Shown here: positions 1-32,001 of the stretch, piece by piece | How the letters are laid out: the number at the start of each line of letters is the position of its first letter | Numbering within the stretch: position 1 is the stretch's first letter | Program-made: the position numbers and the translations under genes | The notes under the pieces: generated by a model | The model's database searches: none | The model's input: the letters and a program-made list of their open reading frames with translations, nothing else | What the model was told of the DNA's origin: nothing | Source of the DNA: Candidatus Omnitrophota bacterium | GTDB taxonomy: Bacteria; Omnitrophota; Gorgyraeia; Gygaellales; Profunditerraquicolaceae | Length of the DNA stretch: 32,001 nucleotides | Assembly: GCA_003644385.1 (NCBI GenBank) | Contig: QNCD01000008.1 | Span: 1 to 32,001 of the forward strand | Direction of reading: 5' to 3'

Positions 1-1671
1 GAACTGGGATTTAAAATAGTAAATAGTTATTTTCAAGAAGGTATGTTTCCTGATAAAAGTTTTGACATTATTCATTTCGGTGATGTGCTGGAGCATCTTC
101 GCGATCCCCGCAGAAGCTTAAAAGCGGCCCATAGCTTATTAAAGGACGACGGATTGCTTCTCCTTGAGCAACCTCTTACTTTTAACCGCTCAATATTTAA
201 TTTTTTCCTTACCATTAATATGTTTTTTAAAAAGAACAGGTTTTCTCAGAATCCCCCAACGCACCTTTGGGAATTTACTCCGCCCACCCTAGAGCGTTTT
301 ATGAAGAAAAACGGATTCTCACCTCTTACCATAACGGTATATGAAAATAAAGCCAAGCCCGCATTTATTTACAAAAAATTAACGTGGAAAAACAGACTTA
401 ATATAATTTTAAAAAATTTTTCCGCATCCATCAGCAATTGTCCTTTTTTTTCAAGGTTCATGCTTGGCGACAGAGAGATAATGATTTGCCGTAAAGATTT
501 GAGTTTTTCTGGTCGGAGAAAGGCAAGGCTTCTTTTTTTACATCCTACTCTGGGCGTAGGGGGAGCTGAACAGAACAGATTAAGCGTTCTGAAAAACATT
601 TCCCGAAATAAATATGATATAACACTGTGTTGTTTAACAGGCAAGGGTAAGATTGCTGAGGAGCTTGAGTCTTGCGGATATAAAGTAGATTGTTTGCGGC
701 ATTCCGATAGGTCTTTTAACCTTTTGGCCACCTTGGCCTTATACAGGTACATTAAAAAAAACAAATTTGACATTGTGCATACCTGTCTTTCTAACACCAA
801 CCTGCATGGCAGGTTGGCGGCTAAATTAGCCGGTGTGCCGATAATTATAAGCGAGGAGCAGAGCGAATACGAGCGCTATAACGCGGCATTTGGTGTATTT
901 TTTAGATTAATTAATCATTGCCTCTCTGGATTTACAGATAAGATTATAGTTTGTTCTGAAAAAACCGGCAGAGTCATAGCTAAAGAAGAGAAAATTCCCA
1001 GCGCCAGGCTTTCGGTTTTATATAACTGCATTGATTGTGCTGAATTCAAAGCGAAAAAAACAAAAGAGGATGTTTTAAGGGAGTTAGGATTATCCGGCCA
1101 AGAATTGTTGATTGGGTATGTTGCGTCGTTGGCTCACAGAAAAGGCCATGAATATTTATTGCAAGCATTTAAGCTAGTGGTTGAATCGTTCAGCGAGGCA
1201 AGATTAATATTAGTTGGTGAAGGATATTTGAAAAATAAACTGATAAGCCAGATTGAAAAATACAATTTACCGGGAAAGGTTATTTTTCTCGGACAGAGAA
1301 GAGATATCCCGGACATACTGCAGGTTTTAAAAATATTTGTTTCACCGGCTTTATCGGAGGCATTCGGAATAGTTCTGATTGAAGCTATGTATATGGCTTT
1401 GCCTTGCGTTGCCACTAAGGTAGGGGGGGTGCCTGAGGTTATAAAAGACGGGCGTACAGGAATTCTGGTTCCCCCAAGAGATGCCAAAGCCTTATACGAA
1501 GCGATTAAATTATTGCTGGATAATCCGGAAACAGCGCAGAAATTCGGTGAATCAGGCAGGCAGAGGGTTTTAGAGAATTTTACTGCTAAAAGTTATGCAA
1601 GGAGATTGCAGGTTTTATACGACGGCTTTTTAGAAGAGAAGGTATACAAGACCAATAATAATAATTTTTAA
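1..1671 (+). CDS. Methyltransferase-GT4 glycosyltransferase fusion (5' partial)
   Basis: The reading frame is open from base 1, before the first ATG at 43, so the gene starts upstream of the window. Counting from base 1, residues 1 to about 175 are the C-terminal half of a class I SAM-dependent methyltransferase: FPDKSFDIIHFGDVLEHLRD is the typical post-motif-I stretch, followed by the 'LLKDDGLLLLEQP' strand. Motif I itself lies off the window. From about residue 176 a complete GT-B fold GT4 glycosyltransferase begins (LFLHPTLGVGGAEQ). It has the C-terminal donor-binding signature EAFGIVLIEAM and the GGVPEVI loop. A fused enzyme could methylate and extend the same glycan, but that coupling is inference. 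Acceptor and sugar are unknown. It ends 19 bases before the next gene on the same strand. Confidence 0.85.
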   Translation, partial: ELGFKIVNSYFQEGMFPDKSFDIIHFGDVLEHLRDPRRSLKAAHSLLKDDGLLLLEQPLTFNRSIFNFFLTINMFFKKNRFSQNPPTHLWEFTPPTLERFMKKNGFSPLTITVYENKAKPAFIYKKLTWKNRLNIILKNFSASISNCPFFSRFMLGDREIMICRKDLSFSGRRKARLLFLHPTLGVGGAEQNRLSVLKNISRNKYDITLCCLTGKGKIAEELESCGYKVDCLRHSDRSFNLLATLALYRYIKKNKFDIVHTCLSNTNLHGRLAAKLAGVPIIISEEQSEYERYNAAFGVFFRLINHCLSGFTDKIIVCSEKTGRVIAKEEKIPSARLSVLYNCIDCAEFKAKKTKEDVLRELGLSGQELLIGYVASLAHRKGHEYLLQAFKLVVESFSEARLILVGEGYLKNKLISQIEKYNLPGKVIFLGQRRDIPDILQVLKIFVSPALSEAFGIVLIEAMYMALPCVATKVGGVPEVIKDGRTGILVPPRDAKALYEAIKLLLDNPETAQKFGESGRQRVLENFTAKSYARRLQVLYDGFLEEKVYKTNNNNF

Positions 1672-1690
1672 AAAAGGAAAATTAAAATTT

Positions 1691-2683
1691 ATGTTTAGCT
1701 GGAAAAACAAGAAGGTCCTGGTTACCGGAGCGGGCGGTTTTATCGGCAGCCACCTCACTGAGAGGTTAGTCCAGTTGGGTGCTCATGTGCGCGCTTTTGT
1801 CGAATATAACCCCCGGAATGATGCGGGCTGCCTTAATCACCTTTTATTAAAGAAAAATAGCATGCTTGAATTTTTTTCCGGAGACATAAAGGAAATGGAA
1901 ACCGTGAAAAAGGCTGTTAAAAACCGGGATTTTATTTTTAACCTTGCTGCTTTGGTAGGCATTCCTTATTCCTATCAGCATGCGCAAGAGGTAGTAAATA
2001 CAAATACAATCGGTACATTGAATGTGCTCATTGCCGCTAAGGATGAGCGGGTGGAAAAAATCGTTCAGACTTCGACCAGCGAGGTTTACGGTACAGCGCT
2101 TTATAGCCCTATAGACGAAAAGCACCCGCTACAGCCTCAATCTCCGTATTCCGCTAGCAAGATCGCAGCAGATGCCTTGGCAAAAAGTTTTTATTATTCT
2201 TTCGACCTTCCGGTAGCAATTATCAGGCCGTTCAATTGTTTTGGGCCGCGGCAGTCAATGCGCGCAGTAATAGCGACAATTATAAGCCAGGCATTGAGAA
2301 AAAGGGTTATATATTTAGGCAATACCAAGCCGCGCAGGGATTTCACTTACGTTTCCGACACAGTTGAGGGCTTTATAAAAATTGCTCAGTCCCATAAAAC
2401 CGTAGGAGAAGTGATTAACATCGGTACCTCAAGGGATATTTCAATCGGAGAGTTAGCTGAAAAAATCGCTAATTTGATCGGTAAAGACGTGCGTATAAAG
2501 ATTCAGAATATCCGCATGCGCCCGGAAAAAAGCGAGGTAATGCTTCTTTGCGCAGACATAACGAAGGCAAAGAGAATATTAGGATGGAAGCCACGGGTAT
2601 CATTGGAAGAGGGCCTTAAGAAAACGGTTGATTTTATAGCATCGCATTTAGACGAATACAGCCACGATTTCTATGCGGTTTAA
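1691..2683 (+). CDS. LegB-like NAD-dependent sugar-nucleotide 4,6-dehydratase
   Basis: This is an extended short-chain dehydrogenase/reductase of 330 residues, the normal length for the family. The NAD-binding GAGGFIG is at 13-19, TSTSEVYG at 127-134, and the catalytic YSASK at 153-157 (Tyr153, Lys157). The texture of the protein (VEYNPRNDAGCL near 38-48, AALVGIPYSY near 86-95, PFNCFGPRQSMRAVI) resembles LegB-type GDP-GlcNAc 4,6-dehydratases more than RmlB. Enzymes of this group make a 4-keto-6-deoxy sugar nucleotide. The next gene encodes a nucleotidyltransferase that could supply the substrate. The usual legionaminic acid partners (LegC, LegI and others) are absent here, so the end product is open. 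The ATG at 1691 is preceded by an A-rich AAAAAGG element. Confidence 0.85.
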   Translation: MFSWKNKKVLVTGAGGFIGSHLTERLVQLGAHVRAFVEYNPRNDAGCLNHLLLKKNSMLEFFSGDIKEMETVKKAVKNRDFIFNLAALVGIPYSYQHAQEVVNTNTIGTLNVLIAAKDERVEKIVQTSTSEVYGTALYSPIDEKHPLQPQSPYSASKIAADALAKSFYYSFDLPVAIIRPFNCFGPRQSMRAVIATIISQALRKRVIYLGNTKPRRDFTYVSDTVEGFIKIAQSHKTVGEVINIGTSRDISIGELAEKIANLIGKDVRIKIQNIRMRPEKSEVMLLCADITKAKRILGWKPRVSLEEGLKKTVDFIASHLDEYSHDFYAV

Positions 2684-2698
2684 ATAGGGAGGTAATAA

Positions 2699-3406
2699 AT
2701 GAAAGTAATTATTTTGGCCGGCGGAGAGGGTACCAGGCTGCGGCCGCTTACTTTTGCGATTCCCAAGCCTTTAATTCCGATAGGAGAAAAACCGATACTC
2801 GAGATAATTATTACTAGACTAAAAAGATTTGGATTTAAAGAGTTCGTGCTTTCCGTAGGCTACAAGGCGGAATTAATTAAAACATACTTTCAGCAGGGAG
2901 AGCGTTTCGGCGTTAATATTAATTATGTGCACGAGGACAGGCCTTTAGGCACTGCCGGGTCGCTAAAAATGATTTCCAGGCAGTTCCGTTTTAAAAAAGA
3001 AGAATCTTTTTTGCTTATGAACGGGGATATACTCACCAGGCTTGACTTTAGAAGGATGTGGTCAACCCACCAGCGGAATAATTCGGATCTTACGGTAGGG
3101 ATAAAAAAATTTATTCAGAAAATACCGTTTGGCGTAATGGATATAAAAGAAGGATTAATCCAGGGCATAACAGAAAAGCCGGTTGAATCTTATTGCGTCA
3201 GCGCAGGCATATATATGGTTAAGGTTTCTAGTTTAAAGTATATTCCTGAAAATAAGGCTTTTACCATGCCTATGTTGATTAACGCCGCCTTAAAGAAAAA
3301 GAAAAAAGTTTTCGCTTATCCGATCAGAGAGGATTGGATTGCCGTTGAGCATATAGATCACATAGAAGAAATAAACGATAATTTAGAAAGGTGGATTAAA
3401 GAGTGA
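2699..3406 (+). CDS. Sugar-1-phosphate nucleotidyltransferase
   Basis: This is a 235-residue member of the NTP_transferase (RmlA/ManC-like) family. The pyrophosphorylase signature LAGGEGTRLRPLT is at residues 6-18 and PKP at 22-24. A central MNGD motif supplies the metal-binding Asp, and a VEHIDH stretch lies near the C-terminus. It lacks the C-terminal left-handed beta-helix or CBS domains of longer relatives. It would join NTP and a sugar 1-phosphate to give an NDP-sugar. Pairing with the LegB-like dehydratase suggests a GDP-hexosamine, but the nucleotide cannot be read from sequence. A good Shine-Dalgarno (GGGAGG) sits just before the ATG. The stop overlaps the next start by 4 bases (GTGA), implying translational coupling. 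Confidence 0.85.
   Translation: MKVIILAGGEGTRLRPLTFAIPKPLIPIGEKPILEIIITRLKRFGFKEFVLSVGYKAELIKTYFQQGERFGVNINYVHEDRPLGTAGSLKMISRQFRFKKEESFLLMNGDILTRLDFRRMWSTHQRNNSDLTVGIKKFIQKIPFGVMDIKEGLIQGITEKPVESYCVSAGIYMVKVSSLKYIPENKAFTMPMLINAALKKKKKVFAYPIREDWIAVEHIDHIEEINDNLERWIKE
3387..3394 (+). promoter_or_regulatory. Ribosome-binding site for the GTG start at 3403
   Basis: AAAGGTGG lies 8 bases before a GTG. No ATG near this point would keep the conserved SIIIPVYNE N-terminus, so this site decides the start. It lies inside the end of the nucleotidyltransferase gene. Confidence 0.6.
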
Positions 3407-4089
3407 AGCGCCTGTCCATAATTATCCCGGTTTATAATGAAAAAAAGACTATTAAAGAAATCATCAGAAGGATAGATAATGTCGATACCGGCATGGAGAA
3501 AGAAATAATAGTAGTCGACGGTTGCTCAACGGACGGAACAAAGGAAATTTTAGATAACCTGCAGAGGAAAGATATTAAAGTAATATTTGAGAAGCGCCGT
3601 AAAGGTAAAGGTGCTGCTATCAGAAAGGGTTTGCGCTGGGCAACAGGTGATATTCAGTTAATACAGGATGCTGACTTGGAGGTGCATCCTGCAGAGTATC
3701 CTTATCTTTTAAGCCCGATACTAAACGGAGACAAAAGAGTAGTCTTCGGCTCCAGGTTTTTAAAAGGAAGAGGGAAAACTCGTTTCGGCAGCTATGTAGG
3801 AAATAAAGCGATAACCTGGGCGGTAGACATTCTTTTCGGGGCAAATTTAACCGATATTGCCACCTGCCATAAGGTATTTACTAGAGACGCGATAAAGAAG
3901 TTGCACTTAAGATCTAACGGTTTTGAAATAGAGGCGGAGATCACTACACAGCTTCTAAAAAATAACGAGAAGATCTATGAGGTACCTATAGATTATATAC
4001 CGAGAACCCATCAGGAAGGAAAGAAGCTTCGCTGGCGTATCGGCTTTAAAGTATTGTTCGCGATTATAAAATTCAGGTTTACCCGTTAA
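3403..4089 (+). CDS. GT2 glycosyltransferase, DPM1-like
   Basis: This is a GT-A fold family 2 glycosyltransferase of 228 residues. It has the N-terminal SIIIPVYNE nucleotide-binding strand, VVDGCSTDGT with Asp39, KGKGAAIRKGL, and the metal-binding DAD at 89-91. The short length without transmembrane helices and the C-terminal EVPIDYIPR block match dolichyl/undecaprenyl-phosphate hexosyltransferases (DPM1 type), which charge a polyprenyl phosphate with one sugar. Such a lipid-linked donor would suit the GT39-like proteins encoded downstream. The start is a GTG inside the previous gene's last codons (GTGA overlap), supported by an AAAGGTGG ribosome-binding site at 3387-3394. Confidence 0.85.
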   Translation: MKRLSIIIPVYNEKKTIKEIIRRIDNVDTGMEKEIIVVDGCSTDGTKEILDNLQRKDIKVIFEKRRKGKGAAIRKGLRWATGDIQLIQDADLEVHPAEYPYLLSPILNGDKRVVFGSRFLKGRGKTRFGSYVGNKAITWAVDILFGANLTDIATCHKVFTRDAIKKLHLRSNGFEIEAEITTQLLKNNEKIYEVPIDYIPRTHQEGKKLRWRIGFKVLFAIIKFRFTR

Positions 4090-4094
4090 GAAAT

Positions 4095-4907
4095 ATGAAG
4101 AACGTTTTAACTATTGATGTCGAAGGCATAGAACATTCACGTTTTGAAAGATGTGCTCCTAGAGTCGGCTCTTTTAATCTCGATTTGATTGATAAGCCCC
4201 TCGTGGAGCTTCTAAACTTATTAGATAGATTTGATGCCAAAGCAACTTTCTTTATCCTTGGCGAAGTGGCTGAATCAATGCCGGAATTAGTGAGGTTAAT
4301 TTACAGCAAAGGCCATGAAGTAGCCAGCCACGGTTACCGGCATCACCCGGTTTACCTTCTTAAACCTGAAGAGTTCAGGGAGGATCTTTTACGCTCCAAA
4401 GAAATAATCGAAGACATAATTGGCGAACGTATCCTCGGCTACAGGGCTCCTTACTGGTCCATAACCGATAAGAATTTATGGGCGATGGATATAATTAAAA
4501 GTTGCGGCTTGTTGTATGATTCTAGTATTTCTCCTGCGGTAAACTTTTTATACGGGATGAAGTCTGCGGAGCGGATTACTTATTTTCACTCTGCCGGATT
4601 CTGGGAAGTGCCACCCACGACCCTACGGATATTGAATAAAGTAGTTATCGTGGCAGGAGGATTTTATCTACGGGCACTGCCATACTGGCTTACAAAGAAC
4701 TATGTAGATTTGATAAATAAAAAAAAGCGTTACGCTATCTTTTATCTGCATCCCCATGAACTGCTTAATTATTATTTTAAAGAGAAGTTCTCCTTGAGAG
4801 AAAACTTTATATTAAATTACAAGAAACATACATTCAGAAACAAGTTATTCAGGGCACTTGAAGATTTTAAATTTCAGACATTAAGGGAAGCGCTTGCACT
4901 TAAATAA
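4095..4907 (+). CDS. NodB-type polysaccharide deacetylase, XrtA-locus type
   Basis: This is a 270-residue NodB-homology protein. TIDVEG at 6-11 carries the motif 1 acids (Asp8, Glu10). TFFILG is at 51-56. SHGYRHH supplies the metal ligands His79 and His83. GYRAPYWS at about 115-122 is motif 3, and YLHPHE at 217-222 is motif 5. This arrangement, an immediate TIDVE start and a C-terminal HPHE, is that of the deacetylases found in exosortase/PEP-CTERM (XrtA) exopolysaccharide loci. It would remove N-acetyl groups from hexosamines of the polymer. No signal peptide is seen, so it may act in the cytoplasm on intermediates. A femAB-like gene follows directly with a 1-base overlap, a pairing also typical of XrtA loci. 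Confidence 0.9.
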   Translation: MKNVLTIDVEGIEHSRFERCAPRVGSFNLDLIDKPLVELLNLLDRFDAKATFFILGEVAESMPELVRLIYSKGHEVASHGYRHHPVYLLKPEEFREDLLRSKEIIEDIIGERILGYRAPYWSITDKNLWAMDIIKSCGLLYDSSISPAVNFLYGMKSAERITYFHSAGFWEVPPTTLRILNKVVIVAGGFYLRALPYWLTKNYVDLINKKKRYAIFYLHPHELLNYYFKEKFSLRENFILNYKKHTFRNKLFRALEDFKFQTLREALALK

Positions 4908-5968
4908 TGAACATTTACGCTTACGATAACGTAAATACGCAGGACTGGAACAGCATTGTTTTGTCACATCCAGAGTCGCGGTTTTACCAAATGGCGGAAT
5001 ACCAACATGTACTTAAGCAAAATTTCCAACTTAAAGGCATTAATTTGGTATTTAAAGATAATGATGCAATTGTCGGTTTGCTGCCGGTTTACGTAGCAAA
5101 AACGCTTATTTTTAATAAGATCGAATCTATACCATTCGCGGAATACGGCGGGATAGTTTCGTCTGAACCCGAGAGGCTTGATTTTGAAGTAATTTCCGCT
5201 TTTTTAAGGGAATTGATCAGAAAGTATAAGGTCAAATATCTACAGATAAATGCGGGTTTAGGCCTACCCAGAGAGTTGATGAAGAGAGAGTTTTCAATTC
5301 AGCCTTTTCTACAATATGCCGAATTAGATCTTATTGATGAGGATCAGCTATGGAATAAATTTGATTACCAGGTAAGAAAAGCGGTGAATAAAGCCAAGCG
5401 TAATCATCTAACTTGTTTTGAGGAATCCGGGCTTGCTGCGATAAAAGAGCATTTTTATCCGCTATACCTTAGGTCTACCATAAGGCTGGGTTCTCCGCCG
5501 TTATCCCTGAAGTATTTTTTAGACTGCAAAACAAATTTCAAAGAACGGATGAAAATATTCTTTGTACAGCAGCCCCGCCAAATACTCGCTGCACTTTTGG
5601 GTTTTGTAACGAACGAAAGGGTTTATATCCAGTATATCGTTTCGGATGAGCGCCAACACCCTAAGCGTGCTGCAGACCTGGCGCATTGGGAGTTCATAAA
5701 GTGGGCGGTTAAGAATAAATTTAAATTTTTTGATTTCGGCCCGGCCAGGTACGAGGGCCAGATAAGATATAAAACGAAGTGGGGAGCCAGGCTCAAGGAT
5801 TACAACTTTTTTTATTTATTCGATAAGGCCGAAGAAAAAAGGGATTTACCCCGGCCGCTGGACCCCTCTTCAACCAGATTTACTTTATTAAAAAAAATCT
5901 GGGGCATTCAGCCCGGTTTTGTTAAAAAGGCATCCGGTCATTGGTTAAGGCGGAATTTAGTGAAATGA
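4907..5968 (+). CDS. FemAB/GNAT-like acyltransferase, XrtA-locus type
   Basis: This is a 353-residue protein of the FemAB-like, tandem GNAT-fold group. Support comes from the N-terminal SRFYQMAEYQHVL block, the central FDYQVRKAVNKAKRN helix, and the C-terminal FFDFGPARYEGQIRYKTKWG. The last matches the FDFGRS...G...FKK.WG block of FemAB proteins associated with XrtA/PEP-CTERM exopolysaccharide loci. FemX-type enzymes transfer amino acids from aminoacyl-tRNA to peptidoglycan precursors. For this branch the substrate is unknown, and an aminoacyl or acyl decoration of the glycan is inference. The start overlaps the deacetylase stop by one base (TAATG), and the stop is part of an ATGA overlap with the next gene. 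Confidence 0.8.
   Translation: MNIYAYDNVNTQDWNSIVLSHPESRFYQMAEYQHVLKQNFQLKGINLVFKDNDAIVGLLPVYVAKTLIFNKIESIPFAEYGGIVSSEPERLDFEVISAFLRELIRKYKVKYLQINAGLGLPRELMKREFSIQPFLQYAELDLIDEDQLWNKFDYQVRKAVNKAKRNHLTCFEESGLAAIKEHFYPLYLRSTIRLGSPPLSLKYFLDCKTNFKERMKIFFVQQPRQILAALLGFVTNERVYIQYIVSDERQHPKRAADLAHWEFIKWAVKNKFKFFDFGPARYEGQIRYKTKWGARLKDYNFFYLFDKAEEKRDLPRPLDPSSTRFTLLKKIWGIQPGFVKKASGHWLRRNLVK
5947..5953 (+). promoter_or_regulatory. Ribosome-binding site for the ATG at 5965
   Basis: AAGGCGG lies 11 bases before the ATG at 5965. It favours that start over the upstream in-frame TTG at 5941, which has no comparable element. The site lies within the end of the FemAB-like gene. Confidence 0.5.
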
Positions 5969-7260
5969 AGGTTATAACTATTTTTATTTTATCGTTTTTG
6001 GCCCGGTTAATTGCGGTCTTTACGTTAAGGTCTGCGCTTAGCGGGGATGCCCAGGTTTACAATTCCCTGGGAAGATCAATCGCTGACTGGGGTGTTTTCA
6101 GTATTGCAATGTTAAGCAAGTTTCCCCTTAAGGACCATCCTTTATATCCTTTATTTATAGGGATAAATTATACTCTATTCGGTGAGAACCCGTTTTTTAT
6201 CTGCCTTCTCCAGTCTTTAATCGGTGCTGTGTTTTGTATTTTAATTTATTATATCGCTAAAGAATATTTTGACGAAAAAACCGCCCTTTGTTCAGGCATT
6301 ATTGCCGCATTTTACCCGCTTTTTATCAAATTAAATACCATGTTGCTGTCGGAAAACTTGTTTATTTTTATCTTTACTTTCTCTCTATGGTTGGTTATTA
6401 AGTTTGTAAAATCTTCGCGTTTTAGCTTTTTGGCTCTTTGCGGCTTTGCTTTAGGTTTAGCTACACTGACGCGTTCGGTAACAATTTTATTTATTTTTCT
6501 GCTTTCAAGCTATCTTTTTTACCACAATAAAAGCTACATGGGCCTAAAAAAGAATATTACTTATCAGCTGCTTTTTGTTTTAATATTCATTTTTACGATT
6601 CTTCCTTGGACTATCCGTAATTACTATGTTTCCGGAGGAAGTATAATTCCGGTTACAGAAGCTGCGGACAGGGGGCTGTATAATTCCTTCTGCCCTTACA
6701 AGGGAAAGATTTTTGGTATCCGGCCTGATGATGACCCCGTAATGCAGGAGGCAAGAAAAATCAGCTCGTTTAAAGAAAGAAGGGCATTTTTCTTTGCAAA
6801 AACACTGGATTTTGTCAAGAATAACCCGGGTAAAGTCGCTAAATTAGAGGTTTTGAAGCTTCTGTATTTATGGTCGCCTTTAGATTGGGAAATTTTGGGT
6901 GACGGTAAAGCAACGTATAATTCCGGCTATGTTTTTATCTTGCCATTTTTTCTTTACGGAACCTTCCGTCTTATTGCCACCAGGAAAGAGAATTACGTCT
7001 TGTTTTTTCTTCCCATTTTTTATTTTCAGATTATTCACCTGGTTTTCTTTGCTTTGCCCAGGTTCCGCTTGAGCTTTGAGCCGTTATTAATCATCATCGG
7101 AGCAAGCGGAATAACATATTTGTATGAAAGAAGCAGGCAAAAAAAGATTTTTATGGCGGTAACGCTTATTTATTTGGTTTTTAACTTGGTGTTGTTTATG
7201 AATTCACAACAAATAAAGTTTTTCTTAAGAGGTGCTTGTGAAAAAATCGGCTTGTGGTGA
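5965..7260 (+). CDS. GT39-like integral membrane glycosyltransferase
   Basis: This is a polytopic membrane protein of 431 residues from the chosen ATG. It shows the GT-C/PMT_2 pattern: an N-terminal membrane helix, then a short outer loop with SGDAQVYNSL (the acidic residue expected of ArnT/PMT enzymes) and HPLYPLFIGI. Many hydrophobic helices follow, with TRSVTILF and PWTIRNYY as further family-like blocks. Such enzymes use polyprenyl-phosphate sugars on the outer face of the membrane. The frame is also open from a TTG at 5941, but the ATG at 5965 gives a classical ATGA overlap with the preceding stop and has AAGGCGG at 5947-5953 upstream. Specific donor and acceptor are unknown. Confidence 0.8.
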   Translation: MKVITIFILSFLARLIAVFTLRSALSGDAQVYNSLGRSIADWGVFSIAMLSKFPLKDHPLYPLFIGINYTLFGENPFFICLLQSLIGAVFCILIYYIAKEYFDEKTALCSGIIAAFYPLFIKLNTMLLSENLFIFIFTFSLWLVIKFVKSSRFSFLALCGFALGLATLTRSVTILFIFLLSSYLFYHNKSYMGLKKNITYQLLFVLIFIFTILPWTIRNYYVSGGSIIPVTEAADRGLYNSFCPYKGKIFGIRPDDDPVMQEARKISSFKERRAFFFAKTLDFVKNNPGKVAKLEVLKLLYLWSPLDWEILGDGKATYNSGYVFILPFFLYGTFRLIATRKENYVLFFLPIFYFQIIHLVFFALPRFRLSFEPLLIIIGASGITYLYERSRQKKIFMAVTLIYLVFNLVLFMNSQQIKFFLRGACEKIGLW

Positions 7261-7271
7261 AGAAGAGATTT

Positions 7272-8708
7272 ATGAAGGTATTATTGGTTAATCCTCCTTA
7301 TTTGGAAAGTGTATATTCGGGATTCAAGCCCGCCGTACAGGTACAACTGCCGTTGGGGCTTGCATACATCGGTTCGATTATTGCCCAGGAGGGTTTATCT
7401 ATAGAGGTTTTGGACGCTAATGCCGAAGGGATGGATATTAATTCCACAGTTGATAATATTGTTGCTTCAGACGCTGATGTTGTCGGCTTTACTACGACTA
7501 CGCTTATGGTGCCGACAATAATTAAGATTATCGAGAAGGTGGGTCAGCAGTCCAATAAAAAGATAATTTTAGGAGGGCCGCATGTCACTTTTTTCCCAGA
7601 GCAGATGCTAAAGGAGTGCCCGCAAGCAGATATCATTGTGATGGGTGAAGGCGAAGAAACGGTGAGGGAATTAATACGTAAAAATTTTAACGACCTGCAG
7701 AGTATTGAGGGAATCGCTTTTAGGAGAGGTTCAGAGATATTGGTTAACAAAAAACGCCAGAGAATAAAGGACCTTAATATTTTACCTTATCCCAACCGCG
7801 ATTTATTTAAATTAGATTTGTATTCTCCGGGAGCCCTTTGGAATATCGGTTGCCGTGGGAAAAAGAGCATGACAATCATTACATCAAGAGGTTGTCCCAG
7901 CCGATGTCGTTATTGTTCATCGTTGCATTTTTGGGGGCCAGACGTTAGATTCAGGAGTATTGATAATATAATTGAGGAGGTAGAAAATCTTAAAACTAGA
8001 TATAAGATTAAGCAATTAGCGATATTGGACGATACATTTTTAGCTAATAAAAAACGCGTTGAAAGCTTCTGTGACGAGGTAGTTAGGCGTAAGATTAAAA
8101 TTAAGTGGTGGTGCTATGCCAGGCTGGATTTTCCTTACCCAGCCCAACTTTTTAAGAAAATGCGGCGAGCAGGCTGTTATGGTTTAAATTTCGGGGTAGA
8201 AAGCGGTAATCAGAAGATATTGAATGGGATAGGCAAGAATATAAAATTAGGCATGGTAGAAAGCATAATTAATTTAGCAAAAAAAGAGGGTTTTTTAATT
8301 TTAGCCAGTTTTATGATAGGCTTGCCCGGAGATACCCGTGAAACTACTGAGCAGACAATTGATTTTGCTATTCGGTTAAACCCCCATATTGCCCAGTTTT
8401 GTATCACTACTCCTTTCCCGGGGACAGATTTGTACGAAGAAGCGCTGCGGAAAGGTTGGTTAAAAGATGTCAGGTGCTGGGATGATATGGGATTGCATCA
8501 GGAGACAAAATTCAGGAACGATGACTTGACCAGTGAAGAGATCTATCAATTATATAAGTTGGCGCACAAGAAATTTTATTTCAGGGTCGGATATTTTTGG
8601 CTTATTTTTAAGCATCTGGTGAAGAATCCAGCGCAAATTACAGGTTTCTTCTTAGCCGGCATTTACATGATAACCGAAATATTCAGGAGCAAAGAAAATG
8701 CACATTAG
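7272..8708 (+). CDS. B12-binding-domain radical SAM protein (first of two)
   Basis: Numbered from the ATG at 7272 the protein has 478 residues. Residues 1 to about 135 form a Rossmann-like B12-binding domain: KVLLVNPPYLE, LPLGLAYIG, VVGFTTTT, ILGGPH, GEGEE. The classical DxHxxG cobalamin ligand motif is not obvious. The radical SAM core follows with SRGCPSRCRYCS, its three cluster cysteines at 208, 212 and 215, then LDDTF, GVESGN and the MIGLPGDT block. A roughly 90-residue C-terminal tail closes it. Members of this class do methylations, cyclisations and other radical chemistry on lipids, glycans or cofactors. The substrate cannot be told. In-frame GTGs at 7254 and 7257 are alternative starts. 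The ATG fits the family N-terminus and has GAAGAAGAG just upstream. Confidence 0.85.
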   Translation: MKVLLVNPPYLESVYSGFKPAVQVQLPLGLAYIGSIIAQEGLSIEVLDANAEGMDINSTVDNIVASDADVVGFTTTTLMVPTIIKIIEKVGQQSNKKIILGGPHVTFFPEQMLKECPQADIIVMGEGEETVRELIRKNFNDLQSIEGIAFRRGSEILVNKKRQRIKDLNILPYPNRDLFKLDLYSPGALWNIGCRGKKSMTIITSRGCPSRCRYCSSLHFWGPDVRFRSIDNIIEEVENLKTRYKIKQLAILDDTFLANKKRVESFCDEVVRRKIKIKWWCYARLDFPYPAQLFKKMRRAGCYGLNFGVESGNQKILNGIGKNIKLGMVESIINLAKKEGFLILASFMIGLPGDTRETTEQTIDFAIRLNPHIAQFCITTPFPGTDLYEEALRKGWLKDVRCWDDMGLHQETKFRNDDLTSEEIYQLYKLAHKKFYFRVGYFWLIFKHLVKNPAQITGFFLAGIYMITEIFRSKENAH

Positions 8709-9426
8709 GCCGGTTTCAAAATACGGCGATTGGGTTGACCACCTTAACAGAAAGATTTCTTTGCCTATAGCGAAGATGCTTGTCAAGGTGCGTGTTTCTG
8801 CAAACGCAATCACACTTTTTAGGTCGGCTTTATTCTTTTTTGCTATGTTTTTTTATTTGAAAGCCGAAGTTTTTTTTATTGTGCTGGCAGGGATTTTTAT
8901 TGAGCTTTCGGATATATTGGATTATGTAGACGGTGATGTGGCAAGGATAAGTTCTAAAACTTCTATTTTTGGCGAATGGCTCGAATATTTTGAAAATAAT
9001 TTTCAGGGGAGTAGCGGTTCGCTTCTTGGCTTAGCTATTATGCTCGGCCTATTTTTTAAAACTAATGACGTCAGCGTATTCGCTATTCTTTTCTTTTTAG
9101 TCTTCGGCTTTCATATGAAAAAAGCCCTAATTCATATTCCGGTAAAATCATCTAATTGGTCATTTAATTTAATGGAGCGTTCATCATTTGGAGAATTCAA
9201 AGAAGAGATAAACAGGAATATTCTCTTTAAGCTGGGTAAGGTTTTTCTCTGGATTTCTACGCGAGATATAAACGTGCTTTTTTTGGTATCCATACTTTTT
9301 CCTGTATTCTATAAATATTCTGGCCTATCATTGTTATATTGGACGATGATTTGCTTTGCGCTTGCTCATAACCTGACTTGGTTGGGAATAGCCTTTTTTC
9401 AGTATAAAGCAGTGAGGCATGGGTAG
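8698..9426 (+). CDS. CDP-alcohol phosphotransferase homologue with altered active site
   Basis: This is a 242-residue membrane protein with the CDP-alcohol phosphatidyltransferase fold. The family motif is D-x2-D-G-x2-A-R-x8-G-x3-D-x3-D. Here Asp75, Asp78, Gly79, Ala82-Arg83 and Gly92 are all present with correct spacing. The third Asp is Glu96 and the fourth, proposed catalytic base, is Asn100. The codons read plainly as GAA and AAT, so this is not a frame error. The protein may have changed specificity or lost catalysis. Active relatives transfer a phospho-alcohol from CDP to another alcohol, making phospholipids or phosphodiester-linked substituents. The start overlaps the radical SAM gene by 11 bases and has AGGAGC about 8 bases upstream. 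The stop abuts the next ATG. Confidence 0.8.
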   Translation: MHIRPVSKYGDWVDHLNRKISLPIAKMLVKVRVSANAITLFRSALFFFAMFFYLKAEVFFIVLAGIFIELSDILDYVDGDVARISSKTSIFGEWLEYFENNFQGSSGSLLGLAIMLGLFFKTNDVSVFAILFFLVFGFHMKKALIHIPVKSSNWSFNLMERSSFGEFKEEINRNILFKLGKVFLWISTRDINVLFLVSILFPVFYKYSGLSLLYWTMICFALAHNLTWLGIAFFQYKAVRHG

Positions 9427-10854
9427 ATGAATTACCTTAAATTATTTTTTTTAGGAATACTATTAGGCGTATTGCTATTTTTAAGCCCTGGCTCTTTCTG
9501 TATCGTATCGTTCACAGCTTTATTTTTGTTTCACATCTACGCTAAGGGCGCATCGAGAGAAAAATATTTCTTAGTTAATCTCTTTGCATTTGCTTTTTTT
9601 ACGCGGGCACTCTTTTTTTTTTTTATGAGCGGAACTTTAGTTTGGCAAGACCATATTCTGACTTATCCTGGTTACCCTGGCTGGGCGCCAAATATTCCAA
9701 ATTTATTCGGCGATAGTTCATATTATGCGCTTAGAGGGTATTGGATGGCTTTAGACTGGAAGCAGGTGGCCTTATCCGATAAGGTGCTTAGATCAGCTTA
9801 TAACCCGATATACGGCTGGCACGGCTATAGCTACATCGTTGCCCTTTATCATTATATTTTCGGGTTTAGCCCGGTAAGTACGGCATTAATGAATTGTCTG
9901 TTTGGCGCATTATTGGCAATTTTGTCTTATTTTATCGCAAGAATGTTCCTTACGGAAATGGTATCGAGGTTGTTTGCTGTGATTGTTGCATTTTTCCCGT
10001 CTTTATTTTTTTGGTCTACCACTAACCTTAAGGATATTCCTGTTATCCTTTTGACATTTTTCATTTTTTGGTCTTTTTTATGTTTCTATAAATCGCAAGG
10101 CAGAAAGAGAATAAAATTCTTGTTATTTTTACTATTCGGTCTGTTGATTCAGGCTAAATTTCGTATTTTCTTGATGCCACTTACTGCGCTATCCATAATT
10201 ATAAGTTATTTTATAATAGCCAACAAGCCCAAGGGAGCCTTAAGGGTGATGGGGTTTGTTATATTTTTATCTATACTTGTCCTAATTGCTTTTAGAAAAG
10301 TCGATTTTAAGAAGCTTGATACCTTTTTCAGGTATAAGATTTTCAGGGCCCTATCTATACATCAGGCTGGAGCCCTGGATAAAGGCTCGAATTACAGGAT
10401 CCTCGAAGATAAATACTATATACTGAATAAAAATTTTAAATACCTTAGAGATAGGGATGAGGAGAATTATCTATTTCCGCTTACCAGGCTTACATATGGC
10501 CAGTATTTAGCCGCATATACAAGGGGCGTTATACATTTTCTCTTTGAGCCTTTTCCCCGTAGAGTGGATAATTGGCTGAAGATGATTGCTTTCATCCAGG
10601 TGGTCTACTGGTATATTCTTATTCCTTTTGCCTTATGGGGACTTTTTATTGTCAGCAGATACAAGTGGAAAGAATGTATGGTATTTTTCGTTTATTCCTT
10701 TATTTTAGTTTCGGTATGCGCTTTGACCCAGGCTAATATCGGCACAGTTTTCAGGTTCAGGGATATGGTGACTCCTGTTTTTTTGCTGTGGGCGGCTGTG
10801 GGTTTGGTTAAAGCAAGCGGCGGCAGAATAATTAAAAGGGAGGAGCCAGCATAA
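9427..10854 (+). CDS. GT39-like polytopic membrane protein
   Basis: This is a 475-residue, strongly hydrophobic protein with about ten or more membrane helices. After two N-terminal helices there is a long outer loop containing GDSSYYALRGYWMALDW, then YNPIYGWHGYSYIVALYHYI. It next has helices with ALMNCLFGALLAILSYFIAR and a TTNLKDIP loop. That order matches GT-C enzymes of the ArnT/PMT type, which use a loop acid (here Asp of GDSS) and a polyprenyl-phosphate sugar. Overall similarity to the named families is weak, so function is given only at class level. It starts directly after the stop of the CDP-alcohol phosphotransferase homologue, with GAGG upstream, and ends 2 bases before another GT-C-like gene. 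Confidence 0.65.
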   Translation: MNYLKLFFLGILLGVLLFLSPGSFCIVSFTALFLFHIYAKGASREKYFLVNLFAFAFFTRALFFFFMSGTLVWQDHILTYPGYPGWAPNIPNLFGDSSYYALRGYWMALDWKQVALSDKVLRSAYNPIYGWHGYSYIVALYHYIFGFSPVSTALMNCLFGALLAILSYFIARMFLTEMVSRLFAVIVAFFPSLFFWSTTNLKDIPVILLTFFIFWSFLCFYKSQGRKRIKFLLFLLFGLLIQAKFRIFLMPLTALSIIISYFIIANKPKGALRVMGFVIFLSILVLIAFRKVDFKKLDTFFRYKIFRALSIHQAGALDKGSNYRILEDKYYILNKNFKYLRDRDEENYLFPLTRLTYGQYLAAYTRGVIHFLFEPFPRRVDNWLKMIAFIQVVYWYILIPFALWGLFIVSRYKWKECMVFFVYSFILVSVCALTQANIGTVFRFRDMVTPVFLLWAAVGLVKASGGRIIKREEPA

Positions 10855-10856
10855 CT

Positions 10857-12677
10857 ATGCAGTTTTTTTTGCTGATAAGCAGTTCTGTTTTATTGGTTAT
10901 TTTTTCTATTTTTTCCGTGCAGGGAAAACTGGCTCATTTTTTTTCTATCCCTTTACCCATAGCCATTCACGGAAATTTTCCCATACCGATTATATTTTGG
11001 GCAGGAATGTTTATTTATTCACTGGTAGCCTCCAGCATTACCAAATGTTCGCAAAGAACCGGCATTAGAAAAATTCTTGCTACAGGGTTTTTTATGCATA
11101 TGCTCCTTTTGCTTTTGAGATTGAAAATTCAGGCTGGAATGAATCCTGAGATTTTTAGCTCTTTTATATATAAATGGTATTTCGAATTGTTCTTTTTGTC
11201 TGCTTTTACTGTCTTAGTTTTATATAGCGCAAAATTAGTTTATTCGATTGTACAGGGTTGCAAAAAAGAATTCATTAGTTTAGAAGAAGAATCCTTTTCA
11301 TTGCCTTTTCTGCCGTTTTTGGTGTATATTATCACTTTTCTTTTTTTAAAAAAAGAAAGGCTTTACGGCAGTATCTTTATTCTTGAATTCTTAGTAGGAT
11401 TAACAATGTTTCTCTTCTTCGGAAGTTTTTTAAAAAATACTTGCCTAGTGTACCTAAAAAAAATTCGAGATTTTATTCTTCAGGAAAAAATATTTATTAT
11501 CTTAATTTTTTGCGTTTCTGTTTTAATCCGTTTATTCTATCTTTACCGGATTATGCAGGACCCTGACTATATATTAACAGGTTCAGACGGCACTCTTTAT
11601 GATAGTTTAGCGCATTCTTTTATAATGGGTGAGAAAGTTACCGAACCTTTAGTGGCAGGTTACTGGATGTTTGTGGCTTTAATTTACAGGGTATTTTCAA
11701 GAAGTTATTTAGCTGTAGGAATTATCCAGGCTATATTAACTTCTTTCGGCTGCGTTTTTGTATATTTTGCGGCAAAATATATTTTCAACATCAGAGTTGC
11801 CAGAATTATTGCAATTATAAGTGCGGTAAACTTTGCCTCTATTTTCTCTTCTGCGGCAATTGGGCATCAGGCGCTGGATATATTTTACTCGACTTTAATA
11901 CTGCTACTTATTTCTCAATTTATAACCCTCGAAAATAAATCGCCAGGAAGCAATATCTTAATTCTTGTTTTTCTGGGGGTAACTTTTGGCCTATCAATAG
12001 CAACCCGTGAAATAAATTTGTTTTTTCCGTTTATATTCGCAGCTTGGCTGATATTTTATCCTCAAAGGAAAACAGGCTTGAAAAAGGTTTCTTTATACTG
12101 CCTGGCAATGTTTGTTTTTACTGCATTGACTCTTGCCCCATTCGCTGTTAGGAATTTAAAAAATACAGGCGCTTTGTATCCGGTATCTGCCACCGAAAAT
12201 GCCGCTTACCCGCTGATTGATCATTATTTAAAAGGAGAGAACCCGGATTTGATTAAAGCAGGCATAGATCTTTCACAGCCCAAAGACCTTGTAAGAGTAT
12301 TTTACGAAAAGCCGTTTTTTGTTTCAGGTGTATTAGCGAATAATTTCTGGCATAAGTTTAAAGCTCTCTATTTTAATCAGGGCTACGGCGGTTTTGACAT
12401 GCTTTTTCTTTACAGGCTTAGCGGTTATTATTATGCCATGTGGTTTTATGCTTACCTCTTTACGATAATCGGTATTTTTCTGGCATTTAGAAGATACGGA
12501 TTCCGTCTGCACTCAATAGCATTTTTTTTTATTGTTTATCGAACCTTAGTGCATTTTCTTACCGAGGGTTCATACCGGCACAGGGCAGCAATAGAACCTT
12601 TTCTTTTACTTTATTTAAGCTTCGGTTTATATGCAATTATTAAATTTATAAGGAGCAGTCAAGATGAAGCTGCCTAA
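10857..12677 (+). CDS. Large GT39-like membrane protein with extra N-terminal membrane domain
   Basis: This is a 606-residue polytopic protein. The C-terminal part, from about residue 215, has the GT39 layout: a helix, then a loop with LTGSDGTLYDSLAHS, a WMFVALIYRVF helix, AVGIIQAIL, and an ATREINLFFPF block. It continues with APFAVRNLKNTG and ends with GSYRHRAAIEPFLLLYLSFG, the usual end of these enzymes. The first roughly 210 residues are an additional membrane region of several helices not normally seen in GT39 proteins. It is not recognisable to me. The predicted role is sugar transfer from a polyprenyl-phosphate donor on the outer membrane face. It overlaps the next gene by 14 bases. Confidence 0.7.
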   Translation: MQFFLLISSSVLLVIFSIFSVQGKLAHFFSIPLPIAIHGNFPIPIIFWAGMFIYSLVASSITKCSQRTGIRKILATGFFMHMLLLLLRLKIQAGMNPEIFSSFIYKWYFELFFLSAFTVLVLYSAKLVYSIVQGCKKEFISLEEESFSLPFLPFLVYIITFLFLKKERLYGSIFILEFLVGLTMFLFFGSFLKNTCLVYLKKIRDFILQEKIFIILIFCVSVLIRLFYLYRIMQDPDYILTGSDGTLYDSLAHSFIMGEKVTEPLVAGYWMFVALIYRVFSRSYLAVGIIQAILTSFGCVFVYFAAKYIFNIRVARIIAIISAVNFASIFSSAAIGHQALDIFYSTLILLLISQFITLENKSPGSNILILVFLGVTFGLSIATREINLFFPFIFAAWLIFYPQRKTGLKKVSLYCLAMFVFTALTLAPFAVRNLKNTGALYPVSATENAAYPLIDHYLKGENPDLIKAGIDLSQPKDLVRVFYEKPFFVSGVLANNFWHKFKALYFNQGYGGFDMLFLYRLSGYYYAMWFYAYLFTIIGIFLAFRRYGFRLHSIAFFFIVYRTLVHFLTEGSYRHRAAIEPFLLLYLSFGLYAIIKFIRSSQDEAA

Positions 12678-13671
12678 AAAATATACCTTAATCTCGATTA
12701 TTATTACTATTATAGCACTAAGCGTGGCCTTTCGAGATGTCAAAATAAACTATATTTTTGACTATATAAGAAAAGGCAGATATCTTTATATGGTTCCGGC
12801 ATTTTTGTTCTTATGTCTTTATTGTTTTTTACGGGCAATACGCTGGGGGGTATTTTTCACAAAGAAGATCAGCTTAAAAGGTCTTTTTGCGGCTACCATG
12901 GTTGGTTTTATGGCGAATAATATATTTCCGGCCAGAGCCGGAGAGTTTTTAAAGGCTTATATGCTGGGCAGGAGCCAATCGGTAAGTAAGAGCACCTGTT
13001 TTGCTACGGTAATCTTAGAGCGCTTATGGGATGGTTTAACGCTTGTTTTCTTCATGGGCTGTATTTTTTTACTATCCACTTTTAGCGGAGGTTTTAACCT
13101 TGGCTATAAGTCTCAGTACGGATCATTGAAATTCGCATCCGTAATCTTTATCCTTTTTTATGCAGTCGCATTTTTTTTCATAATTAACTGGGAGAAATAT
13201 TTCCAGAAAATAAACGGGGTTTTAACCAAAATCTTAAAAATTTTTTCGGTAAAATTCGCTGAACATTTTAGCTTCAGATTAGTAAAGTTTTCGGAAGGTT
13301 TAGCGGTTTTTAAAGACCACAGGAAAATAATCGTGTCCATAATCCTGTCTATTGCTATTTGGGTTTCCGCTGCTTTAACAATTTATTTTATGCTTAAGGC
13401 ATTTTCTATGAATTTAAGCTTTTTGGCCCCTTTTGTTCTTTTAATTTTTATAGCCTTATTCGTAATGTTACCCTCCTGGGGTACGCTGGGGACTATGCAG
13501 ATGGGTTTTATTTTCGGATTAGGCTTATTTGGAATCAGCAAGCCGGAAGCTTTAAGTTTTTCCTTCGTATACCAGTTTTTTGACACTGTTCCGGTAATAA
13601 TTGTAGGTTTGGTTTATTTTTGGCGGTTCGGCTTGGCATTCGATAAACTTTTAAAAATAGAGGATGGATAA
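12664..13671 (+). CDS. LPG-synthase-TM / AglD-type flippase-like membrane protein
   Basis: This is a 335-residue membrane protein of the UPF0104 / lysylphosphatidylglycerol synthase transmembrane family. The diagnostic region is FMANNIFPARAGEFLKAY, with RAGE at 91-94, followed by ILERLWDG at 117-124. About eight helices are visible. It lacks the cytosolic aminoacyl-transferase domain of MprF, so it is the membrane half only. In archaeal AglD a DPM1-type GT2 domain is fused to such a region. Here a separate GT2 gene follows 2 bases later, which suggests a role in making or moving a polyprenyl-linked sugar. That role is inferred from context. The start overlaps the previous gene by 14 bases, with AGGAG at 12651-12655 upstream of the ATG. 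Confidence 0.8.
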   Translation: MKLPKKYTLISIIITIIALSVAFRDVKINYIFDYIRKGRYLYMVPAFLFLCLYCFLRAIRWGVFFTKKISLKGLFAATMVGFMANNIFPARAGEFLKAYMLGRSQSVSKSTCFATVILERLWDGLTLVFFMGCIFLLSTFSGGFNLGYKSQYGSLKFASVIFILFYAVAFFFIINWEKYFQKINGVLTKILKIFSVKFAEHFSFRLVKFSEGLAVFKDHRKIIVSIILSIAIWVSAALTIYFMLKAFSMNLSFLAPFVLLIFIALFVMLPSWGTLGTMQMGFIFGLGLFGISKPEALSFSFVYQFFDTVPVIIVGLVYFWRFGLAFDKLLKIEDG

Positions 13672-13673
13672 AA

Positions 13674-14381
13674 ATGAAAAAGATTAGCCTTACTTGTTTT
13701 TTTCCTTGCTATAACGATGCCGGTTCTATAGCGAGCATAGTTGTTCTCGCAAATAAGACAGCTTCTGAGATTACGGATGACTACGAAATTATCGTTATCG
13801 ATGATTGCAGCCGAGATAACAGCCGCCTTGTCTTAAAGGAGCTGAAGCAGAAATTTCCGCGCTTAAGGTTAATTTTTCACGAGAAAAACAAGGGTTACGG
13901 CGGCGCACTGAAATCGGGATTTTACGGCGCGACTAAAGAATTTGTTTTTTACACGGATGGCGACTTTCAATATGACGTTACGGAATTAAAAAAACTGGTA
14001 GGCGGATTAGACGAGAATACCGATGTGGTCAACGGTTATAAGATTTCGCGCTCCGATCCGTTAAACAGGATAATCATCGGCAGGACTTATCAGTATCTTA
14101 TGAAATCCCTGTTTAATTTAAAAATAAAGGATGTTGACTGTGATTTCCGTCTTATGCGCAGGGCTATTTTTGATAAGTTAAAACTTAAGCACGACAGTGG
14201 AGTAATCTGTGTTGAGATGATCAGGAAGATTCAGGACTTAGGCTATAAGTTTAAAGAGGTACCTGTATCGCATTACCACCGGGTATACGGCAGCTCGCAG
14301 TTTTTTAATTTCCGAAGGATTTTTCGCGTAGCTAAGGATTTATACAAACTATGGTGGAGTTTTAAGCGGGGGGCAAAATGA
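13674..14381 (+). CDS. GT2 glycosyltransferase, polyprenyl-phosphate sugar synthase type
   Basis: This is a 235-residue family 2 glycosyltransferase. Motifs are FFPCYNDAGSI at the N-terminus, IDDCSRDNS, NKGYGGALKSG, and TDGDFQYD with the metal-binding D95-x-D97. Further on are DCDFRLMRR and a C-terminal EVPVSHYHRVYGSSQFF, all characteristic of DPM1/GtrB-like enzymes that load a sugar on a polyprenyl phosphate. It has no membrane helices of its own. The neighbouring LPG-synthase-TM gene 2 bases upstream may supply the membrane part. It is only distantly similar to the GT2 at 3403, so the two probably use different sugars. The stop overlaps the next ATG (ATGA). Confidence 0.85.
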   Translation: MKKISLTCFFPCYNDAGSIASIVVLANKTASEITDDYEIIVIDDCSRDNSRLVLKELKQKFPRLRLIFHEKNKGYGGALKSGFYGATKEFVFYTDGDFQYDVTELKKLVGGLDENTDVVNGYKISRSDPLNRIIIGRTYQYLMKSLFNLKIKDVDCDFRLMRRAIFDKLKLKHDSGVICVEMIRKIQDLGYKFKEVPVSHYHRVYGSSQFFNFRRIFRVAKDLYKLWWSFKRGAK

Positions 14382-14791
14382 ATATCAGATTAGAAAAAGT
14401 CAGGTGGGTAAAGCTGCCTTCAGTAAAAGATTCCAGGGGCACTTTGACTTCTATAGAAAGTAATATCGATACTCCCTTTCTCGTTAAGCGTATTTTTTAT
14501 ATGCACCACATTGTTTCGGACAGGGGAGGACATGCCCATATTGATACGGACCAGGTTATTATTGCTGTTTACGGCAAATTCAAAGTCGGCTTGTCAAACG
14601 GAGTCGAAAAGAAAAGATATGTTATGGAGGATCCGGCTAAAGGGCTCTATGTGCCGAGAATGATTTTTATAAGCCTTTACGGTTTCTCGAAAGGTGCGGT
14701 ATGCATGGTTTTAGCCAGCACGCATTATGATATTAAGAAATCAATCAGGAGCTGGCAGGATTACTTGGAATTTATAAAGAGAGGAAAATAG
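14378..14791 (+). CDS. FdtA/WxcM-like sugar 3,4-ketoisomerase
   Basis: This is a small cupin of 137 residues, the usual length of FdtA/QdtA/TylM3-like dTDP-4-keto-6-deoxyglucose 3,4-ketoisomerases. The hallmark DRGGHAH is at 48-54. His52 and His54 correspond to the catalytic histidines of FdtA. PSVKDSRGTLTSIE is the normal N-terminal block, and VPRMIFISLYGFS, CMVLASTHYD and the terminal RSWQDYLEF match the family's C-terminal half. These enzymes move the keto group from C4 to C3, preparing the sugar for 3-amination. That fits the DegT aminotransferase encoded four genes on. It starts in an ATGA overlap with the GT2 gene, and the 2,3-dehydratase gene follows 3 bases later. Confidence 0.85.
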   Translation: MNIRLEKVRWVKLPSVKDSRGTLTSIESNIDTPFLVKRIFYMHHIVSDRGGHAHIDTDQVIIAVYGKFKVGLSNGVEKKRYVMEDPAKGLYVPRMIFISLYGFSKGAVCMVLASTHYDIKKSIRSWQDYLEFIKRGK

Positions 14792-14794
14792 ATA

Positions 14795-16243
14795 ATGACT
14801 CATTCGGCAAATCGGATAAAAGACGTATTTTTTCTGCCCGGCGCTAAATTGAATAAAACTTTCAGCCGGGAGGAAGAATTCATGGCCTGGTTTGAATCTA
14901 GAAGGAGGGCGAATTACTTTTCGGTTGAGCAGATTCCGCTCGATTCATTTGAAAACTGGTATTTTGAGAAAAAGACGCAAAACCTAGTGCATACATCTGG
15001 AAAATTCTTTAAAATTTCCGGAATAAGGGTCAAAACTAATTTCGGGCCGGTTAAAAAATGGGACCAACCCATTATAATCCAACCGGAAATCGGGATACTC
15101 GGGGTTATAACTAAGAAAGTTGCCGGGGTGAGGTATTTCCTTATGCAAGTTAAAATGGAACCCGGTAACGTAAATATTGTGCAGCTTTCTCCTACGGTCC
15201 AGGCTACTAAAAGTAACTATACGCAAGTACATAAAGGAAAATTGCCCGCCTACCTTGCTTATTTCCTTGATAGGAGAAATTCAAGGTTCCTGGTTGATTT
15301 ACTACAGACAGAGCAAGGAGGGCGTTTTTTAAAAAAACGCAACAGAAATATGATTGTAGAGATTGACCAGGATATAGATTTGCTTGATGATTTTTGCTGG
15401 TTGAGTTCCTGGCAGATTAGGAAACTATTGACTTTAAATAATTTTGTAAATATGGATGCCAGATCAGTCTTGTCTTGCGCTCCCTTTGCGGACGGGAACC
15501 CAAGACAGCATTACGAGTTCCTCAGGCACCCCGAAAGAGAAAAGATTTTTCCTTATAGGTTAGACGATGATTTTTTAAATGATTTATTAGTTTCGATGAC
15601 CGAAGAAACACGCGCCCATAACAGCATGGACAGGATTATCAGCTGGTTTACAGAATTAAAAACAAAATACGAGTTGCAGGTTAAAGAGATTCCTTTAAAG
15701 AATGTTTCCCAATGGATGCGAACGGAGACAGAAATCAGGCATGTTTCAAAGGATTTCTTTTCGGTGATAGCGGTTTTGGTAAATGCTGGCAGTAGAGAGG
15801 TTACCCGCTGGACCCAACCTTTACTGAAGAGCTCTTCTTATGGGTTAATTGGCTTCGTTACCAAACCGATAAAGGGTGTGCTTCATTTTTTAATCCAGGC
15901 AAAAGTCGAACCAGGAAATTTTGACGTAGTTGAGATGGCTCCTACGGTATCGTGTTCTAATGTCGAACGAAGATTTAAAGAGCCTGATGCGCCACCTTTT
16001 TTAAACATCTTTGAAAATGCTGCTCCCGAACAGATTAAATACTCGGTGATTCAATCTGAAGAGGGTGGGCGCTTCTTTCATTTTCAAAATAAATGCATGG
16101 TGGTAAAAATAGATGAATCAACGGATTTAGAAATACCTCAAAATTATATTTGGATGACTTTGGGCCAGATGATGGAGCTCGTCAAGCGCAGCTATTTCAA
16201 TATTGAAGCAAGGTCTCTTTTGACCTGCATAGGCTTATTTTAA
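14795..16243 (+). CDS. NDP-hexose 2,3-dehydratase (EvaA/TylX3-like)
   Basis: This is a 482-residue protein made of two tandem copies of the hexose 2,3-dehydratase repeat, the full normal length. Copy 1 has WDQPIIIQPEIGILG from Trp89, FLMQVKMEPGN to Asn125, LSPTVQATKSNY and EQGGRF at 173-178. Copy 2 has WTQPLLKSSSYGLIGF from Trp339, FLIQAKVEPGN to Asn375, MAPTVSCSN and EEGGRF. Each copy ends with an 'ARS-LL/VL-C' block. Known members (EvaA, TylX3, SpnO) remove water from C2-C3 of dTDP-4-keto-6-deoxyglucose, giving a 3,4-diketo-2,6-dideoxy sugar. That product needs a 3-ketoreductase or aminotransferase, and both are encoded next. Most described members come from antibiotic glycosylation pathways. 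Its place in a surface glycan locus is noteworthy. Confidence 0.92.
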   Translation: MTHSANRIKDVFFLPGAKLNKTFSREEEFMAWFESRRRANYFSVEQIPLDSFENWYFEKKTQNLVHTSGKFFKISGIRVKTNFGPVKKWDQPIIIQPEIGILGVITKKVAGVRYFLMQVKMEPGNVNIVQLSPTVQATKSNYTQVHKGKLPAYLAYFLDRRNSRFLVDLLQTEQGGRFLKKRNRNMIVEIDQDIDLLDDFCWLSSWQIRKLLTLNNFVNMDARSVLSCAPFADGNPRQHYEFLRHPEREKIFPYRLDDDFLNDLLVSMTEETRAHNSMDRIISWFTELKTKYELQVKEIPLKNVSQWMRTETEIRHVSKDFFSVIAVLVNAGSREVTRWTQPLLKSSSYGLIGFVTKPIKGVLHFLIQAKVEPGNFDVVEMAPTVSCSNVERRFKEPDAPPFLNIFENAAPEQIKYSVIQSEEGGRFFHFQNKCMVVKIDESTDLEIPQNYIWMTLGQMMELVKRSYFNIEARSLLTCIGLF

Positions 16244-16249
16244 AACGAC

Positions 16250-17212
16250 ATGAGAATATTAATTTTAGGCTATTCTAAAATTGTTCGAAAGAGGGTCCTG
16301 CCGGCCCTGTTAAAAATTCCCGAAATATCAAGTATAGATATTGCCTCTGAATCCTGTGCAGCAAAGGTTTCTCTTGAGCATAAATCTAAGGGCGCTATCT
16401 ATGACGATTATGATAAAGCTTTTTCCGAAAGCAGGGCTCAGTTAATCTATATTTCTACGATAAATAGTATGCATAACCGATTAGTCAGCAAGGCCCTGCG
16501 TAGAGGGCTGCATACTATTGTCGATAAGCCCGCGTTTACAAGTTTTGAAGCAGCGAAAAAATCGATTGATTTTGCAAAAAAGTCGAAATTATGTTTAGCA
16601 GAGGCAACTGTCTATGCCTATCACCAGCAGATTCAATCGATTTTTGATATTTTTAAAAGAGCGAAGGATGCTCCGCGAAGATTAACTGCTGTCTTTTCTT
16701 TTCCTCCTATGGAGCCTGGAAACTTTCGCTATTACAGACAGTTGGGGGGAGGGGCACTTTGGGATCTTGGTCCATATGCCGTTAGTTTGGGAAGAGTCTT
16801 TTTTAATCATGAGCGGCCAATTAAGATTTTTTCTCAGGTTTGCTCTAAGGGCGGGAAAAACAAAATCGATATTTCATTTAGCGTATCGGCTCTTTATTCA
16901 GAAGGCAGGTCAATGGTTGGAAATTTTGGTTTCGATACCGGATACCGCAACCACTTGAATATATTGGGCCAGGATTTATCGGTAAGCCTTGACCGCGTTT
17001 TTAGTACGCCTGCGGATTTAGAAAACGAAATTCGTATCAGCCAGGGCAGGGAAAATAGTATCATGAAAGTTCCAAAAAGCGATAGCTTTCTTAATTTTTT
17101 AAAGAGCGTGCTCTCGGGTATTCGTTTAGGCAGCTTTAGCGATTTCAGCAAGGCAGTGTTATCCGACGCTTTAGCCCTTGATACATTACGTAAAGTTGCC
17201 CAGGGAGGCTAA
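16250..17212 (+). CDS. Gfo/Idh/MocA-family NDP-sugar 3-ketoreductase
   Basis: This is a 320-residue Gfo/Idh/MocA oxidoreductase. The N-terminal Rossmann start is ILGYSKIVRKRVLPALL. It departs from the plain GxGxxG but resembles the 'GCAxIAxRRxLPAL' start of TylC1/SpnN-type sugar 3-ketoreductases. The EKP motif appears as VDKPA with Lys93. The GGGALWDLGPY block at 166-176 carries Tyr176, the likely proton donor seen in KijD10-type enzymes. Directly following the 2,3-dehydratase, it most probably reduces the 3-keto group of the unstable diketo intermediate to a 4-keto-2,6-dideoxy sugar. The pairing is standard in deoxysugar pathways. The cofactor (NADPH or NADH) is not readable from the sequence. 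Confidence 0.85.
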   Translation: MRILILGYSKIVRKRVLPALLKIPEISSIDIASESCAAKVSLEHKSKGAIYDDYDKAFSESRAQLIYISTINSMHNRLVSKALRRGLHTIVDKPAFTSFEAAKKSIDFAKKSKLCLAEATVYAYHQQIQSIFDIFKRAKDAPRRLTAVFSFPPMEPGNFRYYRQLGGGALWDLGPYAVSLGRVFFNHERPIKIFSQVCSKGGKNKIDISFSVSALYSEGRSMVGNFGFDTGYRNHLNILGQDLSVSLDRVFSTPADLENEIRISQGRENSIMKVPKSDSFLNFLKSVLSGIRLGSFSDFSKAVLSDALALDTLRKVAQGG

Positions 17213-17215
17213 AAA

Positions 17216-18322
17216 ATGGTGATAAAAGTCTGGGATTACCTTAAGGAATATAGAGGTGAGCGAAAAGAGATATTCTCGGCTGTTAAAAAGGTTTTAGAAT
17301 CGGGTTGGCTGATACTCGGGGAAAATGTCAGAAAATTCGAAGAAGAATTTGCGTGCTACTGCGGTGTAAAATTTGGGGTCGGAGTTAACAGCGGTACGGA
17401 TGCGCTTTTTCTGGGGCTTAAGGCATTAGGTATCGATAGGAACGATGAGGTAATTACTGTATCCAATACTGCTGTTCCTACAATTGCCGCGATTGTTTCC
17501 TGTCAGGCTAAGCCGCGTTTTGTAGATATTGATCCAGGAACTTATCTTATGGATACCTCTAAAATAGAGAAAGCGATTACTAAAAGAACAAAGTGCATAC
17601 TTGCGGTGCATCTTTATGGCCAGTGTGTTAATATGCAAGAGGTGAATAAAATAGCGAAAAAACACGGTTTAAAGGTACTGGAGGACTGCGCTCAAAGTCA
17701 CGGCGCTACTTTTAAAGACAGAAAAGCCGGCTCCATGTCTGATGTCTCCGCCTTCTCTTTTTATCCCACGAAGGTGCTCGGCGGCTTCGGAGACGGCGGT
17801 ATGGTAATGACTAATAATAAATACATTTATGAAAAATTGCGTAGACTTCGTTTTTACGGAATGGAAAAAATATACTATTCATTCGAGCATGGTTATAATT
17901 CTCGGCTGGATGAGATGCATGCTGCGATTCTACTTAACAAATTAAAACACTTGGAAAAATATATAAAGGCAAGGATAGCGTTGGCTCATAGATACAATGA
18001 TTATTTAGCTGATAGCGGACTGATTTTACCTGAGGTAGCTTGTGGTAACAGGCATGTTTATTATTTGTATGTTTGCAGGCATAAAAGAAGGGATTATATA
18101 ATTTCCGAACTTAAAAAAAGAAATATTTTTGTTAATGTTAGTTATCCCTGGCCAATTCACATAATGAGAGCCTACCGCTATTTGGGTTATCGCAAGGGGA
18201 GTCTGCCGCATAGCGAAAAGGCAGCGACAGAGATATTTTCATTACCGATGTACCCTTCGCTATCTAACCAAGAGCAAATGCGGGTAAGCCAGGCATTGAA
18301 GGCAATATTAAAAAAAATCTAA
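17216..18322 (+). CDS. DegT/DnrJ/EryC1 PLP-dependent sugar aminotransferase
   Basis: This is a 368-residue fold-type I aminotransferase of the DegT family, full length. GVNSGTDALFLGLKAL binds the cofactor phosphate. LEDCAQSHGA at 155-164 has Asp157, Gln160 and His162 around the ring. SFYPTKVLGGFGDGG places the PLP-linking Lys186. The C-terminus contains NSRLDEMHAAIL, as in FdtB/QdtB/DesV-type enzymes. It would aminate a keto sugar nucleotide at C3 or C4. Upstream FdtA-like and EvaA-like genes make a 3-keto or diketo substrate likely. A 4-keto product of the LegB-like enzyme is an alternative. GGGAGG at 17203-17208 precedes the ATG by 7 bases. No cognate N-acyl- or N-methyltransferase adjoins it. 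Confidence 0.9.
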   Translation: MVIKVWDYLKEYRGERKEIFSAVKKVLESGWLILGENVRKFEEEFACYCGVKFGVGVNSGTDALFLGLKALGIDRNDEVITVSNTAVPTIAAIVSCQAKPRFVDIDPGTYLMDTSKIEKAITKRTKCILAVHLYGQCVNMQEVNKIAKKHGLKVLEDCAQSHGATFKDRKAGSMSDVSAFSFYPTKVLGGFGDGGMVMTNNKYIYEKLRRLRFYGMEKIYYSFEHGYNSRLDEMHAAILLNKLKHLEKYIKARIALAHRYNDYLADSGLILPEVACGNRHVYYLYVCRHKRRDYIISELKKRNIFVNVSYPWPIHIMRAYRYLGYRKGSLPHSEKAATEIFSLPMYPSLSNQEQMRVSQALKAILKKI

Positions 18323-18381
18323 AGAGGTCTGAACTAGAGGTTGATTAATTTTTTTTGTGTCTAACCAACAGTTTAAAGCTT

Positions 18382-19842
18382 ATGCGGTTTAAAAAAGTTT
18401 TATTAGTAAATCCTTTTTATTCTTCTAAATTCTACCCAATTCCGGTTTTACCGGCCGGCCTGGGATATTTGGCTGAATGTTTGAAATCAGCCTTTATTGA
18501 TTACGACATAATCGATATGGCATTAGGGTATGATTTAGCCGATTTAAAAAGGAAAATTAAGTCATATTCGCCTGATTTAATCGGTTTCAGCATAATGACC
18601 TATCGCTATATGAATACCTATGAGGTTATCGCGGAGGTAAAAAAAGAATTTCCGCAAATTAAAATTGTCTGCGGAGGTCCGCATATATCGAATTTAAAGA
18701 ATAAGATTTTTGAAGAGTGCCCTGATATAGATTACGGCGTAACTTTTGAAGGAGAAGAAACTTTAATAGAATTGGCAAGCGGTAATCAATTGGAAAGTAT
18801 TAAAGGCTTAATATACAAAAAGGGCGACAAAGTGGTGTATAACGGAGACAGGGATTTTATCGTGGATTTAGACCGGATTCCCTTTCCCAGATACGAAAAA
18901 TTCGAAATCGATAAATACAAGTACGGTATTAGCATGGTCACTTCGCGCGGATGCCCTTTTTCTTGTATTTATTGCTCTTGCCACCTGCTGGGTAAGAAAA
19001 TAAGATTCCGCAGCCCTGGAAATGTCGCAGAGGAATTTGAGTATTGGTATGGAAGGGGATTCAGAGAATTCGGTTTACAGGAAGATAATCCTACCTTTAA
19101 TAAAGAGAGGATGTACCGGCTTTGTGATGAGATAGAGAAAAAAGGGCTAAAAGGTATTATGATTATGTGCGGTAACGGCGTAAGGGCGGATAGAATTGAT
19201 AAAGAACTGCTTATCCGTATGAAACAGGCCGGATTCAAGAGGCTTGCTTTTGGGGTAGAGGCGGGAAACAACGCCATATTGAAGAATATTAAAAAGAATT
19301 TAAAAATAGAAACAATTGAAAATGCTATCAGCACTGCCTGTGACTTGGGATTTTACGTAAGTCTCTTTTTTTTGGTTGGTTCTCCGGGAGAGAGGGTAAA
19401 GGACGTGAGGGATTCCATAGCTTTGGCTCTTAAATACCCTGTTTCAGATGTTAAATTTAATAACTTAGTGCCTATTCCGGGTACTGAACTGTACAGATGG
19501 GTTAAAGAAAATAATTACCTTTTGATGGAGGAGGACGAATATTTGAATATGGACCCACCGGCACAATTAAGTAACCGAGTAGTATTTCAGACTCCGGAGT
19601 TTACTGCTTCTGAGAGGTTAAAGATGTTGAAAGAGACTAAAAATGTAGAACGCAGGGTGAAAAGGCGTGTTATAGAAAGAAAGTTGCCGTTCTGTCTCGG
19701 CCTGAATAAAGCAATTGCACGTTTATACACTACTGATTTTATAAGGGGTCTTGAAAGTGTATTGTTTTCTTCCCAGGGAGCAAGGGAGAGTATTGGCAAA
19801 ATCAGAATGCGCGTAAGAAAATACATTTATGAAAGATCATAG
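18382..19842 (+). CDS. B12-binding-domain radical SAM protein (second of two)
   Basis: This protein is 486 residues from the ATG at 18382. The N-terminal B12-binding-like domain reads KKVLLVNPFYSS, LPAGLGYLAE, LIGFSIMTY, VCGGPH and EGEET, without a clear DxHxxG motif. The radical SAM core has TSRGCPFSCIYCSC with cluster cysteines at 191, 195 and 198, then RFRSP, LQEDNPTF, FGVEAGN and the FLVGSPGE block. It shares the architecture of the protein at 7272 but clearly differs in sequence. It sits just after the deoxysugar cassette, so an action on that sugar or its lipid carrier is possible but unproven. The frame is open upstream to a TTG at 18355, but the ATG gives the family N-terminus. The preceding 59 bases are the longest non-coding gap between intact genes and hold no recognisable promoter. 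Confidence 0.85.
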   Translation: MRFKKVLLVNPFYSSKFYPIPVLPAGLGYLAECLKSAFIDYDIIDMALGYDLADLKRKIKSYSPDLIGFSIMTYRYMNTYEVIAEVKKEFPQIKIVCGGPHISNLKNKIFEECPDIDYGVTFEGEETLIELASGNQLESIKGLIYKKGDKVVYNGDRDFIVDLDRIPFPRYEKFEIDKYKYGISMVTSRGCPFSCIYCSCHLLGKKIRFRSPGNVAEEFEYWYGRGFREFGLQEDNPTFNKERMYRLCDEIEKKGLKGIMIMCGNGVRADRIDKELLIRMKQAGFKRLAFGVEAGNNAILKNIKKNLKIETIENAISTACDLGFYVSLFFLVGSPGERVKDVRDSIALALKYPVSDVKFNNLVPIPGTELYRWVKENNYLLMEEDEYLNMDPPAQLSNRVVFQTPEFTASERLKMLKETKNVERRVKRRVIERKLPFCLGLNKAIARLYTTDFIRGLESVLFSSQGARESIGKIRMRVRKYIYERS

Positions 19843-21088
19843 AGTGTTATATATTACTTATGACGGAATACTTGAGCCAATAGCTCAGTCTCAGGCGCTT
19901 AACTATATAAAAGGGATAGGTAGGGAAGGTTTCAAATTTTATTTGATGTCCTTTGAGAAAAAGGCCTATATTAATGAGTTAGACTACTTAAGCGAAGTAA
20001 AAAGCGACCTTGACCATAATAATATAAGCTGGATACGCCTGAAATACCATCGCTGGCCTAAAATATTCTCTACTTTTTTCGATATTCTGGCGGGTATTTT
20101 TGTTTCGTTATTTATCTGCCTTAAATACAAAATCAGGGTTATCCACGCTAGGGCAGAAGTTGCCGCCTTCATTGCTTATGTTGTTTCCAGGCTCCTCGGC
20201 ACCAGGTTTATATATGACAGAAGAGGAGTGATGGCACACGATTACATCGCAGGAGGCATGTGGACGAAGACCAGCCCGGTTACAAAAATACTATTCAAGA
20301 TAGTTGACAGTCTGGATAAGAAATTCCTGTTTAAATCGGATTTTACGGTTGTTTTAACGCAAAGGATCGCCGCGTTCTTAAAAGAAGATTTATTGCTGCG
20401 GAAGCGGGAAATAAATTTAAAAGTTATTCCCTGCTGCGTAGACCTGCAAAGATTCAAACCTAAACAAAGTAATAATCCTTCTGTAAGGGCTTCAGTATCA
20501 AACAAAGAGTTCGTGCTTATTTATACAGGCTCTATCGGCACCTGGTATTTATTAGAGGAAATGGTTGATTTTTTTAATGAGCTTAAAAAGGTCAGAATGA
20601 ATGCCCGTCTGTTAATTGTAACGCATTCAGAGCGAGATTTAGTAGAAGAAACTCTTAAGTTGAAAAGGATGGACAACGAGAGTTTTGCAATTGACCTTAA
20701 ACGTTATCAAGAGATGCCGGGCTGCTTAAATTCGGCTGACGCGGCGATTATGTTTATCAAGCCGGTATTTTCTAAAATTGCCTCCTGCCCGACAAAGTTT
20801 GGCGAATATTTAGCGTGCGGCTTGCCGGTTATAGTCAATACAGGAATAGGCGATACGCGCGAATTGATCGAAAAATACAGAATCGGCAGCGTTGTAGATA
20901 ACTTTTCGGCCGCCAGTTATAAAAAGGCGGTTAATGAGCTATTGTTTTTAGTTGATAACGATAAAGGCTTAAGAGAAAGATGCAGGGAGGTTGCGGGAAA
21001 AAACCTGTCATTAGAGTACGGAATGCAGTCCTACCTGGATATTTATAAAAAATTGTTCGATAACAGCAGAGGTTTTGGCCGTGGATAA
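19829..21088 (+). CDS. GT4-type glycosyltransferase
   Basis: This is a 419-residue GT-B fold glycosyltransferase. The N-terminal domain starts RVLYITYDGILEPIAQSQ and includes a hydrophobic membrane-associating stretch near residues 80-100 (ILAGIFVSLFICL), as in many GT4 enzymes that act on lipid-linked acceptors. The C-terminal donor domain begins around FVLIYTGSIGTWY, with the CPTKFGEYLACGLPVIVN block containing the family's conserved Glu. Donor and acceptor are unknown. It overlaps the radical SAM gene by 14 bases and the following methyltransferase by 8 bases, so these genes are probably translated as a unit. Confidence 0.85.
   Translation: MKDHRVLYITYDGILEPIAQSQALNYIKGIGREGFKFYLMSFEKKAYINELDYLSEVKSDLDHNNISWIRLKYHRWPKIFSTFFDILAGIFVSLFICLKYKIRVIHARAEVAAFIAYVVSRLLGTRFIYDRRGVMAHDYIAGGMWTKTSPVTKILFKIVDSLDKKFLFKSDFTVVLTQRIAAFLKEDLLLRKREINLKVIPCCVDLQRFKPKQSNNPSVRASVSNKEFVLIYTGSIGTWYLLEEMVDFFNELKKVRMNARLLIVTHSERDLVEETLKLKRMDNESFAIDLKRYQEMPGCLNSADAAIMFIKPVFSKIASCPTKFGEYLACGLPVIVNTGIGDTRELIEKYRIGSVVDNFSAASYKKAVNELLFLVDNDKGLRERCREVAGKNLSLEYGMQSYLDIYKKLFDNSRGFGRG
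21068..21072 (+). promoter_or_regulatory. Ribosome-binding site choosing the GTG start at 21081
   Basis: AGAGG lies 8 bases before the GTG at 21081 but only 2 bases before an alternative TTG at 21075. Normal spacing therefore favours the GTG. Confidence 0.5.
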
Positions 21089-22154
21089 GGATTTTTTGCA
21101 ATTTTTGTTTTGTCCTGAGTGCCGCAAAGCCTTGGAGCTTGAGGTCTTTCAGGAGAAAAACGGGCGCGTCCAAGAGGGGTTACTTTATTGTTCTTGCGGG
21201 GCTTTATTTCCTATCACCGGTTCCATACCGAGAATAGTCAAGGACAACTTGAAGTTATATAAAGAATTTTGGCAGAAGTACAAAGGTAAGATAAAAAAGC
21301 CTGCTTTGTCCTTCAAAGAAGAGGAAGTCTCCAGAGAAACAAAATTAAAGAAGAGAACCCAATCAAGTTTCGGCTACCAGTGGCGTACTTTTTATGAAAT
21401 GAGTTGTGACTTCAAGGAGAATTTTTTAAACTATATATATCCGATTGAGCCGGAGTTTTTTAAAGGAAAGATAGGACTCGATGCCGGATGTGGCTTTGGT
21501 AGGCATATTTATAATGCCGCTAAGTTCGGGGCGAAGATGGTTGGCATAGATTACAGTAGAGCAATAGAGTCTTCTTATCAAAATACGGCCACCCTGAAAG
21601 ATGTTCATCTTATTCAGGGTGATATATATCAGCCTCCTTTTGCCAAGGAGAGTTTTGATTTTGTCTACTCTATCGGTGTATTACATCATCTGCCCCAGCC
21701 GGAAATGGGATTTCGCTCTCTGGTTGAATACGTAAAGCCCAAAGGCTCGATTTTTATCTGGGTCTATAGTGACCAAAGGAAATTTACCCTGCGTTTAGTA
21801 GAGATGACAAGAAAAGTCACGACGCGCCTGCCATTGGGTATATTAAAAGTGATTTGTTATATCGCGGCCTTCTTGGATTATTATTTTTTTATCCGGCCGC
21901 TGGCCTTTCTTAAAAAATCAAAGCTGTTGAAAAAAACAGGTCTGGAAAAGTTAATTTTTCCCCGGATCTGGCTTTATAGTAAGTATCCTTTTCAGGTTAA
22001 TTTTGCCGACTGGTTTGACCGCCTTTCTGCTCCGATACGCTTTTATTATAATGAAAAAGAAATAAGCGAATGGTTTACACAGGCAGGCTTAAAAAATATC
22101 AAAGTTTCTTCTACCGATTACTACGGAATTAGAGCGTATGGCGAAAAAGCGTGA
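21081..22154 (+). CDS. SAM-dependent methyltransferase with N-terminal Trm112-like zinc ribbon
   Basis: The protein has 357 residues from the GTG. Residues 1-50 form a small Trm112p/zinc-ribbon-like domain: FCPECR (Cys11, Cys14) and YCSCGALFPI (Cys37, Cys39), then GSIPRIV. A class I methyltransferase follows with motif I LDAGCGFGRH at 133-142, GIDYS as the acidic loop, QGDIYQPPF and the VLHHLP post-motif block. About 120 residues containing two hydrophobic segments close the protein, suggesting contact with the membrane. It probably methylates a sugar of the lipid-linked glycan. A second, decayed gene of the same architecture lies at 28900-29940. The 3' end overlaps the next gene by 17 bases. 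Confidence 0.88.
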   Translation: MDKDFLQFLFCPECRKALELEVFQEKNGRVQEGLLYCSCGALFPITGSIPRIVKDNLKLYKEFWQKYKGKIKKPALSFKEEEVSRETKLKKRTQSSFGYQWRTFYEMSCDFKENFLNYIYPIEPEFFKGKIGLDAGCGFGRHIYNAAKFGAKMVGIDYSRAIESSYQNTATLKDVHLIQGDIYQPPFAKESFDFVYSIGVLHHLPQPEMGFRSLVEYVKPKGSIFIWVYSDQRKFTLRLVEMTRKVTTRLPLGILKVICYIAAFLDYYFFIRPLAFLKKSKLLKKTGLEKLIFPRIWLYSKYPFQVNFADWFDRLSAPIRFYYNEKEISEWFTQAGLKNIKVSSTDYYGIRAYGEKA

Positions 22155-23253
22155 ATTAAAAGTTATTTTTATAACGCCCGTGCCTCTTGAAGGCGCAGGC
22201 TGCCGATTTAGGATACTGCAGTACCTGCCTTTTTTAAAAGAACACGGGGTCAGGGCTATTGTCCGCCCATTTTTCTTCAGCCGTTTTTTCGCCGTGGTTT
22301 ATAAGAAAGGCCACTTCCCCCAGAAGGCTTTTTATTTTTTTATCGCTACTTTAGGAAGGCTTTGCGATTTAGTACGGGCCTGTTTTTGCGATATGATTTT
22401 TATTTATCGCGAAGCTTATCCGATAGGCCCTGCTGGTTTTGAATCTTTAATCCATCTCCTGGGGAAACCGATAGTCTACGATTTTGACGATGCCATTTTT
22501 ATATCTAACTCCAGTAAAGCGAATAAATTCGTAAATTTTTTTCGCATCAATAACAATGCGGAAAAGATAATAAAGATAAGCGACTTTATTATTGTCGGAA
22601 ATAATTACCTTAAAGATTTTGCTCTGCAGTTTAATGATAAAGTGGCGGTCATACCTACTGTTGTTGATACCAACAGTTATACGCCAAGATTAAAAAAGCA
22701 AAATAACAGGGTTACCATTGGCTGGATGGGCACATTTACTACCCAGCAATACCTCTTACCTTTGGCGAGGGTAATCAAACGATTAAATGATAAATATAAA
22801 GATAAAATTCAGTTTAAATTTATTGCTAGCGGAGAAAACCTGCGCCTGGAGGGTGTAACCTGGAAGGAGTGGTCTCTTGAGCAGGAAAAGCAGGAGCTGG
22901 GTTCTTTTGATATAGGCCTGATGCCCTTACCTGATAATGCCTGGGCAAGAGGTAAATGCGGGTTCAAGGCTATTCTCTATATGAGTATTGGAATACCTTG
23001 TGTTTGTTCTCCGGTAGGATCAAATAAAGAAATAATCAATGACGGCGTAAACGGTTTTTTAGCTGATAGCGAAGAGGAATGGATAGAAAAAATTTCACTG
23101 CTTATTGATAGCGAAGAAGTTAGGGAGAAAATCGGTGCCCGGGCCAGGGATACCGTAGAGCGGCTTTTTTCTTTAGAAGGCAATGCTCCTAAATTTTTAG
23201 ATGTTATCCGGAAAGCTTACGAGCAGAGGTTTAGCAAAAGGTCCATAAAATAA
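22138..23253 (+). CDS. GT4-type glycosyltransferase
   Basis: This is a 371-residue GT-B glycosyltransferase. The N-terminal half contains KVIFITPVPLEGAGCRFR and YDFDDAIF, an acidic motif of one GT4 subgroup that often starts with the same 'GxxxRF' turn. The C-terminal half has GWMGTFTTQQYL, DIGLMPLPDNAWARGKCGFK and GIPCVCSPVGSNKEII, with a lysine after the glycine-rich turn instead of the more common ExxxxxxxE pair. Such enzymes commonly act in exopolysaccharide assembly. Donor and acceptor cannot be told. It begins within the last codons of the methyltransferase gene and ends 2 bases before the amidotransferase gene. Confidence 0.83.
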   Translation: MAKKRELKVIFITPVPLEGAGCRFRILQYLPFLKEHGVRAIVRPFFFSRFFAVVYKKGHFPQKAFYFFIATLGRLCDLVRACFCDMIFIYREAYPIGPAGFESLIHLLGKPIVYDFDDAIFISNSSKANKFVNFFRINNNAEKIIKISDFIIVGNNYLKDFALQFNDKVAVIPTVVDTNSYTPRLKKQNNRVTIGWMGTFTTQQYLLPLARVIKRLNDKYKDKIQFKFIASGENLRLEGVTWKEWSLEQEKQELGSFDIGLMPLPDNAWARGKCGFKAILYMSIGIPCVCSPVGSNKEIINDGVNGFLADSEEEWIEKISLLIDSEEVREKIGARARDTVERLFSLEGNAPKFLDVIRKAYEQRFSKRSIK

Positions 23254-23255
23254 TT

Positions 23256-25148
23256 ATGTGCGGTATTTGCGGTATTATTGATTTTAACAGAAAAAGCACG
23301 GTTGATGCAGGCCGTATCCGTTCTATGTGCGATGAAATGAAGCATCGCGGCCCTGACGGTGAAGGAATATACGTAGAAAACAGCGATGTATCAGTGGGGT
23401 TAGGCCACAGGAGGCTTAGTATCATTGATTTGACTAAGGCCGCATCGCAGCCTATGTCAAATGAGGACTCAACGCTATGGTTTGTTTTTAACGGTGAAAT
23501 ATACAATTATAGAGAATTAAGGCAAGAATTGATAGGTAAAGGGCATAAATTTAAATCCGCATCCGATTCGGAAACCTTAATTCATCTCTATGAAGAAATG
23601 GGCGAAGATTGCATAGAGTCTATACGCGGAATGTTTGCCTTTGCCATATGGGATGCTAAAAAACAAATTTTATTTTTAGCCCGGGACAGAATTGGCAAGA
23701 AACCTTTACTTTATTCATTTAATAACGGAGTATTTTGTTTTGCATCGGAATTCAGCGCACTTTTAAAAAGTGGACTGATAAAAAAAGATATTAATCTTAA
23801 CGCAATAAATTCATATCTATCCTATGGGTATATACCTGCGCCTTTTACAATTTATAGGAGTGTTTACAAACTTTTGCCTGCGCATACCCTTATTTTAAAA
23901 AAAAATCAGATTCAAACCCGAGAATTTTGGCAATTGAATTACGCTAAAAAGATTAATATTTCCGAAAAGGAAGCAGAAGTAGAAATCCTGCGCAGATTAA
24001 AAGAGGCAGTAGGGCTCAGATTATATAGCGACGTTGCCTTAGGGGCTTTTTTAAGCGGCGGTATCGATTCTAGTTCAGTTGTAGCGCTGATGAGCGAGCT
24101 ATCTTCAGAAAAAGTAAAAACTTTTTCTATCGGATTTGAAGAAAAGGAATACAGCGAGTTAAAATATGCAAAAAATATCGCACGCAAATTTAATACGGAG
24201 CACCACGAGTTTATTGTTAAACCTAAAGCACTGGAAGTCCTGCCGTTATTAGTGGAGCGTTATGGAGAGCCTTATGCGGATTCTTCATGCATTCCTACTT
24301 ATTATGTTGCCCAGCAGACAAAACGCTATGTAACCGTTGCCTTGAACGGAGACGGAGGAGATGAACTTTTTGCGGGGTATGAGCGGTATCAGGGGATGGT
24401 TGCCGCCCAGCTGTATAAAAGCCTGCCCAAGGTGATAAAAATGATAATATCGGGGTCTTGCCGTTGCCTACCTGATTCTATTAACCCTAAAAACAGGTTT
24501 AGGAATATTAAGAGATTTATGGAGGCGGCAGATCTTAAGACCCAATATAGGTATTTCCGCTGGATGGGAATATTCGATGATAGCTTAAAAAATTCCCTTT
24601 ATTCGGATAATTTCTCAAATAAATTAGATAAGCTCGGCCCTTACCAGTATCTCTTAGACTGCTTTGACAAAAACGAAAACTTGGATTTCCTTGACAAGTT
24701 ACTGTTGATCGATGCTACTACTGTTTTACCAAATGATTATTTGGTCAAAGTGGATATTGCCGGGATGTCTAATTCTCTTGAGGGGCGTTCCCCGTTTTTG
24801 GACCACAAATTTATGGAATTTGCCGCCAGCCTGCCTGCAGAATACAAATTAAGGAATTTCGTGAAGAAATACATTATGAAAAAAATAATCAGAAGATTCG
24901 TTCCTAAAGAAAATATTTTCCGCCGCAAGATGGGTTTTGCTGTGCCTATTGCGGCCTGGTTTAGGAACGAAATGAAAGAATTTCTCTGCGAGACAATTCT
25001 TTCTGAGCGCGCACTGGCAAGAGGATATTTTAAAAAAGAGGTTGTCTCTACCCTCGTAAAGCAACATCTGGAGCGTCAAAAAGACCATGCATTTCAATTG
25101 TGGGCGCTTTTAATGCTTGAATTATGGCACAAGAGATTTATTGATTAA
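23256..25148 (+). CDS. Asparagine synthase-like glutamine amidotransferase, XrtA-locus type
   Basis: This is a 630-residue two-domain enzyme. The N-terminal class II glutaminase starts MCGICG with nucleophile Cys2, and has RGPDGEG, GHRRLSIID and FNGEIYNY. The C-terminal ATP-pyrophosphatase domain has SGGIDSS at 267-273, SIGFEE, EPYADSS and LNGDGGDELFAGY, then KVDIAGM and the RSPFLDH block. All expected catalytic residues are present and the length is normal. AsnB homologues in exopolysaccharide loci, including XrtA-type loci, are thought to amidate a carboxyl group such as that of a uronic acid. No uronate-forming gene is visible in this window. It lies 2 bases after a GT4 gene, and an eroded gene follows. 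Confidence 0.9.
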   Translation: MCGICGIIDFNRKSTVDAGRIRSMCDEMKHRGPDGEGIYVENSDVSVGLGHRRLSIIDLTKAASQPMSNEDSTLWFVFNGEIYNYRELRQELIGKGHKFKSASDSETLIHLYEEMGEDCIESIRGMFAFAIWDAKKQILFLARDRIGKKPLLYSFNNGVFCFASEFSALLKSGLIKKDINLNAINSYLSYGYIPAPFTIYRSVYKLLPAHTLILKKNQIQTREFWQLNYAKKINISEKEAEVEILRRLKEAVGLRLYSDVALGAFLSGGIDSSSVVALMSELSSEKVKTFSIGFEEKEYSELKYAKNIARKFNTEHHEFIVKPKALEVLPLLVERYGEPYADSSCIPTYYVAQQTKRYVTVALNGDGGDELFAGYERYQGMVAAQLYKSLPKVIKMIISGSCRCLPDSINPKNRFRNIKRFMEAADLKTQYRYFRWMGIFDDSLKNSLYSDNFSNKLDKLGPYQYLLDCFDKNENLDFLDKLLLIDATTVLPNDYLVKVDIAGMSNSLEGRSPFLDHKFMEFAASLPAEYKLRNFVKKYIMKKIIRRFVPKENIFRRKMGFAVPIAAWFRNEMKEFLCETILSERALARGYFKKEVVSTLVKQHLERQKDHAFQLWALLMLELWHKRFID

Positions 25149-25178
25149 AAAAAAGCTTTAGTTTTTATTTTTTTCTGA

Positions 25179-25845
25179 TTGGTTTTTTTGGCTTTATTTA
25201 TAGCCCTCAATCTCAAGGTAAGTACAAAACAAGGCGTGAATTTTAAGGTAACTACGCATAAGATACCATTATACCTTAAGTTGTTAGATTTTTTCGACAG
25301 GCATTACAATTATATGGTTCTGGAGAGAAAGATTAATAAAGATGCCGCTTCTGATAGAAAAAAGATTGTGAATTTATTTAAATGGACATACAACAATATC
25401 AGAAAACAGCCCAAGGATTTGCCGGTTGTAGACGGAATACAATTGTGCGGGGTTATGGAGGCTGCGATCAGTCAGCAGACGTATTTACAACACTGAGTAG
25501 CTATGCGGGAAAGAAGCGCATTATATTTACCTCCCAGATAAAGATGGGGTTTCCCGGATAGTTCTTTCTTTTGCCTATTTAGATGGCAGGTGGCCAGTTT
25601 TTGATGTCTGAAGGGGCGTTTACTTCATAAGACAGGAAAACGGTAAGGGAACATCTGAATTAGCAGGCGTCGATGATTTGCTGGAGAGTAATTGGCGTCT
25701 CAGCAAGTCTTCTCTTGATAGCGATTTGAGTTTAGATTACAGTAAATATATCCCGGCCCTGAAGGAGGCTAAATTTTCAGAATGGTCTAAGCCAAATGTT
25801 CAAAATGTCTGGGGCCGCTTGATATTTGAAATAAAAAATAAATAA
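25179..25845 (+). pseudogene. Decayed transglutaminase-like protein gene
   Basis: No single frame is open across this stretch, but three frames together give one protein. Segment 1 (frame of 25179) has an N-terminal membrane helix, FLALFIALNL, then LDFFDRHYNYMVLERKI and FKWTYNNIRKQPKDLPVVDG. Near 25430-25445 the reading moves to another frame, giving IVRGYGGCDQSADVFTTLSS. Near 25506-25516 it moves again, giving KEAHYIYLPDKDGVSRIVLS, LDGRWPVFDV, an in-frame TGA at 25609-25611, RGVYF, and a clean run to TAA at 25843-25845. The 'GCDQSAD' and 'LDGRWPVFD' blocks look like the Cys and Asp regions of transglutaminase-like proteins. The expected His is not seen. With two frameshifts and a stop it should be inactive, unless these are assembly errors. 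Confidence 0.7.
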
Positions 25846-25857
25846 ACCATCAAAATT

Positions 25858-27579
25858 ATGAAAATGAATATCTTAGGCATACATACAACTCATGATGCAG
25901 GTGCAGCGTTAATTTCTGACGGCAAGATTATCGCGGCGGTCAACGAAGAGCGGTTCAATAGGATTAAACATTACGGATTCCTGCCAATCAATTCGATAGA
26001 TTATTGCTTAAAAAAGGCCGGTATAGGAATCGAGGACATTGATATAATCGCTACCTCATCTTCGGTTCTTGATCCATCACTAAAGCTTTTATTTAACCTG
26101 TCGGATAGAGAAATTTCAAAAGTCTATCCGGCCTTCAGTCAGTTAGGGAACCTAAAAGCTAGGATAAAAAGTAATATTTATAAATATTTAGAGCCGAGAG
26201 AAGTTCTACCGGATTATATTTCGAGTTTTAAAATTAAGGATTCTACAAAAATACTGCCAACAGATCATCATTTAGCGCATGCTGCAAGCGCTTATTACAC
26301 AAGCGGATTTAAGGAAAAGTGTCTGGTCGTTAGCGCTGATGGGGTTGGAGATAATATATCAATAGCTATTTATAGAGGAGAAAACGGGAAATTAACGTTG
26401 CTTAAAAATTACGGTATCGAAGGTTCATTGGGATTATTTTACGGCATGGTGACCGAATCGATGGGGTGGTGGGTAGGTGATGGTGAACCGAAAACAATGG
26501 GTCTGGCTGCATACGGGGACCCGAATTCGTTCCCTGATTTTATTCTAAAATCATTTATGCCTGAGTATGAAAACGGTACGCTTAAGAAACCTTATAATTA
26601 TGCCAAGATAAATCGCTTTAAGCTGTTTGACTGCTATCACTTTCATTTTTCCGAATTAAGCAGCATTAAGAGAATAAAAGATACCTACGGTGATAAGAAT
26701 ATCGCAGCCAAGGCACAATATCTTCTAGAAAAAGAAATGATAGAATTAATCGGCTATTGGGCGAAGAAAGAAGGCGTCAGACGCTTGGCAACCTCGGGAG
26801 GGGTTTTTCTCAACGTAAAATTAAATCAAAAAATAGTAGAGGCCAATATTATTGATGAGTATCATGTTTTTCCGAATGCCGGAGATGGAGGTTTAGCGTT
26901 GGGGGCCGCCTTATATCAGCAGTTTAATATTTGCGGCGAAAAAAATATCCCAAAACTTGAGCATCTTTTCTTAGGGCCAGAATTTTCTAATTACGAAGTC
27001 GAGTCTATTTTGAAAGGGCGGAATATACCATATGAAAAAGTTGATGATGCTGCTTTGATGGCAGCAAAATTGCTTGCTCAGGGAAGGATTATCGGATGGT
27101 TCCAAGGCAGGATGGAGTATGGGCCTCGCGCTTTGGGTAATCGTTCTATTCTGGCCGATCCGCGTAAAAAAGAGAATACTAATATTATAAACGAAAAAGT
27201 AAAATTCAGAGAATGGTTCAGGCCTTTCTGTCCTTCGTTACTTTATGAGGTAGCTGAAGATTATTTTCATACCCAGAGAGAAGAGTTTTTTATGATAACA
27301 GCTTATTCTGTCAGAAAAGAAAAGGTAAACCAGATTCCCGCTGTCGTCCACGTTGATGGTACCAGCCGCCCCCAACTTGTCAAAAGGCAGCATAACGAAA
27401 AATTCTGGCGCTTGATAAAATCTTTCCAGGATTTAACCGGAACCGCAGTAGTGTTGAATACATCTTTTAACATAAAAGGCGAACCGATGATTCTTTCTCC
27501 GCGGGATGCGTTGAAATGTTTTTTTGATACGGGTATTGATAATTTGATCATAAATGATTTTTTGATTAGTAAGGATTAG
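25858..27579 (+). CDS. O-carbamoyltransferase (TobZ/NodU/CmcH family)
   Basis: This is a 573-residue protein of normal length with both family domains. The N-terminal Kae1-like part starts NILGIHTTHDAGAAL with His12, and has VNEERFNRIKH and the metal-binding DHHLAHAASAYY with His137 and His141, followed by SADGVGD with Asp161. It also has MGLAAYGD and, later, NAGDGGLALGAAL. The C-terminal YrdC-like part contains GRMEYGPRALGNRSILADPR, EWFRPFCPS and NTSFNIKGEP. These enzymes transfer a carbamoyl group from carbamoyl phosphate to a sugar hydroxyl. Here the target is probably a residue of the surface glycan. A second ATG 6 bases downstream is possible. There is no strong ribosome-binding site before either. 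Confidence 0.92.
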   Translation: MKMNILGIHTTHDAGAALISDGKIIAAVNEERFNRIKHYGFLPINSIDYCLKKAGIGIEDIDIIATSSSVLDPSLKLLFNLSDREISKVYPAFSQLGNLKARIKSNIYKYLEPREVLPDYISSFKIKDSTKILPTDHHLAHAASAYYTSGFKEKCLVVSADGVGDNISIAIYRGENGKLTLLKNYGIEGSLGLFYGMVTESMGWWVGDGEPKTMGLAAYGDPNSFPDFILKSFMPEYENGTLKKPYNYAKINRFKLFDCYHFHFSELSSIKRIKDTYGDKNIAAKAQYLLEKEMIELIGYWAKKEGVRRLATSGGVFLNVKLNQKIVEANIIDEYHVFPNAGDGGLALGAALYQQFNICGEKNIPKLEHLFLGPEFSNYEVESILKGRNIPYEKVDDAALMAAKLLAQGRIIGWFQGRMEYGPRALGNRSILADPRKKENTNIINEKVKFREWFRPFCPSLLYEVAEDYFHTQREEFFMITAYSVRKEKVNQIPAVVHVDGTSRPQLVKRQHNEKFWRLIKSFQDLTGTAVVLNTSFNIKGEPMILSPRDALKCFFDTGIDNLIINDFLISKD

Positions 27580-27580
27580 A

Positions 27581-28867
27581 ATGTTATTACGAGATATATT
27601 TAAAAACCTCTCCGCTTTAATAATGGGAGAGTTAGTATATAAAATTCTAAATTTTATTTCCTTTATAATAATCGCACGTTTGCTTGGGGCAGTCGGGTTC
27701 GGCAAGTTATCGATCGCAATTTCTTTTGTCTGGCTTTTTAACGCATTAGCCGACTTCGGACTTAAAGAATTGTTGATTAGGGAGACCGCCGGGAAAAACC
27801 CAGAATACAAAAAAGAATACGCCTCTTATGTTTTAGGAATGAGGGTTTTACTGGCGACGATTACCTTCGTCTTGATTATCGCAATTTCATTAAGCATCAC
27901 TAGCTTAGCAAAATCATTTATTCTAATTCTTCTGATGGGGATAACTTTGATATTTAGCTCTTTTACTACTTTTTACAAATCAATATTCCATTCTTTTGAA
28001 AAAATGGAATACGAGGCTTTCTCTCAAGGTGTAGATTCGGTTTTAAAGTTAGTTTTGGTTTTTACAATTCTAAAATGGGCAAAATTTGACGTGTTCGGAG
28101 CAGCCGCTGCAATCTTATTATCAAGCTTAGCCGCCTTTATTTTTACCGCTATCATCTGTAAAAAAGTTTTTCTTTGGCCTTCGATAGCATTTAAGCTGGA
28201 TGCTTTTCGCACGCTTTTTAAAAAGAGTATCCCTTATTTTATTCTGACATTTTTTTGCATTATCAACTTCAGGATTGATATTATCATGGTATCTTGGCTT
28301 TTGGGGGATTTTGAGGCTGGATTGATAAGCGCTGCAACAAAGTTTGTCGAATCTATGTTGATTTTTCCATTTATGGTTGCGGTCGCCCTTTTTCCGGTCA
28401 TGGCGCGAATATCTAATTCTTCGATCAGTTATTTACGTAAAATTTACGATAAAGCGCTGAGAATTCTTTTTTTGGCAAGCCTACTGATAGCATTTGGATT
28501 ATTTTTCGGAGTAACTTATATAGTCCCGTTCTTTTTCGGAAAGCAGTATGCGGCCTCTGTGTTTGTTTCGAAAATTTTGTGTCTGACGCTCATTCCTTTC
28601 TCACTCAAATTTTTACTGGAGAGATTTCTTCTTATTATTCAGAAGCCGTTTGCTATCTTTACAACCTATTTTATCGCAACCGCTATGCACATAACGCTTA
28701 ATTTGTACTTTATACCCCGTGTGGGTTTTTCAGGGGTTGCATTTTCAACGTTGATTTCTGAATTTTTAATTATTTTTTCCTTTTTTTACTGGGTAAATAA
28801 ATACATGCCTAAAATAGATTTAGGTGCCTTAAAAGGTCAACCTGTAATTTTTGACATAGAAAATTAA
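27581..28867 (+). CDS. Wzx-type polysaccharide flippase
   Basis: This is a 428-residue MOP-superfamily transporter with about twelve membrane helices. The N-terminus has the typical ELVYKILNFISFIIIARLLG and GFGKLSIAISF arrangement, then ADFGLKELLIRETA in the first loop. Further on are the helix pair around FRIDIIMVSWLLG and AAKTKF-like positions (ISAATKFVESML), as usual in Wzx and related oligosaccharide flippases. It would move the finished undecaprenyl-linked unit across the inner membrane. It starts 1 base after the carbamoyltransferase stop. The presence of a flippase and many soluble GTs indicates a Wzx-dependent pathway and not an ABC transporter-dependent one. Confidence 0.88.
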   Translation: MLLRDIFKNLSALIMGELVYKILNFISFIIIARLLGAVGFGKLSIAISFVWLFNALADFGLKELLIRETAGKNPEYKKEYASYVLGMRVLLATITFVLIIAISLSITSLAKSFILILLMGITLIFSSFTTFYKSIFHSFEKMEYEAFSQGVDSVLKLVLVFTILKWAKFDVFGAAAAILLSSLAAFIFTAIICKKVFLWPSIAFKLDAFRTLFKKSIPYFILTFFCIINFRIDIIMVSWLLGDFEAGLISAATKFVESMLIFPFMVAVALFPVMARISNSSISYLRKIYDKALRILFLASLLIAFGLFFGVTYIVPFFFGKQYAASVFVSKILCLTLIPFSLKFLLERFLLIIQKPFAIFTTYFIATAMHITLNLYFIPRVGFSGVAFSTLISEFLIIFSFFYWVNKYMPKIDLGALKGQPVIFDIEN

Positions 28868-28899
28868 GTAAATTTCCTGTAATCGTAAAAAATATTGGA

Positions 28900-29940
28900 A
28901 TGAAATATAAAATCATAAATTTATTGATTTCCCTTGTTGTAATTCAGAACTCAGCTTTGTTGACGCTGGTTTCCTCTTCAGATTGTGGTGGAGAAATAAT
29001 GAGCGGCTACCTTGAATGCAAAAAAGGCAATTCACTTTACCCGATAATAGAAGGAGCGCCTTCCTTATTACCGCAATTAAAGGTAAATTCCGGGGATACG
29101 AAGTCAGCCCGGATGGAGCTTGAAATCAGGAAAACTAAAAAAATCTACGGATTTCTCTGGTCCAAGCAGGAGTTAGAAAAACGACGAGGTAGCACTGAAC
29201 TACCTTACCATTTTGAAACGGTGATTGGGTTGCTGTCTTTTTCATCTGCCTGGAGAGGCTTTGTTGCTGGATGTAGGCTGAGGAAACGGGTCTGACTTGG
29301 GGTGAGCCGCAAAAACCAGCGGTTACGAAGTAGTTGGAATAGCCCTCAGAGCAGGAGGCGCAAGGAGAGCGTATTTAAAAAGCAGGCAATACCACAATAC
29401 CCATGTTTTACAGGCTGATATCCGCTTTCTACCTTTTAAGAAAGATTTATTTGATATTATTTATTGCTACGGTGTATTACACCATACTGCTGATGCCAAA
29501 AAGAATTTTTCAAAACCGATCAATTTATTAAATCCTAACGGGCTGGCGGTGATTTACGTTTACGAAAAATTTGAAGAAGAGAGTAAAGCAGAAAAGTTTT
29601 TATTGGAGGTGGTAACTCTTACTAGAAAAATCAGCGTTAAGACTAATCCGGCTCTTTTGTATCTGTTATGTTTTTTTGCTCTTCGGTTGTATTTTTAATC
29701 TGCGTATTGCCTTACTGAATTCTTAGCAGGATAAATGCCGAAAGCATGAGTTTAAGAATTCCTTTCAGGCACTGCAAAAGCTTAAATCCTTTTTCTCTCA
29801 CCGGGGGCCTTTACGATAGGTTTGCTGTGCTGATTAATCAAGGTTTTCTAGAAAGGAATTGGAATCCTGGCTTGAAGCATTAAATTTAAAAGACGTGGGC
29901 CTGCGTAACCTCAGGGTATGGGTTTGCTGGGGGATTAAAC
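28900..29940 (+). pseudogene. Decayed methyltransferase gene, same architecture as 21081-22154
   Basis: At least four frame changes and two TGA codons break this gene, yet most of the protein can be read. The zinc-ribbon half appears as PCCNSELSFVDAGF in one frame and GYLECKKGNSLYPIIEGAPS in another. After another shift, motif I reads LLLDVG-TGA-GNG, with the TGA (29279-29281) where Cys is usual. A second TGA is at 29303-29305. From 29306 to 29695 the frame is open: SGYEVVGIALRAG, LQADIRFLPFKKDLFDIIYC, YGVLHHT, then a C-terminal part ending LRLYF. Remnants continue to about 29940 (ELESWLEALNLKDVGLRNLR in frame 3). The last frame only stops at 29972, inside the next gene. It is heavily eroded and surely non-functional as read. 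Confidence 0.8.
29717..29761. repeat. 9-base inverted repeat within the decayed methyltransferase gene
   Basis: GAATTCTTA at 29717-29725 is matched by its exact complement TAAGAATTC at 29753-29761, with 27 bases between. The arms include the self-palindromic GAATTC, which raises the chance of coincidence. No U-tract follows, so it is not a clear terminator. No duplicated flanks mark an insertion end. Confidence 0.4.
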
Positions 29941-29950
29941 AGGAGATATT

Positions 29951-31795
29951 ATGCTCAAAGGCGAAAATATAATCTGTATATCTTCTATTGACTGGGATTT
30001 TATATGGCAGGGGCACCAGGAAATAATGTCCTCGTTTGCCGAAAACGGCAACAGGGTTTTATTTATTGAGAACACGGGGATAAGGACTCCGAACCTTAAG
30101 GATTTTCCGCGGATAAAGCAGCGGGTCAGGAACTGGCTTAAAGGCACAAAGGGAATAAGGATGGTAAAGGCCAATCTCTACGTATTTTCTCCTATAATTT
30201 TACCCTTTCCTTATTCAACAATTGCTGCATTTATAAACCGGTTTTTACTGCTTTCTGTTCTAAGGCGCTGGATCCAGATTATGGACTTTAACGATGCGAT
30301 AATTTGGACTTTTATACCCAATTGCGTGAGTTTGGATATTATAAGTAAGATCAGCAAGAAGGCGGTGGTCTACTATTGTATAGACAATTTCAGGGCAGCG
30401 ACTAACTTAAATAAGAACTTAGTTCGCGCTGAAAAAAAGTTATTGCAGGTCTCTGATTTGGTTTTTGTGACATCCCATAACCTTTTGGATTATGCCAAGA
30501 AATACGCAAAAGAGGCATACTGGTTCCCCTTTGGGGTTAATATCGATAAATTCAGTCCGGAAAAAGTCCGAAATTCGCAAATGCCCGCGGAACTAGCGGG
30601 CCTTAAATCTCCGATTATCGGCTATATCGGCGGCATACATAGGTGGATAGATAAGGACCTGATTAAATCGGCTGCCACCAGGCTAAATGACTATAATTTT
30701 GTTTTTGTCGGCCCAATACAGACCGACGTCACCGATTTGGAAAAGTTACAAAATGTGAAATTTCTTGGTGGCCGCAGCCACGAGCGGCTTGCCGAGTACG
30801 TAAAATTCTTCGACCTTGCCTTGATTCCTTATAAGCTGACCGAGTACACCAAAAATGTCTATCCGACTAAGCTGAATGAATATATGGCACTTGGAAAAAC
30901 GGTTGTTTCAACAAAAATTTTTGAAGTTGAAAAGTTTAATAATAGATACGATAAAGTCGTATATGTATCAGATAATAGAGACGATTTTGTTCTGTTGATA
31001 GAAAAGGCTTTAAGAGAAGATTCAGAGCAGTTAAGGCAGAGAAGGATATCGATAGCTGCAGAAAACGACTGGGGTCACCGGATTAAGGAAATGAGCGATT
31101 TGATCAAAACTACAATAGAAAAAAAGAAGTATTTAGCGCAATTGCTCTGGAAGGAGAGTTTAAAGAATTTATACCGACTTAGCTATAAGCAGGTTATGCG
31201 TATAGGTTTGATTTGTCTTTTGTCATATTTTTTGTTCTTTAAAACTCCTTTTATCTGGTTGCTCGCTAATCCTTTGAAAATAAATGAGAAGCCGCAAGAT
31301 GCTGACGCTATTTTAGTTTTTGCAGGCGGGGTAGGGGAATCCGGGAAGGCCGGCCAGGGTTATGAGGAAAGAGTGCTTTTTGCAGCAGAGGTTTTTAAAG
31401 GCGGATATGCCGATAAAGTAATCTTTTCCAGCGGCTATATGTACGCTTTTAAAGAGGCAGAATTAATGAAAAGATTAGCAATATCCATAGGCATTCCCGC
31501 TGAGGCAATTATTTTGGAAGAGAAAGCAGCGAGTACTTATGAAAACGTTAAATTCAGCAAAGAAATCTTAAACGAAAACAGCTTACGATCTGTGATTTTG
31601 ATCAGCTCCCCTTACCATATGCGCAGGGTTTCTCTGGTATTTAATAAAATCGCTAAAGAGATTACGGTGCATTACGTACCGATACCTAATTGCATATATT
31701 ACGATGATTCTGAGGGGGTAAAGTTGCGTCATATCCGCGGCATAATCCATGAATACATGGGAATAGTTTATTACTGGTGGAAGGGTTATATTTAA
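29951..31795 (+). CDS. Glycosyltransferase-DUF218 (YdcF/SanA-like) fusion
   Basis: This is a 614-residue protein with two enzyme-like parts. Residues 1 to about 395 form a GT-B glycosyltransferase of the TuaH-like type: start ENIICISSIDWDFIWQGHQE, VYYCIDNF, GVNIDKFSPE, IGYIGGIHRW, and the PTKLNEYMALGKTVVST donor-site block at 305-321. A membrane helix lies at about 415-440. Residues about 450-605 are a DUF218 domain: DAILVFAGG, GYEERVLFAAEVF, KVIFSSG, an STYEN motif at 528-532 and SSPYHMRR at 552-559. DUF218 proteins (YdcF, SanA, ElyC) are envelope-related proteins of uncertain biochemistry. I know the two domains mainly as separate proteins. AGGAG 5 bases before the ATG gives a firm start. 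Confidence 0.82.
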   Translation: MLKGENIICISSIDWDFIWQGHQEIMSSFAENGNRVLFIENTGIRTPNLKDFPRIKQRVRNWLKGTKGIRMVKANLYVFSPIILPFPYSTIAAFINRFLLLSVLRRWIQIMDFNDAIIWTFIPNCVSLDIISKISKKAVVYYCIDNFRAATNLNKNLVRAEKKLLQVSDLVFVTSHNLLDYAKKYAKEAYWFPFGVNIDKFSPEKVRNSQMPAELAGLKSPIIGYIGGIHRWIDKDLIKSAATRLNDYNFVFVGPIQTDVTDLEKLQNVKFLGGRSHERLAEYVKFFDLALIPYKLTEYTKNVYPTKLNEYMALGKTVVSTKIFEVEKFNNRYDKVVYVSDNRDDFVLLIEKALREDSEQLRQRRISIAAENDWGHRIKEMSDLIKTTIEKKKYLAQLLWKESLKNLYRLSYKQVMRIGLICLLSYFLFFKTPFIWLLANPLKINEKPQDADAILVFAGGVGESGKAGQGYEERVLFAAEVFKGGYADKVIFSSGYMYAFKEAELMKRLAISIGIPAEAIILEEKAASTYENVKFSKEILNENSLRSVILISSPYHMRRVSLVFNKIAKEITVHYVPIPNCIYYDDSEGVKLRHIRGIIHEYMGIVYYWWKGYI

Positions 31796-31796
31796 T

Positions 31797-32001
31797 ATGG
31801 AGCAACTTATTTACATTTATTTCCTACTTTTACCTTTTGATGCAGGAAGTAACTTTCTGTTATTTAATAAGAGAGTTCAATATTGCGATTTTCTGTTTAT
31901 AGTTTTATTCTTTTTCTGGTGTTGGCATAAAATCAAAGAGAAGCCGCGTAATTTAAGCCGCCGTTTTCACCCATCATATTTTTTTATTGCCCCTTTTATT
32001 A
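31797..32001 (+). CDS. Membrane protein N-terminus, possibly O-antigen ligase/polymerase (3' partial)
   Basis: The ATG at 31797 is 1 base after the previous stop, and the frame stays open through 68 codons to the right edge. The start reads MEQLIYIYFLLLPFDAGSN. A second hydrophobic segment, FLFIVLFFFWCWH, follows, then a basic stretch (KIKEKPRNLSRRF) and the beginning of a third helix. Two short N-terminal helices with a polar linker at the end of a Wzx/GT cluster are what O-antigen ligase (WaaL/Wzy_C) proteins look like. The conserved outer-loop part lies off the window, so this is a guess from position. The ORF itself is well supported by spacing and frame. Confidence 0.55.
   Translation, partial: MEQLIYIYFLLLPFDAGSNFLLFNKRVQYCDFLFIVLFFFWCWHKIKEKPRNLSRRFHPSYFFIAPFI

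Follow-up and report, generated by a model that had tools for sequence, protein, structure and literature searches.

Does a gene cassette that encodes both a sugar 3,4-ketoisomerase and an NDP-hexose 2,3-dehydratase make two sugars or one? To our knowledge, 2,3-dehydratases are known almost solely from the glycosylation of antibiotics. The cassette in question lies in a 32,001-nucleotide stretch of Candidatus Omnitrophota DNA (contig QNCD01000008.1, hereafter the window), where an earlier note had described four touching genes, for an isomerase (FdtA), a dehydratase (EvaA), a Gfo/Idh 3-ketoreductase (Gfo) and a DegT aminotransferase (DegT), as part of a surface-glycan locus, a setting that holds. 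As analysed here, the cassette seems to encode the stepwise production of a single rare amino-deoxysugar of the antibiotic type, which would be placed on the cell surface rather than on an antibiotic.

The four open reading frames all lie on the forward strand, begin with ATG and are separated by 3, 6 and 3 bp, which bears out their compactness, and their coordinates, Pfam matches, nearest structures and catalytic residues all agree with the assigned enzyme families. The cassette is real, but its unit comprises five genes rather than four: the glycosyltransferase (GT2) gene directly upstream, the end of which overlaps the start of FdtA by 4 bp, had been omitted. Within the five-gene unit no 4-ketoreductase (window, L005, L007 and L044) and no N-acyltransferase was found.

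Features of the sugar module and its upstream neighbours, with the evidence for each
Feature	Coordinates	Strand	Evidence
Two PMT_2-type membrane proteins, candidate GT-C, role inferred	9427-10854 and 10857-12677	+	PF13231
Flippase-like membrane protein (LPG_synthase_TM), may act with the module	12664-13671	+	PF03706, TIGR00374
GT2, ArnC/DPM1-like	13674-14381	+	PF00535; ArnC structures; position in four other genomes
FdtA/QdtA-family sugar 3,4-ketoisomerase, predicted, EvaA-linked clade	14378-14791	+	PF05523; structures; residues; tree
EvaA-type NDP-hexose 2,3-dehydratase, two tandem domains	14795-16243	+	PF03559 twice; EvaA structure; residues
Gfo/Idh/MocA oxidoreductase, predicted sugar 3-ketoreductase	16250-17212	+	GFO_IDH_MocA; 3rbv/3rc1; Lys + Tyr
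DegT/DnrJ/EryC1 aminotransferase, predicted sugar 3-aminotransferase	17216-18322	+	PF01041; structures; Lys186

In Pfam profile searches FdtA matched PF05523 with 122 bits (cut-off 23), and its nearest solved structures in the PDB were QdtA and FdtA. The catalytic His pair (R-G-x-H-x-H), located by means of the mutant entries 4o9g and 2pae (His to Asn), reads RGGHAH in the window protein and in all eight members of its clade. EvaA matched PF03559 (Hexose_dehydrat) twice, with 487 bits (cut-off 25), aligned with the solved EvaA structure 4j7g at E = 8e-118, and is the sole PF03559 protein of the whole genome; searches of phages and E. coli gave no match to it. Equivalents of Glu139 and Glu190 in pocket A, which are required for EvaA activity (PMC8987622), were present in 18 of 18 aligned EvaA sequences, that of the window included.

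Gfo scored 52 bits against GFO_IDH_MocA (cut-off 24), and its top structures, ahead of the rest, were the KijD10-type sugar 3-ketoreductase entries 3rbv and 3rc1, a distant match (E = 1.2e-22). Its catalytic Lys and Tyr, located by reference to the mutants 3rcb/3rc9 and 3rc7, were retained in 16 of 16 aligned sequences, and reduction is predicted to take place at C3, not C4. DegT (PF01041, 381 bits, cut-off 20) matched best to 7b0d, QdtB, 7n63, 5u1z and 2oga, which are 3-aminotransferases or unassigned enzymes, with perosamine synthase far behind. In the DegT tree the module's proteins form their own clade, and DesI-like aminotransferases lie on a separate long branch. The PLP lysine, Lys186, is retained, which excludes a 3-dehydratase of the His type; by its relatives, DegT is predicted to be a sugar 3-aminotransferase comparable to QdtB, DesV and WlaRG.

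The earlier note had also remarked that no RmlA/RmlB pair for dTDP-4-keto-6-deoxyglucose was clearly present in the window, and both in-window candidates indeed scored below the cut-offs. Of the two, the dehydratase (1691-2683) resembles LegB (418 bits) and reached 173 as RmlB against a cut-off of 365, and the nucleotidyltransferase (2699-3406) reached 62 as RmlA against 361. Family searches of the same genome returned RmlA above cut-off at C20:1873-2724 and RmlB above cut-off at C20:130-1059 and C2:44077-45018.

The order GT2-FdtA-EvaA-Gfo-DegT is found in the window and in four other genomes, two of Omnitrophota and two of Desulfobacterota (L005, L006, L007 and L044). Identity between Omnitrophota and Desulfobacterota is 57-74% for four of the genes and 47-55% for Gfo. 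A first contig scan with narrow patterns had returned three loci only, and the breadth given here comes from a wider genome search. FdtA adjoins EvaA in seven loci, namely the five-gene loci plus L045, which lacks GT2, and L091, which has a different GT2; in genome G742 FdtA and EvaA both lie at contig ends. Gene content, order, conservation and residues of the module are direct observations. Horizontal transfer was suspected, but the G+C content of the module (0.40-0.41) resembles that of its surroundings and base composition is uninformative.

The window FdtA belongs to a separate clade (tree support 1.000) that has 11 residues private to it, among them W97F, Ile98 and I119. Members of this clade (56-63% identical) occur in 5 of 395 Desulfobacterota genomes, each time with EvaA (5/5), whereas 25 Desulfobacterota genomes with other FdtA relatives have EvaA in none (0/25; Fisher p = 1.6e-9). 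At the position that corresponds to QdtA Arg97/FdtA His97, the seven clade members whose sequence covers it all have Ile, and ten other sequences have R, H or K. Residue 97 (Arg or His) presumably sets product stereochemistry, in keeping with the sequence difference between 4o9e and 4zu7. The Ile limits the prediction of stereochemistry and leaves family membership intact. A need for this Ile with a 2-deoxy substrate finds no support in the Streptomyces FdtA proteins that adjoin EvaA, which retain Arg; the private residues could reflect some other change of specificity.

We consider it somewhat probable that GT2 and the four genes act together as a five-gene module, producing and mounting one sugar by a linear route. 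RmlA and RmlB from elsewhere in the genome would supply dTDP-4-keto-6-deoxyglucose, from which EvaA would remove the 2-hydroxyl to give a 3,4-diketo-2,6-dideoxy sugar, and the Gfo/Idh enzyme would reduce C3. The FdtA-family enzyme would then shift the ketone that is left at C4 to C3, and DegT would aminate C3 to give dTDP-3-amino-2,3,6-trideoxyhexose, making a 4-ketoreductase unnecessary. GT2 would load this sugar on polyprenyl phosphate; once the loaded lipid had been flipped, a GT-C enzyme would pass the sugar to a surface glycan. The activities, enzyme order, product, stereochemistry and lipid carrier in this scheme are deduced from homology and chemistry. A wider claim, for which we would put the chances a little short of even, is that the proteins of the FdtA clade are 3,4-ketoisomerases adapted to a 2-deoxy substrate and follow a 2,3-dehydratase and a 3-ketoreductase in the pathway. 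Omnitrophota and Desulfobacterota would in this way produce an antibiotic-type 3-amino-2,3,6-trideoxyhexose with no 4-ketoreductase and attach it to their surface by way of polyprenyl phosphate.

Loci with EvaA and no FdtA offer a comparison. Every one of them pairs EvaA with a Gfo, and in most the third enzyme is an RmlD/SDR reductase or a DesI-like aminotransferase: L028 ends in RmlD (above the RmlD cut-off) and L088 in an SDR, and L027 ends in a DesI-like aminotransferase, as do L046 and L090 by tree. EvaA and Gfo of L028 group within or beside the module clade, yet RmlD follows them, as though a common intermediate were now handed to a different next enzyme. In L047, EvaA and Gfo are accompanied by a DegT that resembles 3-aminotransferases, and the genome has no FdtA, so a DegT of this kind does not depend on FdtA in every case.

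The earlier note had reasoned that FdtA and EvaA compete for the same substrate, so that either two sugars are made or the enzymes act in an unusual order leading to an aminated 2-deoxy sugar. Competition is possible but is not the sole option, since the chemistry lets the isomerase act after the dehydratase and reductase. Comparative evidence favours the unusual order because the module's FdtA is a diverged clade, occurs only with EvaA, and gives way to a different third enzyme in the FdtA-less EvaA loci. If two sugars were made, FdtA and DegT would yield a dTDP-3-amino-3,6-dideoxyhexose (Fuc3N or Qui3N), and EvaA and Gfo a dTDP-4-keto-2,6-dideoxyhexose completed by a 4-ketoreductase encoded elsewhere. 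FdtA/QdtA proteins classically work with a QdtB-like aminotransferase to make 3-amino-3,6-dideoxy sugars, EvaA and Gfo suffice with an RmlD or SDR in L028 and L088, and this genome has RmlD-like proteins; one encoded outside the window (C20, L030) could complete a second, 2,6-dideoxy sugar, which counts against the one-sugar route. However, neither pair occurs alone in this form, the FdtA is strongly diverged from canonical enzymes, and the unit, itself devoid of a 4-ketoreductase, is accompanied by a single dedicated GT2; we regard two sugars as unlikely.

There are two further alternatives. In the classical EvaB-type order, DegT would aminate the 3,4-diketo product of EvaA at C3, Gfo would reduce C4, and FdtA would be an accessory (e.g., an epimerase, or an enzyme that handles a side product). 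This is the published angolosamine route in kidamycin-type clusters (PMC9452638), and L047 has EvaA, Gfo and a 3-aminotransferase-like DegT without FdtA. With this order FdtA would have nothing to do, yet it is kept with its His pair in 8 of 8 clade genomes, and the closest characterised relative of Gfo is a 3-ketoreductase whose two catalytic residues are both conserved, so we find this order quite improbable. The conserved Ile and the related loci in which a DesI-like aminotransferase accompanies EvaA and Gfo would also fit a different reaction of the FdtA-family protein on a 2-deoxy intermediate (e.g., C3 or C5 epimerisation via an enediol), followed by C4 amination by DegT to a 4-amino-2,4,6-trideoxy sugar. 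Here the chances seem slim, as the isomerase His pair is retained and both DesI-like enzymes and perosamine synthases are much more distant from DegT than are the 3-aminotransferases.

The enzymes are known, and their combination and setting are new. Similarly to the module, the dTDP-Fuc3N and dTDP-Qui3N pathways (FdtA-FdtB, QdtA-QdtB) use a 3,4-ketoisomerase and then a 3-aminotransferase on a dTDP-keto-deoxysugar destined for a surface glycan, but they lack the 2,3-dehydratase and 3-ketoreductase; the module, for its part, has its own FdtA clade and no N-acyltransferase. The 2,6-dideoxysugar pathways share the first two steps (EvaA and a Gfo/Idh 3-ketoreductase; EvaA-Gfo-RmlD in L028) and end with a 4-ketoreductase, in place of which the module has FdtA and DegT. 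Angolosamine pathways (kidamycin and medermycin of Streptomyces; angolamycin) share a 2,3-dehydratase and a 3-aminotransferase, and the predicted product of the module is the N-demethylated form of an angolosamine-type 3-amino-2,3,6-trideoxyhexose. The kidamycin proposal has a dehydratase, aminotransferase, 4-ketoreductase and N-methyltransferase and no isomerase (PMC9452638); the classical pathway thus encodes a 4-ketoreductase that the five-gene unit does not.

Macrolide clusters on two Streptomyces plasmids (NZ_CP108444 and NZ_CP139176) hold FdtA, DegT, EvaA and Gfo within about 7 kb, but differ in gene order; they also include rfbABC, genes for a macrolide polyketide synthase and a methyltransferase, and two glycosyltransferase genes. 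Unlike in the module clade, the canonical Arg and Glu are retained in their FdtA. Because they carry two glycosyltransferases, these clusters do not settle whether one sugar or two is made. No surface-glycan use of this enzyme set was found in the open-licence literature; Schell 2008 (angolamycin), outside it, might describe an isomerase route. If the single-sugar route is correct, antibiotic-type sugars would also be surface building blocks in two unrelated phyla of uncultured or anaerobic bacteria, amino-2-deoxysugars could be reached by a route bypassing the 4-ketoreductase, and the diverged isomerases would form a set for probing the control of substrate and product stereochemistry.

The proposed mounting of the sugar resembles by analogy the aminoarabinose system, in which a GT2 (ArnC) loads an aminosugar on polyprenyl phosphate and a GT-C (ArnT) moves it, though the sugar chemistry differs. 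The module GT2 (PF00535, 94 bits) matched only ArnC entries in the PDB at E <= 1e-10, the best being distant (5.6e-19, 72 bits), and scored 79.5 bits against PRK10714, under the cut-off of 529. ArnC is the undecaprenyl-phosphate 4-deoxy-4-formamido-L-arabinose transferase. In the four other genomes GT2 lies directly 5' of FdtA with 57-69% identity to that of the window; it is predicted to load the finished sugar onto polyprenyl phosphate, donor and acceptor being suggested by homology. The flippase-like protein (PF03706, 149 bits; TIGR00374 'flippase-like', 105 bits, above cut-off) adjoins the 5' side of GT2 in L005 and L006 as well. The two PMT_2-type proteins (PF13231, 41 and 28 bits) are candidate GT-C glycosyltransferases that would use the polyprenyl-phosphate sugar; relatives lie upstream in L005, and PMT_2 proteins flank the module in L007.

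The window carries a five-gene unit in which an ArnC-like family-2 glycosyltransferase gene (GT2) precedes genes for a sugar 3,4-ketoisomerase (FdtA), a 2,3-dehydratase (EvaA), a predicted Gfo/Idh 3-ketoreductase (Gfo) and a DegT aminotransferase. The latter four had been placed by the earlier note, and their positions were borne out; they share one strand, have Pfam matches over cut-off, and are separated by successive gaps of 3, 6 and 3 bases. ArnC entries were the only PDB matches to GT2 at E <= 1e-10. All four enzyme families are already known, and their catalytic residues are retained: the paired His of FdtA/QdtA, Glu139 and Glu190 of EvaA (for their importance, see PMC8987622), the Lys and Tyr of 3-ketoreductases in Gfo, and the PLP lysine of DegT.

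Genes of the five-gene unit in the window, and other loci with the same gene order
Gene or locus	Position or source	Strand	Remarks
GT2	13674-14381		Family-2 glycosyltransferase; 4-base overlap with FdtA
FdtA	14378-14791	+	Pfam far above cut-off; nearest solved structure QdtA
EvaA	14795-16243	+	Pfam far above cut-off; nearest solved structure EvaA
Gfo	16250-17212	+	Pfam above cut-off; nearest solved structure a sugar 3-ketoreductase
DegT	17216-18322	+	Pfam far above cut-off; nearest solved structures QdtB/DesV-like aminotransferases
L005	Omnitrophota MAG JAKPTF010000082		Five-gene order
L006 (G035:C22)	Omnitrophota MAG JAGYNB010000029		Five-gene order; contig end cuts DegT
L007	Desulfobacterales MAG JACQWO010000051		Five-gene order
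L044	Genome G406, relative of the L007 MAG		Five-gene order

A search for shared gene order, as the earlier note had proposed, recovered GT2-FdtA-EvaA-Gfo-DegT in both Omnitrophota and Desulfobacterales, with identities to the window of 57-69% (GT2), 60-67% (FdtA), 64-73% (EvaA), 46-55% (Gfo) and 69-73% (DegT). FdtA also adjoins EvaA in L045 (genome G443), where a sulfotransferase-like gene replaces GT2, and in L091 (genome G800), which has a different GT2 upstream. In genome G742 each of the two genes sits at the end of a separate contig, so that adjacency is possible, not seen; in one of its loci (L089, G742:C329, 6-3782) an AbiEi/AbiEii type IV toxin-antitoxin pair precedes a second DegT copy, and the Gfo gene is apparently frameshifted or misassembled.

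EvaA is rare, occurring in 5/384 Omnitrophota and 9/395 Desulfobacterota genomes; the window's genome encodes a single EvaA and a single FdtA. FdtA relatives 56-63% identical to the window's occur in five of these 395, all five with EvaA, and EvaA is absent from all 25 others with more distant FdtA relatives (Fisher p = 1.6e-9, only a guide because the genomes are related). The EvaA-linked FdtA proteins form one clade (support 1.000) on a long stem, and 11 residues invariant in seven covering clade sequences are absent from ten other FdtA proteins, including F97 in place of W, I98 in place of R/H/K, I119 in place of E and S122 in place of Y. Position 98 is equivalent to QdtA residue 97. The 4o9e and 4zu7 entries carry different amino acids both there and at residue 17, and these two positions presumably control product stereochemistry. 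Streptomyces FdtA proteins near EvaA are without these changes, which thus mark the clade but are not proven to be needed for a 2-deoxy substrate.

EvaA requires a C4 ketone, removing the C3 proton and expelling the C2 hydroxyl (PMC8987622). Since the FdtA product has its ketone at C3, EvaA cannot act after FdtA on the same molecule, and a one-sugar pathway must have EvaA first. We infer such a route, which would employ all four enzymes: EvaA and then Gfo would give dTDP-4-keto-2,6-dideoxyhexose, a putative branch point from which related loci would proceed to reduction or 4-amination; FdtA would shift the ketone from C4 to C3, where DegT would introduce the amino group to yield dTDP-3-amino-2,3,6-trideoxyhexose. 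GT2 may load this sugar on polyprenyl phosphate, and neighbouring genes for flippase-like and PMT_2-type proteins are candidates for the steps that follow. Conversion by FdtA and DegT would account for there being no 4-ketoreductase, and the lack of a 3,5-epimerase within the five-gene unit may point to a D-sugar.

Seven EvaA loci have no nearby FdtA, nor a strong FdtA in their genomes, and Gfo partners EvaA in all seven. The gene pair is followed by an RmlD over the RmlD cut-off in L028 and by an SDR in L088; L027, L046 and L090 have DegT proteins that cluster in the tree, that of L027 having as best structure 2po3 (DesI). In L029 (8490-11258) EvaA is split into two single-domain genes flanking Gfo. 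L028 is telling: its EvaA and Gfo group with those of the unit (moderate support, 0.66-0.96), yet RmlD stands there in place of FdtA and DegT. L047 is the exception to a simple rule on EvaA partners: its DegT is closest to 3-aminotransferases, which shows that such a DegT can occur with EvaA and Gfo where FdtA is lacking, as would fit the classical EvaB-type order, an order that we regard as improbable for the unit. Two separate sugars, an option raised in the earlier note, are unlikely; RmlD-like proteins encoded elsewhere in the window's genome would favour them.

Streptomyces plasmid macrolide clusters resemble the unit in enzyme types, with FdtA, DegT, EvaA and Gfo within ~7 kb, but carry two glycosyltransferases and so do not decide between one sugar and two. 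An FdtA relative occurs on eight Streptomyces plasmids (NZ_CP108444, NZ_CP139176, NZ_CP120998 and five more), and each of them has an EvaA relative within ~7 kb of it. The proposed kidamycin angolosamine route uses no isomerase (PMC9452638), whereas the unit has FdtA. In the open-licence literature we found no paper on the four-enzyme set in a surface-glycan locus; Schell 2008, on angolamycin, could contain the same enzyme order.

RmlA and RmlB are outside the window, as the earlier note had suspected, and are encoded elsewhere in its genome (RmlA, 447 bits, cut-off 361; two RmlB, 413 and 406 bits, cut-off 365). At 4095-5968 and 23256-25148 the window has deacetylase, FemAB-like and amidotransferase genes that recall the XrtA/PEP-CTERM exopolysaccharide set, although none of them reaches its NCBIfam cut-off. 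The glycan locus also holds two genes for B12-binding radical SAM proteins (7254-8708 and 18355-19842); in L005 (11496-14156) a single 886-aa ORF combines the equivalent of the second with the GT4 glycosyltransferase that follows it. A NodU-like carbamoyltransferase gene (25858-27579) adjoins a Wzx-type flippase gene (27581-28867), which suggests that the glycan may be carbamoylated.
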